IMG/VR virus record: IMGVR_UViG_3300020810_001156
Span: 62,001 to 126,000 of that record
Source: a virus
Direction: 5' to 3' (one strand)
DNA length: 64,000 nucleotides
Part shown: positions 1-64,000 of the stretch, piece by piece
Layout: every line of letters begins with the position of its first letter
Position numbering within the stretch: the first letter of the stretch is position 1
Notes under the pieces: model-generated
Told to the model about the DNA's origin: nothing
Seen by the model: the letters and a program-made list of their open reading frames with translations, nothing else
Databases searched by the model: none
Made by a program: the position numbers and the translations under genes

Positions 1-236
1 TACAAAACGAAAAAGAATTACCCCCACCACCACCAAAACCAGAGGATAAGGCTAATCCATATAAGCCAGTATCTACACCATCTGGTGGCTCTCCTCGTAG
101 AGGTGGCGGAGGTGGAGGCGGAGGCCGAAACGAATTTATAGAAAGAGACGAATTTAATGATTTTGGAGATAGATTCGATGACTTTGGAAGAGATGATAGC
201 ATCCTCAGACCTAATTATGATATAAGACAATTCTAA
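1..236 (+). CDS. C-terminal end of an upstream structural protein (partial)
   Basis: The reading frame is open from the window edge (first full codon at base 3) to a TAA at 234-236. The visible 77 residues are low complexity: a proline run, then a glycine run of eight after SPRR, then an acidic tail rich in Asp, Phe and Arg that ends in DIRQF. This is a flexible C-terminal tail with no recognisable fold. The stop overlaps the ATG of the next gene by one base (TAATG), so both are probably translated from one message. In T4-like phages the gene before a gp7-like wedge protein is often gp6, but nothing in this tail proves that. Confidence 0.75.
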   Translation, partial: QNEKELPPPPPKPEDKANPYKPVSTPSGGSPRRGGGGGGGGRNEFIERDEFNDFGDRFDDFGRDDSILRPNYDIRQF

Positions 237-3200
237 TGCCAGCACCAAAAAACATATTAGATATTTTAAAATCTTTGGGAGCAAACAAAGTTCCACCAAA
301 GAATAATGCCATTATATCATTATCTGATTTAAATAAATCTGGTAAAGCGGGTGGTGGAGCATTTAATCCTATTAATGATATTTTAAAACCAATAAACCCT
401 ATAAACTATCCAACTAAACCAGTAAATGATTTAGGATTAAAATCAAATATTCCAAATACAAAAAAAGCAAACGAAAAGAAATTGCCTGAGGTATCTTTAT
501 CAGATAGACCTAAAAATCTAAATGAAGTTGAAGAACAAAAAGATATTGTAACTAAGTTAGATGAGGGAACTCAAGATAATGAAACATCTAATATCTTAGA
601 TAGAGCAGTTAGTTTAACAATTAATGTTGTTGATGAGTATTCTGTAACTGTACCAGATATTAGAAGAATCACATATCCCAAAGTAATTAGGGGTGCTGAT
701 TTTATTGGATATGATGTTGATTTTAAATTAAGATTTGATGTAGAAGGATTAGAAAGAAGTGGGTTTGTTGAAGTTGGTATTGGTAGAGTTAAAAATGCAT
801 TTACAACAAGAGAATTTAATCTTAATTTTAATGTACAAGAGATTCTAATCAACTATCTTGATATGGAAGGTACTGAAGATGTTGATAAAATTAAGATACC
901 AATATCATTAACTCCTGTAAACCAAAATCTAAGAAAAGAAAAGGTAAGGGGTGAAACAGAAACTTTTACTATTTTATTTGATAAGGGTGATTTAGATATA
1001 CCACGTTCGGTTGCTATTAACAGGATATCAGAAGGATTCATTTCTCAATTTAATAAATGTAGTTTTGATGATTCAACATATCTTACTCACTTATTACATT
1101 TGGGGGATGGTAACAACAAAGTAATAACAACTTGGAGAGGATTGCAAGAAATCACTCAAACTGGTGGTGATGCATCTTCGTTAATTTTAAAGTTATATGA
1201 ACCCCTTTCAAACGATATACAAACAAATCAAAAAGTTTGGATTACTAAAATTCAAACCAATCCTATATTTGAGACACTCACATTATTGGGTGATACGCAG
1301 GATTACTGCCCACCATTACAAGGACCTAATTTTTCGTTAGAATCTGATAATGGTATTGGATATCAAGTATATAGTGATTTACTTGCAAGTGGTTCATCAA
1401 CAAATGATGCACTAATAAGAGAGTATGGTGAAAAAGTTGGTATAGATACCAAAAAATTAAATATTCAATATGTAAGTGGTTCCGAATATGTATTTGAAAA
1501 TTTTGTACATTTTGGTTCGGCTGAAGAAAGAATTAAAAACTTCCAATATAAAGTTGAACTATTAGAATCATATCAAACAAAATATAATAGTTTATCGGTA
1601 TCTCAAGTAGAATTGGGGTATTTATTAGCAGAGGGTGGATTGGTTGATGAATATACAATCATAAGTGAACCAGCTTCTTCCAGTTTACAAATTGAGGCTA
1701 TAAGTGTAACAGCAGCTTCGGTGGTACAAGCTAATCAACAATTGGTTAATATAAACAATCTTATCAAAACATTTGATGGATTTGAAAACTTTTTATATAC
1801 ATCAACCAATTCATTAGCATATCCTAAGAGCGGAAGTTCAATTATAGCATCAACCGATTCTCAGGCAATTGCTTGGTATAATACTGCTGTAAATGAAGCC
1901 GCAACATTTGATAGAAATAATGTAGATTACCTAAACAACAATCTTCCAGAATTTATTAGAGAAGATTATCAGAACGAGGACTTTATGTTGTTTATGGATA
2001 TGTTAGGGCATCATTTTGATGTTATTTGGGCATATATTAATGGGTTAAACAATTTAAGAAAACCAGAACATAAAGCAGATTTAGGATTTTCAAGTGATTT
2101 GGTTTCTACAATGTTAGAATCGTTGGGATGGGATGGTAGAAAAGCTTATGATTCTCAACATTTATGGGAATATGCTTTAGGACAATACAAAGATGGTACT
2201 GAAAAATATCAACAATCTCTTAAATCAGCAAATGAAGAAGTTTGGAGAAGAATCCTTAACAACTTACCTTACTTATTAAAACACAAAGGTACTTCTCGTT
2301 CTTTAAAAGCAGTAATGGCTTGTTATGGTGTTCCACAATCACTCCTTACAATTATGGAGTTTGGTGGACCAACTGACCCAACTGATGGTGGTACTCAACC
2401 ATTTACATTTGAAGATAGAACTTCTGAACTTGTTTTAAGTGGTAGCGATAGTTCTTATATTCAAATACCATTTAATGATATCGATGATTACAGCGCTAGA
2501 GGTATTGAATTTAGGGTTAATTCTACTATACCAAAAGATACATCGTTAATTAAAATGATGGACCCATCTGGTACAGAAGCAGAATGGGAATTTAAAATAT
2601 CCCAAACCACTGGTAGTTTTGCTAACTTAGATTTATATGTAAGTTCAAGCTCAGAACTACATTCGGCATCTATTGATAATGTTAGATTCTTTGATGGTGA
2701 GTATAAACAAATTCTTATCAACAAAAGTGAAGATGGAAGTGATGATACATTCAATGTGTATTTAAGAGATTCCATTAATGGTAGAATACGAACAGAAAAA
2801 GCATCAAATACTCTAAGTATTACTAATGCAAATTGGACTGGTAGTGGATTGGGTATTGGGCGTTCATTGCGAGTTGGTAATGGATTTAATGGTTCGCTTG
2901 ATGAATTTAGATTATGGAAAACTCCGTTAGAAACTAACTTATTAGATACGCATACACTACAACCAGATTCGATAGCTGGAAACAGCTATACGGCATCATC
3001 TGAAGATTTAGTACTTAGATTTGATTTTGAACTTCCTAAAGATTTATCATCATCCACAACAATAAATAATGTTGCTATTAGTACCGAATATAATGTTAAT
3101 GGAACCGCTGTTGGATTTAATTCAATATCAGATTATCCATATCATTATAGAAGTTATGAAAGAACAATAACTGCAAAAGTTCCATCATTAGGATTTAATC

Positions 3201-4459
3201 AAGCTGATAAAATTAGATTTGAAACTCAAGAACTTGTTGGTAATTTATCACACAAAGTTAGAGCAACCAAAAAATCATTAGATAGGGCGCCAATCGATTC
3301 ATCTCGTTTAGGATTATTCTTCTCCCCAATCAAAGAGTTGAATATGGATATCATTAAATCATTTGGTAACTTCAATATTGATAATTATATTGGAGCACCT
3401 GCTGATGAATACAAAGATGAATATACGGAATTAAAATCATTAAGAGATTATTACTTCCAAAGATTAAATAGAGATATCTACGAATATATCAGATTAATTA
3501 GATACATTGATAAATCTTTATTCGATGTATTGGAAGATTTAGTTCCTGCTAGAGCAAAAGTTTCTAAAGGTTTATTAATCGAACCTCACTTTTTAGAAAG
3601 AAGTAAAACTAAATGGGATAAACCAACATCTGAAAAAAGAGATTATGAAACCAGTGTAGATGTTGATGAAGATGTAATTTTAATTGGTGATAACAATCAA
3701 TTTCAAGCTAACATAGATGGGGAATCTGATGTAGTATTAACACATCAGTATGATAACTATGAAGCAAATGTTGATGGTGAGGATGATATTGTATTAACAT
3801 CAACCAACCCACAATATGATTCATCTATCGATGTTGATAATGATACGAATTTATTGGGTACATATCCAACATATGTTTCGGAAATTGAAGTTCCCGATGG
3901 AAGTAAATTAGATGCATCGGCTGAATCATTTGGATTTGAACAAATTGGTATGGACCCGAATTCATTAAATAATGCTGGATTTGGATTATTTACACCAATT
4001 GAAAAATATGGTGAAGTTAGTACATTGGATATATTTGGAAATTTATCTGGAAGTAGACAGCAAGTATATTTAATAAAAGAATCATACATAGAAAAAGTAC
4101 CTACTCAAGTTGCAGGATATCCTACAACAACAACCAATGAGCAGGTTAGATATGAAGATGTAGAGGTTACTAAGTTTAGATACAAAGTAACAAAAGTACC
4201 ATTTGGAGCACCAGACCCATCGGTTGGAAACGATGTAGTTGAAGTAACTCCGTTAAAGGGATACTTATCATCTCACTATCGATATAAAAACAACCTATCA
4301 CAAGGATTAAAAAATTCATTCTTTGAAGGTTCAAAACAAACAATAAATACAACCCCAGATGGGTTATCTCCTGTTGAAACATTTACTACGAATCCGAACA
4401 TTTTAAGAGTTGCGGATACTGGTAGAGGAAGTGGAGAACCAATTCTTGAGGTAGATTAA
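236..4459 (+). CDS. Baseplate wedge protein, gp7/gpI-like, with a LamG-like insert
   Basis: A 1407-residue protein. Residues about 560-712 resemble the tail protein I (P2 gpI / T4 gp7) family: an aromatic helical stretch with LPEFIREDYQ, a second with LESLGWDG, then RRILNNLPYLLKHKGTSRSL followed by a GVP turn. In T4, gp7 joins gp6 to build the baseplate wedge. Residues about 731-932 look like a concanavalin/LamG-type beta sandwich, ending in the typical LDEFRLW strand. Residues 1141-1216 are four exact-length 19-residue acidic repeats. T4 gp7 is shorter (about 1030 residues), so the LamG-like region and repeats are likely lineage-specific additions, perhaps facing outwards. The N-terminal 100 residues are Lys/Asn/Pro-rich and probably flexible. 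The wedge role is inferred from the gpI-like segment and the structural neighbours. Confidence 0.6.
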   Translation: MPAPKNILDILKSLGANKVPPKNNAIISLSDLNKSGKAGGGAFNPINDILKPINPINYPTKPVNDLGLKSNIPNTKKANEKKLPEVSLSDRPKNLNEVEEQKDIVTKLDEGTQDNETSNILDRAVSLTINVVDEYSVTVPDIRRITYPKVIRGADFIGYDVDFKLRFDVEGLERSGFVEVGIGRVKNAFTTREFNLNFNVQEILINYLDMEGTEDVDKIKIPISLTPVNQNLRKEKVRGETETFTILFDKGDLDIPRSVAINRISEGFISQFNKCSFDDSTYLTHLLHLGDGNNKVITTWRGLQEITQTGGDASSLILKLYEPLSNDIQTNQKVWITKIQTNPIFETLTLLGDTQDYCPPLQGPNFSLESDNGIGYQVYSDLLASGSSTNDALIREYGEKVGIDTKKLNIQYVSGSEYVFENFVHFGSAEERIKNFQYKVELLESYQTKYNSLSVSQVELGYLLAEGGLVDEYTIISEPASSSLQIEAISVTAASVVQANQQLVNINNLIKTFDGFENFLYTSTNSLAYPKSGSSIIASTDSQAIAWYNTAVNEAATFDRNNVDYLNNNLPEFIREDYQNEDFMLFMDMLGHHFDVIWAYINGLNNLRKPEHKADLGFSSDLVSTMLESLGWDGRKAYDSQHLWEYALGQYKDGTEKYQQSLKSANEEVWRRILNNLPYLLKHKGTSRSLKAVMACYGVPQSLLTIMEFGGPTDPTDGGTQPFTFEDRTSELVLSGSDSSYIQIPFNDIDDYSARGIEFRVNSTIPKDTSLIKMMDPSGTEAEWEFKISQTTGSFANLDLYVSSSSELHSASIDNVRFFDGEYKQILINKSEDGSDDTFNVYLRDSINGRIRTEKASNTLSITNANWTGSGLGIGRSLRVGNGFNGSLDEFRLWKTPLETNLLDTHTLQPDSIAGNSYTASSEDLVLRFDFELPKDLSSSTTINNVAISTEYNVNGTAVGFNSISDYPYHYRSYERTITAKVPSLGFNQADKIRFETQELVGNLSHKVRATKKSLDRAPIDSSRLGLFFSPIKELNMDIIKSFGNFNIDNYIGAPADEYKDEYTELKSLRDYYFQRLNRDIYEYIRLIRYIDKSLFDVLEDLVPARAKVSKGLLIEPHFLERSKTKWDKPTSEKRDYETSVDVDEDVILIGDNNQFQANIDGESDVVLTHQYDNYEANVDGEDDIVLTSTNPQYDSSIDVDNDTNLLGTYPTYVSEIEVPDGSKLDASAESFGFEQIGMDPNSLNNAGFGLFTPIEKYGEVSTLDIFGNLSGSRQQVYLIKESYIEKVPTQVAGYPTTTTNEQVRYEDVEVTKFRYKVTKVPFGAPDPSVGNDVVEVTPLKGYLSSHYRYKNNLSQGLKNSFFEGSKQTINTTPDGLSPVETFTTNPNILRVADTGRGSGEPILEVD
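3656..3883 (+). repeat. Four tandem 19-residue (57-bp) coding repeats
   Basis: Residues 1141-1216 of the wedge-like protein form four consecutive units of exactly 19 residues, each opening with [VI]D-x-[DE]-x-D and followed by a small beta-like stretch such as VILIG, VVLTH, IVLTS or NLLGT, then a Tyr or Phe near the end. A fifth, decayed unit starts IEVPDGS. The unit length is constant, but the DNA copies have diverged at synonymous sites, so the duplication is old. The acidic D/E clusters could bind cations, but this is a guess. Confidence 0.8.
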
Positions 4460-4475
4460 TTAAATTTTAAAATAG

Positions 4476-4488
4476 TTATATTTATTAG
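4476..4488 (+). promoter_or_regulatory. Putative late promoter element
   Basis: TTATATTTATTAG, 34 bases before the ATG at 4523, in the gap after the wedge gene. It matches the window consensus TTATATTTATATA at 10 of 13 positions. Confidence 0.55.
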
Positions 4489-4522
4489 TACATAATAAAC
4501 AAAAGGGCAAATTAAAAAAATT

Positions 4523-5152
4523 ATGGGATATTTAGACAATACATCAATTACAGTCGATGCCATCCTAACCAAAAAAGGTAGACAGAAGTTGGCATCTGGT
4601 CAATCCCTTAACATTACCAAATTCGCATTAGGTGATGATGAGATTGATTATACATTGTACGAGCCAGCGCACCCAAAGGGTTCAGCGTATTATGATTCGG
4701 CAATTAAGGCGATACCAATTCTGGAAGCTAGTCCAGACGAAACACAAGTATTAAGATACAAGTTAGTTACATTACCAAAAGGTACAACTCAGATTCCAGT
4801 TGTAGCATTAGGTATTTCTTCAATTGGAGTTTATCAAGATGAAGGGCAAGTTGCTCTTTCACCTACAACTTCACCACAAGGAAATAGTTCTTCTGGATAT
4901 ACTGTTGTATTAGCAGACCAGAGAGCTGGTACATTAGCAGTAACGCAAGGAGCAACAGCAGCCGGTTCGGTTCCTGTTTTCTTAGGAGAAGAAGTAACTA
5001 CTACGGCACAAGTTGTTAGTGGTTTAGGATTTACATTCTCACCAAATCCTTCGTTAACATCTAATGTTTCTACTACGATAACTGTATATGGAAATGAGAC
5101 GGGTGGTTCACAAACTATTCCTGTAACTGTAACTTATAGAAGTAACAACTAA
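4523..5152 (+). CDS. Virion structural protein, likely baseplate or tail accessory
   Basis: A 209-residue protein beginning MGYLDNTSITVDAILTKKGR. This N-terminal block (residues 1-40, with GRQKLASGQ and KFALGDDEIDY) resembles a conserved start I associate with structural proteins of large marine myoviruses. The remainder is Ser/Thr/Gly/Val-rich with alternating hydrophobic residues, as expected for one or two Ig-like beta domains; the tail has NVSTTITVYG and TIPVTVTYR strands. No Cys and no catalytic motif is visible. It sits between the wedge gene and two other structural genes and follows a late promoter element. The ATG is preceded by an A-rich leader rather than a strong Shine-Dalgarno. 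The exact position in the virion is unknown. Confidence 0.5.
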   Translation: MGYLDNTSITVDAILTKKGRQKLASGQSLNITKFALGDDEIDYTLYEPAHPKGSAYYDSAIKAIPILEASPDETQVLRYKLVTLPKGTTQIPVVALGISSIGVYQDEGQVALSPTTSPQGNSSSGYTVVLADQRAGTLAVTQGATAAGSVPVFLGEEVTTTAQVVSGLGFTFSPNPSLTSNVSTTITVYGNETGGSQTIPVTVTYRSNN

Positions 5153-5166
5153 AAAAGGATAGAGAT

Positions 5167-6378
5167 ATGGCAATTATAAACGACCCAAATATATCCGCTC
5201 AACTACAAGCGTTAGCACAAGGCGGAACAATCGATAGTAATGATGTAGTAGCCCTTTTAAACTCAGCATTACCTGCGGGACAGCAATTACAATCTGGCGC
5301 AGGTGTAACTACTGGAATTTATAAAAGATTCGGTGAGTTTGATAAGGTAAATGCAAAAATTGAAGTAGTAACAACTGGATTATGGACAGGTGATGTAGGT
5401 TCATTAACGGCACTTTATACTTCATCTGCTCAAGTAGCTGGTACAAGTGCTAAGTACTACTATAATGCTTACGCCGGAGATACAGCAGTAACTTCATCAG
5501 CTGAAGTTCAATTCGCTGTAGCATATGGACATTTAAATGGAAGTGGTTCAATATCATTAGCAAATTCAGATGATGCATTACTACCAACTAAAGCAACTTA
5601 CGCTCAATATAAATCAGTTTTGTTAGACCCAACCGATACACAATTCTCATTTGAAAATGGTAGTGGTATAGCAAACGATTCAAACGCAATCTACGCTATC
5701 AATATCAATAGAGCGAGATATAGAGAGAAAATGGACCCGGGTAACTGGTCATTACAACTTTCTGGTTCTAATGGATTATTTACTTTCATTGATGATAGTG
5801 GTAAGAAGTTTGGAGATACATTAGGAAAAGCTGGTAGAGTATTTAAAGTAGTAAGTGGTTCACTTAACTTAGGTACTGAAGATGCAGCTACAATCAATAC
5901 AACAACCGCATCTAACAATGAGGGATATGGATTGTTCTATCCTGATAGAGGTATTATCATTCTTAACCCAACTGCAATCGCTGATACTGTTGGTAACGCA
6001 TTTGATGCTGATTGGGGTTCTTTAGGAACTTTAGCTGGAGATACTGGAGTAGATGCTGATAAAGAAAATCATAAGAGATTATTCTACGCAATTCATCATG
6101 GTGGTGATTTCCAAGCTAGAAGAACTGAAAACGTATCAACACAACATTTCTTCGTAAGAGCAACGAATAGAGAATTTAACTATTCAAACAACCCAACTTA
6201 TGTAAATGCCAATGGAACATTCACAGAAACAACATTTGAAACTGACCCAAGAACTTATATTACAACGGTTGGATTATTAAATGATGCAAATGAAACAATA
6301 GCAGTAGCTAAAACTTCTCAACCAATTGAAAAATCATTTGATAAAGAAGTATTAATTAAAGTTAAACTTTCATTCTAA
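5167..6378 (+). CDS. Virion structural protein, paralogue of the next gene
   Basis: A 403-residue protein beginning MAIINDPNISAQLQALAQGG, rich in Ala, Thr, Asn and Gly and lacking Cys. It shares a pattern with the gene at 6466: a strand ending in DRG-[IL]-[IV]-[IV]-L, a motif with REFNYSNNPT, then a C-terminal block (ITTVGLLND, IAVAKTSQPI). This suggests two copies of one structural fold, probably beta-rich. It begins 14 bases after the preceding gene with an AAAAAAGGA ribosome site and ends at a rho-independent terminator. It is likely a tail, baseplate or fibre-base component. I do not recognise a named family. Confidence 0.5.
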   Translation: MAIINDPNISAQLQALAQGGTIDSNDVVALLNSALPAGQQLQSGAGVTTGIYKRFGEFDKVNAKIEVVTTGLWTGDVGSLTALYTSSAQVAGTSAKYYYNAYAGDTAVTSSAEVQFAVAYGHLNGSGSISLANSDDALLPTKATYAQYKSVLLDPTDTQFSFENGSGIANDSNAIYAININRARYREKMDPGNWSLQLSGSNGLFTFIDDSGKKFGDTLGKAGRVFKVVSGSLNLGTEDAATINTTTASNNEGYGLFYPDRGIIILNPTAIADTVGNAFDADWGSLGTLAGDTGVDADKENHKRLFYAIHHGGDFQARRTENVSTQHFFVRATNREFNYSNNPTYVNANGTFTETTFETDPRTYITTVGLLNDANETIAVAKTSQPIEKSFDKEVLIKVKLSF

Positions 6379-6406
6379 TAAATTTATTAAAATATAAATG
6401 TAGAAG

Positions 6407-6432
6407 AACCCCACTAAAAGTGGGGTTTTTTG
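6407..6432 (+). terminator. Rho-independent terminator
   Basis: An 8-bp perfect stem AACCCCAC / GTGGGGTT with a TAAAA loop, followed by a run of six T. It closes the 4523-6378 unit. A late promoter element starts six bases downstream, so the two units are transcribed separately. Confidence 0.9.
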
Positions 6433-6437
6433 TTTCT

Positions 6438-6450
6438 TAATATTTATATA
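6438..6450 (+). promoter_or_regulatory. Putative late promoter element
   Basis: TAATATTTATATA, immediately after the terminator and 15 bases before the ATG at 6466. It differs from the consensus only at the second base. Confidence 0.65.
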
Positions 6451-6465
6451 AAAGTATTTGCTTAG

Positions 6466-7404
6466 ATGATAAAAGAGATTCCAAAATCAGATGTGGTGGT
6501 TAGGCCTTTCAAAGTTTACAAAGAGTGGGCTTTGGACCAAACGGATATTACCGCACTTTATGGTACAAATCAAACGGACCTTTATGATGTAAATACCGAT
6601 GACACTAACTCAGACGGTACATCTAAAAGAACTTTATATGATTCTATAAAAGCACAATTTTATTTAAATCCAGCTACTGCATCTATTTTAACCGAAGTTG
6701 GTAAAAGGGAATCATATGCATCAACCAATGAAAGGGTTATTAGTGATACGATTGGTATAATACCAATTCCACAACAATATTATGGTGAAGGAATTAAAGT
6801 GGGTTCAATGGTAGTTGAATATGGTTCGATTACGGCAACCGATGATGGTAACTCTAACTTAATCGATTCTGCATCAAACATTAAGGGTAATGTGTTTTAT
6901 GATAGGGGATTAGTTGTACTTACCGAAGATGTAGCTGATGGAAGCGGTTTATCTTCATTTGATGTATCATATCGTTCAACTATGACTATTTATGAAAACG
7001 AAATATTCCTTTCAGTAAATGAAAATGAATTCAATGTATCTCAAAATCCAACTGCTATTTATGAAGTTGGTGGTAAAAAAATAACGGCATCTATTACAAA
7101 ACCAAAGACTAGATTGATTGATGGTGAGTTGGTATCTCAATCTTTTTATCAACCTGGAGCTAGATATATAAGGGGTGGTAAGTATCCATATGTATCATCT
7201 TATGATGGCTCATCTAAGGGAAGTTTTGATGATTATGAAGTAAGTGGTTCTACTGACCAAACTGGTTCTTATTTAACGCCATTTATTACAACAATAGGTT
7301 TATATGATAATGAAATGAATATGGTTGCGGTAGCTAAACTACCCCAACCAATTAAATCATTACCGGATTATCCTGTAAACTTCATTGTTCGTTTCGATAC
7401 ATAA
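6466..7404 (+). CDS. Virion structural protein, paralogue of the preceding gene
   Basis: A 312-residue protein opening MIKEIPKSDVVVRPFKVYKE. The C-terminal third parallels the gene at 5167: YDRGLVVLTED, then NENEFNVSQNPT, then FITTIGLYDNEMNMVAVAKL with PQPI and a final hydrophobic strand ending FIVRFDT. The shared order of motifs over about 150 residues is strong evidence of common ancestry. The first half is unlike its paralogue. It has no Cys and no enzymatic motif, and it is preceded by its own late promoter after a terminator. The role is structural; the virion location is undetermined. Confidence 0.5.
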   Translation: MIKEIPKSDVVVRPFKVYKEWALDQTDITALYGTNQTDLYDVNTDDTNSDGTSKRTLYDSIKAQFYLNPATASILTEVGKRESYASTNERVISDTIGIIPIPQQYYGEGIKVGSMVVEYGSITATDDGNSNLIDSASNIKGNVFYDRGLVVLTEDVADGSGLSSFDVSYRSTMTIYENEIFLSVNENEFNVSQNPTAIYEVGGKKITASITKPKTRLIDGELVSQSFYQPGARYIRGGKYPYVSSYDGSSKGSFDDYEVSGSTDQTGSYLTPFITTIGLYDNEMNMVAVAKLPQPIKSLPDYPVNFIVRFDT

Positions 7405-7406
7405 GG

Positions 7407-7419
7407 TTATATTTATATA
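7407..7419 (+). promoter_or_regulatory. Putative late promoter element (consensus copy)
   Basis: TTATATTTATATA, identical to the copies at 27966 and 36788, 18 bases before the ATG at 7438. Confidence 0.65.
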
Positions 7420-7437
7420 ATATAAAGAAAAACAATT

Positions 7438-7620
7438 ATGACTTTAGAAGAAAGATTAGCTCAAAATCCTCCAGCAGTATCAAAAGCAAACATCAAAGGT
7501 GGTGATAAAACTTTGATTGAAGCTGATGGTGGATTAGATTTATCAAAAGATGAAGCTAAGATAAAGCAAGCTAGAGGGGGTAAACTAAATAGTAAACCTT
7601 ACTCCGATACATTTAAATAA
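7438..7620 (+). CDS. Small hypothetical protein with its own late promoter
   Basis: A 60-residue, charged, soluble protein (MTLEERLAQNPPAVSKANIK at the start; Lys-rich GGKLNSKPYSDTFK at the end). There is no membrane segment, no Cys and no known motif. The gene is credible because it has a consensus late promoter 18 bases upstream, an ATG start and codon use like its neighbours, and it fills the gap between two genes neatly. It may be a minor virion or assembly protein, but I cannot assign a role. Confidence 0.6.
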   Translation: MTLEERLAQNPPAVSKANIKGGDKTLIEADGGLDLSKDEAKIKQARGGKLNSKPYSDTFK

Positions 7621-7626
7621 GAATTT

Positions 7627-8040
7627 ATGATTCAATGGTTATGGGAGGGAAACCACATCAAAGATGAGGAAATTCCCGAAAGCGCAGTAGGATTCATCTA
7701 CATGATTGAACACATCCCTACTGGAAAATACTACATAGGTAAGAAAAACCTAAAGGCAAAAAGAACACTTCCCCCACTAAAAGGAAAAAAGAGGAAACGA
7801 AAAGTCATTAAAGAATCTGACTGGAAAAAATATATGTCCTCCAATCAATGGATTAAAGAAGAAGTATCTAATGGTGGTGAGGAAAACTTCAAAAAGAAGA
7901 TACTTCAATTCTGTCATTCAGCAAAAGCACTGACTTATTACGAACTACATTGGCAATTCAAATACAATGTATTAGCTGATGAAAACTCACTCAACGATAA
8001 TCTTTTAGGAAAGTTTTTTAGAAAAGATTTGGAAATCTAA
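7627..8040 (+). CDS. GIY-YIG family endonuclease
   Basis: A 137-residue protein. Residues 22-41 contain the family's first two motifs: GFIYMIEHIPTGKYYIGKK gives the GIY-like (FIY) and YIG (YYIG) strands. A basic segment with KGKKRKRKV follows, then a helix with YMSSNQWIKEE, and later YYELHWQFKYNVL supplies the expected catalytic Glu. GIY-YIG nucleases cut DNA; phage members include Seg-type homing endonucleases and repair or restriction-like nucleases. No DNA-binding repeat is attached, so this is a minimal, stand-alone catalytic domain. It begins six bases after the preceding stop and could be co-transcribed with it. The basic insert between the YIG motif and the helix is typical of phage versions. 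The substrate is unknown. Confidence 0.75.
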   Translation: MIQWLWEGNHIKDEEIPESAVGFIYMIEHIPTGKYYIGKKNLKAKRTLPPLKGKKRKRKVIKESDWKKYMSSNQWIKEEVSNGGEENFKKKILQFCHSAKALTYYELHWQFKYNVLADENSLNDNLLGKFFRKDLEI

Positions 8041-8059
8041 AATATTTTTCGTATATTTG
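8028..8059 (+). promoter_or_regulatory. Host-type (Bacteroidetes sigma-A) promoter
   Basis: TTTG at 8028-8031, a 20-bp spacer, then TATATTTG at 8052-8059, matching the Bacteroidetes -33/-7 consensus (TTTG, about 19-20 bp, TAnnTTTG). The -33 box lies inside the end of the nuclease gene. The start codon at 8095 is 35 bases past the -7 box. A perfect 12-bp palindrome, TGTATATATACA, at 8069-8080 lies just past the expected start of transcription. Confidence 0.8.
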
Positions 8060-8094
8060 AGTGTTAATTGTATATATACACAAAAAATAATATT

Positions 8095-8298
8095 ATGACT
8101 TTAAACCAAGTAGCAAAAAAACATGGTATCAATCCAAATTCTTTAAACGCAAAAGATGATGGATTAAAAATAGCAGTAAAATCTATTCAACAATTAGTTC
8201 CTATGCTTGAAAAAAGAAAAGTAGATGAACAAACTATTAATGATATAAAAAAATTAGGACAATTTCTATATGATGTATCCGATTCAACCATCGGATAA
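8095..8298 (+). CDS. Small helical hypothetical protein
   Basis: A 67-residue protein starting at the ATG at 8095 (MTLNQVAKKHG). An in-frame TTG at 8068 would lengthen it by nine residues, but that codon falls at the likely transcription start, so the ATG is preferred. The N-terminus resembles a short helix-turn-helix-like segment (LNQVAKKHGINPNSLN), followed by an amphipathic helix region (IAVKSIQQLVPMLEKRK) and an acidic helical tail. It might be a small regulator or a DNA-metabolism accessory, given that a host-type promoter precedes it and a primase gene follows. No family was recognised. Confidence 0.55.
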   Translation: MTLNQVAKKHGINPNSLNAKDDGLKIAVKSIQQLVPMLEKRKVDEQTINDIKKLGQFLYDVSDSTIG

Positions 8299-8330
8299 TT
8301 TGGATAATTGAAAAATTTTTCGTATATTTG
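8299..8330 (+). promoter_or_regulatory. Host-type (Bacteroidetes sigma-A) promoter for the replication block
   Basis: TTTG at 8299-8302, exactly 20 bp, then TATATTTG at 8323-8330. The ATG of the primase is 15 bases past the -7 box, which implies a leader of only about 8-10 bases. Spacing and boxes are identical to those at 8028 and 23016. Confidence 0.8.
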
Positions 8331-8345
8331 TTGAAAATTTAATTT

Positions 8346-9284
8346 ATGCTCTCCGCAAGAAATAAGTTAGTAGTTATAAATGTATTAGATTCTGCTTTAG
8401 GTGTTGGTACATCAATGAAGGGAAATGAACAAGCACATCATTGTCCTTTTTGTCATCACCATAAGAAGAAACTACAAGTCAATTTAGATTCACAATATTG
8501 GCATTGTTGGGTATGTGATTCTAAGGGTAGGAGTATTCAATCCTTACTTTATAAACTAAATGTTGATAAGAGTGAATTAGCAAAGATTCATTCTATCTAT
8601 GGAGAGTACAAACCAAAACGGAACGAAAGGGAAGTTGAGAAGATAGTACTCAGACTTCCAAAAGAATTTAAATCACTTTATCACAAACCAAAATCAATCA
8701 ATCCGATTTATAATCAAGCAATTCATTATCTCAAACAAAGAAGTATTTCTATGGATGAGGTTTTGAAATATAACATTGGTTATTGTGAGGAAGGATTATA
8801 TAGTGGTAGAGTGATTATTCCATCTTATAATGAAGATGGTGAATTAAACTATTTTATTGCTCGTTCTTTTTACGAAGATGAAAAGATGAAATACAAAAAC
8901 CCACCCGTTAGTAGGGATGTAATTGTATTTGATAATCAAATCGATTGGAACGAACCCATTACATTAGTAGAAGGTGTATTTGATTCATTCTCAGTAAAAA
9001 GAAATGTGATTCCTATTTTAGGAAAGTTTATTCCAAGAACTTTACAAACTAAAATAAAAGAAAAGGGAGTAAAAGAAATTAATATTTTATTAGATTCAGA
9101 TGCAGTAGAAGATTCTACCAAACATGCAAACTACTTTATTAAGAATGGTATAAAGGTAAAGAATGTTATACCTGAAGGTGGTGATGCTGGTGAATTGGGA
9201 TTTGATAAAATAAATAACTTGTTAAAAGAAACCGAAGAAACCGGTTGGGATGATTTAATCCTTTCAAAACTAAATAATATATGA
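8346..9284 (+). CDS. DNA primase, DnaG/gp61-like
   Basis: A 312-residue protein. Residues 28-59 form a CHC2-type zinc finger (HHCPFCHHH, then YWHCWVCDSKG), used by DnaG-like primases for template recognition. A Toprim-like segment follows: LVEGVFDSFS (the conserved Glu strand) at about residues 202-211 and INILLDSDAVEDS (the DxD strand) at about 240-252, which hold the metal ions for primer synthesis. The length is close to T4 gp61 (342 residues). The gene is the first after a host-type promoter and overlaps the next gene by four bases (ATGA), so it is co-translated with the SbcD-SbcC fusion. No helicase domain is attached, so a separate helicase must be encoded outside the window. Confidence 0.85.
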   Translation: MLSARNKLVVINVLDSALGVGTSMKGNEQAHHCPFCHHHKKKLQVNLDSQYWHCWVCDSKGRSIQSLLYKLNVDKSELAKIHSIYGEYKPKRNEREVEKIVLRLPKEFKSLYHKPKSINPIYNQAIHYLKQRSISMDEVLKYNIGYCEEGLYSGRVIIPSYNEDGELNYFIARSFYEDEKMKYKNPPVSRDVIVFDNQIDWNEPITLVEGVFDSFSVKRNVIPILGKFIPRTLQTKIKEKGVKEINILLDSDAVEDSTKHANYFIKNGIKVKNVIPEGGDAGELGFDKINNLLKETEETGWDDLILSKLNNI

Positions 9285-12200
9285 TAGTAGAAAAAATCTA
9301 CCATTTAGCAGATTTACACATTCGTAATTTAAAAAGACATAAGGAGTATAGAGAAGTATTCCAAAAGTTTTTAGATAATGTAGATAGAGATAATATTGAA
9401 AACTCCATAATCTACTTAGCTGGTGATATTGCACATGCTAAAACCGAAATGAGTCCTGAGTTAATCAGAGAAATCAGTTGGTTCTTAACTGAATGTGCAA
9501 ATAGAAAACATACATTCCTTATTACGGGAAATCACGATTGTAACTTAAATAATAACTATCGATTGGATGTATTGACACCAATCGTTGAAAACTTAGAAAA
9601 TGACAGAATACACTATCTTAGAGATACTGGGACTTACCCTTTTGGTAACATCACTTTTGTTGTTTATTCGATACTCGATAAAAAAGAGAATTGGCCAAAG
9701 GCGGAATTGGTAGAAGGTGAGAATAAAATTTGTTTATTCCACGGACCTGTAAACTTAGCACAAACTGATATTGGATATACCGTATCATCAAACTCTTTTA
9801 CAACTGATATGTTTGAAGGATTTGATATGGTGATGTTGGGTGATATCCATAGGAGACAAACATTAGGTTCACCAACCATTGCATATGCTGGTTCGATGAT
9901 ACAACAAAATCACGGAGAAGCATTAGATAAACATGGTTACTTACTTTGGGATGTTGAAAGTAGAACTTTCGAAGAAGTTGATATTCCAAACGATTATGGA
10001 TTTTACACATTAGATGTAAACGATGGTATTGTTCCTAATGTTACCGATATGCCATCTAAACCTCGTTTGAGAGTTAGGATTTCAAATACCGAACCTTCTC
10101 AGATTAAAAAGGCATTAACCCAAATTAAAAAGAAATATAAAGTACAAGAGTTCACTGTTACTCGAATGGATACTTTATCAAAACAAAAAACGGGTAACTT
10201 TGATGATAAACTTGCAATTGGAAATGTGAGAGATGTAGAGTTCCAAAACGAACTCATCAAAGATTATTTGGAAAGACAGTATTTGGCAGATGAAGAGACT
10301 GTTGATAAGATACAACAAATCAATAGAGAAATCAACACAAAGTTGGTAGATGATGATGTAACTCCTAATATACAATGGGTGCCAAAACAATTTGAATTTT
10401 CTAATATGTTCTCTTATGGTGAGAATAATTTAATTAGATTTGACAACGCAAAAGGTATGGTAGGTATATTCGCACCTAATGCCTCAGGTAAATCATCTTT
10501 ATTCGATGCACTATCCTTTTGTATATTTGATAAGACAAGTAGAACTTATGTAGCAAAGAATATTCTTAATAATAGAAAGAGTAACTTCTATTGTAAACTG
10601 CACTTCCAAATAGAAGAAGTGGATTATTACATAGAAAGAAGAGCAAAGTTAATCAATAGAGGGAGAAATCTAAAAGTAGATGTATCCTTTTGGAGAGAAG
10701 ATGAGAGTGGTATCCACTCCTTGAATGGAGAGCAAAGGAGGGATACTAACTCCATCATTCAACAATACTTAGGTACATACGAAGATTTCGTTTTAACTAC
10801 TCTTTCACTTCAAGGAAATAATGCACTCTTTATTGATAAATCACAATCGGAAAGAAAAGAAATCCTTGCTCAATTTATGGGAGTAGATGTGTTTGATAAA
10901 TTGTATTCACATGCATCGGATGAGAATAGAGATAACGCTTCTCTAATCCGTAAGTTTAAGCAGGATGATTTTACACAAAAGTTAGCTGATATTGGTGTTG
11001 GGTTAAAGGAGAAAGAAGCTGAGTATAAGTTAAAGGAAATTCAATTGAACGCTTCAAAAGATGAAGTGGAGAAGCACAATCAGAAATTAATCTCTCTCAA
11101 CGAAAAGATTGTAAAAGTTAAATCCGACAATTATTCTTTAGACGAGTTAGAAACTAAAAAATCGACTTTAGAAACTTCGTTGACCGACTTGTTATCTCAA
11201 AGAGATACAACACAATCTAAGATTGATAAGTTTGAAGAAACTCAAATTGGATTAGAAGAAAAGATTGATTCATATGATGAAGATAAAATCGATGAGGGTC
11301 TAACCGAATATACTGAGGTGGGGAGTGAACTTACATTGATTGAAAACAATATTGAGAAACATCTTATAAAGAGTGAATCCCTTAGTGAGAGGAAACAACA
11401 TTTGGATTCCCACAAATACAATGAAGAGTGTGATATTTGTATGGAAAACTCACAAACTATCTTAGAGCAAAAAGAAAAGGTAGATGGTGAATTAGAAACC
11501 ATTAAATCAGAACTAAATGATTTGGAAACCAAACATTCGGAGTTAGTATCTAAAAGAAAAGAGTTGGCTCCATTTGAATCGGAATATACAAAGTTGAAAA
11601 AACTTAAAGAAGATGAAAACAATGTAAGTAGAGATATTAACACACTTATCAACAAGTTATCAACATTCGAAACTAAAGAAATCAAAATAAATGGTGAACT
11701 TCTTCAAGTTACACAACTTATCACCGATTATTTGGAGAATGAAAAGCAAATCCAAAAAAACAAAGAACTCAGAACTGAAATGGTTTCAGTAAGAGCAGAA
11801 TTGACTTCATCAAAAGATGATGTTGATAAATTAAACAAACAACTTCTTAAATTGAATGGTGAAGTTTCATCCCTAACAAATCAAAAGAAAACAATCGAAG
11901 ATAGAATTGAAGAAGTAGAAAAGTTAGAGGAGCAATTTGGATTATTTGAATATTACCTAAATGCTTTGGGTAAGGATGGTGTATCTTATGAATTGATTTC
12001 TAAAGCTCTTCCAATGATTGAAGGTGAGGTAAATAACATCTTAGGTCAAATCGTAGAGTTTGGCTTACAATTGGAGATGGATGGAAAGAACATTAACGCT
12101 AACATCGTTTACGATGACCAGAAATGGAGTTTAGAGATGTGTAGTGGTATGGAGAAGTTCATTAGTGGTTTAGCGATTAGAATCGCTCTAATCAACGTAT

Positions 12201-12412
12201 GTAATCTTCCTCGTCCTAACTTCTTAGTAATCGATGAAGGATTTGGAACATTAGATAATGAGAACCTTACATCATTGTATATGTTGTTCGCATATCTGAA
12301 AACACAATTTGATTTTGTGATGATTATATCACATATTGATTCAATGAGAGATGTAGTGGATTCTCTTATGGAAATTAAAAAAGTAAATGGATTCAGTAGT
12401 ATTAAATTTTAA
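9281..12412 (+). CDS. Fused SbcD-SbcC (gp47-gp46) recombination nuclease-ATPase
   Basis: A 1043-residue protein that joins two proteins normally encoded separately. Residues 1-330 are an SbcD/Mre11 metallophosphoesterase: DLH (D11, H13), GDIAH (about 48-52), GNHD (about 83-86) and GDIHRR (about 187) supply the metal ligands. Residues about 370-1043 are an SbcC/Rad50 ATPase: Walker A PNASGKSS (about 399-406), long coiled coils on either side of a zinc hook CDIC (717-720), a signature-like CSGMEKF, and Walker B FLVIDEGFGTLD (about 981-992). The complex processes DNA ends for recombination-dependent replication. The single reading frame contains no stop between halves. Both active sites look intact. 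In T4 these are genes 47 and 46, which are adjacent. Confidence 0.9.
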   Translation: MIVEKIYHLADLHIRNLKRHKEYREVFQKFLDNVDRDNIENSIIYLAGDIAHAKTEMSPELIREISWFLTECANRKHTFLITGNHDCNLNNNYRLDVLTPIVENLENDRIHYLRDTGTYPFGNITFVVYSILDKKENWPKAELVEGENKICLFHGPVNLAQTDIGYTVSSNSFTTDMFEGFDMVMLGDIHRRQTLGSPTIAYAGSMIQQNHGEALDKHGYLLWDVESRTFEEVDIPNDYGFYTLDVNDGIVPNVTDMPSKPRLRVRISNTEPSQIKKALTQIKKKYKVQEFTVTRMDTLSKQKTGNFDDKLAIGNVRDVEFQNELIKDYLERQYLADEETVDKIQQINREINTKLVDDDVTPNIQWVPKQFEFSNMFSYGENNLIRFDNAKGMVGIFAPNASGKSSLFDALSFCIFDKTSRTYVAKNILNNRKSNFYCKLHFQIEEVDYYIERRAKLINRGRNLKVDVSFWREDESGIHSLNGEQRRDTNSIIQQYLGTYEDFVLTTLSLQGNNALFIDKSQSERKEILAQFMGVDVFDKLYSHASDENRDNASLIRKFKQDDFTQKLADIGVGLKEKEAEYKLKEIQLNASKDEVEKHNQKLISLNEKIVKVKSDNYSLDELETKKSTLETSLTDLLSQRDTTQSKIDKFEETQIGLEEKIDSYDEDKIDEGLTEYTEVGSELTLIENNIEKHLIKSESLSERKQHLDSHKYNEECDICMENSQTILEQKEKVDGELETIKSELNDLETKHSELVSKRKELAPFESEYTKLKKLKEDENNVSRDINTLINKLSTFETKEIKINGELLQVTQLITDYLENEKQIQKNKELRTEMVSVRAELTSSKDDVDKLNKQLLKLNGEVSSLTNQKKTIEDRIEEVEKLEEQFGLFEYYLNALGKDGVSYELISKALPMIEGEVNNILGQIVEFGLQLEMDGKNINANIVYDDQKWSLEMCSGMEKFISGLAIRIALINVCNLPRPNFLVIDEGFGTLDNENLTSLYMLFAYLKTQFDFVMIISHIDSMRDVVDSLMEIKKVNGFSSIKF

Positions 12413-12415
12413 TAA

Positions 12416-13234
12416 ATGAAAATAGGAATTGTTGGACAGGGTTTTGTGGGTAATGCGGTGTATCAGAAATTCAAAGAGTATTATGATGTACTTACTTATG
12501 ATTTAGATGAAACTAAATGTAATTCAATCTTAGAAGAAGTTGCTAAATGTGATTATGTATTCACTTGCTTACCAACTCCAATGAATGGGGATGGTAGTTG
12601 TAATACCAATATTGTAGAAGGTGTAATCAAACAAATTGATGAGATTGGTAAAACGAAGGGTATTGTGGTTAAATCAACTATTGTACCCGGTACTACTCAA
12701 AAATGGAATGATGAATATAAAACAAACATCGTATTCAATCCAGAATTCCTTACTGAAAGAAATGCGGTTAAAGATTACGAAAATCAAAACCGAATTATAT
12801 TAGGAGGACCAAGACCAACAACTACTCATCTGAAAAGAATATTTTCAAAAGTATTTCCAAGTGCATATATAATAAAAACTGATTCAACTCATGCTGAAAT
12901 GGTAAAGTATTTAACAAATACATTTCTTTCAACTAAAGTATCTTTTGCAAATGAGATATATCAAATTTGTAAAGGTTTAGATATCGATTATGATAAAGTA
13001 GTAGAATATGCAACCCACGATGAAAGATTGGGTAAATCACATTGGAACGTACCGGGTCATGATGGTGATTTTGGTTTTGGTGGACATTGTTTCCCCAAAG
13101 ATTTATCAGCACTTTTAAGATTAGCAGAAGATTTGAATGTGGTTGATAATGTACTCAGTGCAGTAGAACAAACTAATTACTCAGTTAGAAAGAATAGAGA
13201 TTGGGAAAAGATGAAAGGGAGAGCAGTTATTTAG
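12416..13234 (+). CDS. Short UDP-glucose/GDP-mannose 6-dehydrogenase-like protein
   Basis: A 272-residue protein. The N-terminus has a Rossmann motif (IGIVGQGFVGNAVY) and the family's TCLPTPM and STIVPGTT segments. The active-site motif FGFGGHCFPKD, with the catalytic Cys, lies near residue 225. The family oxidises a nucleotide-sugar 6-OH to a uronic acid with two NAD+. Usual members have 390-450 residues; this one ends soon after the dimerisation helix and lacks the C-terminal sugar-nucleotide-binding domain. It is a tidy gene, not a frameshift remnant: it ends at TAG and converges with a minus-strand gene. It follows the SbcD-SbcC gene by three bases. It could feed the glycosylation cassette at 23084, but its activity without the third domain is uncertain. 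Confidence 0.75.
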   Translation: MKIGIVGQGFVGNAVYQKFKEYYDVLTYDLDETKCNSILEEVAKCDYVFTCLPTPMNGDGSCNTNIVEGVIKQIDEIGKTKGIVVKSTIVPGTTQKWNDEYKTNIVFNPEFLTERNAVKDYENQNRIILGGPRPTTTHLKRIFSKVFPSAYIIKTDSTHAEMVKYLTNTFLSTKVSFANEIYQICKGLDIDYDKVVEYATHDERLGKSHWNVPGHDGDFGFGGHCFPKDLSALLRLAEDLNVVDNVLSAVEQTNYSVRKNRDWEKMKGRAVI

Positions 13235-13397
13235 TTTTAAGAACATTAGTAGGAAGTGGTTTCGCATTTGGTGAAACCTTTTCTTTTATGAGAGATTCTA
13301 CCAACCCATTCATTTTATATCCTTTATCCTTACAAAAGGACTTTAATAATTGATGAACTTCGGCATCAATTTGTAACATTGCATATTTTTTATTCAT
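13227..13397 (-). CDS. Small ribbon-helix-helix-like protein
   Basis: About 56 residues (MNKKYAMLQIDAEVHQLLKS at the start). The pattern, a short beta strand with YAMLQID followed by a helix (EVHQLLKSFCKDKG) and a second helix (MNGLVESLIKEKV), fits small ribbon-helix-helix DNA-binding proteins. I chose the ATG at 13397 because it overlaps the stop of the upstream minus-strand gene as ATGA; an ATG four codons earlier (13409) is also possible. The 3' end overlaps the convergent dehydrogenase gene by eight bases. With its partner it forms the only minus-strand unit. It may be an autoregulator, but no operator was identified. Confidence 0.65.
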   Translation of the reverse strand: MNKKYAMLQIDAEVHQLLKSFCKDKGYKMNGLVESLIKEKVSPNAKPLPTNVLKTK

Positions 13398-13789
13398 AAT
13401 TTTATCCATTTTCTTTCACTGTTAAGTGTGAATGAACCAATGTGTTCTCTATTCCACATAGTTGGTTCAATAAGTGATAAAAACATTTCACCACTATCAC
13501 CTATGTACAAATAATAGGTTTCACCAATAACAGGTTCAAAATTAAATTTAGATTTGTAAACTAAATCATTCCATTGATATTCTTCAACCAATTTTTGATA
13601 CTCTTCTTTAAGTTCATTAAACTTAGCTGAAAATTGTTTGTTAACTTTATTAACACTTACACCCTTCCAAACTGCTATATTTTCTACCTTAATTGATGGT
13701 GCCCCAACATTACTACCATATGGTAAAATATTGGCATTGAACCCATCCTTTTCATCATATACAATGTTATCTGGGTATTTTTTCTTCAT
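13394..13789 (-). CDS. DUF2452-family protein
   Basis: A 131-residue protein. The order of motifs (PDNIVYDEKDGFNANILPYG, then NVGAPSIK, then NKVNKQFSAKF, FEPVIGETYYLY and a final FTLNSERKWIKL) is that of the DUF2452 family, which I know from Bacteroidetes genomes. Function is unknown. There is no signal peptide or membrane segment. The gene is on the minus strand between two + strand blocks and is followed by an RHH-like gene with an ATGA overlap. A gene typical of the host phylum supports a Bacteroidetes host and suggests acquisition from it. A late-promoter-like TAGTATTTATT on the minus strand (13827 down to 13817) lies 28 bases before the start. Confidence 0.75.
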   Translation of the reverse strand: MKKKYPDNIVYDEKDGFNANILPYGSNVGAPSIKVENIAVWKGVSVNKVNKQFSAKFNELKEEYQKLVEEYQWNDLVYKSKFNFEPVIGETYYLYIGDSGEMFLSLIEPTMWNREHIGSFTLNSERKWIKL

Positions 13790-13816
13790 TCTTTAGAACT
13801 CTTTAGTTTTCTTTAG

Positions 13817-13827
13817 AATAAATACTA
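13817..13827 (-). promoter_or_regulatory. Possible late promoter element for the minus-strand pair
   Basis: Read on the minus strand, TAGTATTTATT resembles the window's late motif (TTATATTTATATA). It is 28 bases before the DUF2452 start. The match is partial and the region is very AT-rich. Confidence 0.3.
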
Positions 13828-13843
13828 AAAATAAAATTTATTA

Positions 13844-13855
13844 AATACTTATATA
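13844..13855 (+). promoter_or_regulatory. Putative late promoter element (tail fibre gene)
   Basis: AATACTTATATA, 24 bases before the ATG at 13880. It belongs to a TACTTATATA subgroup also seen at 22712 and 31161. Confidence 0.5.
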
Positions 13856-13879
13856 GGAATAACAAAGAAACTTTAGTTA

Positions 13880-16800
13880 ATGGCCAGAATTAAAAAGTAT
13901 TCACCTGAACAAAATTTATCATCGTTTCAAACTTTAATAGTAGATGAAAATCCCAATTCGGATTATTTTAGAATTACCGAATTTAAAGATACATTTACTG
14001 GTGGTAAAAATGGATTCCTAATAGAGGGTTCAGAATATCTAAAAGAATCTACTGAAATAAAAATTGAGATTTTAGATGTTAATGGAGAACCAATATATTA
14101 TGAACCAGGTAATGGAATCCCAGAATACTATGAAGGTATATCAAAGTTAATAGCTGTTTATATCTATGAAGATACTCCAATCGGATTGGGTAAGATTACT
14201 ATTTTGGGTGAACTAAAGGAGTATGATGATAATGGTGTAAAAAGACAAATTCCATCAGATTGGCGAGGTGCTTATAATGTTAAATGGGAAAGAACTTTTC
14301 AGATTAATAAAAATCTATCAAACGAAGATAGGGTAAGATTTTATCGTAGACCTAAGGTGGGTATTGATGAGATAGTTAAACCAATATTTAACAAAACCCC
14401 ACAAACAATTACTCAAACTGGGCAAGTAGATGGTTTACCTTTAATCCCAACCGAAAATACTCAACTATCTAATTTTTCTTTACCAACATCATATAGATTA
14501 AAAATCACAGATGATACATATTGGACCGGTTCTGCGGTTGGTCAACAAATAGAATTTAGTGGACTAAACTATTCACCAACCATTACTGATATTGTCAACA
14601 AAGATGAAGTATTAGTATCTCCACCATATTCTGAATCGGATTTAGTTAAACCATTTTCATCTCAAAATTATTCGGTATCATTTCCATATGTTGAGGGGGC
14701 AGTTGATTTAGCAACCGCTTTAACTGGTTCATTTGCTAAAATTAACATCACCAATATGAAAACATTTGTTGGTGATGCCGCTAGGGTTAAGGTGTTTAGA
14801 AAATCGGTATCCCAATTAACTGATTATGAGTTCGTACAAGAAATACAATTAGAATCAAACGAATTGTTGAGAGATTTAGAAAGTGTTGAATCAACGGAAA
14901 CTTTCTATGGTAATCTAAGTCAAAACTACATTAATAATTATTGGTTAACATCATCAAATGATTTAGTAACTACATTTAATCAAGATTTTTTATACAATTC
15001 TGTTGAACTTGATAATGGGGCATCTACTCCACAATATTTTTATACATCTCAATCATTGGGTATAACCAATGGTGTTGAATATAATTTATCGTTTAATGTT
15101 AGAAAAAGAACAAACATCTCAGCCGATGATTATTTAAAAGTTTATCTAAGTGGTTCGTTTGGAAATACAACTGTAGCACAAACAATTACAAATATAGGTA
15201 GTTCGAATGAATTATTACAAAAAACTTTAGTAAATGAAAATATAATTGCAGATAATATATCTGGTTCACAATTATATTTTGAAGTAAAAGGTAATGATTG
15301 GTTAATTAATAATATTTCATTAAGAGCAGCAGAAGAAACTTCTTTTTCTCCCGATGAAATTACATTTATACAAAGTGTACCAAAAACATTAGCTGAAGAA
15401 ACATTTGATTTTCGTTTTGAATTTTATGATATAAATAATAATTACATACCTGTATTAGTTGAAGAAACAAAAACATTCACAGGTGGTAACTTAAACTTAT
15501 TTACAAAAGAATTAATTCTTACACCAAATCAATTATATTTTGCATTTGATTCAGCATCGGCACCTGCAAATCCATTACCTCCATTAAACATTTTTATTGA
15601 TGTTGAAAAAAGAGTAATAACTGGTTCGGTAACATTTACATCTGGTGCATATGATGAGTTTGGAAATTTATTATCATCATCACAATATAATGGTGGGGTA
15701 TTTCCTGGTCTATTAACGGACAGAGATAAAGATATTGTAAAATTAAATGTATCTGATTATACTGGTTCAAGAGATGATATTACAGTTCAATATATTGAAT
15801 ATACTGGTGAGGTTGAGGGTGTAACCGATTCATTCGTAATCACTAGAGTTCAAGATGGTAAGGGTGGTGTAAACTTTGAGATTAGGCCTTACAGAGGTAC
15901 AATTATCAAAAACAAAGATGATAAAGAATTAGAAATTCAAGCAATTCGTATTGATGGTATTAATGAAATTATTCTTAAAGATAATTTACCACAAACTGGA
16001 TTTTCCGATGCAAAACTTAGAGTCCTTTCATCATCAATAGATGAAGTAACATTGGAAGAAAGTGGTTCTTATATACTTCTTTCAGAGGCATCATCTACTA
16101 AATTTATTAAAGGATTAAACGCTGGTTTAACTGGTAGTGGTGAAATTGATTATAACGCAAGATTTAATAGAGATTCTATTGATAATGAATTGACCGTATT
16201 CTTAATGGATGGTGAAACTTCTCAATCAATTCTTACATCAATTATTCTTACCGATTTACAAGATGGTTTAGATAGTGGGTTTGTAACATTTGATGCAGAT
16301 GTATTTACTATTAATCCAAGAACACAAACTCAATTTACTCCGCAATTTAGTAGTGTAACGGGTTCTTTTTATAAGAGGGGTACTAAAGCAAATCCAGTAT
16401 CAGCATCGATTGAGATATTCCCATCGATGTCAATCAATAAAGATTTTGTTCCTGAATACTGGATGTATTTTGTATCTCATTCTAAAGATGAAAGTATTGA
16501 GGTAACGGCATATGATGAGAATGGATTCTATTCACCACATGGTGAGTTGGGTTCATATATTGGGTTACCTGCTTCACAAAGCAAACAACTATTGGTAAAC
16601 TTTACTTACACAGAACCAGTAACTTCTGCATCGGTTCAAGTTGACCATATTTTCACCATTGTACCTGAAGGTAAGCCGGGTGATGAAACTGTATTGTTTG
16701 AAGTTAACCCTCAGACTGTAAATCTAAAATCGGATAGTAGAGGTAATGTCAATGATTTTAAACAATCTATAACTGATATTAGTTTAAGACAGGGTTCAAG

Positions 16801-19800
16801 ACGATTAATATTTACGGGTAGTGCAGAACCCGGTACGTTTACAATAGCATCCGAATCTATCAGTTCACAAAACATTGAAGTGGGATTACTACACTTAACT
16901 TCATCATTTGGTACTGATTATACGGCATCATTGATTGTAAGTGAATCATCAAACTTTACACAACTTAGTGGTAGTATTACATATCCATTAGAGATTAGAC
17001 CTTACTTTACATCATCTGTTTACACACAAAGTTTTACTCAAAATTTTACTAAAATATTAGATGGACCTCCTCCAATAGAACTAAACATAGTTCCTCAATC
17101 TGTAACTTTAATTGCTAATGAAGTAGAATTTGTAGGTGATTATTCCAACGCTACAACAACAATTACGGTAAAAGAGGGTTCTGATAATTTAATAAACACC
17201 AGTAGTGGTGCACCTGGTACATTTACTTTAGAATCTATTAATACAACAAACATAACTTCAAATTTAGTTTCGTTGGAAGGTGGAATATCTGCTAGTGTTG
17301 AATTTAGTGAATTTGAATATCCATATGTATCTGCTAGTGTTACATATAATATTAATGTATTTCCATTTTCATTAGGACCTGGTCATGAATATTCATCTTC
17401 TGTTTTTGAAAGAACTCAAAATTTTGTTAAAAGTATTACACCTCCAAACGCTAGAAGTGTTGAGTTAACAGCAACATCAGAAGTAGTTCACTTTGATGGT
17501 GATGGACAGGTAACATCTCCATTAGGTGCAATTACATTAACTGCTGAAGCTTACAATACAACAGGTTCTGTTTATTACGGATTCTTTAGAGATAGTTATG
17601 TGTGGCAACCATATTCACAAACAAATACAGTAACTGTTGGTTCTGGTGATGCAACTGAAGCTGGTGAAACTGTAAGCTGGGAGGTACGAATTAGAGATGG
17701 TGGTTCAACGGCTAATGTAGTAGCTACTGATGCAATTACTATTACTGGTGTACAAGATGGAGCATCAAATTATAATGTACAATTGGATAACCCATCTGTA
17801 ACTCTTACATCTGATGTAGATGGTACAACTCACTTTACTGGTAGTGGTGCTGTAATCAGAGCCGTAAAAGGTGTAACACCGCTAACTCACGTAACTTCAT
17901 ATTCACCATCCGACTATGTTTATGATGAGCAGGGTGTATTTATTGGTAACTTAGGACAATATTCTGCATCGATAGAATCTAAAAGTCCTTATTTAAATCA
18001 AACGGGAATATTCGCTGGAAACCCTGCAACTTTACCTGAAATACCAAATGGTGGTTGGACTTCACCATTTGATAATCCAACTGGAACAATTGTTTACAAA
18101 GTTGATATTGAAAATGGTAGAGCAACTTATTTCTTATCACAATCATTTGCAGTAACATTCGAAGGAGCAACTGGTCCTGGTGTTGTTGTAAGAGGTGAGT
18201 GGAATGCGAATGTTCCATATCTGTTTACTGGAACAAGAAGAGATGCGGTTGTTCAAGAGATTAGTGGTGATACACACTATTGGGCAACAACTGAAGCACT
18301 TATAAACAAACCAGCATATACTGATGGAAGTGCACCATATACCGCACAACCAACATTACCACCTGGCCCACCATATGAAGAAGGTTATGAAGATGCAACA
18401 ACTGGGTGGGAATACTTAGGACAAGAAGATTTCTTCGTAGCTGCTAAGATTGCAATTTTTGAAGAATCATTTGTAGAAAACACAATAAATGTTGGTAAAC
18501 CATCAACTGATTATAGTGTTAATCCACAAATAGCAATTTATGGTGGTGATAGTGAACCTTATATAGCCATCGGACAAGGAACTCAAGGATATGGACAGCA
18601 AGGTATATTTTTGGGTGTAACTGAAGATGGTGGACCTAATGGAACACAAGGAACATCTGGATTATTCTCAATAGAAAATGATACTGGTGATAGATATCTA
18701 AGATGGGATGGTTATGATTTAGAAATAGCAGGTTCGATACAAATCAAAGGAGGTTCTGCCGCAACCACTTCAAGCGTTGATGCTATCAACAACGCAACAG
18801 GTGGATTTATAAACCCATCGGAATATCAATTCGGACCAGGTAGTAGTCCTGATTTCTTCGAATTGGGAGAATTACCAGCAACTCCATCAGTTCCAGGTCT
18901 ATATTTAGGTTCTGATAATTTAGGTTATCACGATGGAACTGATTGGAACGCATTTTTAGATAATAATGGTAACTTTTATTTAGGAGGAGAAGAAGGTGGT
19001 TCATTATCATTCCAACAATCATCGGGTAATTTAAAAGTTTCTGGTATCGTATCAGCATCGGCTGGTATATTTGGTGGATTGGTAATTGATAATACTGGTG
19101 TATTCTTCCCATCAACATATGATGTGGGTAATCAATACTTTGGTGAAAGTGTTGTAACTCAATCTTTATCTTATATTGATTTTACGGATGCTATAACAAA
19201 TCAAGGTGGAGGTAGTAGAGCAATTATTGAAAGAAATACATCAATTTCTGATGTTGGTGATAATGCATATAAACAAATGACGAGAACCGCAGACCCATTT
19301 GGTAGTGGTTCTGCAGTTATGACAGCATTTGGTCTTGTAACCACAACAAACTTAGTAACAGGTTCAGCATCTGGTTCTTTCTTTGGTTCAGATAATGCAC
19401 ACTTTAAAGTAACTCCAAACTTATACGCACTTAATTCATCATATGAAATTGATTTTTGGTGGACTGGTTCATTTAATTTAGATGCTGGTGGTGCCAATGC
19501 CTCTAACTTAGTTTGGCAAGCTGGTACAAATCAAATTATAACATCCGATTCATCTTGGGAAGATGCTATCGGTTCACCTTATATACCAGATGAGTGGTTT
19601 CATGGTAGCCTTGATAGTGGAGCTGACCCAAGAATGAGTGCGTACATTCATGCATATGATGTACCTGTTTTAGGTATTGGTAATATTGTAGATTTGTATA
19701 TTCCAATTGTTCAATATCTAAACTCAACAACTTTACGTTCAACGGAAGATAATAACTATGGTAGTGATATAGAACTACATAACGCAGGAAGCGTAACTTT

Positions 19801-22288
19801 ATATTTAATTGATAGAATGTATGCAGGTGGTGGTGGAGAAGGTGTAAATACAATTAATGCTGGTTCACTTACTGCTGGTAGAGTTGAACCAAGAAGTATA
19901 ACTGGAGAAGCATTAAGAATATCAACATCTGGTTCATTGGATGGACAAACTCTCCCATTCTTATCTATGGGACAGCTTACTGCATCATATGATGCGCAAG
20001 GATTATTTTTCGGATTCCCATCTGGTTCAACTGTTCCAAGAATTTCTATGAGAGGACCTGATGGTAGTTTCTTTAGATATGATGGTAGTGTAGTACAAAT
20101 GAGTTCGGATATTATTGGTGGGGCAATTGAAGGTTCGGATATTGTTGGAGGTACAATCAGCGTACCAGCTACTGGAGTAAGTGCATCATTTAGTGTAAAT
20201 GCTCAGGGAGCATTATCAGCTTCCGATGCAAACATTCAGGGTATTATCAATGCTAATTCTGGTAGAATTGGTTCTTGGGTAATTGATGAAGATACTCAGG
20301 CATTAAGAGATGATAACTCTGAAATCGTATTTGAACCTAATATTCCTGAAATACAATTATTTGATAGTGCAGCTGCTAAGAAAGTAATTATTTCTCCATC
20401 GGATACCTTAACTGGTACGGGTGGAACTACAACTACTGTAGAATGGATAACAGCAGCACCAGACCCCAGTGATGTTAGATACGCTGGTACTGGAAATTCA
20501 AGCGGTATAATATCACAAGCATCCAGTGCTACAACAACACTTGTTCAATTTGGTAGTTACATATCTGGTGGATTAAGTGATTCTGATGATGAGGGAACAG
20601 ATGATGGATTGTTTGGTGTAACTGCTGGTGATTTAGAAGTAACGATAAATGTACCAGAAATGTATTTGATGAAACCAGAAGGTAGTTCGGTATCACATAC
20701 TACATCTTATCCAAATTATAATCCAACTTATAATTCTCAACTACATGGAGGAAGTTCTTTTCCGAAATATGCCTATGCATATCTTTATTTAGAATGTGTA
20801 GATACCGATACCTCTAATAGTGTTTTGGGTAGAACATTAATAGCAGCCGTTAATTCAAGAAGTGATTATACTGCTGGTAATTATTACGTTGGTGATGTTA
20901 ATGACGGTGGTGGTGGGGGAACATCTTTCCCAGGTATAAGTTCAGTAACTGGTGATACTGAAATTACATTAGCATCTGGAAGAAAAATGAGAGCAGACCA
21001 GATATTTAGTGGTGAACCTTTAAAAGTTTGGAGTTGGAACGATAAAATAGATGGTGTAGATGAAATAAATAAATTTGATTCATTTAAATTAGAAAAAGTA
21101 AAAAAACGAAAAGTAGATAAAGTTTATAAAGTAGTTGTTGGTGATAAGGAAGTGAGAGTTTCCGATACTCATGGGTTTTGGTTAGATAATAATGAAGAAG
21201 TAACCGCAGTTGATATTATACCAAATGAAACTAAAGTTTACATAGTAGATGGTGATACTATAAAACTACAAACAGTTGATTCAGTTGAAGAGATTGAAAC
21301 TGATGAGTGGGTATATACATTTGAAGTACCGGGTGTTCATAATTACATATCAAATGATATTTTATCACACAACCCATCAACTTGGACTTATACATCTGCT
21401 ACTACTGTAAGTGGATATGTTGGTTCTCAATCAGCAATAAGCAATCAAACTAAAACAATTAATATATCTCGAGCGGCAACTAATGCAGCATTCAGATATT
21501 CTATACGTTTAGCAGCTGCTTCAGGTAGAGCTATTAATGTAGATTCATCTGGTAACAGTTTAAATAGTTACAAAACACATACTGTTAGGTATGATGCTCT
21601 AAGAGCAGCAGGTCCAATACCAGCTGGATATTTGGGTAGAGCGGGTGGATATCAACCTGATTTATTATTAGATACTAATGTTAGTTTTGCGTTAGCATCT
21701 AACTTTGTTGAAATTAAAGCAGGTGGTATTCAGGTTGTATCAGACCCAGATACATTTGTTAAAATACCTAGACAAGCTACTGGGGGTGGAACAATTTTAG
21801 AAGCAAAAGGTGGAGAATCTATTTTCGAAGCTACGGGAACTGGAATTGGCCAGACTGCAATGACTGTAAAAGGTAATCTTATGCCAGAAAATGGTGATGA
21901 TTTTGATTTCGGTAGTGCTTCGGATATGTGGAAAAATATTTACGGCCATAACCTCAATGGTGTAGATATTGAAAACTTAGCTGTATCATTAGATGATGGT
22001 CCCGGTGCAACTACCACAGATACTAACTCAGTTAATGATAACTATGATAGTTATGTAAAATTGCCTGGTGGTGTTATCTTACAATGGGGACATATTTATG
22101 ATACATCATCACCAAGATATGTTGCATTCCCTACCCAATTCCCAAATGTTATTCATTCGGTAGTTTGTTCTACAAATAGAAATTCTGGTGGTAGTAACGG
22201 GTATAATCATGTTTACAACTACGATAGAAATGGTGTAGAATTAATTTTAGATGGTAATTATGGATTTTGGATTGCAATCGGACATTAA
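13880..22288 (+). CDS. Giant tail fibre / adhesin with embedded Hint domain
   Basis: A 2802-residue protein beginning MARIKKYSPEQN. Most of it is Ser/Thr/Asn-rich beta structure: at least three Ig-like repeats between residues about 950 and 1350 (recurring PxTVxL strands and PGTF turns), and stretches with ITGVQDGAS and FVITRVQDGKG, as in fibre shaft domains. Residues 2355-2498 are a Hint domain, described separately. The C-terminus reads as a fibre tip: a GSASDMWKNIYG trimerisation-type motif (about 2680) and a terminal LPGGVILQWG ... FPTQFPN ... GFWIAIGH block like the Gp53-like tail fibre receptor-binding domain. A late promoter precedes it and a tail-fibre chaperone-like gene follows 11 bases later. 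It is probably the main host-recognition fibre and a candidate substrate for the downstream glycosyltransferases. The N-terminal attachment partner is unknown. Confidence 0.75.
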   Translation: MARIKKYSPEQNLSSFQTLIVDENPNSDYFRITEFKDTFTGGKNGFLIEGSEYLKESTEIKIEILDVNGEPIYYEPGNGIPEYYEGISKLIAVYIYEDTPIGLGKITILGELKEYDDNGVKRQIPSDWRGAYNVKWERTFQINKNLSNEDRVRFYRRPKVGIDEIVKPIFNKTPQTITQTGQVDGLPLIPTENTQLSNFSLPTSYRLKITDDTYWTGSAVGQQIEFSGLNYSPTITDIVNKDEVLVSPPYSESDLVKPFSSQNYSVSFPYVEGAVDLATALTGSFAKINITNMKTFVGDAARVKVFRKSVSQLTDYEFVQEIQLESNELLRDLESVESTETFYGNLSQNYINNYWLTSSNDLVTTFNQDFLYNSVELDNGASTPQYFYTSQSLGITNGVEYNLSFNVRKRTNISADDYLKVYLSGSFGNTTVAQTITNIGSSNELLQKTLVNENIIADNISGSQLYFEVKGNDWLINNISLRAAEETSFSPDEITFIQSVPKTLAEETFDFRFEFYDINNNYIPVLVEETKTFTGGNLNLFTKELILTPNQLYFAFDSASAPANPLPPLNIFIDVEKRVITGSVTFTSGAYDEFGNLLSSSQYNGGVFPGLLTDRDKDIVKLNVSDYTGSRDDITVQYIEYTGEVEGVTDSFVITRVQDGKGGVNFEIRPYRGTIIKNKDDKELEIQAIRIDGINEIILKDNLPQTGFSDAKLRVLSSSIDEVTLEESGSYILLSEASSTKFIKGLNAGLTGSGEIDYNARFNRDSIDNELTVFLMDGETSQSILTSIILTDLQDGLDSGFVTFDADVFTINPRTQTQFTPQFSSVTGSFYKRGTKANPVSASIEIFPSMSINKDFVPEYWMYFVSHSKDESIEVTAYDENGFYSPHGELGSYIGLPASQSKQLLVNFTYTEPVTSASVQVDHIFTIVPEGKPGDETVLFEVNPQTVNLKSDSRGNVNDFKQSITDISLRQGSRRLIFTGSAEPGTFTIASESISSQNIEVGLLHLTSSFGTDYTASLIVSESSNFTQLSGSITYPLEIRPYFTSSVYTQSFTQNFTKILDGPPPIELNIVPQSVTLIANEVEFVGDYSNATTTITVKEGSDNLINTSSGAPGTFTLESINTTNITSNLVSLEGGISASVEFSEFEYPYVSASVTYNINVFPFSLGPGHEYSSSVFERTQNFVKSITPPNARSVELTATSEVVHFDGDGQVTSPLGAITLTAEAYNTTGSVYYGFFRDSYVWQPYSQTNTVTVGSGDATEAGETVSWEVRIRDGGSTANVVATDAITITGVQDGASNYNVQLDNPSVTLTSDVDGTTHFTGSGAVIRAVKGVTPLTHVTSYSPSDYVYDEQGVFIGNLGQYSASIESKSPYLNQTGIFAGNPATLPEIPNGGWTSPFDNPTGTIVYKVDIENGRATYFLSQSFAVTFEGATGPGVVVRGEWNANVPYLFTGTRRDAVVQEISGDTHYWATTEALINKPAYTDGSAPYTAQPTLPPGPPYEEGYEDATTGWEYLGQEDFFVAAKIAIFEESFVENTINVGKPSTDYSVNPQIAIYGGDSEPYIAIGQGTQGYGQQGIFLGVTEDGGPNGTQGTSGLFSIENDTGDRYLRWDGYDLEIAGSIQIKGGSAATTSSVDAINNATGGFINPSEYQFGPGSSPDFFELGELPATPSVPGLYLGSDNLGYHDGTDWNAFLDNNGNFYLGGEEGGSLSFQQSSGNLKVSGIVSASAGIFGGLVIDNTGVFFPSTYDVGNQYFGESVVTQSLSYIDFTDAITNQGGGSRAIIERNTSISDVGDNAYKQMTRTADPFGSGSAVMTAFGLVTTTNLVTGSASGSFFGSDNAHFKVTPNLYALNSSYEIDFWWTGSFNLDAGGANASNLVWQAGTNQIITSDSSWEDAIGSPYIPDEWFHGSLDSGADPRMSAYIHAYDVPVLGIGNIVDLYIPIVQYLNSTTLRSTEDNNYGSDIELHNAGSVTLYLIDRMYAGGGGEGVNTINAGSLTAGRVEPRSITGEALRISTSGSLDGQTLPFLSMGQLTASYDAQGLFFGFPSGSTVPRISMRGPDGSFFRYDGSVVQMSSDIIGGAIEGSDIVGGTISVPATGVSASFSVNAQGALSASDANIQGIINANSGRIGSWVIDEDTQALRDDNSEIVFEPNIPEIQLFDSAAAKKVIISPSDTLTGTGGTTTTVEWITAAPDPSDVRYAGTGNSSGIISQASSATTTLVQFGSYISGGLSDSDDEGTDDGLFGVTAGDLEVTINVPEMYLMKPEGSSVSHTTSYPNYNPTYNSQLHGGSSFPKYAYAYLYLECVDTDTSNSVLGRTLIAAVNSRSDYTAGNYYVGDVNDGGGGGTSFPGISSVTGDTEITLASGRKMRADQIFSGEPLKVWSWNDKIDGVDEINKFDSFKLEKVKKRKVDKVYKVVVGDKEVRVSDTHGFWLDNNEEVTAVDIIPNETKVYIVDGDTIKLQTVDSVEEIETDEWVYTFEVPGVHNYISNDILSHNPSTWTYTSATTVSGYVGSQSAISNQTKTINISRAATNAAFRYSIRLAAASGRAINVDSSGNSLNSYKTHTVRYDALRAAGPIPAGYLGRAGGYQPDLLLDTNVSFALASNFVEIKAGGIQVVSDPDTFVKIPRQATGGGTILEAKGGESIFEATGTGIGQTAMTVKGNLMPENGDDFDFGSASDMWKNIYGHNLNGVDIENLAVSLDDGPGATTTDTNSVNDNYDSYVKLPGGVILQWGHIYDTSSPRYVAFPTQFPNVIHSVVCSTNRNSGGSNGYNHVYNYDRNGVELILDGNYGFWIAIGH
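20942..21373 (+). other. Hint (intein-like / BIL) domain inside the tail fibre
   Basis: Residues 2355-2498 (144 residues) of the fibre. The N-terminal block reads SVTGDTEITLASGRKM, matching the intein/Hint start C-x-T-G-D-T-x-[VI]-x-L except that Cys1 is Ser. A central VSDTHGFWL matches the block-B histidine strand. The C-terminal block reads HNYISNDILSHN and ends in the His-Asn pair needed for Asn cyclisation. The next residue is Pro, not Cys, Ser or Thr. No homing endonuclease is inserted. A Gly-rich linker (NDGGGGGTSF) precedes it. Protein splicing by the normal pathway is not expected; C-terminal cleavage at Asn2498 is conceivable. Confidence 0.85.
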
Positions 22289-22299
22289 AAAAATAAATT

Positions 22300-22689
22300 A
22301 TGAGTGATATACGATACTTTGGACATTATGATGAAAATGGGGATTATAAAGCATTTTTCCCAACGGATATACATCCCGATACAGGTTCTATGGACACTCC
22401 CAACATAGAGTTAACAAAAGAACAATGGATTGAGGCAAGGCAAACTAGATGTAGAGTAATCGATGGTATTCACACAGTTGTACCATTAACTACCGAAGAA
22501 CAAAACGAAAGAGATTTACAAAATATTAGAAGAGAAAGAAATGAACTTTTGGATAAATCGGATTGGGTTGTACTTCCTCATTCTCCTATTACTGGTTCTA
22601 AATTAGATGATTGGTTACAATATCGACAATATTTAAGAGATGTAACTTCTCAAACTCCTCCATATACTTTACCAACTCAACCGGAATAA
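22300..22689 (+). CDS. Tail fibre assembly chaperone-like protein
   Basis: A 129-residue protein. The C-terminal half contains RRERNELLDKSDWVVLPHSP, followed by LDDWLQYRQYLRDV: this R-x-x-R-x-x-L-L-x-x-[ST]-D-W ... W-x-x-Y-R-x-x-L-R-D pattern is that of phage tail assembly chaperones (Phage_tail_APC type), small proteins encoded just after tail fibre genes that help the fibre trimerise. The N-terminal half (YFGHYDENGDYKAFFPTDIH) is a short beta region of the kind found at the fibre-contacting end. It starts 11 bases after the fibre gene with no promoter between, so the two are co-expressed. A structural role in the mature fibre is also possible. Confidence 0.7.
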   Translation: MSDIRYFGHYDENGDYKAFFPTDIHPDTGSMDTPNIELTKEQWIEARQTRCRVIDGIHTVVPLTTEEQNERDLQNIRRERNELLDKSDWVVLPHSPITGSKLDDWLQYRQYLRDVTSQTPPYTLPTQPE

Positions 22690-22711
22690 TTTTTCGTTAA
22701 ATATAATTCAT

Positions 22712-22724
22712 ATATACTTATATA
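22712..22724 (+). promoter_or_regulatory. Putative late promoter element
   Basis: ATATACTTATATA, 14 bases before the ATG at 22739. An AAAGG ribosome site lies between. Of the same TACTTATATA subgroup as the fibre gene promoter. Confidence 0.5.
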
Positions 22725-22738
22725 TAAATAAAGGTAAC

Positions 22739-23011
22739 ATGCAAAACAAAACAGAACAATTGGATTTAAATTTAGTTGCTAAACTAAAAAAAATTCAAGA
22801 AGAACAAAATAATATAGTAATTTCATTAGGACAAATCACAGTACAAAAAAGACAATTATCAAAAAGTATTGAAGATTTGGAAAATAGGGAATTAACATTA
22901 GGTGAAAGTTTGGATAAATCAATTGAAATTCTAAATAAAGAATTAGCTGAAATTGATGGAAAATATCCAAATGGACAAATTGATTTAGAAAAAGGTACAA
23001 TTACTTACTAA
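22739..23011 (+). CDS. Small coiled-coil protein, copy A
   Basis: A 90-residue, highly charged helical protein: residues 10-70 have heptad-like Leu/Ile spacing (LVAKLKKIQEEQNNIVISLG, then LSKSIEDLENRELTLG). It ends in a short beta segment, KYPNGQIDLEKGTITY. The gene at 27591 has the same layout and ends its coiled coil with EYPRGQINLKEGTLTY, so the two are paralogues; both have their own late promoter. Together they bracket the glycosylation cassette. The function is unknown; small coiled-coil virion or assembly proteins are possible. Confidence 0.65.
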   Translation: MQNKTEQLDLNLVAKLKKIQEEQNNIVISLGQITVQKRQLSKSIEDLENRELTLGESLDKSIEILNKELAEIDGKYPNGQIDLEKGTITY

Positions 23012-23015
23012 AATA

Positions 23016-23047
23016 TTTGGTAATTCAAATATTTTTTAGTATATTTG
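23016..23047 (+). promoter_or_regulatory. Host-type (Bacteroidetes sigma-A) promoter of the glycosylation cassette
   Basis: TTTG at 23016-23019, exactly 20 bp, TATATTTG at 23040-23047. It is 36 bases before the ATG at 23084. An inverted repeat AGTGTAT / ATACACT (23054-23060 and 23063-23069) lies just past the expected transcription start and could be an operator or an RNA hairpin. Confidence 0.8.
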
Positions 23048-23083
23048 TATTGAAGTGTATCTATACACTAAAAAGTTTCGTTT

Positions 23084-25267
23084 ATGCCTAAAAAGAAAAA
23101 ACTGTTATACATTGCACCCCATCTTTCTACTGGGGGCATGCCACAATATCTTCTCAAACAAATCCAAACATTTGTAAATGATTTTGAAATAGTTGTTGTT
23201 GAATATAATGACCATAGTGGTGGTGTATTTGTAGTTCAAAAAAATCAAATAAATGATTTAGTGAAACTATACTCTTTATATGAAAATAAAAAAGAGTTAT
23301 TAGAGATTATAGATTCCGAAAATCCTGATATAATTCATTTTCACGAAATACCACATCATTTTGTAGATACATCTTTATTAGATATTATTTTTGATAATGA
23401 AAAAAGAAATTATAATATTGTAGTAACCACACATGGTTCACTAACAAATCCAGACGAAATAAGATATCATCCAGATAGATATGTTTTGGTATCTGAGTGG
23501 AGTAGAAGAAAATTTGAACATTTAGGTATTGAAACTGATATTTGGGATTACCCAATTGAAGATTTTAAGTATGATAAAAAATCTGCAAAAAAAGAATTAG
23601 GATTTGAATCCGATTGGAAGCATGTAGTGATGATTGGTTTATTTACTGAGGGTAAAAATCAAGGTGAAATATTTGGGGTAGCTAGACAAATGGAAAAGTA
23701 CAAAATTAAATTTCACTTTGTTGGAAACCAAGCTATGAACTTCGAAAATTATTGGAAACCTTTAATGGATGTTAAACCCGATAATTGTATTATTTGGGGA
23801 GAACGAAATGATGTAGATAAATTTTACAAAGCATCGGATATGTTTTATTTTAGTTCTAAATTAGAATTAAATCCTTTATCGGTTAAAGAAGCATTATCAT
23901 ATGGATTACCATCTATATTCAGAAAACTACATACTTATTTGGATACATATGATGATAATCCACTGGTTACTTATATCGATGATGATTTAAATAATACTAA
24001 ACAAATTATATTAGAAAAGTTACAACCTGATTTTAATGAAGTACCTGGTTGGTTTTCATATTCTGATTTATACGATAAGGTGATTAGGGATTTGCCCGAT
24101 AATTCTAATATAGTTGAGGTTGGTAGTTGGTTAGGTAAATCTACCAATCATATGGCCAACAAAATAAAATATTCAAAAAAGAACTTTAATTTTACAACAG
24201 TTGATACGTTTAAGGGTACAATTGATGAAACTTTACATCAGAGTATTGTAAATAGTTTTGGGGGAGATGTATTTTATGAATTTATAGATAACACAATTTT
24301 ATCAAACAACTATAACAACTTTGAAATTATAAAAGATACATCCGAAAATGCGTCATCCCAATTTCAAAATAACTCATTAGATTTTGTTTTTTTGGATGCG
24401 GGCCACACATATGATGATGTGATTAAAGATATAAAATATTGGTATAAAAAAGTTAAGCCAGGTGGAATTATTGCTGGTGATGATTATGTTAAGGAATTTA
24501 TGGGAGTAGTTGATGCTGTGAGAGAATCGTTTTATTATCAGTTTGAACAAATAAACAAATTTCAATGGGCTAGAAGAAAACCTCGTATTCAAATCAAACA
24601 CCTAATGACTAGGCCAAATGATTTAAGAGAAATGGTATCACAAGCTTCACTTAAACAATTGGAAAGGTATGGAATGGTTTATGAACCAATTGTAAATAAA
24701 CCTTATACTGATTTTGCACCAAAGGAATTTTGTAGAAGGCCTGAACATCTAAGTAAAGATAACAAACCGGGTGAGTTATATCCTGGTGCTGGTTTGGGTT
24801 GGATAACTGGGGGGCATTATGGGTGCTATATGGCTCATAGAGGTGCTTTGGAAACAATGGATAATGATAACTTTGATTATACTCTTATCTTCGAAGCTGA
24901 TGCATTTATTTATACTGGTTTAGAGGAGTTTGTAGATATTGTACATAAAGCTTGTTTCATATCAGAAAGAGATGATGTTACCTACATATCTTTCGCTGAT
25001 AATCCATCTAGAAGTAAAGAAAAAATAGATGAGTTGTTTTCCAAAACGGCACATAATCAAGATTTAGCACATGCTTATTTAATACCAAATCGTAAAAAAC
25101 AATGGTGGTTAGATAGAATCAAAGATTGTAAGTGGGATGTTGCTGATTTGTGGTATAACCACGTATTCTACGAACATCCAGAAAAAAGATATACAACCAA
25201 TAAAGTATATTCAAAGCAAGCAGAAGGATACTCTTTATTAGATTTAAAAAATAAAACTTGGTTATAA
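23084..25267 (+). CDS. Three-domain glycosyltransferase-methyltransferase-glycosyltransferase
   Basis: A 727-residue protein. Residues 1-320 look like a GT4-type (GT-B fold) glycosyltransferase: the N-terminal IAPHLSTGGMPQYL, the central VVMIGLFTEGKNQGE and the SSKLELNPLSVKEALSYGLP donor-site segment with its E-x7-E-like pattern. Residues about 335-490 are a class I SAM methyltransferase of the Methyltransf_24 type: IVEVGSWLGKST (about 343), FVFLDAGHTYDDV (about 434) and KPGGIIAGDDY. Residues about 515-727 resemble a GT25-type LPS glycosyltransferase: GGHYGCYMAHRGALE (about 577) and LIFEADAF (about 601, acidic site EAD rather than the usual EDD). It is first in a tight operon under a host-type promoter. 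The protein may build and methylate a short glycan. Acceptor and donors are unknown. Confidence 0.75.
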   Translation: MPKKKKLLYIAPHLSTGGMPQYLLKQIQTFVNDFEIVVVEYNDHSGGVFVVQKNQINDLVKLYSLYENKKELLEIIDSENPDIIHFHEIPHHFVDTSLLDIIFDNEKRNYNIVVTTHGSLTNPDEIRYHPDRYVLVSEWSRRKFEHLGIETDIWDYPIEDFKYDKKSAKKELGFESDWKHVVMIGLFTEGKNQGEIFGVARQMEKYKIKFHFVGNQAMNFENYWKPLMDVKPDNCIIWGERNDVDKFYKASDMFYFSSKLELNPLSVKEALSYGLPSIFRKLHTYLDTYDDNPLVTYIDDDLNNTKQIILEKLQPDFNEVPGWFSYSDLYDKVIRDLPDNSNIVEVGSWLGKSTNHMANKIKYSKKNFNFTTVDTFKGTIDETLHQSIVNSFGGDVFYEFIDNTILSNNYNNFEIIKDTSENASSQFQNNSLDFVFLDAGHTYDDVIKDIKYWYKKVKPGGIIAGDDYVKEFMGVVDAVRESFYYQFEQINKFQWARRKPRIQIKHLMTRPNDLREMVSQASLKQLERYGMVYEPIVNKPYTDFAPKEFCRRPEHLSKDNKPGELYPGAGLGWITGGHYGCYMAHRGALETMDNDNFDYTLIFEADAFIYTGLEEFVDIVHKACFISERDDVTYISFADNPSRSKEKIDELFSKTAHNQDLAHAYLIPNRKKQWWLDRIKDCKWDVADLWYNHVFYEHPEKRYTTNKVYSKQAEGYSLLDLKNKTWL

Positions 25268-26409
25268 TGATTTACGATAATTTAATAAAATTAGAGGACA
25301 ATATTAGAGAAGTTAGAAATACTTTTATTTTTAATTTTGTTAGAGGTGCTTATATCGAAGTAAAGGGTTCCCAACCAAAAAACTATAAAGTACAATTTAT
25401 AGACCCAAAAACAAATTATATTCATTTCCAAACAGATATCTCAAATGGGCAGTGGGCAAAATGTAGTATTGAATTTTTTGTTAATTGGAATGTTAAAATT
25501 TGGGAAGGTGATATTTTGGTAGAAGATTATCAATATAATGCTGAAAATAAAAGAGTTTATATAGCATTGGATTCGAAGGCATTGGGTGATACTTTGGCTT
25601 GGGTTCCATATGTTGAGGAGTTTGGTAAACTACATAATTGTAAAATGATAACTTCCACATTTCACAATCATATGTTTGAAAAGCAATACCCAAACATAGA
25701 ATTTGTTGAACCGGGTACAAATGTACATAATTTATATGCTATGTATTCATTAGGGTTATTTTATAATGAAGATAATACATACAAAATGTTAAAACATCCA
25801 TCTAATTTTTTAAATGAACCAATGCAGAAAATGGCAACTGATATATTGGGTATGGATTTTAAGGAAGTTAAACCAAAATTAGTGGATAAACAAATTAAAA
25901 AAGATAATAAACTAATCACTATTGCAATTCATGGAACCGCACAAACAAAGTATTGGAATAATCCAAATGGTTGGCAAGATGTTGTAGATTGGTTAAATGA
26001 TAAAGGATACAAAGTAAAATTATTATCCAGAGAAAACGATGGATATATGGGTAACGAGCATCCTAACGGAATCATTAAACACCCAGAAGGAACATTAGAA
26101 TCAGTTATGGATGAGATGAGAAAATCTAAAGCCTTTATTGGTATTGGTAGTGGATTGAGTTGGTTAAGTTGGGCATTGGGAACTAAGACTGTATTGATTA
26201 GTGGATTCTCATACGATTGGGCAGAAATGGAAGATTGTATTAGAATTGGAACACCTGAAGGAAAATGTAGTGGTTGTTTCAATAGATTGAGATTAGATGC
26301 TGGTGATTGGAATTGGTGTCCTGACCACAAAGAAACTAAAAGACAGTTTGAGTGTACTAAATCCATTACATCAGAAATGGTAATCAAAGAATTGGAAAAG
26401 TTTTTATGA
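25267..26409 (+). CDS. Autotransporter-type O-heptosyltransferase (TibC/BAHT-like, GT9-related)
   Basis: A 380-residue protein starting at the ATG overlapping the upstream stop (TAATG); an in-frame TTG at 25258 is disfavoured. The N-terminal region is a beta domain (NTFIFNFVRGAYIEVKG). The GT-B part has YIALDSKALGDTLAWVPYVE, then TIAIHGTAQTKYWNNP and the donor-binding GIGSGLSWLSWALG. The C-terminus carries four Cys (CSGC, WNWC, FEC) placed like the iron-finger of TibC-type bacterial autotransporter heptosyltransferases, which transfer heptose from ADP-heptose to Ser residues of beta-helical surface proteins. The next two genes look like ADP-heptose synthesis enzymes, which supports this donor. 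The acceptor in the phage is not known; the Ser-rich giant fibres are candidates. Confidence 0.8.
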   Translation: MIYDNLIKLEDNIREVRNTFIFNFVRGAYIEVKGSQPKNYKVQFIDPKTNYIHFQTDISNGQWAKCSIEFFVNWNVKIWEGDILVEDYQYNAENKRVYIALDSKALGDTLAWVPYVEEFGKLHNCKMITSTFHNHMFEKQYPNIEFVEPGTNVHNLYAMYSLGLFYNEDNTYKMLKHPSNFLNEPMQKMATDILGMDFKEVKPKLVDKQIKKDNKLITIAIHGTAQTKYWNNPNGWQDVVDWLNDKGYKVKLLSRENDGYMGNEHPNGIIKHPEGTLESVMDEMRKSKAFIGIGSGLSWLSWALGTKTVLISGFSYDWAEMEDCIRIGTPEGKCSGCFNRLRLDAGDWNWCPDHKETKRQFECTKSITSEMVIKELEKFL

Positions 26410-26795
26410 AAAAAGTTTGGATAAATGGATGTTTTGATGTTTTACATCATGCTCATTTTAAAATGATTGAATTTGCATCTACTTTTGGTGATTTATTAGT
26501 AATTGGTATTGATTCTGATAAACGAGTAAAAGAGTTAAAAGGAGAAGATAGACCTTTTCATACGCAAGAAGAGAGAAAGTATAACTTAGAAAGAATTAAA
26601 GGAGTAAAAAAAGTAATAATATTTGATTCATCTCATGCATTGGAAGAAATGATAAAATCATATGAACCTGATGTATTTGTAATTGGTTCTGATTATAAAA
26701 ATAAACCAATAGTTGGTGAACAATATGCAAAATCAATTGTTTACTTTAATCGAATGGAAAATTTTAGTACTACAAAGATATTAAGTAATGGGTAG
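26406..26795 (+). CDS. ADP-heptose synthase adenylyltransferase domain (HldE-C/RfaE2-like)
   Basis: A 129-residue nucleotidyltransferase. NGCFDVLHHAHFKMIEFA (residues 7-24) is the family start; the usual HxGH is HHAH here, with Ala for Gly. Later EDRPFHTQEERKYNLERIKG and VIGSDYKNKPIVGEQY match heptose-1-phosphate adenylyltransferases, and FSTTKIL supplies the C-terminal STT motif. It would join heptose-1-phosphate and ATP to give ADP-heptose. Related glycerol-3-phosphate cytidylyltransferases are the main alternative, but the adjacent kinase favours HldE-like. It overlaps the heptosyltransferase by four bases and the kinase by eight. In enterobacteria this domain is fused to the kinase; here the two are separate and in reverse order. 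Confidence 0.8.
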   Translation: MKKVWINGCFDVLHHAHFKMIEFASTFGDLLVIGIDSDKRVKELKGEDRPFHTQEERKYNLERIKGVKKVIIFDSSHALEEMIKSYEPDVFVIGSDYKNKPIVGEQYAKSIVYFNRMENFSTTKILSNG

Positions 26796-27540
26796 AATAT
26801 TATTAATAGGAGAACAATGTGATGATATCTTTATTTATGGAGATACACCAAGACTTTCACCCGAAGGACCTGCTCCTGTATTTATTCCGAAAAGAGAAGT
26901 TTACAATGGTGGGATGGGAATGAATGTAATGGGTAATTTAATGGCATTGGGGGTTGATGTAGATTTTGAACATCAACAATCTCCAATTACAAAGACAAGG
27001 CACATTCACGAACCATCGAATACCTTACTTCTAAGAATTGATGAGGAATTAAATATTGATAATATAGGTGATAGATTACCTAAGTTAGATTTTTGGGAAT
27101 ATCCAATGGTTGTAGTTTCCGATTACAACAAAGGATTCCTAACCGAAGAAGATATTGCATATATCGGATTCAAGCACCCAAATGTAATTTGTGATACAAA
27201 GAAAAAGTTGGGTGAATGGTGTAAAGATTTGCGATTCATAAAATTAAATCGTTCAGAATTTGAAAATAATAAAGAATTTATTGAAGAAAACGATTGGATT
27301 TTAGAAAAGTTAATAATTACATTAGATAAAGATGGGTGTATGTACAAAGGTACATCATATCCAACTGAACAAGTAGAGATTATGGATATCTCAGGAGCAG
27401 GTGATACTTTTGTAGCAGGATTTGTGAAAGAGTTCTTAGATTCCGAAGATATTCCAAAATCAATACAATTTGGAAATCGTTGTTCAGCACAAGTTGTACA
27501 AAAACGAGGTGTAACAACAATAGATTACGAAAATTTATAA
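26788..27540 (+). CDS. Heptose-7-phosphate kinase-like PfkB protein (HldE-N/RfaE1-like)
   Basis: A 250-residue PfkB-family kinase. It has the RfaE1-type RLSPEGPAPVF segment (typical RxSPEAPVPV), a substrate-binding GGMGMNVMGNLMALG, SDYNKGFL (SDYGKG in HldE), NRSEFE, and the catalytic anion-hole motif DISGAGDTFVAGF near residue 200, whose Asp is the general base. It would phosphorylate heptose-7-phosphate at C1. Typical members have about 310-320 residues, so this is a compact version, with shortened loops in the middle. It closes the cassette and overlaps the adenylyltransferase. No isomerase (GmhA), bisphosphatase (GmhB) or epimerase (HldD) is present in the window, so host enzymes or genes elsewhere must supply those steps. 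Confidence 0.8.
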   Translation: MGRILLIGEQCDDIFIYGDTPRLSPEGPAPVFIPKREVYNGGMGMNVMGNLMALGVDVDFEHQQSPITKTRHIHEPSNTLLLRIDEELNIDNIGDRLPKLDFWEYPMVVVSDYNKGFLTEEDIAYIGFKHPNVICDTKKKLGEWCKDLRFIKLNRSEFENNKEFIEENDWILEKLIITLDKDGCMYKGTSYPTEQVEIMDISGAGDTFVAGFVKEFLDSEDIPKSIQFGNRCSAQVVQKRGVTTIDYENL

Positions 27541-27543
27541 ATT

Positions 27544-27556
27544 ATATATTTATATA
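27544..27556 (+). promoter_or_regulatory. Putative late promoter element
   Basis: ATATATTTATATA, 34 bases before the ATG at 27591, just after the kinase stop. Matches the consensus except at the first base. Confidence 0.6.
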
Positions 27557-27590
27557 TGAATTCAAAACAAATTAATTAATTTAAAGTCAT

Positions 27591-27959
27591 ATGGCAAAAG
27601 AAAGCAAACAACAAATTGAATTACTTACTATTGATTTAGGTGAGAGTACAATCGGTTCTATCAAAGAAAAAAATGCAAAGATTAACGATATCGTTAATGC
27701 ATTTGGTCAAATCTATCTTCGTAAAAAAGAATTAAACGAAGAGTTAGAAAAGTTAGAAACAACTTTACAACAAGCTGAAGCTGATTTTAAAGAATCAAAC
27801 GATGCTTTAAGAGAAGAATTAAGTGCATTGGATAAAGAGTATCCAAGAGGACAGATAAACCTTAAAGAAGGTACACTAACATACAACCCAGCTATCAAAG
27901 AGCAGATGAATCAGCAAAACGCAAATTTAACATCTGATAATATAGAAGTGGTAAAGTAA
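27591..27959 (+). CDS. Small coiled-coil protein, copy B
   Basis: A 122-residue, charged helical protein. The central coiled coil (KEKNAKINDIVNAFGQIYL, then KKELNEELEKLETTLQQAEA) ends in EYPRGQINLKEGTLTY, the same terminal beta segment as the gene at 22739, and a further 20-residue tail follows. The two genes are paralogues with separate late promoters, on either side of the glycosylation cassette. This copy is longer at both ends. The function is unknown. Confidence 0.65.
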   Translation: MAKESKQQIELLTIDLGESTIGSIKEKNAKINDIVNAFGQIYLRKKELNEELEKLETTLQQAEADFKESNDALREELSALDKEYPRGQINLKEGTLTYNPAIKEQMNQQNANLTSDNIEVVK

Positions 27960-27965
27960 GAAACC

Positions 27966-27978
27966 TTATATTTATATA
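27966..27978 (+). promoter_or_regulatory. Putative late promoter element (consensus copy)
   Basis: TTATATTTATATA, 26 bases before the ATG at 28005. Its last bases form the left arm of the inverted repeat at 27974-28001. Confidence 0.65.
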
Positions 27979-28001
27979 GTACAAAGGAAATAGTACTATA
28001 T
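27974..28001 (+). repeat. Inverted repeat overlapping promoter and ribosome site
   Basis: Perfect 9-bp arms ATATAGTAC (27974-27982) and GTACTATAT (27993-28001) around a 10-base centre, AAAGGAAATA, which contains the only purine-rich ribosome site. As RNA, the hairpin would hold the ribosome site in its loop three bases before the ATG. As DNA, it would be a binding site overlapping the promoter. Confidence 0.7.
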
Positions 28002-28004
28002 CAG

Positions 28005-31000
28005 ATGAACGAACTATCTCAATTTTTAGTAGAGAGTATATTAGGAGAAGCGGACAGTGTAGACAACATCGTTGTAGTTTACGCTGGCCGCTTTCAACCT
28101 TTTCATAAAGGTCATTACGCAACCTATTCCCACTTAGTAAAAAAGTTTGGAAAAAACAATGTGTATATCGGTACATCCAACAAAACCGATAATAATAAAT
28201 CCCCATTCAACTTCAAAGAAAAGGTAATGATTATTACCAAAATGTTTGGGATTCCAAAAAACAAAATTGTTCAAGTTAAAAATCCCTATGTACCAACTGA
28301 GGTATTAACGAAGTTTGATAAAGATACAACTGCATTTATTACTGTTGTAGGTAAAAAGGATGCAAGTAGATTAGGTGGTAAGTTTTTTACTCCTTATAAA
28401 GATGGTATCGATTTCGAAGGATACGAAGATAGAGGATATGTTTACATCGCACCCGAAGGTGGTGGGGGTGTAAGTGGAACTGAAGTTCGTAACGGATTAT
28501 CATCAGGTTCAGAAGAAGATAAGAAAAACTTTTTTGTAAAAAGAGCATATCCAAAATTTGATAAAAAGATATTTGATTTCATAACTAACACACTAAATGA
28601 AGAATTTAGTATTTCAAAAGAAATAGTAGAAAATTGGTTAATAGCTGAAGGTAGTGATTTAATCAAAGAGGCATCTAAAGTTTTAGGTTCACAAGAAGTT
28701 GATGATGGTCCAAACTTTTTATTTCCATCGTATGCAATATTCGATAGAGTTTCCCAAAAAAGAGCAGAACAAATTGGATACACTGTTTTATCTCAGATTA
28801 TGAGTGCGGAACTTACTGATATTGACCCACATCCAATTTATCCTGATGGGCCTGTAAAAGCAGTAACTCCATTTCCAGCTGGTGTAGCTGGTAAAACAAC
28901 TGCAACTAACCAAAAGGATTACTATGGTTCAATTGCATATGATAAATGGTGGAAGCATGTAACTCGAACCGCTGGTTTAGTTGGATATTCTTTAATTGAT
29001 TACATTGATTTGGAGGTTGATAGAAAAGAATCAACTAAAGATTTATCACAAGAAAAGAAACCAGTTAGTAACACACTCAAAGAAGATATCAAACTTCCAG
29101 TAAATGTGGGTGATACAATCTTAACGGGTAGATTTAAAAATAAAAAGACAGTTGTTAAAACTATTGGTAAAGATGAACATGGGATGCCAACAATCAATGG
29201 TAGAAAAGTTGTAAACTTTAGAATCTTAAAAGAAGGTGTACAAGTTCAATTGGATGAAATCCCAATGGCTGATTTACAAAAGATTGACCAATATGCAGAT
29301 AAACAGCTTAATCCAGTTGATGTAGTTTTAACCGATAAGCATTTCTTTGATAGATTAACTGACCCAAGAAATAAAAAACCAATATCACCTGCAGAACTAA
29401 TTGGATTCTTTAAAAGATTAGGAAAGAAGAAAAAAGATTTCTTAAACTTCTTACAATTGTACGGACAAATTGTAGCAAAGGATAATAGAAGTAAAATCAA
29501 CATTCCATTTATGAAACAAGCGAATAAAGTAATCGCTAAGACCGTAATGAGAAAAGATGATTTTAAAACACCAGACCCAGAATATAAATTCGAAGGTGTA
29601 AATGATTTCTTCTATATGGATTTCAAAAAATGGGCACATAAAAATAGAGCAAAAATCAATAAAATGGATTATGAAGATAAGATTGAATTCTTATCAGATA
29701 AATACATGAAAGACCACGGAAAGTGGCATAGGGGAGAAAGTCCTGATTATATTGGCGCTGAGTTAGTTCACTTATTGGTAAAAGATAGAATTATCAAAGA
29801 AGGATTGGCAATGGGTTATCCAGACCAAAAATGGTTAGATGACCACGAAAAGAAATTAAAAAAATTAAGAAAGAAATTTGATAAAGAAAAACTTCAGTAT
29901 AATGAACCATTCGCATTAGGTGGTGGTATTACTGAATCATTGATTTTGGAAGGAGGTGCTTATGGACATATGAATCACCCATTCGATACCGAAATCAATT
30001 TAACTTTTGGACAATTAAAAGATATCGTAAATAGAGCTTTAGAGGGTAATTTAGAACTCACTAGAGAAAAGACCGATGGTCAAGCATTAGCAGTTAGTTG
30101 GAGAGATGGGAGATTAGTTGCAGCGAGAAATAAAGGACATTTGAAAAACAAAGGAGCTGGAGCATTAGATATCAATGGTGTAGCGATGAAGTTTGCTGGT
30201 AGAGGAGAATTGGAAAAGGCGTATAACTTCGCAATGAAAGATTTAACGAAGGCAATATCTAAGTTGAGTGAAAAGCAGAGAGATAAGATTTTCAAAGGAG
30301 GAGCATGTTTTATGAATTTGGAGGTAATCTATCCAACTTCTGTTAATGTAATACCTTACGGACAAGCACTATTAGTATTCCACGGAACAATGGAATACAA
30401 TGAGGATGGTATCGCAATTGGTGAGAACCAAGATGCAGCGAGAATGTTGGCAGGTATGATTAAACAAATCAATGCAGATGTTCAATCCGCTTACACAATC
30501 CAAGGCCCACCAGTAGTTCAATTACCTAAATCCAAAAACCTTTCTTCACTCAAAGGAAAGTATAATGGACAAATCTCAAAACTACAATCTAAATTTAAGT
30601 TAAAAGATAACGATGGAATCGCTGATTATCATCAAGCATTTTGGATGGATTTTGTGAATAAGAAATCACCATCTAAGTTAGATAACAAAACTCTAATGGG
30701 ATTAGTAAAGAGATGGGCATTCTATGATAAATCATTCAGATTAGATAATAAGAATATTACTGATGAAAAAACATTAGAATGGGCAAAGGGAATTGATAAG
30801 AATGACCACGCTAAAATGGCTAAAGATAACATCAGACCATTTGAAGATATCTTCTTAGGTTTAGGAGCAGAAGTACTTTCATTTATGAGTTCAGCACTAA
30901 CTGTTAATCCTGATAGTGCAGTTAGAGATATGAAAAAGAGATTAGACCAAACCATTAAAGATGTAAGAAAATCAGGTGACCCTAAGAAAGTAAAAAAACT

Positions 31001-31151
31001 AAAATTAGAATTGGAAAGATTAAATTCTATCGGAGGAAAGAATAAAATTGTTCCAAACGAAGGAATCGTATTTGTGTATGGTGGGAAAACTTTCAAACTA
31101 ACGGGCACATTCGCACCTCTCAATCAGATTCTTGGGTTATTTTACGAATAG
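28005..31151 (+). CDS. NMNAT-like nucleotidyltransferase fused to a ligase-like KxDG domain
   Basis: A 1048-residue protein. Residues 22-200 form a nucleotidyltransferase of the NMNAT/NadM type: GRFQPFHKGH (28-37, H34-x-G-H37) and GVSGTEVRNGL (about 154-164, the second conserved motif). A middle region contains an alpha-helical block with DKHFFDRLTDPRNKKPISP. Residues about 645-1048 read as a covalent nucleotidyltransferase (RNA/DNA ligase superfamily): EKTDGQALAVSW with K689-x-D-G (motif I), ARNKGHLKNKG, MNLEVIYPT (motif III-like), NEGIVF (E1019, motif IV) and KLTG near the end (motif V-like). It ends there, with no OB-fold domain. A linker reads ESLILEGGAYGHMNHPFD. It is the first gene before the packaging block and has a consensus late promoter. 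NAD or nucleic-acid end chemistry is likely, but the substrate is unknown. Confidence 0.75.
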   Translation: MNELSQFLVESILGEADSVDNIVVVYAGRFQPFHKGHYATYSHLVKKFGKNNVYIGTSNKTDNNKSPFNFKEKVMIITKMFGIPKNKIVQVKNPYVPTEVLTKFDKDTTAFITVVGKKDASRLGGKFFTPYKDGIDFEGYEDRGYVYIAPEGGGGVSGTEVRNGLSSGSEEDKKNFFVKRAYPKFDKKIFDFITNTLNEEFSISKEIVENWLIAEGSDLIKEASKVLGSQEVDDGPNFLFPSYAIFDRVSQKRAEQIGYTVLSQIMSAELTDIDPHPIYPDGPVKAVTPFPAGVAGKTTATNQKDYYGSIAYDKWWKHVTRTAGLVGYSLIDYIDLEVDRKESTKDLSQEKKPVSNTLKEDIKLPVNVGDTILTGRFKNKKTVVKTIGKDEHGMPTINGRKVVNFRILKEGVQVQLDEIPMADLQKIDQYADKQLNPVDVVLTDKHFFDRLTDPRNKKPISPAELIGFFKRLGKKKKDFLNFLQLYGQIVAKDNRSKINIPFMKQANKVIAKTVMRKDDFKTPDPEYKFEGVNDFFYMDFKKWAHKNRAKINKMDYEDKIEFLSDKYMKDHGKWHRGESPDYIGAELVHLLVKDRIIKEGLAMGYPDQKWLDDHEKKLKKLRKKFDKEKLQYNEPFALGGGITESLILEGGAYGHMNHPFDTEINLTFGQLKDIVNRALEGNLELTREKTDGQALAVSWRDGRLVAARNKGHLKNKGAGALDINGVAMKFAGRGELEKAYNFAMKDLTKAISKLSEKQRDKIFKGGACFMNLEVIYPTSVNVIPYGQALLVFHGTMEYNEDGIAIGENQDAARMLAGMIKQINADVQSAYTIQGPPVVQLPKSKNLSSLKGKYNGQISKLQSKFKLKDNDGIADYHQAFWMDFVNKKSPSKLDNKTLMGLVKRWAFYDKSFRLDNKNITDEKTLEWAKGIDKNDHAKMAKDNIRPFEDIFLGLGAEVLSFMSSALTVNPDSAVRDMKKRLDQTIKDVRKSGDPKKVKKLKLELERLNSIGGKNKIVPNEGIVFVYGGKTFKLTGTFAPLNQILGLFYE

Positions 31152-31160
31152 TAAAAAACT

Positions 31161-31173
31161 TAATACTTATATA
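31161..31173 (+). promoter_or_regulatory. Putative late promoter element
   Basis: TAATACTTATATA, 23 bases before the ATG at 31197. It overlaps the left arm of the inverted repeat at 31165-31188. Confidence 0.5.
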
Positions 31174-31188
31174 TATGGATATATAAGT
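31165..31188 (+). repeat. Inverted repeat at a late promoter
   Basis: Perfect 10-bp arms ACTTATATAT (31165-31174) and ATATATAAGT (31179-31188) around ATGG. The left arm is part of the late promoter motif. It ends eight bases before the start codon at 31197. Confidence 0.7.
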
Positions 31189-31196
31189 TACATAAT

Positions 31197-31868
31197 ATGG
31201 CTGAGAAACAATTCAATAAAAAATTCATGCATCCAACTCGTAGGAAGTTGGTAAATATGATTCAAACTGGTGAGTATGATAAGGATACTCAAATTTCACT
31301 TTCTAATATCAAAGAAACAACTAAAAGAGAAGTTGGTGATATTTGGGAAGAGAATGGTGTAGTTTGGGAACAAAAATCATATGGTAAAGTAAAACAATCA
31401 AAAGCATCTTCAGAATTAGCCTCAGTTAGAAAGTTTTTATCAAAATTAGCTGAATGTAAATCGGAAGATTGTGATAAATTAAAATATGGACCTACTGATA
31501 AAAAGTTAATTAGTAAGACAGGTTATTGTTCTAAGTGCTTATCGGAGAGGGAATCTATTATAAAAAAAGATGGATTGTGGGAAGCTTACAATGAATATAA
31601 AGTGTATTCAAACATGGCGGCGTATGGAACCGAAGTCCTACAAAAATGGAATCTGGCTTTAAATGAAGTTACCAACATTCACGAATATGTGAATGATGAT
31701 GGCTCCATAGAAAAATGGTCATCCAATGAAGATGTACAAACTTTAAAATCTCAAATTGAAACAGATATAGAGAATGGTAAAAAAGAACTTACTGAAGTTA
31801 TTGAAAAGAGAAACGCTGCCTATGAGAAATTAAAAGATAGAAATTATGAGTTGGTTAAAGAAATTTGA
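31197..31868 (+). CDS. Conserved-type phage protein with a possible zinc site, upstream of terminase
   Basis: A 223-residue, charged, mostly helical protein. Residues 1-80 are basic (FMHPTRRKLVNMIQTG). A Cys cluster at about 88-117 (ECKSEDC and later GYCSKC) has the C-x5-C-x(n)-C-x2-C spacing of a small zinc ribbon. The C-terminal 70 residues are a coiled coil (LKSQIETDIENGKKELTEVI). Small terminase subunits are often helical, coiled-coil and encoded just before the large subunit, so this is one candidate for that role, but the zinc site is not typical. It overlaps the next gene by 23 bases. No firm family assignment is possible. Confidence 0.55.
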   Translation: MAEKQFNKKFMHPTRRKLVNMIQTGEYDKDTQISLSNIKETTKREVGDIWEENGVVWEQKSYGKVKQSKASSELASVRKFLSKLAECKSEDCDKLKYGPTDKKLISKTGYCSKCLSERESIIKKDGLWEAYNEYKVYSNMAAYGTEVLQKWNLALNEVTNIHEYVNDDGSIEKWSSNEDVQTLKSQIETDIENGKKELTEVIEKRNAAYEKLKDRNYELVKEI

Positions 31869-32529
31869 TTTAAAAACAATAATGATAATGGCACTATGTG
31901 TGGTATTATTATTAAGAAGTTGTGGTGGTGAAGAAGAAGATAAAGAAATTATAAATGTAGGTGGTAAAGATTATGAGTTATTGGAACAAAAAGTAGATAC
32001 TGTTGTTGTAGAAAAAACAGTAAAAGTTCCAACATATATACCAAAATACATCACTAAAGTAGAAACAGTTGAAGTAGAAGTACCAATCGATATTGATACT
32101 TTGAAAATCGTAGAAGATTATTTCGCAAAATACGAAGTAAAGGATACACTTAATCTTACATATGATTTTCCAAAAGGTATTACTGATTCATTAGGACAAA
32201 AACCAAATCCAACTTTAGGGTATGGTATCCTAACTGATATCATTTCACAAAACCAAATTCAATCAAGAGATGTGGATTGGTTCTTCCAAATCCCAACTGT
32301 TTATAATACAACGATTGTAAAAGAATTACCTAAGAACGAATTTTATTGGGGATTAAACGGAGGATTCAACAAAGAAGATGTAATCAGTAATGTTGGCGCT
32401 GGGTTAATCCTAAAAAGTAAAAAGAATAATCTATATCAATTAGGTTTAGGTATTCAAAACAATTCTAATACCTCACAACTTGCACCATTTGTTACAGGTG
32501 GTATGTATTGGAAAATCGGAAAAAAATAA
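31846..32529 (+). CDS. Membrane-anchored protein with beta-rich C-terminus
   Basis: A 227-residue protein. Residues about 8-25 (LKTIMIMALCVVLLLRSCGG) form a single hydrophobic helix after a basic MSWLKKFD, with Cys at the end, so it is either an uncleaved N-terminal anchor or a weak lipoprotein-like signal. A long extended, charged stretch of alternating Val/Lys/Glu follows (VVEKTVKVPTYIPKYITKV). The C-terminal 60 residues (GGFNKEDVISNVGAGLIL to GGMYWKIG) alternate hydrophobic and polar residues and end in an aromatic, as in outer-membrane beta strands. A spanin-like or host-envelope role is conceivable for a phage protein of this layout; it is unproven. It lies between a zinc-site protein and the terminase, with which it is probably co-transcribed. 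Confidence 0.55.
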   Translation: MSWLKKFDLKTIMIMALCVVLLLRSCGGEEEDKEIINVGGKDYELLEQKVDTVVVEKTVKVPTYIPKYITKVETVEVEVPIDIDTLKIVEDYFAKYEVKDTLNLTYDFPKGITDSLGQKPNPTLGYGILTDIISQNQIQSRDVDWFFQIPTVYNTTIVKELPKNEFYWGLNGGFNKEDVISNVGAGLILKSKKNNLYQLGLGIQNNSNTSQLAPFVTGGMYWKIGKK

Positions 32530-32536
32530 ATAGATT

Positions 32537-34117
32537 TTGGCACAAAAGAAATCATTAAAAGAGATTATAGCGGTAGAGTACAAAAAATGTGCTTCTGACC
32601 CTATATACTTTATGAAAAAGTATTGTATGATTCAACATCCGGTGAGAGGAAAAATTCCCTTTCACCTTTTTCCGTTTCAAGAAACTACTTTAACTGATTT
32701 CAAAGACCATAGATATAATATTATTCTTAAATCCAGACAAACTGGTATTTCAACCTTAACTGCTGGATTCTCACTTTGGAAAATGTTATTTAATGATGAT
32801 TACAATGTATTGGTAATTGCAACTAAACAAGAGGTTGCTAAAAACTTAGTAACTAAAGTAAGAGTGATGAATCAGTATCTTCCAAGTTGGTTAAAGTTAA
32901 CAACTGTTGAAGATAACAAACTATCCTTACGATATTCAAATGGTTCACAAATCAAAGCAACTTCAGCAGCAGGAGATGCGGGTCGTTCTGAAGCACTATC
33001 CTTATTGGTATTTGATGAGGCAGCATTTATCGATAAGATTGAAGAGATTTGGGTATCTGCACAATCTACTTTATCAACGGGTGGTTCTGCAATTATCCTT
33101 TCAACACCAAATGGTGTGGGTAACTTCTTCCACAAAACTTGGGTAGGTTCTGAAGATGGAACAAATGGGTTTAATAATATTAGATTACATTGGAGTGTAC
33201 ATCCAGAAAGAGACCAAAGTTGGAGAGATGAACAAGAAACACTATTAGGACCAAAGGGAGCAGCACAAGAATGTGATTGTGATTTTGTGTCTTCTGGTGA
33301 TTCAGTAATTGACCCACAAGTTCTTCAATTCTATAAAGAAACTTATGTACAAGAACCTATTGAAAAGGGTGGGTTCGATGGAAACTTATGGAAATGGCAA
33401 TTTCCCGATTATAATAAATCATATATAGTTGTAGCGGATGTTGCGAGAGGTGATTCATCGGATTACTCAGCAGCCCATGTTATTGATGTTGAAGCATCTG
33501 AACAAGTAGCTGAATATAGAGGTAAGTTAGATACCAAAGATTTTGGTAATTTCTTAGTATCTCTATCAACTGAATATAACAACGCATTGTTAGTAATTGA
33601 GAACGCTAATATTGGTTGGGCAACGATTCAACAAGTTATTGATAGAAACTATGGAAACCTTTATTATATGAGTAAGGATTTAAAGTATGTAGATACTGAA
33701 CATCAACACTCAAATAGATATCGTTCTCAAGATAAAAGTATGGTTGCGGGATTCTCAACCACCTCAAGAACTCGACCTTTAATTGTTTCAAAGTTGGAAG
33801 AGTATATAAGGGAAAAATCAATCATCATTCGTTCAGTTAGAACTATTGATGAATTGTTCACATTTATATGGATGAATGGTAGAGCTGAAGCAATGAGAGG
33901 TTATAACGATGACCTTACAATGTCTTTGGCTATTTCACTTTGGGTGAGGGATACTGCTCTGAGATTGAGACAAGAAGGTATTGATTTAACCAAACAGGCA
34001 ATCAATAGTATTTCATCATATACTTATAGTGGGGTGTATGGTGGAAACGATTCTGATGATAACCCTTGGCAGATGCAAATCGGAGATGATATCGAAGATT
34101 TATCTAAATGGTTATAA
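32537..34117 (+). CDS. terL: Terminase large subunit (gp17-like DNA packaging motor)
   Basis: A 526-residue protein that drives DNA into the prohead. The N-terminal ATPase has a Walker A variant, LKSRQTGIST (about 63-72; T4 gp17 has a similar SRQ-x-GK-T loop), and Walker B LLVFDEAAFI (about 156-165), with the catalytic Glu. The C-terminal RNase H-fold nuclease has its acidic residues in VVADVARGDSSDY (about 298), VIENANIGW (about 355) and GYNDDLTMSLA (about 455). The start is TTG at 32537, seven bases after the upstream stop; the next in-frame Met lies at residue 26, inside the conserved DPIYFMKKYC segment, so a TTG start is likely. The length matches T4-like terminases without the extra N-terminal region of T4 itself. 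Confidence 0.93.
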   Translation: MAQKKSLKEIIAVEYKKCASDPIYFMKKYCMIQHPVRGKIPFHLFPFQETTLTDFKDHRYNIILKSRQTGISTLTAGFSLWKMLFNDDYNVLVIATKQEVAKNLVTKVRVMNQYLPSWLKLTTVEDNKLSLRYSNGSQIKATSAAGDAGRSEALSLLVFDEAAFIDKIEEIWVSAQSTLSTGGSAIILSTPNGVGNFFHKTWVGSEDGTNGFNNIRLHWSVHPERDQSWRDEQETLLGPKGAAQECDCDFVSSGDSVIDPQVLQFYKETYVQEPIEKGGFDGNLWKWQFPDYNKSYIVVADVARGDSSDYSAAHVIDVEASEQVAEYRGKLDTKDFGNFLVSLSTEYNNALLVIENANIGWATIQQVIDRNYGNLYYMSKDLKYVDTEHQHSNRYRSQDKSMVAGFSTTSRTRPLIVSKLEEYIREKSIIIRSVRTIDELFTFIWMNGRAEAMRGYNDDLTMSLAISLWVRDTALRLRQEGIDLTKQAINSISSYTYSGVYGGNDSDDNPWQMQIGDDIEDLSKWL

Positions 34118-34127
34118 ATTTAGTTTT

Positions 34128-34140
34128 TAATATTTATACA
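34128..34140 (+). promoter_or_regulatory. Putative late promoter element, leaderless arrangement
   Basis: TAATATTTATACA ends only four bases before the ATG at 34145. If transcription starts six to eight bases past the box, the message would begin at the start codon. A short inverted repeat, TATACA / TGTATA (34135-34140 and 34146-34151), overlaps it. Confidence 0.45.
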
Positions 34141-34144
34141 GTAT

Positions 34145-34720
34145 ATGTATAGTTTGAGTAATAATATTATATTGGAATGTAACGAAAGTAACCTTTCGGA
34201 GGCACTACAATATCATATAGATACTAACACACCTTTGGTGGAGAATGTATTTAGATATGGTTCAAAGGGTTATTTCGAACTATATAATGAGGCACGTTCT
34301 TTGTATAATGAAGGAAAACTGAACTCTATTGATGAGGATGATATTTGGTTATTAGAATCTGATTTAGGTAAGTGGGGAATTTATGAAGGAAAAAAAGTTC
34401 TTTTAGATTTTCCAATGGAGATTAATGAGGCAGAATATAATGGAAAGAAAGTAAATCTCAATAAACCACAAAGAAGTTCAGGTCCTAAGAAATATCAAGT
34501 TTATGTTAAGAACAAAAAAGGAAATGTAATTAAGGTAAACTTTGGTGATGCAAAGGGTGGATTATCTGCAAAGATTTCTGACAAGGATGCTAGAAAGGCA
34601 TTTGCGGATAGACATAATTGTAGTGATAAAAAAGATAGAACCAAAGCTGGGTATTGGTCTTGTAACCTACCTCGTTATGGTAAATCTTTAGGTATTACTC
34701 AAGGTAATTTCTATTGGTAA
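34145..34720 (+). CDS. Conserved phage head-region protein (DUF5872-like C-terminus)
   Basis: A 191-residue protein. The C-terminal 80 residues (KKYQVYVKNKKGNVIKVNFG, then ARKAFADRHNC and KAGYWSCNLPRYGKSLG) match a module I recognise from T4-like cyanophage proteins, where a KxFRARHxC ... KAxYWSCxMW pattern is typical. The N-terminal half is acidic. An INEAEYNG and an NLSEAL site fit the [LI]-x-E specificity of the T4-type prohead protease, so it may be a processed internal head protein. It sits between terminase and portal. The start codon at 34145 is almost on top of a late promoter element. Confidence 0.55.
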   Translation: MYSLSNNIILECNESNLSEALQYHIDTNTPLVENVFRYGSKGYFELYNEARSLYNEGKLNSIDEDDIWLLESDLGKWGIYEGKKVLLDFPMEINEAEYNGKKVNLNKPQRSSGPKKYQVYVKNKKGNVIKVNFGDAKGGLSAKISDKDARKAFADRHNCSDKKDRTKAGYWSCNLPRYGKSLGITQGNFYW

Positions 34721-34980
34721 TGAATCCATATAAAGAAGTTATTGAGAGTGATGTTATTGTAAGAACTTTTTCAGAAGATGTAGAATCTGAAGAATTGGTT
34801 TGGCATAGAGATAAAAACGATAGAGTAGTTGAAGTTATTCAATCCAATGGATGGAAGTTTCAAATGGATAACGAACTACCTAAAACTTTGAAAAGTGGAA
34901 ATGTAGTAGAAATACCAAAAGAAACTTTTCATAGAGTTATTAAGGGTGAGGGTGACCTCATAATTAAGATAAAAGAATAA
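34720..34980 (+). CDS. Small cupin-like protein
   Basis: An 86-residue protein starting at the ATG overlapping the upstream stop (TAATG); an in-frame TTG two codons earlier is disfavoured. The sequence has the strand pattern of a one-domain cupin: ELVWHRDKNDRVVEVI, GWKFQMDNELP, GNVVEIPKETFHRVIKG and a last strand LIIKIKE. In cupins the His residues often hold a metal; here H26-R-D and H67 are present, but the full metal site is not obvious. Small cupin-like proteins recur near head genes of marine T4-like phages. The role is unknown. Confidence 0.65.
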   Translation: MNPYKEVIESDVIVRTFSEDVESEELVWHRDKNDRVVEVIQSNGWKFQMDNELPKTLKSGNVVEIPKETFHRVIKGEGDLIIKIKE

Positions 34981-35003
34981 AGGTTATAAAATAAGGAAAC
35001 AAA

Positions 35004-36764
35004 ATGGCAGAAGAGCAAAACAATAGTTCATTTTTTAATCGATTAACGAAACTCTTTTCTACTCAAGCAATCGTAAAGGTTGACAAGGATGGAAAGAGAA
35101 AAGTTGTTGATGTAGATGATAGACAGCAGGGTGGTACTAACTTAATGAATTTAAGAGATAGGTACACCAAACTACAAAGGTCTTTTTATGGAGACCAGAT
35201 GGCAGCTCAATCGATGGCATACCATCAAGTTCGTAGAGAACTATTCAGAGATTATGATGCTATGGATAATGACCCAATTATCTCATCGGCATTAGATATA
35301 TACGCAGATGAATGTACACTTAAAAACGAATTCGGTGAAGTTGTACAAATCAAATCAAAAAACGAAAAAGTAAAAGAAATATTAGAAAACCTTTTCTATG
35401 ATATTTTGAATATAGAATTTAACCTATGGTCTTGGACAAGAAATATGGTTAAGTATGGTGATTTCTTTTTACTACAAGAAATTCAACCAGGTGTTGGTAT
35501 TATAAATGTAAGACCACTTCCAGTTTACGAAACTGAAAGATTAGAGAATACTGACCCAACTAATACAAATTATATTAAGTTCAAAGTAAATCACGACCCA
35601 AATGGTAAAGGTGAGTATGAAAACTATGAGATTGTCCACTTCAGATTATTATCAGATACAAACTTCCTTCCTTACGGAAAGGCAATGATTGAGAATGGTA
35701 GAAGAATTTGGAAACAAGTTTCTTTGATGGAAGATGCAATGTTAATTCATAGAATTATGAGAGCACCGGATAAGAGAGTGTTCAAAATTGATATTGGTAA
35801 CATTCCACCACAAGAAGTTGATAACTACATGCAAAGAATTATCAACAAAATGAAGAAAACTCCATTTGTTGACAAAAAGACTGGTGATTATAACTTAAAG
35901 TATAATGTTCAAAACCTAACTGAAGATTTCTTCTTACCTGTTAGGGGTGGTGATAGTGGTACTCAAATTGATTCATTGGGTGGTTTAGAATATACTGCTA
36001 TCGATGATATTGATTACTTAAAGAACAAACTATTTGCAGCTCTCAAAATTCCAAAAGCATATTTGGGATATGATGAGAATGTAAATGGTAAAGCAACTCT
36101 TGCTGCAGAAGATGTGAGATTTGCAAGAACAATTGAAAGAATCCAAAGAACTCTTATTTCAGAGTTAACTAAATTAGCAGTAACTCACTTAGCTGCTCAA
36201 GGTATTGAAGGTGCTGAAATGGTAGATTTTGAATTAGATTTAGTAAATCCATCTACAATTTATGAGCAAGAAAAAGTAAATCTTTGGAGTGAGAAAGTTA
36301 GATTAGTTTCAGATATTCAGGGATTAAATATGGTATCTAAAGATTGGGCATACAAAAATATCTTTAACTTTAGTGATGATGAAGTTGGTTTCCAAAAAAC
36401 TCAACTTATCAATGATTTAAAAGATAGATTTAGATATCGTTCAATTGAAGATGAGGGTAATGACCCAGCAATGGAGACAGACCCAACTGATGTAGAGGAT
36501 GAATTGGAAGAATTAAAAACTGAATTAAAGAACAAAGGTGGTAGACCAAAAGAGGGAAACACCTATGGTAAAGATAAACATCCTTATGGGAGAGACCCAT
36601 TGGGTAAAAAAGAAAATCAAAAAGCGTTAAAGAAAACTGAATCAAAAGTTAGTAAAACTACGCATAAAGTTGCTAGAGAATATGTAAACGGAGTTTCAGC
36701 AAAACGAAGGTTGATGAGTGAAAACGGAGACTTTTTAGATGACGCAAATTTGATTGATGAATAA
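35004..36764 (+). CDS. 20: Portal protein (gp20-like)
   Basis: A 586-residue protein that forms the dodecameric ring at the head vertex through which DNA enters. It has the features of T4 gp20: an N-terminal RQQGGTNLMNLRDRYTKLQR segment, YDAMDNDPIISSALDIYADE, the clip/stem region with GKAMIENGRRIWKQVSLMED and RVFKIDIGNIP, and the late helix YDENVNGKATLAAEDVRFAR that contributes to the tunnel. The C-terminal 80 residues are charged (KKENQKALKKTESKVSKT) and probably disordered. The length is near T4 gp20 (524 residues). It is followed, after a late promoter, by prohead core genes, as in T4. Confidence 0.92.
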   Translation: MAEEQNNSSFFNRLTKLFSTQAIVKVDKDGKRKVVDVDDRQQGGTNLMNLRDRYTKLQRSFYGDQMAAQSMAYHQVRRELFRDYDAMDNDPIISSALDIYADECTLKNEFGEVVQIKSKNEKVKEILENLFYDILNIEFNLWSWTRNMVKYGDFFLLQEIQPGVGIINVRPLPVYETERLENTDPTNTNYIKFKVNHDPNGKGEYENYEIVHFRLLSDTNFLPYGKAMIENGRRIWKQVSLMEDAMLIHRIMRAPDKRVFKIDIGNIPPQEVDNYMQRIINKMKKTPFVDKKTGDYNLKYNVQNLTEDFFLPVRGGDSGTQIDSLGGLEYTAIDDIDYLKNKLFAALKIPKAYLGYDENVNGKATLAAEDVRFARTIERIQRTLISELTKLAVTHLAAQGIEGAEMVDFELDLVNPSTIYEQEKVNLWSEKVRLVSDIQGLNMVSKDWAYKNIFNFSDDEVGFQKTQLINDLKDRFRYRSIEDEGNDPAMETDPTDVEDELEELKTELKNKGGRPKEGNTYGKDKHPYGRDPLGKKENQKALKKTESKVSKTTHKVAREYVNGVSAKRRLMSENGDFLDDANLIDE

Positions 36765-36787
36765 AAATTTAGGAAATCAAAATTAAC

Positions 36788-36800
36788 TTATATTTATATA
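36788..36800 (+). promoter_or_regulatory. Putative late promoter element (consensus copy)
   Basis: TTATATTTATATA, 48 bases before the ATG at 36849. Its end forms the left arm of the hairpin at 36796-36820. Confidence 0.65.
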
Positions 36801-36820
36801 CGATGTATTGTATCGTATAT
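36796..36820 (+). repeat. Inverted repeat at a late promoter
   Basis: Perfect 9-bp arms ATATACGAT (36796-36804) and ATCGTATAT (36812-36820) around a 7-base loop, GTATTGT. It starts within the late promoter motif and lies 28 bases before the ATG of the next gene. Confidence 0.7.
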
Positions 36821-36848
36821 TGATATATTATTATAGGATAAAAACACA

Positions 36849-37712
36849 ATGAAGAGGGTAAAACATTCAAAATTTAAGAATACTGGTATTCTATTCGAAC
36901 TTTTGGTGAGGCAAATCACTTTAGAAGTATTGAATGGTGATACTACTGAAAAAGCTAAAAAAATCGTAAGGGAATTTTTTAGCCCAAAAACAGAGTTAAA
37001 CAAAGAGTTAAGATTGTACGAACTTCTTATGAAGGAAAAATATAGTTCAGAATCAAGAGCTGAAAAGTTTATTGATACTGTCAATGAAGCACACAATCGT
37101 ATTGACCAAAAACAACTTCACAAAGAAAAATATAATCTTATCAAAAAGATTAACGAATCGTTCAATATGGATGAATTCCTTTCTTCACCTATTTCTAATT
37201 ATAGAGTTTTGGCATCCATCTATAAGATTTTTGAATCTAAAAAGATGGATAACTATGATGTAAAAGATGTATTCAATTCAAAGATTACCCTCATTGAATC
37301 TATCACATCTAATCCATCTATCAAAACTCAAACAAAAAAAGATACATTAGTTGAAAATTATAAAAAACAAGATAAAGATTTAAGATTACTTACTTATAAA
37401 ATTTTAGTAGAAACTTTTAACAAAAAGTATTCTAATTTAAATGAATCTCAAAAAGCTTTATTAAAAGAATATATCAATAACTTAACAAACACAACTGGAT
37501 TTAAATCATATATACAAAAAGAAATTCCAAATATTGTGAATGAATTAAAATCAATCCAAAAAAATGTTAAAGATAAAGTAACTAAAATTAAGTTGACAGA
37601 AACTATTTCTGTTTTATCTAAAACTAAAATTGGTAAAGTTGTTTCTGATAATCATGTTTCATCTATAATGATGTCATACGAATTAATTAAAGAATTGAAA
37701 GCTAAGATATGA
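36849..37712 (+). CDS. Prohead-region protein, helical, between portal and protease
   Basis: A 287-residue, Lys/Glu/Asn-rich helical protein beginning MKRVKHSKFKNTGILFELLV. Conserved-looking segments are GILFELLVRQITLEVLNGD, FFSPKTELNKELRLYELL and FLSSPISNYRVLASIYKIFE. I recognise this type from large marine myoviruses, next to the portal gene, but have no function for it. Its place is that of gp67/gp68 in T4, small proteins that shape the prohead core, though those are much shorter. It overlaps the next gene by four bases (ATGA), so they are co-translated. Confidence 0.55.
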   Translation: MKRVKHSKFKNTGILFELLVRQITLEVLNGDTTEKAKKIVREFFSPKTELNKELRLYELLMKEKYSSESRAEKFIDTVNEAHNRIDQKQLHKEKYNLIKKINESFNMDEFLSSPISNYRVLASIYKIFESKKMDNYDVKDVFNSKITLIESITSNPSIKTQTKKDTLVENYKKQDKDLRLLTYKILVETFNKKYSNLNESQKALLKEYINNLTNTTGFKSYIQKEIPNIVNELKSIQKNVKDKVTKIKLTETISVLSKTKIGKVVSDNHVSSIMMSYELIKELKAKI

Positions 37713-38152
37713 AGTTAAGGGAGTTAATTGAAGATTTAATTGCTGAAATTGAGCAAGATGAGTTAGATATTGAAGAGGCTACCACTACTGGTGATGTGGC
37801 TGGTTATAATACCCCTAATGCTTTCAAAGATACTGATGGTACTGATGAAGATGAAGAAAACGATGATAAATTTGTTGATACTATAAATAAAGCAAGTGGT
37901 TACAAAAGAGTTAGTGAAAATCGTTGGTTAGAATTAAAAAAAGATGAATCCACTCCAAAGCAAAAAATTGGTAGAGGGATTTCTAATGTAAACAAACAAC
38001 TTTCTGAAATTGAAACATTCCTAAGATGGTATGGTAGAATTAAAAAAGAAAGTGATTTAAATTCTGACCAATATTGGAAAAGAACACAAAAGAATCTTTT
38101 TAAGATTAGAGAAAGATTAAACACTATTGTAACGCAGATTAGCAAATTATAA
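37709..38152 (+). CDS. Acidic prohead-region protein
   Basis: A 147-residue protein with a very acidic first half (LIAEIEQDELDIEEA) and the segment TTTGDVAGYNTPNAFKDTDG, which I recognise from the same position in other large myoviruses. The second half is helical and basic (FLRWYGRIKKESDLNSDQYW). IEEATTTG fits a T4-type prohead protease site ([LI]-x-E, then a small residue). It overlaps the upstream gene by four bases. The role is probably in the prohead core, inferred from position and charge. Confidence 0.55.
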   Translation: MKLRELIEDLIAEIEQDELDIEEATTTGDVAGYNTPNAFKDTDGTDEDEENDDKFVDTINKASGYKRVSENRWLELKKDESTPKQKIGRGISNVNKQLSEIETFLRWYGRIKKESDLNSDQYWKRTQKNLFKIRERLNTIVTQISKL

Positions 38153-38168
38153 ATTAGGATTGGCAATT

Positions 38169-39230
38169 ATGAATATTACCAGAGAAACTATTAAAGACAC
38201 ACTCAGAGCCATTATGGCTGAAGAAACTGAGTATCAAACATTTTTCAAAAAAGCTTTAGAGAAAGCAGGGAAATCTATCCCATCAATGTCTGATGAGGAA
38301 AAGAAAGAATTTTTCAATAAGATTGATGCTGCTTGGAACGCTAAAGGAGAAAAGAATGAAGATTTAAAAGGTGACCAACATAAATTAGATGTTGATGGTG
38401 ATGGTGAGATTGAAGCATCTGATTTAGCTGCTTTAAGAGCTGGTAAGAAAAAGGAAGAATCGGTAAACGAATCTGCAGGATGTGGATGTGGTTGTGGATG
38501 TGGTGGTTCTAAAATGAACGAAGAATTCAAATCAAAAGATTCCACTTTTGAAAAAGTATATGGTATCTTTGATAAAAGAGATTACTTTAATGCTAAAGGT
38601 TTAGCAAAAGTACAAATCGGAAACTTTGAAAGAGCACTACAAAAAAACGATAAAGGTGCACAGCAAATCTTAGATAAGTTCAAAGGTGATATGGATAAGG
38701 CAAAAGATTACATTATCCAAGTTATCACAGATAGAAAAAAGGAAGATGCGTTCAATCAATATAAAGCATTTAAAGTAGCAGTTGATTCAATCCAAAAAGG
38801 AAAACCTATATATGGAGCAGTTGATTTAGTAAAATCAAGAATTCATAACAACTCACAAAAATATACGATGGCTCTTTATAGTGCAATTCGTAATCAAAAA
38901 TTTAATAAATGGAAAGATATCCATGCTGATGTTGATTCTTTAATTGGAGAATCGGTAAATGAAGCAAGATTGGGTAAAGTTGCAATGTTGAAAGATGTTG
39001 AAGCTGGTAGAACTTCATCAGTTGAAGGAGTTAAAATTTCTAAAGATTTAGCTTTTGAAATGAGAATGTTCTTACAAAGACCTATGTTATCAAGAAGTAG
39101 AACTGGTATTGCTATTGATAATTCACAAATGAAAGAAGCAATCCCTATGTTAGCAAAAGTTGGAATTCACAAAAGATTATCATCTGGTGTGAAAAAAGAA
39201 TTTGCTGAGTTATTAAAGAAATATAAATAA
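38169..39230 (+). CDS. Prohead-region protein with EF-hand and Cys-Gly cluster
   Basis: A 353-residue protein; ATG at 38169 is preferred to an in-frame TTG three codons earlier. Residues about 73-90 contain a complete EF-hand/dockerin-like calcium loop, DVDGDGEIEASDLAALRAG (D-x-D-x-D-G-x-I-x-x-x-D). Just after it comes ESAGCGCGCGCGGSK, four Cys alternating with Gly. The rest is helical and basic. Two ESVNE sites (KEESVNESAG and GESVNEARLG) fit prohead protease cleavage ([VIL]-x-E) and would separate the acidic N-terminal part, a middle domain and a C-terminal domain. It lies directly before the protease gene. A core or internal head protein is likely; a metal-binding role is inferred. Confidence 0.55.
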   Translation: MNITRETIKDTLRAIMAEETEYQTFFKKALEKAGKSIPSMSDEEKKEFFNKIDAAWNAKGEKNEDLKGDQHKLDVDGDGEIEASDLAALRAGKKKEESVNESAGCGCGCGCGGSKMNEEFKSKDSTFEKVYGIFDKRDYFNAKGLAKVQIGNFERALQKNDKGAQQILDKFKGDMDKAKDYIIQVITDRKKEDAFNQYKAFKVAVDSIQKGKPIYGAVDLVKSRIHNNSQKYTMALYSAIRNQKFNKWKDIHADVDSLIGESVNEARLGKVAMLKDVEAGRTSSVEGVKISKDLAFEMRMFLQRPMLSRSRTGIAIDNSQMKEAIPMLAKVGIHKRLSSGVKKEFAELLKKYK

Positions 39231-39241
39231 GGATAACCGAT

Positions 39242-39829
39242 ATGAGAAACCTATTAATAGAAACAAACTTATTTGAAGGAAGGGTGAACGAAGATTCATC
39301 AGGAAGAACTATGGTTAAAGGTATCCTTCAAAGAGCAGGTGCAGAAAACCAAAATGGTAGAGTGTACCCAAAAAATATCTTAGAAAGAGAGATAAACAAA
39401 TATCAACAACTAATCAAAGAAAGAAGAGCATTGGGTGAATTAGACCACCCAGATTCTTCAGTTATCAACTTAAAGAATGTATCACATAATATTAAAGAGG
39501 TACATTGGGAAGGTAACGATGTTGTAGGTACAGTTGAAATCTTACCTACTCCTTCTGGAAATATTCTAAAAGAATTATTAAGAGCTGGAATCCTATTAGG
39601 TATCTCATCAAGAGGTATGGGTTCTACTCAACCAATGAAAGATAACAAACTTTTAGTTGGTGAAGATTTTGAACTAATCGGTTGGGATTTTGTTTCCAAC
39701 CCATCTACACATGGTGCATTTATGACTCCAATGAACGAATCGGTAATCAAACAAATTGGTACTGATGTTTGTGGAAATTTTTGTAAAGCACAAGATTTAA
39801 TGAGAGAAATTATAACGGAGTTAGCATAA
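39242..39829 (+). CDS. 21: Prohead core protease (gp21-like, S78/U9 family)
   Basis: A 195-residue serine protease close in length to T4 gp21 (212 residues). It has the conserved family segments: RMVKGILQRAG-type strand followed by NGRVYPKNILEREI (about 36-49), ALGELDHPDSSVINLKNVSH with the catalytic His (about 67), and GILLGISSRGMGS with the nucleophile Ser (about 123-124), then LIGWDFVSNPST. It cleaves core and capsid proteins at [LI]-x-E sites during head maturation. The gene starts 11 bases after the previous one. An FEGRVNEDSSG site near the N-terminus could be a self-cleavage site. Confidence 0.9.
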   Translation: MRNLLIETNLFEGRVNEDSSGRTMVKGILQRAGAENQNGRVYPKNILEREINKYQQLIKERRALGELDHPDSSVINLKNVSHNIKEVHWEGNDVVGTVEILPTPSGNILKELLRAGILLGISSRGMGSTQPMKDNKLLVGEDFELIGWDFVSNPSTHGAFMTPMNESVIKQIGTDVCGNFCKAQDLMREIITELA

Positions 39830-40377
39830 TGAGTAAAAAGAATTTTGACATATACGATTATGTTCACAACAACAAATTTACTTTGAAAGTTGAGAACAAA
39901 GGAGGTACTAAAGTATCTAAAGGATATAATGATATTAGAAAAACTAACATCAACGAAGTAAAAATCGTAGATGGTAAATTTTCATTATCTGAATCATTAG
40001 AAGGTGAAAAAAAATTATCAAATGAAGTTAAGAAACACTTCTTAGAAATTATCTCAACTTATAAAGCATACCAAGAACAAATGAAAAGACAATCTGATAT
40101 CGTTGAGGTAGCAGAAACTTTGGGTGGTATTGTTGAAGCAGCAAAAACATTAACTCTTTCAGAAAATGATGATTGGTTCGATAAAGTAACCATCAAAAGA
40201 AATATGAGTGAGTTGGATAAAATGGATAAAGCATTTGATAAGGTTGCAACTGAAGCAAGAGCTTTAGATGAAAGGTTACATGCATTATATGAAGATATGG
40301 GTAATATCTTAGGTAGATACTATGAGATTGCTGATATTGATATTAATATGGCAAACGAAAGATTAGGTAAAAAATAA
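39829..40377 (+). CDS. Helical prohead-region protein
   Basis: A 182-residue protein of charged helices (KHFLEIISTYKAYQEQMKRQ and later MDKAFDKVATEARALDERLH). The start overlaps the protease stop by one base (TAATG), so it is co-translated with the protease. ESLEGEKK near residue 62 fits a prohead protease site. No recognisable domain. Probably a prohead core component, by position. Confidence 0.5.
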   Translation: MSKKNFDIYDYVHNNKFTLKVENKGGTKVSKGYNDIRKTNINEVKIVDGKFSLSESLEGEKKLSNEVKKHFLEIISTYKAYQEQMKRQSDIVEVAETLGGIVEAAKTLTLSENDDWFDKVTIKRNMSELDKMDKAFDKVATEARALDERLHALYEDMGNILGRYYEIADIDINMANERLGKK

Positions 40378-40381
40378 TACA

Positions 40382-41314
40382 ATGATTAAACTAACTGATT
40401 TATTAGAAGCTGAGAAAGCATTCACCGCAACAAGCAAAGAAACTGGTAATGTATCAGTATTCAAAACCAAAGCAGCTAGAGATGCTGCTGTAAAAGCTGG
40501 TTCTCACGAAAAAAGAAAAACTGATAAAGATGATGCAGTAGATGTACCAACTGGAGAGAAGAAACCAAATATGTTCTCTAAAGATACTGGATACGATGCA
40601 CCTGATGCAAAATCAGATGATACTCCAAAAGTAACTCCAAGAAAAGCAAACAAAGTATTAGTTAAGACTGTTGATAAATTCTCAGAAAGGTTAGGATTAA
40701 CTCCTGATAAGTTAGGTAAGGAAGATTATGAAAAGAAAATGCTAACTTTGGTACATGATGCATTAGAAGATGCAAACTTCCATTCAGCAAACAGACAAAT
40801 CTTCGCTGATTTATATGGTAAGCCGGAATTAGCAAAAAGACCTGATTACTCCGAAGCTCCTGAATTTGGAACACCTGAAAGAGATGAGTGGGAAGAAAAA
40901 AACTCTATCTATGGTAAAAGATTTGATTCAGCAACATCAAACTTTGATGATTCGGATGAAATGGTTGGGGCAATCACTTCACAAGCTTCTTGGGATGGAC
41001 AACTTACTATTGATGCTATCTTAGATAAAATGAGAAGAGATGGTTCTAATGAATTAGCAGATAAAATCCAATCATCTTTTGATAAGGATATGGAAAATAA
41101 TGAAGGTACAATTAAACTAACTGATTTATTAAAAGAAGGTAAATTCAAAAAAGAAGAAAGAGATTTAAAAAACATTGCAGGTACAGTAAAAATTGATTTT
41201 GAAGAAGCACTTGAAATGTTAGAAGAAGATGGTGTTTTGGAAGCAATGGAACATTTAGAAAACGCTATTGAAAGAATTCAATATGTTCATAAACAATTAA
41301 AAAGAAAATCATAA
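40382..41314 (+). CDS. Prohead-region protein with repeated IKLTDLL segment
   Basis: A 310-residue protein. The first 110 residues are Lys/Asp-rich and likely disordered. Residues 2-8 (IKLTDLLEAEK) recur at about residue 244 (IKLTDLLKEGK): in both copies the motif is followed by an [LI]-x-E or KE-plus-small site, so the second copy may mark a new N-terminus after cleavage by the prohead protease. The C-terminal 60 residues are a helical segment (DFEEALEMLEEDGVLEAMEH). The middle has FGTPERDEWEEKNSIYG. No enzymatic motif was seen. The role is inferred from position. Confidence 0.5.
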   Translation: MIKLTDLLEAEKAFTATSKETGNVSVFKTKAARDAAVKAGSHEKRKTDKDDAVDVPTGEKKPNMFSKDTGYDAPDAKSDDTPKVTPRKANKVLVKTVDKFSERLGLTPDKLGKEDYEKKMLTLVHDALEDANFHSANRQIFADLYGKPELAKRPDYSEAPEFGTPERDEWEEKNSIYGKRFDSATSNFDDSDEMVGAITSQASWDGQLTIDAILDKMRRDGSNELADKIQSSFDKDMENNEGTIKLTDLLKEGKFKKEERDLKNIAGTVKIDFEEALEMLEEDGVLEAMEHLENAIERIQYVHKQLKRKS

Positions 41315-41323
41315 AGTAATACC

Positions 41324-42208
41324 ATGCCTGCACAATCTCAACAACAACAAAAACTATTCGGATTAGCATTAGCATTCAAAAGAGGTGAAGTTCCTGCTTC
41401 AGAGGTTTCGGATGAAATAAAAGATATTGCTGATAGAATGAGTGAAAAAGAGATTGAAGATTTCGCAGCAACAAAACATAAAGGATTACCAAAGATGAAA
41501 GAACAACTTAGAAAAATCGTAAGAGAGATAATGAGAGAAAGAGCTATCTCTGAAATTGAACTATCTAAAGATGATATGGAAAAACTACACTCTGATGGTG
41601 AAGTTGAAGTTGATGGTGAGAAAGTAACCTTTGAAGAAGGTAAGAAAAGATTCAGACAGCAAGATGGTATTGGTAAAGCTAAATACACAATCTCTTACCA
41701 CGATGGAAAACAAAAACACAAAGATGGTAGTGATTTCTTTGGAATCCAAATCTTCAAAAACAAAAAGGATTTAGAAACTTTCAGAAATGCACTTTTGAAA
41801 AAAGGATATATTGAAGAATCAGTAAACGAAGGTATTGAACCACAAATCAAAAAGATTGCTTACTTTACAGGTACAAGACCTGAAGCAGTTGAGGATTTTG
41901 TTTCTAAGTACGCATTGAATTTTACTAAACTTCTTAAATATGTTGAAAAGGGCGGATTACCCCAAAGAATGGAATTTGTTGCCGCACTTGCTGGTAGACC
42001 AAATAATCCTAAACAAAAGAAAATTATCAAAATGTTTAACGAATCAATTAACGAAGGATACTCTACTGAAGAGAAACGAATCGTAATGATGGCAGTTAGA
42101 AAACTTGCCAAATATAGAAATGTACCATTAGATTATGCAATTAATGATTTATTAGGTGCAGGAAAAGAACTCGAAAGAGATATCAAAAAAGGTAAAATTA
42201 CAAAGTAA
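41324..42208 (+). CDS. DUF3008-like N-terminus fused to prohead-region domains
   Basis: A 294-residue protein. Residues 1-50 (MPAQSQQQQKLFGLALAFKR, then ATKHKGLPKMKEQL) match the short DUF3008-type module often found in phage proteins. A second segment with YTISYHDGKQKHKDGSDFFG is beta-rich. Two sites, YIEESVNEGIEP and MFNESINEGYST, match the ES[VI]NE motif of the gene at 38169 and fit prohead protease cleavage. The C-terminal 70 residues are helical (RKLAKYRNVPLDYAINDLLG). Several stitched modules separated by cleavage sites suggest an internal head polyprotein. Confidence 0.55.
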   Translation: MPAQSQQQQKLFGLALAFKRGEVPASEVSDEIKDIADRMSEKEIEDFAATKHKGLPKMKEQLRKIVREIMRERAISEIELSKDDMEKLHSDGEVEVDGEKVTFEEGKKRFRQQDGIGKAKYTISYHDGKQKHKDGSDFFGIQIFKNKKDLETFRNALLKKGYIEESVNEGIEPQIKKIAYFTGTRPEAVEDFVSKYALNFTKLLKYVEKGGLPQRMEFVAALAGRPNNPKQKKIIKMFNESINEGYSTEEKRIVMMAVRKLAKYRNVPLDYAINDLLGAGKELERDIKKGKITK

Positions 42209-42423
42209 CTACACCAATTCTATAAAAAACTTATAATTTTCTTTAGTTTTTTATTGTTTTATAAATTTTTATATATTTATTCGTATAATAACCCACGACT
42301 ATGTGGGTTTCATTGGTTAATGAATACTAACTTTTAATGTTTAGTGACCGAACAACCAATTTACACTATTCTATATTGAGGTTCCTCAAATAACTTCAGC
42401 AAATTTTAAAAATAAAAAGTAAA
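42209..42423 (+). promoter_or_regulatory. Non-coding leader of the scaffold gene with nested inverted repeats
   Basis: The longest gap in the window. After a late promoter element (42271-42283) come three inverted repeats: AACCCAC / GTGGGTT (42290-42296, 42303-42309, loop GACTAT); ATTGGTT / AACCAAT (42312-42318, 42354-42360) with an inner ACTAA / TTAGT (42326-42330, 42341-42345); and TTGAGG / CCTCAA (42376-42381, 42384-42389). None is followed by a T run, so they are not terminators. The structured RNA would precede the scaffold and capsid genes. Confidence 0.6.
42271..42283 (+). promoter_or_regulatory. Putative late promoter element (scaffold and capsid)
   Basis: ATATATTTATTCG, 140 bases before the scaffold ATG. 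It gives the longest leader of any late promoter here. Confidence 0.5.
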
Positions 42424-43584
42424 ATGGCAAATTCAAAATTGTTAAAAGAAGCAATTGCGGATGCTAAAGCTGTAAGAGAAACTGCAATCGCTAACGCTAA
42501 GATTGCACTTGAGGAAGCATTTACTCCAAGATTACAATCAATCCTATCAAAGAAGCTACAAGCTGAAATGGAAGGTGAAGAGGAAGAAATCGAAGAGGAA
42601 TTAGATTCAAGTGATATTGGTAACGGTGATGAGGATTCTCCAGTTGAACCATCTGATGTTGCATCTGACGCACACACCGAACTTGGACCTGAATCTGAAG
42701 AAGAAACTGCAGAGGTAGGAGACGAGTTGGAAGAAGGTGAAGGTTCTGTTGAGGACCCAACTAACGCTGATGACGCTACAATTTCGGAAGAAGAAGAATC
42801 TGAAATCGAAGAAGAAGAATCTGAAGAAGAAATTTCTGAAGAGGAAGATGAAATCGAAGAAGAAGAATCTGAAGAAGAAATTGAAGAAGAAGAAGATGAG
42901 TTAGATTTGGAGTCTATCATTAGAGAACTTGAAATGGGTATGGAAGATGAAGAAGAAATTTCTGAAGAGGAAATGGATTCTGAAGAAGAAGTATCTGAAG
43001 AAGAACATGAGGATGAAGTATCCGAAGAAGATGAAATCGAAATGGATTCTGAAGAAGAAGCTGAAGAAGCTGAAGCTGAAGATGAAGATGAAGATGAAGA
43101 TGAGGATGATGAAATCGACTTGGATGAAATTCTTAGAGAAATGGGATACGGCGAAGGTGAAGAAGAAATTGAAGAAGAAGAACACGAAGAAGAGGCTAAT
43201 GAAGAGGTAGTTAGACTACAAACTGAATTAGAAGAAGCTCTTTCAACTGTTAAGACTCTACAATCTACCATCAACGAAGTAAACCTTCTTAACGCAAAAT
43301 TATTATACGCTAATAGATTGTTCAGAGCTTATAACTTAAACAATGAGCAAAAATCTAAAGTTGTTGAAAACTTAGACAGAACATCATCTGTTAGAGAAGT
43401 AAAATTAGTTTACGCTACGTTAGCAGAATCAATGAATTTTACAGGAACTGAGAAGAGAACTAAGAAAGTTGTAGCTGAAGCTGCATCTAAACCAGTTGCT
43501 TCTACTGCACCTGCAAAAGAAATTATTTCTGAAAACACAAATGTATTAGCTGAAAGATTTAAACAATTAGCTAATATCAAATAA
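42424..43584 (+). CDS. 22: Acidic prohead scaffold protein (gp22-like)
   Basis: A 386-residue protein. The N-terminus (MANSKLLKEAIADAKAVRE) and C-terminus (VLAERFKQLANIK) are helical. Residues about 45-260 are almost uninterrupted Glu with Ser, Asp and Ile, coded by GAA/GAT runs. An internal scaffold with an acidic, helical composition directly before the capsid gene is the arrangement of T4 gp22. T4 gp22 is 269 residues, so this is longer, mainly through the acidic stretch. LEEAFTP and several other [LI]-x-E sites are available for cleavage into small peptides by the prohead protease. The assignment rests on position and composition, with no clear motif. Confidence 0.75.
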   Translation: MANSKLLKEAIADAKAVRETAIANAKIALEEAFTPRLQSILSKKLQAEMEGEEEEIEEELDSSDIGNGDEDSPVEPSDVASDAHTELGPESEEETAEVGDELEEGEGSVEDPTNADDATISEEEESEIEEEESEEEISEEEDEIEEEESEEEIEEEEDELDLESIIRELEMGMEDEEEISEEEMDSEEEVSEEEHEDEVSEEDEIEMDSEEEAEEAEAEDEDEDEDEDDEIDLDEILREMGYGEGEEEIEEEEHEEEANEEVVRLQTELEEALSTVKTLQSTINEVNLLNAKLLYANRLFRAYNLNNEQKSKVVENLDRTSSVREVKLVYATLAESMNFTGTEKRTKKVVAEAASKPVASTAPAKEIISENTNVLAERFKQLANIK

Positions 43585-43613
43585 TTTAACTAACATTAAA
43601 AAGGAAAAATAAA

Positions 43614-45230
43614 ATGGCAAATTTTGATTTATCTAAACTAATGGAAGGCAAAAACCCTCAGTCAGTTATGTTGGCTGAAACTAGACAATTAAAGTCTAAG
43701 TGGGAAAATACAGGTCTTCTTGAAGGTTTAAATGAGAAAGAGCAAGGCGCAATGTCTGTTCTTTTAGAAAACCAAGCAAAACAATTGCTTGATGAAGCAT
43801 CACAAACTGGTGTTGCTAATAACTCTGAAGAGTGGAGCGGTGTAGCTTTACCTTTAGTAAGAAGAATCTTTGGTGAGATTGCTTCTAAAGAATTCGTTAG
43901 TGTACAACCTATGAACTTACCTTCTGGACTTGTATTCTATCTTGATTTCAAATATGGTACTGCGCAAGGTGGTAACCCAGCATTCTCTGGAAAATCTCTT
44001 TTCGGTGGTGATGGTTCGGATGTAGGTTCAACTAATGTTGCTGAAAACGGTCTTTACGGAGATGGTAGATTCGGATACTCTGCAAATGATGTAACTGCTT
44101 CTATCGCTGTAGGTGATATCACATTCGCTTCAGCTTCTTGGGCAGAGGTAGGATTTGACGCTTCTTTATCACAATCAATTTCTGATGGTGAAATCGCTAA
44201 ACTTACTTTCGCTGCTCCTGCAACTGCTGATTTAGATGGTGCTAACTCTTTCAACATCTCTGATGATGAAATCGTAACTACTATCAACCAATTCAACGGT
44301 GCTGCTGGTTCTAACTTAGTAATGTTCGTATCTGCATCTGCTGGATATGGTACATCTGCTGCAGATTTCGCTATCTTAACTTACTCAGTAGTTCCTGCTG
44401 ATTACTCAAGAGGTGATTTCGAAGATGGAATGAACACTGGTAAAGTTGCTGGTTCTGGTACTTTCGGTACTGATATCGATATCCCAGAAGTTGACTTAGA
44501 ATTGAAATCTGAAGCAATTGTTGCTAAGACTAGAAAGTTAAAGGCTGTGTGGACTCCTGAGTTGGCGCAAGACCTTAACGCTTACCACTCAATCGATGCT
44601 GAAGCTGAATTAACTTCTATGTTATCTGATTACATCTCATTAGAGATTGATTTAGAAATCTTAGATATGTTAAAGTCTAACGCATTGACTACTGAGTACT
44701 GGTCAGCTACAATCGGTGAGGAGTACAACTCTTCAACTGGTGTATGGTCTGCTGGAACTGCTGGTGTTGCATACCAAAAGAACACTTGGTTCCAAACTTT
44801 AGGTACTAAATTAAACAAAGTATCTAATAAGATTCACCAATTAACATTAAGAGGTGGAGCTAACTTTGTAGTAGCATCTCCTGATGTATGTACTATCTTA
44901 GAATCAATCCCTGGATTTACTGTTTCAGCTGATAAAGATGCAATGTCTTTCGCTGCTGGTGTAACTTCAGTAGGTGCGATTGCTAACAGATACACAGTTT
45001 ACAAAAACCCTTATATGACTTCTAACGAAATCTTATTAGGATTTAGAGGAAGCAACTTCCTAGAAACTGGTGCTGTTTACGCTCCGTATGTACCACTTAT
45101 TATGACTCCATTAGTGTATGACCCAACTAACTTCACTCCAAGAAGAGGTGTTATGACGAGATACGCTAAGAAGATGGTAAGACCTGAGTACTATGGTAAG
45201 ATTTATGTTAAAGATTTAGCATCTATCTAA
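43614..45230 (+). CDS. 23: Major capsid protein (gp23-like)
   Basis: A 538-residue HK97-fold capsid protein. The FVSVQPMNLPSGLVFYLDFKYG segment near residue 100 aligns with VQPMNSPTGQVF in T4 gp23. A LLDEASQTG site gives a likely maturation cleavage after Glu61, which matches the position and [LI]-x-E specificity of T4 gp23 (cleaved after residue 65). The last third contains KIHQLTLRGGANFVVASPDV and RYAKKMVRPEYYGKIYVKDL, typical of the A-domain end in this family. T4 gp23 has 521 residues. A good ribosome site (AAAAAGGAAAA) precedes it and a strong terminator follows. Codon use is more regular than in neighbours, as expected for a highly expressed gene. Confidence 0.95.
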   Translation: MANFDLSKLMEGKNPQSVMLAETRQLKSKWENTGLLEGLNEKEQGAMSVLLENQAKQLLDEASQTGVANNSEEWSGVALPLVRRIFGEIASKEFVSVQPMNLPSGLVFYLDFKYGTAQGGNPAFSGKSLFGGDGSDVGSTNVAENGLYGDGRFGYSANDVTASIAVGDITFASASWAEVGFDASLSQSISDGEIAKLTFAAPATADLDGANSFNISDDEIVTTINQFNGAAGSNLVMFVSASAGYGTSAADFAILTYSVVPADYSRGDFEDGMNTGKVAGSGTFGTDIDIPEVDLELKSEAIVAKTRKLKAVWTPELAQDLNAYHSIDAEAELTSMLSDYISLEIDLEILDMLKSNALTTEYWSATIGEEYNSSTGVWSAGTAGVAYQKNTWFQTLGTKLNKVSNKIHQLTLRGGANFVVASPDVCTILESIPGFTVSADKDAMSFAAGVTSVGAIANRYTVYKNPYMTSNEILLGFRGSNFLETGAVYAPYVPLIMTPLVYDPTNFTPRRGVMTRYAKKMVRPEYYGKIYVKDLASI

Positions 45231-45256
45231 TCTGAAGTAATTTAGGATTATAAATT

Positions 45257-45286
45257 AGAGGGGAGAGAAATCTTCCCTCTTTTTTT
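45257..45286 (+). terminator. Rho-independent terminator after the capsid gene
   Basis: A 10-bp stem, AGAGGGGAGA / TCTTCCCTCT with one G-T pair, closed by a GAAA tetraloop and followed by seven T. It lies 27 bases past the capsid stop, before the next late promoter element. Confidence 0.93.
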
Positions 45287-45320
45287 ATGCTTCTTATAAA
45301 AACACTATTCTTATATTTCT

Positions 45321-45333
45321 TTATATTTATAGA
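45321..45333 (+). promoter_or_regulatory. Putative late promoter element (neck genes)
   Basis: TTATATTTATAGA, 27 bases before the ATG at 45361 and just after the capsid terminator. A second, weaker TTATATTTCT lies 10 bases upstream. Confidence 0.65.
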
Positions 45334-45360
45334 TACGATATTAAAAGAGAGGAATAATTT

Positions 45361-46509
45361 ATGTCAGTAGAATACATATACCCTGGTTCATCATCATTTT
45401 CAGTAGGAGATACTCCATTCGGAACTTATGATTCTGATTCTGAGTTCCAAGCCGATGCTCCCAAAATAGCTAATTGGTGTGCAAAAAGATTAGGATATCC
45501 CATACAAAATGTGGAATTAGTTGATGAAAGTTTGTTTGCTTGTTTTGAAGAAGCTACTGCAGAGTATGCTGCACAAGTTAATCAATTCAACATTAGAAAT
45601 AACTTAGATACATTAAAAGGAAATCCAACTGGTACAAATTATAGTGGAAAGTTGGTACAAGGTTCAAATCTACCTGATTTAGTAGCCATTTCAGATGCTT
45701 ATGGTACATTAGCTGGTGTTGGTGGTAATACTGATATTAAAAGTGGTTCTATTGATTTGGTAGCGGGTAAACAAAATTACGATTTAGATATTTTATTTGC
45801 TAATGTAAGTGAAAGCGGAAACCGAATTGATGTAACAACAGTATTTCACGAAGCAACTCCAGCGGTAAATAGATTCTTTGACCCTTATTCGGTAAGTGGA
45901 CAAGGTACTCTAAATTTAATTGATGAGTTTGGATTTGGTTCATTTTCACCGGCAGCACAATTTGTGTTAATGCCAATATTTGAAGATGTATTAAGAATGC
46001 AGGCAATTGAGTTTAATGATACTATTAGAAAATCAGCACACTCATTTAATATCGTAAATAATAAATTACAAATTTTTCCAATCCCAACAACTGCTGGTAA
46101 GTTATGGTTTGAATATTTTGTTAGAGATGAATTTATTCAAAACTCAACATCGGTAACATCTGATGTAGTATCGGATTACTCAAATGTTGGATATGATTTT
46201 ATCCCATATACATCTATAAATGATGTGGGTAAACAATGGATTAGAAAATATTCACTTGCTCTTGCTAAAGAACTATTAGGAGCAATCAGAGAAAAATATA
46301 GTTCAGTACCTATTCCTGGTTCCGAAATATCGTTGGATGGAGCAGCATTACGAGCTGAAGCTCAAACTGAAAAAGATGCTTTGATTGAACAACTCAGAGA
46401 AAACTTAGAAGAGTTAAGTAGAAAAAATCAGTTTGAAATTAGAAATAACGAATCTAATTATCAGCAAGAAATGTTACGAAAAGTTCCATTAACGATATAC
46501 ACCGGATAA
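45361..46509 (+). CDS. Neck protein at the gp13 position
   Basis: A 382-residue protein. The N-terminus (FGTYDSDSEFQADAPKIANW, then LGYPIQNVELVDESLFACFE) and YAAQVNQFNIRNNL are segments I recognise from head-tail connector proteins of large myoviruses. A coiled coil ends the protein (DALIEQLRENLEELSRKNQF). In T4, gp13 and gp14 form the neck; this gene lies directly after the capsid gene and before a gp14-like and a gp15-like gene, which supports that role. T4 gp13 is 309 residues. The equivalence rests on position and partial resemblance. Confidence 0.6.
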   Translation: MSVEYIYPGSSSFSVGDTPFGTYDSDSEFQADAPKIANWCAKRLGYPIQNVELVDESLFACFEEATAEYAAQVNQFNIRNNLDTLKGNPTGTNYSGKLVQGSNLPDLVAISDAYGTLAGVGGNTDIKSGSIDLVAGKQNYDLDILFANVSESGNRIDVTTVFHEATPAVNRFFDPYSVSGQGTLNLIDEFGFGSFSPAAQFVLMPIFEDVLRMQAIEFNDTIRKSAHSFNIVNNKLQIFPIPTTAGKLWFEYFVRDEFIQNSTSVTSDVVSDYSNVGYDFIPYTSINDVGKQWIRKYSLALAKELLGAIREKYSSVPIPGSEISLDGAALRAEAQTEKDALIEQLRENLEELSRKNQFEIRNNESNYQQEMLRKVPLTIYTG

Positions 46510-46510
46510 G

Positions 46511-46966
46511 ATGCCAAGATTTGCATTAGATAGAGATATAAGATTCTTTGAATCAATTTCAAGAGAGTTGGTAGATGCTGTAATTGAAACTACGGTAGTT
46601 CTATTCAAACTTGCTATTGATGATATTTCAACAAACCTTTATGGTGAATCTCTAAATAAATCATATTATCAAGGTACAGAATGTACTGCAGTGATTGAAA
46701 GAGATGATTCTTCTATTTCTTACGAAGGATTTGGACCGGATAGTGGACAAAATGTAGAGTTCAGATTCAATCGTATTAAGTTAAAAGATAAAGGGTTCTA
46801 TCCAGAAATCGGTGATATTATCATGCACAATGATGCATATTTTGAAATCGATAATGTAAGAGAGGACCAACTAATTGGTGGACAAAGTGGAGAGAAATTC
46901 TCAATCATTTGTTCAACATTTATGACAAGAAGAAGTACTATTCAAACTGAAATGAGAGTTATCTAA
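46511..46966 (+). CDS. Neck protein (gp14-like)
   Basis: A 151-residue protein with the pattern I associate with T4-like gp14: a helix (FFESISRELVDAVIETTVVL) followed by a beta core (ISYEGFGPDSGQNVEFRFNR, then PEIGDIIMHNDAYFEIDNVR) and a last strand with FSIICSTFM. T4 gp14 is 256 residues; this is shorter at the N-terminus. It starts one base after the upstream stop and its stop overlaps the next start. It would join the head to the tail at the neck. Confidence 0.6.
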   Translation: MPRFALDRDIRFFESISRELVDAVIETTVVLFKLAIDDISTNLYGESLNKSYYQGTECTAVIERDDSSISYEGFGPDSGQNVEFRFNRIKLKDKGFYPEIGDIIMHNDAYFEIDNVREDQLIGGQSGEKFSIICSTFMTRRSTIQTEMRVI

Positions 46967-48054
46967 TGAATAAGAAAGAAACAAATAGAGCATTACAAAG
47001 AGGTATCAAACCAGAATACACTAAAGGTGTAAAACTTTTAGATGTAGATACTACTATTGCAGAGTATATGGTGGATACTATCATTCCTGATGTAGAAGAA
47101 CACAATAGTAAAGTTAAAGTTCCTCTACTTTACGGAAATGCTGAAAGATGGAATAATGCTCGAGCAAAAGGATATTTGAGAGACCAAAGGGGTAAGATTC
47201 AAATTCCTTTAGTAATGTTCAAAAGAAATTCCATCGAAAGAGATACAAACTTAGCACAATTTAAGGATATAAACACCTTACCAGCTTACAAAAAATATTC
47301 TTCTCAAAATAGATACGAAAGATTTTCATTACAAACTGGAGCAAAAAAAGCATTTGAACAATATGAAGTTTCGGTTCCTGATTATGTAACGGTAACTTAT
47401 GAGGTAATGATTTGGACATCATTTACCGAACATATGAATAAGATTGTAGAAGCATTTCAATATGCTACTGATAGATATTGGGGTAAAGAAGATGGATTCA
47501 AATTTAGAACTCGTATTGATTCATTTGATAACCAACAAGAAGTGGGAGAAGGTTCAGAAAGAATCATTAGAACTTCTTTCACTATGGTAGTAAACGCTTA
47601 TTTACTTCCTGAAACATATGATGAAAAACCAACTGTTAAAAAAACATTTACCCCTAAGAAAGTTGTATGGGGTGTTGAAACAGATTTAAGTGGATTAACA
47701 TTTACTAATCCCAACATATATAATGAATATCAGAATGTTATAGATTTTGTAGCAATACGAAGTTCACAAAGAGCTGAATTAGTTAATGGTGGTGATGCCG
47801 TTACTGGTGATGGTGCTATTGTAAAAATAACAAATGTAAGAAAGCCGGTTTTACCAACTGAATTAATTGGTTCGTTTGATACATTAAATTGGTTTAGAGT
47901 TTACATAAATACTGAATTCAAACCGGCATCTACTTACACTTATTCTTTTAATGGAAGTACAAATGAAATATCATTTACTTTTAATGAAACTTTAGGATTT
48001 CAATTAGATGCAAATGATGAAGTGGATATTGTAGGTAAATTTGAACAACTATGA
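46966..48054 (+). CDS. Tail completion / sheath stabiliser (gp15-like)
   Basis: A 362-residue protein. Two segments resemble T4 gp15, the protein that caps the tail sheath: KVPLLYGNAERWNNARAKGY and IQIPLVMFKRNSIERD in the first third, then VPDYVTVTYEVMIWTSFTEH and a region with IVEAFQYATDRYWG. T4 gp15 has 272 residues; the additional about 100 residues at the C-terminus are beta-rich (WFRVYINTEFKPASTYTYSF). Its position after gp13-like and gp14-like genes agrees. The sheath and tube genes expected later are not in the window. It overlaps the next gene by four bases. Confidence 0.65.
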   Translation: MNKKETNRALQRGIKPEYTKGVKLLDVDTTIAEYMVDTIIPDVEEHNSKVKVPLLYGNAERWNNARAKGYLRDQRGKIQIPLVMFKRNSIERDTNLAQFKDINTLPAYKKYSSQNRYERFSLQTGAKKAFEQYEVSVPDYVTVTYEVMIWTSFTEHMNKIVEAFQYATDRYWGKEDGFKFRTRIDSFDNQQEVGEGSERIIRTSFTMVVNAYLLPETYDEKPTVKKTFTPKKVVWGVETDLSGLTFTNPNIYNEYQNVIDFVAIRSSQRAELVNGGDAVTGDGAIVKITNVRKPVLPTELIGSFDTLNWFRVYINTEFKPASTYTYSFNGSTNEISFTFNETLGFQLDANDEVDIVGKFEQL

Positions 48055-48425
48055 ATATAAAGACACTAAAAAATATAATGAAGGAAGTTAACGAACCAAA
48101 TGAATTCGTTATGGTTCCTCACGACTTAGTTCATCCTTTATATTGGATTTGGAAAGTAGAAAATTGTAGATTAAAAACTTTAGATAGTAGATTATCTACT
48201 AAACGAAAAGAACAAAATAGATTTGATGTATTTGTATGGGGTGGTTATATTGCACCTAGAGATTACGAATATAAACAAATTGGAAATGATTTTCATATCA
48301 AATTTATAAGAGCAAATTTTCCAACAACTATTGAAAATCCAAATGACCCAAATTATGGACAACCTTGGGCATTTGAAGTTACTGATGAAGTTAAAATCGA
48401 AGGAGATTTAGAAAGAGTAAGATAA
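48051..48425 (+). CDS. Structural hypothetical protein
   Basis: A 124-residue, beta-rich protein (FVMVPHDLVHPLYWIWKVEN, later RFDVFVWGGYIAPRDYEYKQ). It overlaps its upstream gene by four bases (ATGA) and its stop overlaps the next start. The segment VFVWGGYIAPRDYEYKQIGN resembles the DVYLYGVKQPNDRYGVTFDD region of the next protein, so the two may share a small beta fold. It is probably a minor tail or fibre-attachment protein encoded between the tail-completion gene and the giant repeat protein. Confidence 0.5.
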   Translation: MNIKTLKNIMKEVNEPNEFVMVPHDLVHPLYWIWKVENCRLKTLDSRLSTKRKEQNRFDVFVWGGYIAPRDYEYKQIGNDFHIKFIRANFPTTIENPNDPNYGQPWAFEVTDEVKIEGDLERVR

Positions 48426-48808
48426 TGCCAACAAGACCAAAACCACATATAGATTTAGGTAGTATTACCAAAAAAAGAGATAGGTTATCTTTTAAAAACT
48501 TTGTATTGGAGGTAATTGATGATACATTCATTTTTGAAGTAATACCCACTTCAATTTCTTTAGATGGTGATAACTTTACATTGGTATTAAATGGATATAG
48601 ATTTGTTTATGAGGATTTAGTTGTTGCGGATTCGAAAGATTATTTAGATGTATATTTATATGGAGTAAAGCAACCAAACGATAGGTATGGTGTTACATTT
48701 GATGATACATCAATAACCATAACATTTACGGAAAATATTACTCGAGTTCCTGCCGATGTGGTTAGAACTGATTTTGAAGTTAAAGGTAAAATTGCAGAGA
48801 TTCTATAA
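48425..48808 (+). CDS. Structural hypothetical protein
   Basis: A 127-residue, beta-rich protein with repeated short strands: FTLVLNGYRFVYEDLVV, YLDVYLYGVKQPNDRYGVTF, then TSITITF and a C-terminal FEVKGKIAEIL. The layout (strand, [FY]-x-V-[FY]-[LVW]-x-G, Asp/Arg turn, strand) parallels the preceding gene. A similar strand set occurs in the last 90 residues of the gp15-like protein (FRVYINTEFKPASTYTYSFN), which hints at a shared small module in three consecutive proteins. It starts one base before the upstream stop ends and lies two bases before the giant gene. Virion location unknown. Confidence 0.5.
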   Translation: MPTRPKPHIDLGSITKKRDRLSFKNFVLEVIDDTFIFEVIPTSISLDGDNFTLVLNGYRFVYEDLVVADSKDYLDVYLYGVKQPNDRYGVTFDDTSITITFTENITRVPADVVRTDFEVKGKIAEIL

Positions 48809-48810
48809 TA

Positions 48811-51800
48811 ATGGCTAGATTAATACCACAAAAGCAGATTGAAGAAGTAAATATTTTTAGGGATAGTATATCCGTAGGTAATTCTGTCTTTATATCTGGT
48901 TCTCTTTTAGTTTCTCAATCAATCGATATTGGTAATGATTTAACCACACCACAAAGAATAACTGGTTCGGTTCAAATTACTGGTTCAATTAATATTGATG
49001 GTGATTTAACATTTGCTAGAGCAGAAAGTAGATTAGATGCAACCGCATCTTTTTCTGATGTATCGGTTGATACTCAAAGATTTGGTGGTATTCCAGTAGC
49101 AGAATTCGGAGGTAGTGATGCAACAGTTTATGTATCTGCTACTAGAGGTGATGATTCCAATGATGGACGTTCACCACAATTCCCAGTTAGAACAATTAAG
49201 AGAGCAGCTCAGATAGTAACTCCTGGTGATGATGGTAGATATGGTTTACCAACTGGTTCCAACTTTACTGGTTTTAGAATTGATGTACAAGCTGGTACTT
49301 ACTTAGAAGATAATCCAGTTGAACTTCCAAGAAACACAACTGTTTGGGGAGCTGGTTTAAGGGTTACCAAAGTTGTTGCTAAGAATGAAAACGAAGATTT
49401 ATTTTGGGTAAATAGTGGTAACTATTTAGCAGAGATGACTTTTGCTGGATTAAGAGTATTTCCATCAGTTGATGATTCCCAGAAAGGTTTTGCAATATCA
49501 TTTGCTCCAAACGCATTTATTACAACATCTCCTTATGTTCAGAACTGTTCAATGATTTCCAATCAGGAAAACTCATTCTTAGAAGCATATGAGGATATTC
49601 CTGCTGGTGGTGGTGGATTGAATGTAGATGGTAATAGAATTCATCCTGATTCACCTCTTGCTTCAATGGTACTTGATGCATATACACAGGTTGCACCAAA
49701 CGGTGTTGGTTGTCAAGTTGTAGGTAGAGGATTTATTCAGTTAGTATCGTTCTTCACAAACTTCTCTGCATATTCAGTAAAAGTAATTGATGGTGGGCAA
49801 GCAGTATTACTTAACTCCAACACTTCATTTGGTGATTTTGGTATGTATGCGTCTGGTTCTCGTTTCATCACTGGTAGTGGTGGTAATACTGAAGCATTTT
49901 TAAATGTACAAGATAATTACTCAATTATTGTTGATACAATTGAAAGGGGATTGGGTGAAATTCCTGATTTAGTTACAAATACTGAAGATGGTATTAAAGT
50001 AACTAATGAATTACAAAAATTCAATACAGGTGCACAAGCAAGTGATAAAGATGCAAAAACAGTTGTATCTGATTATAGATTAATATCTAATTTGATTGAA
50101 AGAGGAGTTGAAAATAAAATTCCTATTTTAGCCGTATCATCGGATAGAGGATATAATTCGGGTTCAGTATGGAATGTTAGTGGTGATAATCAAATAACTT
50201 CATCAACTACGGCATCTGAAGATGATTTAAGTACAATCAATACTAATTATGATATTGTTTTAGATATAATTGAAAGAGGTAATGCAGCTACATCATCATA
50301 CATTTATGTAGATAATGTTAGTTCTTCAATTAAAATAAGTGATGTCGAGCAATACAAATCATCACCGGTATCTGATATTACGGAAGATACAATTGGTGAA
50401 CGATTTGATACTATTATTTCCATCATAGAAAATGGTTTAGATTTTATTCCAGAAATAAAATTAAATACATCTCAATCGTTTAAGGTAACCGATACAACTC
50501 AATATATTACTGATTTATCTTCATCATTAAATGTTAGAGAAGCAGTAAGTTCTTCGTTATCTATTGTATATAATATTTTGGATAATGGAACAGGTTCAGC
50601 ACCAGCAATTATTCAGAGTAGTTCAAACGAAAATCCAACGATTGATTATCAAAATGCTTACGCATTACTAATTGAAAACATTCCATTTATTCAAGAAGAA
50701 ACGATTGCTTATTTGAGTTCGTCTTGGAGTGAGTTTGAATACAACCAAACTACTTGTAAGAGAGATGTTGGTTATATCGTAAGTGGTGCTGCGCATGATT
50801 TATTATATGGTGGTAATGAAGAATCGGTGAGAAATGGTAACTTCTATTACCTCTATCCATCGGATGCAACAACAACTCAAAAAGACCCAACCCTAACGGC
50901 AATCAAATATGTTGCTGGTATGGTTGATAATATATTATCAGATACAACTTTTGTAGAAACAACTGCTGAGGCTGATAATGCATACAGCTTATTGTTTGAA
51001 AATAAACGATTTATACAATCCGAATCTATTGCATATGTAAGTTCTTCTTGGAGTACATTTGAGTACAATGAAGCTAAGTGTGTAAGAGATTTGGGATACA
51101 TCATAGATGCGGTAGCAACTGATATCAAATATGGTGGTAATGAGAGAAGTGTAATCGCTGGTAATTTCTATTACAAATACCCATCCCAGGCAACTGTAAA
51201 TAATAGTACTGTTGGTGGACAATTAAATCAAACAATTGATGGTATTAAGTACGCTAAGAGGATAGCTCAGAAGTTAGCTAAAAACGAAACATTCGTAACT
51301 CAATCGGCATCTACACTTACTATCGCTGATACACTATTACAAAATCGTTCTCTAATTCAAGACGAAACGATTACATATATTAATACAACATATCCAAACT
51401 TCTCATATAACGAAGCAAAATGTAGAAGAGATACTGGATATATTTTGGATGGTGTGATTACCGATTTAAGATATGGTGGGGTGGAACGCTCTCAATTATC
51501 GGGTCTATACTACTACCTATATCCATCAATCGCAAACACAACTCAATTAGAAGAAACCTTAGAGGGTATCAGATATTCTAAAGGATTTGCATTGGAAGTT
51601 GCTCAATCTAATTTGATTGAAATACCAACCGCTAAACGAAATATTGAAAAACGAATTAAGGTTGGTGATGTGCAATACATAACATCATCGATTAGTGGTA
51701 CTGAGTTTGAATCTAAGTATATTAGTGGTTCAATTGGAATCGTTGAAGATATCATTAGATTTGGTAATGATTCGGTATTAGCTTCAATTGCTGAAAATAC

Positions 51801-54800
51801 TGGAAGTTTTAATTGGAGTATATCTTCACCAATAAATGTAAGTAGTGTACTTCCAATAACATCATCGGTAACTGAATCCGTTAACATACAAAATGTAAGT
51901 GATGGGTTTGATATTGTTACCTCAATCATAGCTGGTGGTGAATCTGTTATACCTCAACCAACATCTTCTTGGGAAGGTACAATTAAAGTAACTGATACTC
52001 CACAATACATTAGTAGTAGTTTATCATCAACATCTACCGAAGCAACTTTGGTTTCTCAATCAATTGCTATTGTGGCAAATATAGTACAAAATGGTGTTGA
52101 TTCATTACCACCATTAACAGCTAGTATAGATGGGTTAATCAAAGTAACAAATCAACTTCAGAATACGGATTATAGTGGTTCTTTAACTGAGGCAACTAAA
52201 GTTAGTTCATCATTTGCTACTATAACAAATATTGTAGAAAATGGTGTAGGTGTGATTCCTACAATTGTATCAAATACAAACGAAAATATTAAGTTCTTTA
52301 ACGATAGTGTTCAATACATATCTTCTTCGTTTAGTGGAAGTTTAGAGGATGTATCATTCATTTCATCTTCTATTTCTTATGTAACATCAATTATCGCAAA
52401 TGGAACTGGCTCATATACTGCTAGTGAATATCCATCACAACCACTTTCATCATCAAATGCAATTGCGGCATACCAAATCCTAAGAAACAATATTGATTTC
52501 ATCAAAGATGAAACAATTGCATATTTGAGTTCTTCTTGGAGTACCGCATCTTATGATGAAAGTAAATGTAGAAGAGATGTTGGTTTAATTATCTCAGGCG
52601 CCGCAGAAGATTTAATTTGGGGAACTGTATCATCTTCAATAGTAAATGGTAAGTTCTACTATGAATATCCTTCACAAGCACAAGGTGCACAATTAAATCA
52701 AACATTAGATGGTGTATTTTTCGCAAGTGAAGTAGCACAAAAACTTATTCAGAATATTGAGTTCGTAACCGCATCTGTTGAAAGAAGGGGAGCTTGGAAC
52801 GCAATTACTGAAAATGAAGATTTCATTAAAGAAGAAATGATTCAATATCTATCTTCTTCTTGGAGTACTTTTGATTATAACGAAACAACTTGTAGAAGAG
52901 ATGCTGGATATATTTTAGATGCAGTTAAAACTGATATCTACTATGGTGGTAATGAGAGAAGTGCTATTGCTGGTAACTTCTATTACCTATATCCATCGGC
53001 AGCAATTTTAAGTGGTAGTGCATCTCCAACACCTACAACACAATTAGTACCAACATTAGATGGATTGAGATATGCTGGTAGAATTACTGAAGCAGTTGTA
53101 ACTGGTAGTTCATTCTCATTCCCATCTCAAGCAAAATTAGATGCTAAGAATGTTCTTCTTAATAACAAACAATTTGTACAAGATGAAACAATAGCATACC
53201 TATCTTCTTCTTGGAGTGAGTTCTCATACAACCAAACAACTTGTAAGAGAGATATAGGATTTATTATAGATGCTGCTGTAACTGATGTAGTTTATGGTGG
53301 TAATGAGAGAAGTAGAATCGCATCTAATTTCTACTATCGTTATCCATCTGCAGCAATTGTAGGTGGTGTTCCTTCAACAACTCAACAAAAAGACCCAACG
53401 GTTGATGGTATCAAATATGTGGGTGGTATTTCTGAGAAGATTGTATTGGGTGAAACATTCACATCAGCGGATAGCACTAAGATAACAATTAAAAACTCAA
53501 TCATTGATAACAAATCAAATGTACAACAACAAACAATTGATTACATCAATGATACTTACCCAAATCTAAACTATAACAACGATAAGTGTTTTAGAGATGT
53601 TGGGTTCATCATAGATGCAGTTGTAACTGATTTAGTATATGGTGGAAATGGTAGAAGTGTTCAAGCTGGAGCATTCTATTATAGATTCCCATCACAAGCT
53701 ACATTCTCACAATTAAGTGAAACGGTAGATGGTATCAACTTCGCTAGAGATTTAATTAAATTAGATTTAAGAGGAGCTAATTCAGTAGAGAATTCATTCG
53801 ATACTGTAATTAAAATTATTGAAAGTGGTAGTTCTATTGTAACTGAAGAAACAATCGGAACAGGTTCAGCTCCAGTGCCTGAATCTCAAATAGGAGACCC
53901 AATTTCTACTATTGGAATTCCTAAAGATTCATATGGTGATGGTTTAGTAAAAACTGTAATTACTACTTCCATACCAACTTTTGAATTGACTGAAAACACA
54001 GATTCGGGTATTAAGTTTGGTAGTGATACACAAATTACAGGTTCTATAACTTCATCAGTTAGTGAATCATTAAAAGTATCATCTTCATTCTCAGATATTA
54101 TTGATATCATTAAATATGGTACTTCTGGTAGTTTAAGTTTGAGTGGTTCTTTTGATACCTCAACTTACTACGAAGTTGTTACTCCAGAAACTGGTGATTA
54201 TTATATTATCAATAGAGCTCAATTGGATGAGTTTGATGGTGTAAGAGCAGGTGGATATTTTAATACCGAAGAAAATACAGGTTCATTCTCAGATGGTATT
54301 AAAGACCCAACTTTAACATTGAAAAGGGGTGAAATGTACACCTTCTCAGTAAATGCTCTAAAATACGATTTAAATCCATTCTACATTAAAACTGCTAGAA
54401 AGCCAAATAAAGAAGCTCTTTATAATGAAGGTGTAACTAATAATGGTGTAAACTTTGGAACTTTAACATTTATCGTTCCACTAGAAGCACCGGATAGATT
54501 ATATTATGTAAATGGTAATAATGTATCTGCTAGTGGTATTATCAATGTAGTTGATAATTTACCAATTTCGGATACTCAAAGATATATTGAAGTTCCATCT
54601 AAAGGATTTGTTGAAATAACTACTAACAATGTTGATAATATTAAGATATCAAATATATCTCAATATTCATCTTCATTCAGTGCTTCGGTTGATGAATCAC
54701 ATGAAATTAGTTCATCATTTGCAACTACAATAGAAATATTGAAAAATGGTGTAGATGATTTACCAACTATTGTTGAAAATACATCTGGTTCAATAAAAGT

Positions 54801-57800
54801 AACAAATACATCACAAATTACATCTTCAATAACACCATCTGAATATGAACTAAATAATGTAAGTTCATCATATGCAATTGTTATTGATGTTTTACAAAAT
54901 GGAACAAGTTCTTTACCAACCGAAATATCAAATACATCAGCTAGTATAAAAGTAACTGATGTACCTCAATATATTTCATCTTCGGTAAGTGGTACATTAG
55001 AAAATGTTAATTTTATATCTTCATCGGTATCAATAGTTTATAACATAGTACAATTAGGTTCATCTGGTTCGTACACCGCTAGTTTATATGATACTGGTAG
55101 TGGAGTATCTACCGATGAATCAACGATAGCTGCATATCAAATTATTAGAAATAATATTCCATTTATTCAATCAGAAAGTTTAGCATACCTATCTTCGTCT
55201 TGGAGTACTGCTTCTTATGATGAAGTAAAATGTGGTAGAGATATTGGCTTAATAATATCTGGTGCGGCTGAAGATTTAATTTGGGGTACTGTATCATCAT
55301 CAGTTGTAAATGGTAGGTTCTATTTAGAATATCCATCTCAAGCTGAAACATCTCAATTAAATCAAACATTGGATGGTATTGAATATGCTAGTAAACTTAC
55401 TCAAAAATTAATTCAAAATATTCAATTTGTAACTGCTTCAAATGAAGCATCTGCATCACATCAATTATTGTTAGATAATAAGGTATTAATTCAAAATGAA
55501 ACAATTGAATACATATCATCATCTTGGAGTGATTTTGTTTACTCAGATATATTATGTAGAAGAGATATTGGACATATTGTAGATGCTGCAGCAACTGATA
55601 TTCTTTATGGTGGTAATGAACGTTCTGTACAAGCGGCATCTTTCTATTACAGTAATCCATCCGCAGCAACTGGTTCACAATTGAATCAAACTGTTGATGC
55701 GATTAATTACGCTAGAAGAATATCTAATAAAATACTTCAAAATCAAGTTTTAGAATTACCTGAATTACAAACTTTAGGAGTAGCAGAATTAATCTCTGAA
55801 AATAAAAGTTTAATTCAAGAAGAAACTATTCAATTCCTTTCTTCTTCTTGGAGTACATTTGAATACAATGAAGCTAAATGTAGAAGAGATACTGGATACA
55901 TTATAGATGCGGTTGTAACCGACTTCGTATATGGTGGTAATGAAAGAGCAGTAAATGCTGGAGAATTCTATTACCTATACCCATCAGATGCAACTGGTTC
56001 ACAATTAACACAAACTGTTGATGGAATCACTTACGCACAACGATTGACAAATAAATTAATTAATAATATAACTTTAGTAACTTCATCATTAGAAAGAAGA
56101 GCAACTAAAGATTTATTAATGGATAACAAAGGATTGATTCAAAATGAAGTTATCCACTTTATAAGTTCTTCTTGGAGTACATTTGAATATAATGAATCTA
56201 AGTGTAAGAGAGATGTTGGGTATATCCTAGATGCTATCGCTACTGATATTGTTTATGGTGGTAATGAAAGAAGTGTAGTGGCTGGTGAGTTCTATTATAG
56301 ATATCCATCTGAGGCAACAACTACTCAATTAGACCAAACAATTACAGGTGTAAAACATGCAGCTGGATTATCAGAAAAAATTATTCAAAACACACTATTA
56401 GTAAATCCCGATAGTAACACATTAGAAGCTTACAATAGAATTAGAAATAATAAATTATTTATACAATCCGAAGTTATTGAGTTTGTTGATAACTTATATC
56501 CATACTTTACTTACAATAGAGTTAAGTGTAAGAGAGATGTTGGATTTATTTTAGATGCGGTAGCAACTGATTTATTATGGGGAGGCAATGAAAGAAGTAT
56601 TATTGCTGGTGATTACTATTACAGATATCCATCACAGGCAACCACTTTCCAATTAAGAGAAACTATTGAGGGTATTAGATACGCTAAAGCTCTTACTAAG
56701 GATGTGATTCTAAACAAAGAGTTTGAAAGACCAAGAATTATCCTTAATAGTGAAAATCATATTAAGGTTGATGGTGTTCCACAATATAGTGGTTCAATGG
56801 CTATTAGTGGTAGTAATTTAACTGAAATTAGTTCTTCATTTGAAATTATTAACAATGTAATTTTAGGTGGATTAAATAACTTACCAACAGAACATAAGGG
56901 TATTGAATCATTAACTAAAGTAACAAACGCAATTCAAACAACTAACTCAGCTACTCAATCCGTATCTGATATTAGTTCATCATTCGCAATTGTGATTGAT
57001 GTGATTCAAAATGGAGTTGGAAATATTCCAACGATTGTATCAAACACAAACAACAATATCAAAGTTGGAAATATTGAACAATACATTTCTTCATCTGCTA
57101 GTGGTAGTTTAGAAAATGTAAACTTTATTTCATCTTCTATTGATATTGTAACCGATATTATAACAAATGGTGTTGGTGGATATGTACCTACAAATTACAC
57201 AACTTCATCTACCGATGAATCAACAATTGCGGCTTACCAAATCCTAAGAAATAACATTGATTTCATTCAGGAAGAAACAATAGCTTATTTATCATCTTCT
57301 TGGAGTGGATTTGTATATGATGAATCAAAATGTAGAAGAGATGTTGGATTGATTGTAAGTGGGGCAGCTGAAGATTTAATTTGGAATACTGATTCATCTT
57401 CAATTGTAAATGGTAAGTTCTATTTAGAATACCCATCTCAGGCAACAAGCTCACAATTAGACCAAACATTAGATGGTATTTTCTACGCTAGTAATTTAGC
57501 TCAGAAATTGATTCAGAATGTAACATTCTCATCGGCAGATTCTACTATTGTTGATTCTTATAACTCAATTGTAAATGAAAAAGCAACTATCCAATCTAAG
57601 GTAATTGCATACTTATCATCCTCATTCCCAACTCACCAATACAATGAAAGTAAGTGTAGTAGAGATGTGGGTTACATCATTGATGGTGTAGCAACTGACT
57701 TACTATATGGTGGTAATGAAAGAAGCGTTAAATCAGGAAATTACTATTACAAATATCCATCACAAGCAACTGGATATCAATTAGAAGAAACTGTTGCTGG

Positions 57801-60800
57801 TATTGAGTACGCACAAAGATTAACTGAGGTTGCATCTCAAAACAAAGGAACACAAATTGGAATTGTATCGGCAAGTATTGATATGATTAACGATATTATT
57901 AGATTAGGTTCTGATGATATTCCATTTACTATCGCTAAGCATTTCCAAACTTCTGAGTTAGATACTCCACAACAATTAACAACGGGTTCTTATACTCAAA
58001 TAGCTGGACCTACATTAGATTCAGAATACAACAATGGTTCAATTATATCTTTAACTGGTGATGGTAGTGATTTCTTCAAAAAAGAAGTTACAGTCAATGG
58101 TGTAAGAATTGTTGTAGCCGGTGATGTTGGTGGACAAACTGCTGTACCTGATGCATTTACTGAGAAAGTTGCTCGTATGTTTGAATTATTTACTGACCCA
58201 AGTGGTTCGGGAATAAATGAAACATTCCAAAGAAATTTAATTAAAACATTAAGTGGTGATAGTGGAACTTACCACGCTGGATTACCAACTATACAAAGAG
58301 TAGCAAGAGGAGCTGGAAGTGATTATACTCCAAACTTCCTTGATGATGCTGGTATTTTATATTGGAACTTAACAAACTTGTTTGATACTCATGTACAAAA
58401 CGATATGGTTTGGTATCTAAACTCAACAGGTGATATATCTGGTTCTGGTGATATAGATGCACAAGAAGTAATTGAACACATATTCCACACATTACATATG
58501 CATGGTTTACCTGCAGATGATATAAAACTATATTCTTATTTGGCATCTGATTGGCAGACTGGTGATTTATATCTTGCAATGGAAGAGGCATATGATGCTG
58601 GATTGTGGGATTCATCGGGATATGGTGGTAATAGTTGGAAAACTGATTCTGATGCATTTGAGGTAGCTGCTAAAGAATATCTATATTTGTTAAACTTCTC
58701 AATGTTTGAATATACCGATTTATGGGAAAATGGAAGTCTTTCTCCTGAGTGGGATGATTCAATGAGAACACAAGCTGGAATTTTAGCAAATAACCCATTA
58801 GGTTATGCATTCCATAACACATATATTTCACCTACAATTAGTAAACCATCATTGGCAACTATTAGAAGTATATTCCAAGATGGTGATTTGGGTGACCCAA
58901 CAATAGCAGGTGAATCTGGATATGTTGTAACTCCAACTGGAACTTATACAACTGATACTGAATTAGCAATCGTAAGTAGTTCATTCTCATTAATTAATGA
59001 TATTATTGAAAATACAACATCATCTATTGCTGATTTTGTTGATAATACTTACAACAAACGTAAGTTTACAAACACAACTCAATATTCATCTTCTGTATCT
59101 GCATCAACGGCTGAACTTTCAATTGTTGATAATAGATTTGGAATTGTGGTGGACATTGTTGAAAATGGATTATCTCAAAAACCAACTATCGTAAGAAATA
59201 ATACCGATGTTGATAACCTAATTAAGGTAACGGATACTCCACAATATATTTCAGCATCATCAGCTGATAAACTACAATCTAAGATTGTATCTTCATCAAT
59301 CGCTATTGTAACTGATATTATTGAGAATGGAAGTGGTTCGGCACCTACGATTATTGAGTACACAACTCCATCTGATTCTCCAAAAGCTAAATTGGCTTAT
59401 CAGTTAATTAAGAATAACCTACCATTTATTGTATCTGAATCAATCGCTTACATTTCATCTTCTTGGAGTGATTTCTCATACAACGAAGCAAGTTGTAGTA
59501 GAGATGTTGCATTGATTGTGAGTGGTGCAGCGGAAGATTTAATTTGGAACTCAAATTCCGCATCGGTGGTAAATGGTAAGTTCTACTTAGAATATCCATC
59601 TGCCGCAACTGGTTCTCAATTACAACAAACATTAGATGGTATCAATTATGCTAGTACTCTAACTCAACACATTGTAAGAAATAGAACATTCGTAACCGCA
59701 TCATCATCAGTTTCGGCATCTTACAACTTATTGGTTGAAAACAAAGAATTTATCCAAAACGAAACTATCGCTTACTTATCTTCTTCTTGGAGTGATTTCT
59801 ATTACTCCGAATCTAAGTGTAAGAGAGATGTTGGGTATATTATAGATGCAGTAGCAACTGATTTGAAATATGGTGGTAATGAAAGAAGTGTTATTGCTGG
59901 AGATTACTATTATAGATATCCATCAGCAGCGATTGTGGGTGGTGTACCAAATGTAGACCAACAAAAAGACCCAACTGTAACTGGTATCAATTACGCTAAA
60001 TCATTGGCAAATGAGTTACTAAGTGGTTCTCAGTTTGTAACTGCTTCAAACGAAGTTGAATTCGTTTACGATTCAATTAGAGAAAATAGAGAATTTATCC
60101 AAGCGGAAACTGTTGCATTTGTAAACGCTAAATATCCAAACTTAGAATACAACGAAGCTAGTTGTAGTAGAGATGCTGGATTCATCGTAGATGCGGTAGC
60201 AACTGATTTAAGATGGGGTGGTAACCAACGCTCAATCGTAGCTGGACAGTACTACTATAAATTCCCATCACAAGCAACAACCGCACAATTGGGTGAAACT
60301 ACTGATGCAGTAATTTACGCATCTAAGTTGGTAACTGAATTGATTGATAAGAATACTTTACCAATTCCATCAGCTAGTTTGAATACTAACAATAATATTA
60401 AAGTAACATCAACACCTCAATACATTTCAGCATCTTCTGCTGGTGAAGTTGAATTAACTAAGATTAGTTCTTCATTCGCATCAGTTAGTGGTATTGTTGA
60501 AGATGGTGTGAGTGTTATCCCAACATTAGTTGAAAACTTAAATGAGAACATTAAAGTAACAAATGTTACTCAATACATTTCTTCATCAGCTAGTGGTTCA
60601 TTAGAAAATATTTCATTTATTTCAGAATCGGTTGAGATTGTAACTGATATTATTTCTAATGGAACTGGTTCACTTCCATTGTTTGGAACTTATACAACTC
60701 CATCAACTGATGAAAGTACAATCGCAGCTTACCAAATCCTAAGAAGTAATATTTCATTCATTCAATCGGAATCAATAGCTTACTTATCATCTTCTTGGAG

Positions 60801-63297
60801 TACGGCATCTTATGATGAAGCTAAATGTGCTAGAGATATTAAGTTGATTATTAGTGGAGCAGCTGAAGATTTAATTTGGAACGCTAATTCCGCATCTATT
60901 GTAAATGGTAAATTCTACTATGAATACCCATCCCAAGCGCAAGGAGCTCAATTAAATCAAACTTTAGATGGTATCAATTACGCAAGTAGATTGGCACAAA
61001 AACTTATTCAAAATATTGAATTTGTAACTGCATCTTCTGAAAGAGTTGTAACATCTGAATTGTTGAGATTGAACACACCATTCATTCAGACTGAAACAAT
61101 CGCTTACTTATCTTCATCTTGGTCAACTTTTGATTATGATGAAGTAACTTGTAAGAGAGATGTTGGATACATTATTGATGCTGTAAGAACTGATATTGTA
61201 TATGGTGGTAACGAAAGAACTAACAAAGCAGGAAACTTCTACTACTTATATCCATCACAAGCAACTGGTTCTCAATTAGACCAAACATTGGATGGAATCA
61301 GATACGCTGGTAGATTGGCTGAGAAAGTTGCTAGTAATATTCAATTAGTATCACCATCATCAGCTTCTCAACAATCTTATGATTTATTAAGAGATAACAA
61401 AGGATTCATTCAAAGTGAATCAATCGCTTACTTATCATCTTCTTGGAGTGAGTTTGATTACAACCAAGAAACTTGTAAGAGAGATATTGGATACATCTTA
61501 GATGCTATTTCAACTGATATTCTTTATGGTGGAACTGAGAGAAGTGTAATAGCTGGAAATTACTATTACAAATATCCATCATCAGCAACTAACGCTCAAT
61601 TAGACCCAACGGTAACTGGAATTGAGTACGCGGGTGATATGATGGAAAAAGTAATTGTAAACCAAATATTCCAATCTCCATCAGCTGAAAGAATTGCTGG
61701 TAACGAATCGTTACTAAACAATAGAACATTCATTCAATCAGAATCATTGGCTTACTTAACTGCTAGTTGGAGTACATTTGAGTACAACAAAGATAAGTGT
61801 GCTAGAGATGTTGGATATATTGTGGATGCAGTTGCAACTGATTTCTTATATGGTGGAAATGAAAGAAGTAGAACCGCTGGTGAATACTACTACTTATATC
61901 CATCGGAAGCAACTTCAGTTCAAGCAAATCAAACAACTGATGGTGTGAAATACGCTGGTAGAATCTCTGAAGCATTGGTTCAAAATATCCAATTCGTAAC
62001 AGCATCTACCGAAGTATCCGCATCGTTTGACTTGTTGAGAAAGAACAAACCATTTATCGCTGAAGAAACAATTCAGTATGTATCTTCTTCTTGGAGTGGT
62101 GTTTACTATGATGAAGCTAAATGTAGAAGAGATACTGGATTCATAGTAGATGCAGCAGCAACCGATTTATTGTATGGTGGTAACGAAAGAAGTGTTATCG
62201 CTGGTAATTACTACTTCAAATACCCATCATCGGCAACTGAAAGAGGTGTACCTTCGGTGGTATCTCAATTAGACCCAACAACTACTGGTATCAAATATGC
62301 TAGTGGATTGGCTCAAAATGTGATTCAAAATATTGAATGGAACGAACCATCAGCATCGGTATTAGTTGCGGCTGATTTATTGGTGAATAACAAAACATTT
62401 ATTCAAAAAGAAACTATCGCATTTTTATCTTCATCTTGGAGTGAGTTCGCTTACAATGATGTAAGTTGTAGTAGAGATTTGGGTTACATCATAGATGCGG
62501 TTAGAACTGATTTGGTATATGGTGGTAACGAAAGAAGTATCCAAGCGGCTACATTCTATTACTATATTCCTTCAGTAGCAATTACTGAACAAAAACCCCA
62601 AACAATCGATGGTATTGATTTCGCAAAAGGAATGGCTGAAAAAGTTATTAAGCAAGACCAATTAACATTCGCTAGTTTGAATAGAAGAAATGGTTACAAT
62701 GAATTAAGAGCAGCGAAGAAATATTTACAATCATCGGCAATTTCATATACTGAAGCAGCATTCCCAGGTTTTGAATATAACGAAGAAAAATGTTATAGAG
62801 ATACTGGATTTATTTTAGATGCTATTTCAACTGATTTACTATATGGTGGTAATGAGAGAAGTATTGAAGCTGCAAAATCTTACTACAATGGTGTTTATGG
62901 TGATGCTAGTGTAGTGATAAACGAACAAAAGAAAGAAACGGCAGAAACAAATAGATATTTAAGAACTTTATTCCAAAAAGTTGCTAGAAATGCACCATTG
63001 GAATTATTTGGTTCACTAATTATTACTACTGGACATGATTTCTCATATGCTGGTTCTGGTGTAACTTATAAAGCATTACCTCCTAACCAAGGTGGTAATG
63101 GAGTTCCAGACCCAGATAAAGAAATTGTTGAATTGGGTGGAGGTAGAGTATTCTTCACTGCGGGTAACGAACTTGGTGACTTTAAGATTGGTACGGGACT
63201 TGTAATTAATCAGGCAACTGGTACATTACAGGGTAGAACATTCTCTCGTTCATTATTCTCATTAGTTACACCATTCTCTCTCGCTCTGGAAGGGTAA
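48811..63297 (+). CDS. Giant repeat-built virion protein with beta-helix N-terminus
   Basis: A 4828-residue protein, the largest in the window. Residues about 106-365 form a pectate-lyase-like right-handed beta-helix (VYVSATRGDDSNDGRSPQFP, VRTIKRAAQ, DVQAGTYLEDNPVELPRNT, GVGCQVVGRGFIQLVSFFTN). From about 614 to 4733 there are 24 copies of a roughly 100-residue repeat whose core reads AYLSSSW...YNE-x-[KT]-C-x-RD-x-G-[YF]-I-[ILV]-DA-x-x-TD-x-x-YGGNERS...FYY-x-YPS. They form six blocks, with Ser-rich linkers carrying IKVT...QYISSS motifs. Insertions: a cupredoxin-like domain at about 1831-1917 and an unrelated globular domain at about 3044-3373. The C-terminus (TTGHDFSYAGSGVTYKALPP) matches a module seen in cyanophage structural proteins. 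It has no signal peptide. It is likely a long fibre, whisker or baseplate-associated protein. Confidence 0.75.
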   Translation: MARLIPQKQIEEVNIFRDSISVGNSVFISGSLLVSQSIDIGNDLTTPQRITGSVQITGSINIDGDLTFARAESRLDATASFSDVSVDTQRFGGIPVAEFGGSDATVYVSATRGDDSNDGRSPQFPVRTIKRAAQIVTPGDDGRYGLPTGSNFTGFRIDVQAGTYLEDNPVELPRNTTVWGAGLRVTKVVAKNENEDLFWVNSGNYLAEMTFAGLRVFPSVDDSQKGFAISFAPNAFITTSPYVQNCSMISNQENSFLEAYEDIPAGGGGLNVDGNRIHPDSPLASMVLDAYTQVAPNGVGCQVVGRGFIQLVSFFTNFSAYSVKVIDGGQAVLLNSNTSFGDFGMYASGSRFITGSGGNTEAFLNVQDNYSIIVDTIERGLGEIPDLVTNTEDGIKVTNELQKFNTGAQASDKDAKTVVSDYRLISNLIERGVENKIPILAVSSDRGYNSGSVWNVSGDNQITSSTTASEDDLSTINTNYDIVLDIIERGNAATSSYIYVDNVSSSIKISDVEQYKSSPVSDITEDTIGERFDTIISIIENGLDFIPEIKLNTSQSFKVTDTTQYITDLSSSLNVREAVSSSLSIVYNILDNGTGSAPAIIQSSSNENPTIDYQNAYALLIENIPFIQEETIAYLSSSWSEFEYNQTTCKRDVGYIVSGAAHDLLYGGNEESVRNGNFYYLYPSDATTTQKDPTLTAIKYVAGMVDNILSDTTFVETTAEADNAYSLLFENKRFIQSESIAYVSSSWSTFEYNEAKCVRDLGYIIDAVATDIKYGGNERSVIAGNFYYKYPSQATVNNSTVGGQLNQTIDGIKYAKRIAQKLAKNETFVTQSASTLTIADTLLQNRSLIQDETITYINTTYPNFSYNEAKCRRDTGYILDGVITDLRYGGVERSQLSGLYYYLYPSIANTTQLEETLEGIRYSKGFALEVAQSNLIEIPTAKRNIEKRIKVGDVQYITSSISGTEFESKYISGSIGIVEDIIRFGNDSVLASIAENTGSFNWSISSPINVSSVLPITSSVTESVNIQNVSDGFDIVTSIIAGGESVIPQPTSSWEGTIKVTDTPQYISSSLSSTSTEATLVSQSIAIVANIVQNGVDSLPPLTASIDGLIKVTNQLQNTDYSGSLTEATKVSSSFATITNIVENGVGVIPTIVSNTNENIKFFNDSVQYISSSFSGSLEDVSFISSSISYVTSIIANGTGSYTASEYPSQPLSSSNAIAAYQILRNNIDFIKDETIAYLSSSWSTASYDESKCRRDVGLIISGAAEDLIWGTVSSSIVNGKFYYEYPSQAQGAQLNQTLDGVFFASEVAQKLIQNIEFVTASVERRGAWNAITENEDFIKEEMIQYLSSSWSTFDYNETTCRRDAGYILDAVKTDIYYGGNERSAIAGNFYYLYPSAAILSGSASPTPTTQLVPTLDGLRYAGRITEAVVTGSSFSFPSQAKLDAKNVLLNNKQFVQDETIAYLSSSWSEFSYNQTTCKRDIGFIIDAAVTDVVYGGNERSRIASNFYYRYPSAAIVGGVPSTTQQKDPTVDGIKYVGGISEKIVLGETFTSADSTKITIKNSIIDNKSNVQQQTIDYINDTYPNLNYNNDKCFRDVGFIIDAVVTDLVYGGNGRSVQAGAFYYRFPSQATFSQLSETVDGINFARDLIKLDLRGANSVENSFDTVIKIIESGSSIVTEETIGTGSAPVPESQIGDPISTIGIPKDSYGDGLVKTVITTSIPTFELTENTDSGIKFGSDTQITGSITSSVSESLKVSSSFSDIIDIIKYGTSGSLSLSGSFDTSTYYEVVTPETGDYYIINRAQLDEFDGVRAGGYFNTEENTGSFSDGIKDPTLTLKRGEMYTFSVNALKYDLNPFYIKTARKPNKEALYNEGVTNNGVNFGTLTFIVPLEAPDRLYYVNGNNVSASGIINVVDNLPISDTQRYIEVPSKGFVEITTNNVDNIKISNISQYSSSFSASVDESHEISSSFATTIEILKNGVDDLPTIVENTSGSIKVTNTSQITSSITPSEYELNNVSSSYAIVIDVLQNGTSSLPTEISNTSASIKVTDVPQYISSSVSGTLENVNFISSSVSIVYNIVQLGSSGSYTASLYDTGSGVSTDESTIAAYQIIRNNIPFIQSESLAYLSSSWSTASYDEVKCGRDIGLIISGAAEDLIWGTVSSSVVNGRFYLEYPSQAETSQLNQTLDGIEYASKLTQKLIQNIQFVTASNEASASHQLLLDNKVLIQNETIEYISSSWSDFVYSDILCRRDIGHIVDAAATDILYGGNERSVQAASFYYSNPSAATGSQLNQTVDAINYARRISNKILQNQVLELPELQTLGVAELISENKSLIQEETIQFLSSSWSTFEYNEAKCRRDTGYIIDAVVTDFVYGGNERAVNAGEFYYLYPSDATGSQLTQTVDGITYAQRLTNKLINNITLVTSSLERRATKDLLMDNKGLIQNEVIHFISSSWSTFEYNESKCKRDVGYILDAIATDIVYGGNERSVVAGEFYYRYPSEATTTQLDQTITGVKHAAGLSEKIIQNTLLVNPDSNTLEAYNRIRNNKLFIQSEVIEFVDNLYPYFTYNRVKCKRDVGFILDAVATDLLWGGNERSIIAGDYYYRYPSQATTFQLRETIEGIRYAKALTKDVILNKEFERPRIILNSENHIKVDGVPQYSGSMAISGSNLTEISSSFEIINNVILGGLNNLPTEHKGIESLTKVTNAIQTTNSATQSVSDISSSFAIVIDVIQNGVGNIPTIVSNTNNNIKVGNIEQYISSSASGSLENVNFISSSIDIVTDIITNGVGGYVPTNYTTSSTDESTIAAYQILRNNIDFIQEETIAYLSSSWSGFVYDESKCRRDVGLIVSGAAEDLIWNTDSSSIVNGKFYLEYPSQATSSQLDQTLDGIFYASNLAQKLIQNVTFSSADSTIVDSYNSIVNEKATIQSKVIAYLSSSFPTHQYNESKCSRDVGYIIDGVATDLLYGGNERSVKSGNYYYKYPSQATGYQLEETVAGIEYAQRLTEVASQNKGTQIGIVSASIDMINDIIRLGSDDIPFTIAKHFQTSELDTPQQLTTGSYTQIAGPTLDSEYNNGSIISLTGDGSDFFKKEVTVNGVRIVVAGDVGGQTAVPDAFTEKVARMFELFTDPSGSGINETFQRNLIKTLSGDSGTYHAGLPTIQRVARGAGSDYTPNFLDDAGILYWNLTNLFDTHVQNDMVWYLNSTGDISGSGDIDAQEVIEHIFHTLHMHGLPADDIKLYSYLASDWQTGDLYLAMEEAYDAGLWDSSGYGGNSWKTDSDAFEVAAKEYLYLLNFSMFEYTDLWENGSLSPEWDDSMRTQAGILANNPLGYAFHNTYISPTISKPSLATIRSIFQDGDLGDPTIAGESGYVVTPTGTYTTDTELAIVSSSFSLINDIIENTTSSIADFVDNTYNKRKFTNTTQYSSSVSASTAELSIVDNRFGIVVDIVENGLSQKPTIVRNNTDVDNLIKVTDTPQYISASSADKLQSKIVSSSIAIVTDIIENGSGSAPTIIEYTTPSDSPKAKLAYQLIKNNLPFIVSESIAYISSSWSDFSYNEASCSRDVALIVSGAAEDLIWNSNSASVVNGKFYLEYPSAATGSQLQQTLDGINYASTLTQHIVRNRTFVTASSSVSASYNLLVENKEFIQNETIAYLSSSWSDFYYSESKCKRDVGYIIDAVATDLKYGGNERSVIAGDYYYRYPSAAIVGGVPNVDQQKDPTVTGINYAKSLANELLSGSQFVTASNEVEFVYDSIRENREFIQAETVAFVNAKYPNLEYNEASCSRDAGFIVDAVATDLRWGGNQRSIVAGQYYYKFPSQATTAQLGETTDAVIYASKLVTELIDKNTLPIPSASLNTNNNIKVTSTPQYISASSAGEVELTKISSSFASVSGIVEDGVSVIPTLVENLNENIKVTNVTQYISSSASGSLENISFISESVEIVTDIISNGTGSLPLFGTYTTPSTDESTIAAYQILRSNISFIQSESIAYLSSSWSTASYDEAKCARDIKLIISGAAEDLIWNANSASIVNGKFYYEYPSQAQGAQLNQTLDGINYASRLAQKLIQNIEFVTASSERVVTSELLRLNTPFIQTETIAYLSSSWSTFDYDEVTCKRDVGYIIDAVRTDIVYGGNERTNKAGNFYYLYPSQATGSQLDQTLDGIRYAGRLAEKVASNIQLVSPSSASQQSYDLLRDNKGFIQSESIAYLSSSWSEFDYNQETCKRDIGYILDAISTDILYGGTERSVIAGNYYYKYPSSATNAQLDPTVTGIEYAGDMMEKVIVNQIFQSPSAERIAGNESLLNNRTFIQSESLAYLTASWSTFEYNKDKCARDVGYIVDAVATDFLYGGNERSRTAGEYYYLYPSEATSVQANQTTDGVKYAGRISEALVQNIQFVTASTEVSASFDLLRKNKPFIAEETIQYVSSSWSGVYYDEAKCRRDTGFIVDAAATDLLYGGNERSVIAGNYYFKYPSSATERGVPSVVSQLDPTTTGIKYASGLAQNVIQNIEWNEPSASVLVAADLLVNNKTFIQKETIAFLSSSWSEFAYNDVSCSRDLGYIIDAVRTDLVYGGNERSIQAATFYYYIPSVAITEQKPQTIDGIDFAKGMAEKVIKQDQLTFASLNRRNGYNELRAAKKYLQSSAISYTEAAFPGFEYNEEKCYRDTGFILDAISTDLLYGGNERSIEAAKSYYNGVYGDASVVINEQKKETAETNRYLRTLFQKVARNAPLELFGSLIITTGHDFSYAGSGVTYKALPPNQGGNGVPDPDKEIVELGGGRVFFTAGNELGDFKIGTGLVINQATGTLQGRTFSRSLFSLVTPFSLALEG
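50650..63010 (+). repeat. 24 coding repeats of about 100 residues in six capped blocks
   Basis: Blocks by approximate base position: 50650-51620 (3 units), 52455-53795 (4), 55120-56735 (5), 57220-57855 (2), 59380-60375 (3), 60715-63010 (7). The first unit of each block has a [IV]SGAA-[EH]-DL variant instead of DAVATDL and, except in block one, lacks YGGNERS. The last unit of each block lacks the SSSW segment and has a [YF]P variant instead (NTTYPNF, NDTYPNL, DNLYPYF, SSSFPTH, NAKYPNL, EAAFPGF). Each unit carries one conserved Cys before RD. DNA copies are diverged but alike enough to make alignment and assembly error-prone. Confidence 0.85.
54301..54560 (+). other. Cupredoxin-like domain with ligands lost
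   Basis: Residues about 1831-1917 of the giant protein read PTLTLKRGEMYTFSVNA, then YNEGVTNNGVNFGTLTFIVP, then LYYVNGNNVSASGIINVV. This matches a cupredoxin-like module known from cyanophage proteins, where the end is usually YY-x-C-x-x-H-x-x-M. Here the Cys, His and Met positions are N, N and A or S, so copper binding is not expected. Confidence 0.65.
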
Positions 63298-63309
63298 TAA
63301 ATTAAAGTT

Positions 63310-63322
63310 GAATATTTATATA
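63310..63322 (+). promoter_or_regulatory. Putative late promoter element
   Basis: GAATATTTATATA, 17 bases before the ATG at 63340, right after the giant gene. Confidence 0.6.
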
Positions 63323-63339
63323 AGATAAAGTGAAAAAAC

Positions 63340-64000
63340 ATGGCAGATGAATTAATTCCATTAAACGCATTTAAATCAGTAGTTGCAACTTTGACTGGTG
63401 AGGAAGACCAGGTGTATAAAGCACCTACTGGTGTTTCTACTATTATATTATCGGCTCAAATTACAAACAATGGTACACAAACCCAAGAAGTTGTAATTAA
63501 GTTAGCACCAAACAGAATTTTACCAGTTCCACAAGTTGCTGGAATTGCAAATTCAGGAAGTTTCTTCTCATCATCAGCATTAATAGTTGAAAATAAAAAT
63601 TTCCTTAAAAAAGAAGTAGCTGCTTACACTAGATTCAATAATAATCTTCAAGAAATTCCATTTGGATTTTCATCATCAAGATATGAAGAATATGTTGAAA
63701 CCGCTGTAAACGCTGTAACATTTGATATAATTAATAGTGGTAGTACAATTAGAACCAATAAAGCGGCACTATCTTTTTATGATAAAGATGGTGTATTATT
63801 GATTCCATCAAATCAAATTACAGCATCAATAAATGCAATATCGTACACAAATACACTTGCTCAGAAAATTATTCTAAATGAATCAGTAACGGGTTCTGAT
63901 GATGTAGATAGATTATATCAATCAAGCGTAACACAATCAATTAATACTAATTTAATAGCTGAAAGTGGTTCATCAAATATTATAAGAGAACTATTTACTG
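63340..64000 (+). CDS. Structural protein with a diverged giant-type repeat (partial, runs off the window)
   Basis: An ATG at 63340 (MADELIPLNAFKSVVATLTG) opens a frame that stays open to the window end, 220 codons. Residues 1-70 are beta-rich (VSTIILSAQITNNGTQTQEV). Residues about 80-185 follow the layout of the upstream giant repeats: LIVENKNFLKKEVAAY, then SSSRYEEYVETAVNAVTFDI, then a FYDKDG end and TNTLAQKIILNE, which parallels LAQKLIQN. The Cys and the YGGNERS segment are missing, so it is a diverged copy. It is likely another component of the same virion structure. The C-terminus is not visible. Confidence 0.75.
   Translation, partial: MADELIPLNAFKSVVATLTGEEDQVYKAPTGVSTIILSAQITNNGTQTQEVVIKLAPNRILPVPQVAGIANSGSFFSSSALIVENKNFLKKEVAAYTRFNNNLQEIPFGFSSSRYEEYVETAVNAVTFDIINSGSTIRTNKAALSFYDKDGVLLIPSNQITASINAISYTNTLAQKIILNESVTGSDDVDRLYQSSVTQSINTNLIAESGSSNIIRELFT

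Follow-up and report, generated by a model that had tools for sequence, protein, structure and literature searches.

Which protein would a phage glycosylate with an enzyme of the TibC type, and with which sugar? The question is raised by a four-gene cassette in a virus record of 252,603 bases (33% G+C), of which bases 62001-126000 make up the window (64,000 nucleotides; its numbering is used below unless stated otherwise). The earlier note had described four tightly overlapping genes behind a host-type promoter, which would encode a TibC/BAHT-like enzyme with a four-Cys iron finger as well as a kinase and an adenylyltransferase that resemble the halves of HldE but are encoded separately and in the opposite order. 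These elements were confirmed, and the cassette and its flanks comprise:

13880-22288, + strand: tail-fibre protein, 2802 aa, Gp53-like C-terminus; upstream of the cassette, a position conserved in close relatives; not preferred as acceptor
22739-23011, + strand: small coiled-coil protein in the upstream flank, paralogue of 27591-27959
23016-23047, + strand: promoter TTTG-N20-TATATTTG, Bacteroidota type, 36 bases 5' of gene 1
23084-25267, + strand: gene 1, 727 aa; GT4 at about residues 1-320, Methyltransf_24 at 344-468 and a weak GT25-like match at 574-628 (family searches)
25267-26409, + strand: predicted TibC-like protein O-glycosyltransferase, 380 aa from the ATG, with N-terminal beta-barrel, GT-B core and iron finger (family, alignment, model); a TTG at 25258 is a possible alternative upstream start
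25588-25590, + strand: codon of D108, equivalent to the TibC catalytic base Asp110 (alignment; PMC4358343), invariant in the viral alignment
26266-26355, + strand: iron-finger region, with C334, C337, C351 and C363 corresponding to TibC C339, C342, C358 and C370 (alignment; all invariant)
26406-26795, + strand: HldE-C-like heptose-1-phosphate adenylyltransferase, 129 aa (TIGR02199)
26788-27540, + strand: HldE-N-like heptose-7-phosphate kinase, 250 aa, a short form that cyanophages also have; SPEGPAP and GAGDTF motifs
27591-27959, + strand: small coiled-coil protein in the other flank, paralogue of 22739-23011

The product of 25267-26409 scored 272 bits against TIGR04414 (Aah/TibC; curated cut-off 200). 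TibC was its only sequence match in the PDB (34% identity over 327 aligned residues) and the best fold match of its AlphaFold model (pLDDT 92; TM 0.84-0.85, compared with ~0.5 for WaaC). When the residues required in TibC (PMC4358343) were mapped onto the phage enzyme, the four Cys aligned exactly, and the equivalents of Asp110, Lys230, Trp305 and these Cys were invariant in 46 of 46 viral sequences, that of Thr226 being kept in 45. The thumb-tip pair, Phe-Val in TibC, is Tyr-Met in 44-45 of the 46, the thumb being modeled as a short helix with no clear hairpin, and the position of TibC Pro300 is taken by Gly or Ser in viral-type enzymes. Arg286 of TibC, which contacts adenine, is required there and is reported as strongly conserved among family members (PMC4358343), gives way to Val280 in the phage enzyme; 44 of the 46 viral sequences have Val, Leu or Ile at this position, while Arg is kept in 60 of 62 sequences from loci L120-L178. 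Because this residue is not kept, we class the predicted enzyme, on sequence grounds, in a subfamily of its own within the TIGR04414 fold family and not as an autotransporter heptosyltransferase.

Phylogeny gave the same picture. In a maximum-likelihood tree with sampled autotransporter-type enzymes, a fully supported branch parts these enzymes and TibC from the viral enzymes and two small bacterial groups; FastTree on all rows reproduced the split, with L128 and L175 on the viral side. The bacterial sequences beside the viral clade come from methanotroph chromosomes and from other proteobacterial and Bacteroidota contigs. With a separate viral clade and the loss of Arg286, the earlier assignment of the enzyme to the autotransporter class had to be given up. 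At least 514 viral stretches, a lower bound, encode relatives of the enzyme. One viral protein in the BFVD library is already auto-named Aah/TibC, and a search of open-licence papers turned up no work on phage enzymes of the TibC type.

The two Hld-like genes bear on the sugar. Of the NCBIfam models, TIGR02199 fits the adenylyltransferase best, at 103 bits, under its equivalog cut-off of 181.5 and ahead of the glycerol-3-phosphate cytidylyltransferase model at 71; the HxGH motif, intact in most relatives, reads HHAH in the phage copy. The kinase likewise scored best with TIGR02198 (102 bits, under the equivalog cut-off of 345; 250 aa against a 315-position model), and its structural model (pLDDT 89), for which the alignment held loci from the window and viral contigs only, matched HldA best among PDB folds, then other PfkB kinases. 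Both proteins thus align better as HldE halves than as unrelated sugar or glycerol enzymes. The earlier proposal that the cassette completes ADP-heptose synthesis stands as far as the HldE halves are concerned, but the phage would not make the donor unaided: GmhA and GmhB, sought elsewhere in its genome, were not found, and the host must therefore supply the early steps. Among 25 records searched, GmhA was confined to the 373 kb group, and a GmhB-type phosphatase (TIGR01656) was found in none of 30 records, the phage included. HldD may not be needed, as TibC itself uses ADP-D,D-heptose (PMC4358343).

Of 92 distinct loci whose downstream sequence was long enough, 25 have the HldE pair directly after the enzyme, indicating that donor-making genes are optional; HldE-C occurs in 7 of 30 viral records with the enzyme, and most enzyme-bearing viruses lack the split HldE genes, which are already known from cyanophages. 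Viral records of 218-373 kb (L091-L094) carry a GmhA-like gene (188 bits) together with a TibC-like enzyme; HldE-C is present too in the one of 373 kb, so that viruses of this group may cover a larger share of donor synthesis themselves. In addition, the donor could differ from that of TibC, since Arg286 is replaced in almost all viral-type enzymes.

As to the acceptor, the first sign came from distant relatives of the enzyme, beside which giant lysine-free, Ser/Gly/Thr-rich ORFs turned out to be long Gly-X-Ser (GXS) arrays, e.g. GTSGSSGTSG. In 5,496 triplets from 17 viral loci, Thr or Ser fills 89% of X positions and Ser 71% of Y positions, compared with Ser at 6% of Y positions in Gly-Pro-X control arrays. 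The phage's own arrays have Ser at 57% of Y and Ser or Thr at 96% of X positions, and the main candidate acceptor begins just outside the window:

genome 126219-139991 (window numbering 64219-77991), 219 bases past the window end: candidate acceptor, 4590-aa ORF with a collagen-like GXS region at residues 3049-4390

Pfam Collagen (PF01391) matched this ORF at 1.1e-106 (349 bits; gathering score 27.2), and there are 27 Collagen matches in the phage record; the array of Microcystis phage Mel-JY01 matched at 1.4e-66 and those of two methanotroph neighbours at 9.6e-13 and 2.5e-8. A second large ORF (genome 142082-153682) combines a Peptidase_S74 fibre chaperone with sparser GXX arrays. The GXS gene lies ~38 kb from the cassette, and GXS sequences occur within 10 kb of a stand-alone enzyme in only 4 of 52 loci.

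Enzyme and arrays nevertheless co-occur in both directions, with p values that are rough guides because the contigs are related and fragmentary. A six-triplet GXS pattern was present in 13 of 14 enzyme-bearing viral records >100 kb, which include two pairs of near-copies, and in none of the 9 Gly-Pro-X records used as controls (50-198 kb; p=1.2e-5). Conversely, the enzyme was encoded by 19 of 41 viral contigs picked by the GXS array alone (>=35 kb, eight-triplet pattern, chosen blind to the enzyme) and by 0 of 25 Gly-Pro-X contigs (p=2e-5). Pfam Collagen matched 11 of 12 enzyme-bearing viral records not chosen by GXS but none of the 5 capsid relatives >100 kb that lack the enzyme (p=0.001). 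A weak test among 34 capsid relatives found the GXS pattern in 2 of the 4 that carry the enzyme, as opposed to 1 of the 30 that do not (p=0.03). Two exceptions were seen: a 148 kb record (G039) has GXS arrays without the enzyme, and one of 176 kb (G013) has the enzyme without arrays.

The pairing extends to bacteria. In bacterial loci, runs of at least five GX[ST] triplets flank 16 of 23 viral-type enzyme genes but none of the 57 of autotransporter type (p=9e-12). Often, in methanotrophs and gammaproteobacteria, 8-180 bases separate the GXS gene from that of the enzyme, and the GXS product encoded there starts with a signal-peptide or lipobox-like stretch. The canonical acceptor repeat TIGR04415 was absent from 15 of 15 viral records, whereas an E. 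coli control matched. These sequence patterns suggest that the viral branch acts on the virus's own collagen-like GXS fibres and not on bacterial autotransporters; that enzymes of this clade go together with GXS collagen-like proteins seems to be a new finding.

The remaining gene of the cassette may elaborate the glycan. A GT4 domain of the gene 1 type is fused to the TibC-like domain in three relatives (L047, L051, L059), and GT2, methyltransferase or FkbM domains are fused to it in others. With its GT4-methyltransferase-GT25-like architecture, gene 1 would extend and methylate the glycan after the enzyme has set the first sugar on Ser. Close relatives share the gene order fibre, coiled coil, gene 1, enzyme, HldE-C, HldE-N, coiled coil, cytidylyltransferase, although some have lost the kinase or both Hld genes. 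The paralogous coiled-coil pair brackets the cassette in the phage and its relatives, possibly marking an insertion boundary. The conserved downstream neighbour (28005-31151) encodes a protein of 1048 aa whose N-terminal domain resembles nicotinamide-nucleotide adenylyltransferase. Residues ~2356-2498 of the upstream fibre protein resemble an Intein/Hint domain (PF14890, 31 bits, under cut-off), for which classical splicing is doubtful because Pro follows the C-terminal HN. Further upstream, a single ORF (9281-12412) joins an SbcD-like phosphoesterase part to a following SbcC/Rad50-like ATPase part.

The promoter and the head genes point to the likely host. About 18 near-identical intergenic copies of the cassette promoter occur on the + strand across the phage genome, and the pattern has 23 + strand matches in total, compared with 2.2 expected from shuffled sequence, so that the host-type label holds. 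The repeated form reads TTTGG...TTTTTCGTATATTTG, with examples at 8028, 8299 and 23016. Terminase, portal and major head protein match T4-type families, the records nearest to the head protein being an uncultured phage (56%), Flavobacterium phages vB_FspM_immuto (52%) and Microcystis phage Mel-JY01 (52%). The recurrent promoter type and the capsid kinship together suggest, rather than prove, a Bacteroidota host.

Based on these results, we propose, with a probability of about 0.62, that the TibC-like enzyme O-glycosylates Ser of the phage's GXS fibres, that the HldE pair aids donor supply and that gene 1 elaborates the product. The enzyme would transfer a sugar to Ser in the collagen-like Gly-X-Ser triplets of giant proteins of the tail-fibre type. 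In the phage this sugar would most likely be D-glycero-D-manno-heptose from ADP-heptose, and the 4590-aa ORF would be modified within its array. The kinase and adenylyltransferase would boost the last donor steps from host heptose phosphate, the GmhA and GmhB steps or substitutes for them coming from the host. The glycan would be carried on virions, where it might stiffen or stabilize proline-poor collagen-like fibres, shield them or serve in adhesion.

Other readings were weighed against this one. The earlier note had looked for the acceptor among Ser-rich proteins of the window, namely the 2802-aa fibre, whose gene adjoins the cassette in close relatives, and a 4828-aa protein with SSSW repeats. 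NCBIfam and Pfam scans led us to reject both as candidates, with no acceptor repeat (TIGR04415) and no Collagen match in either, and Ser makes up just 10-12% of each. The SSSW repeats do exist, in 17 copies, but they sit within ...YLSSSWS.F.YNE.KC.RD... repeats, a context that is neither GXS nor strand-loop-strand, and no curated beta-helix family was found in the 4828-aa protein, for which a beta-helix had been claimed. As the cross-phage association points to GXS arrays instead, the in-window proposal is probably wrong and an acceptor of this kind very improbable. Somewhat less remote, though still unlikely, is that the cassette alters the host surface (LPS, S-layer or a surface protein), e.g. 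to block other phages, with the GXS link a by-product of lineage. In cyanophage P-SSM2, the genes for split HldE and phosphoheptose isomerase lie close to those for tail fibres; rfaE and glycosyltransferase genes of pelagiphages have been interpreted as serving host-surface change (PMC7029224); LPS synthesis commonly involves GT25 and GT4 domains; and the cassette has its own host-type promoter. Yet the enzyme has the fold of the protein-modifying TibC and not a WaaC-like one, and the GXS pairing holds in the reverse test and recurs in unrelated bacterial chromosomes beside secreted proteins.

A third reading keeps the GXS acceptor and changes the donor, with the HldE-like pair making another activated sugar or serving another pathway. 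The clade-wide loss of Arg286 and the lack of HldE genes in most members speak for it; however, the pair directly adjoins the enzyme in the phage as in the 25 loci counted above, the kinase keeps an HldE-type RLSPE motif along with its HldA-like fold, and GmhA is present at 188 bits in the 373 kb relative, and we regard this variant as quite unlikely. Heptosylation of GXS fibres is thus the reading we prefer. Its broader form, to which we give somewhat less than even odds, is a widespread phage and bacterial system in which a TibC-type enzyme would decorate the Y-position Ser of Gly-X-Ser and fused glycosyltransferases and methyltransferases would build a methylated oligosaccharide, replacing proline/hydroxyproline in fibre stability.

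If the proposal is true, GXS proteins would be the first acceptor class outside autotransporters for the TibC-type family, hundreds of viral TibC-like genes would be explained, and the long collagen-like fibres of aquatic phages, which are poor in proline, would be tied to a pathway dedicated to their glycosylation. The proposal likewise calls into question the usual view that phages carry heptose and glycosyltransferase genes to change host LPS. GXS glycosylation is directly testable, because Mel-JY01, an isolated phage, encodes both the enzyme and a GXS protein, whose gene precedes that of the enzyme in record PP395634.

Parts of the system have known counterparts, namely TIGR04414 enzymes, cyanophage split HldE and mimivirus collagen glycosylation (PMC9614988). 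Cyanophages P-SSM2 and S-CAM3 resemble the phage in having a split HldE, adenylyltransferase then kinase; both also have phosphoheptose isomerase, and neither showed a TibC-like enzyme by tblastn at E 1e-5. Mimivirus offers a parallel in which the virus encodes proline-low collagen-like proteins together with the enzyme that glycosylates them; its L230 hydroxylates Lys and adds Glc (PMC9614988), whereas the phage enzyme is predicted to act on Ser with no hydroxylase step. With TibC/AAH (TIGR04414, BAHT; PMC4358343), a family whose members form dodecameric rings via thumb and iron finger, the phage-type enzymes share the fold, the catalytic Asp, the phosphate-binding Lys and Thr, Trp305, the four Cys, Phe368 and a hydrophobic pair at the thumb position, albeit of other residues. 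Unlike TibC/AAH, they form a separate clade without Arg286 and Pro300, are virus-borne with no autotransporter partner, frequently form fusions with further glycosyltransferase or methyltransferase domains and pair with collagen-like GXS proteins.
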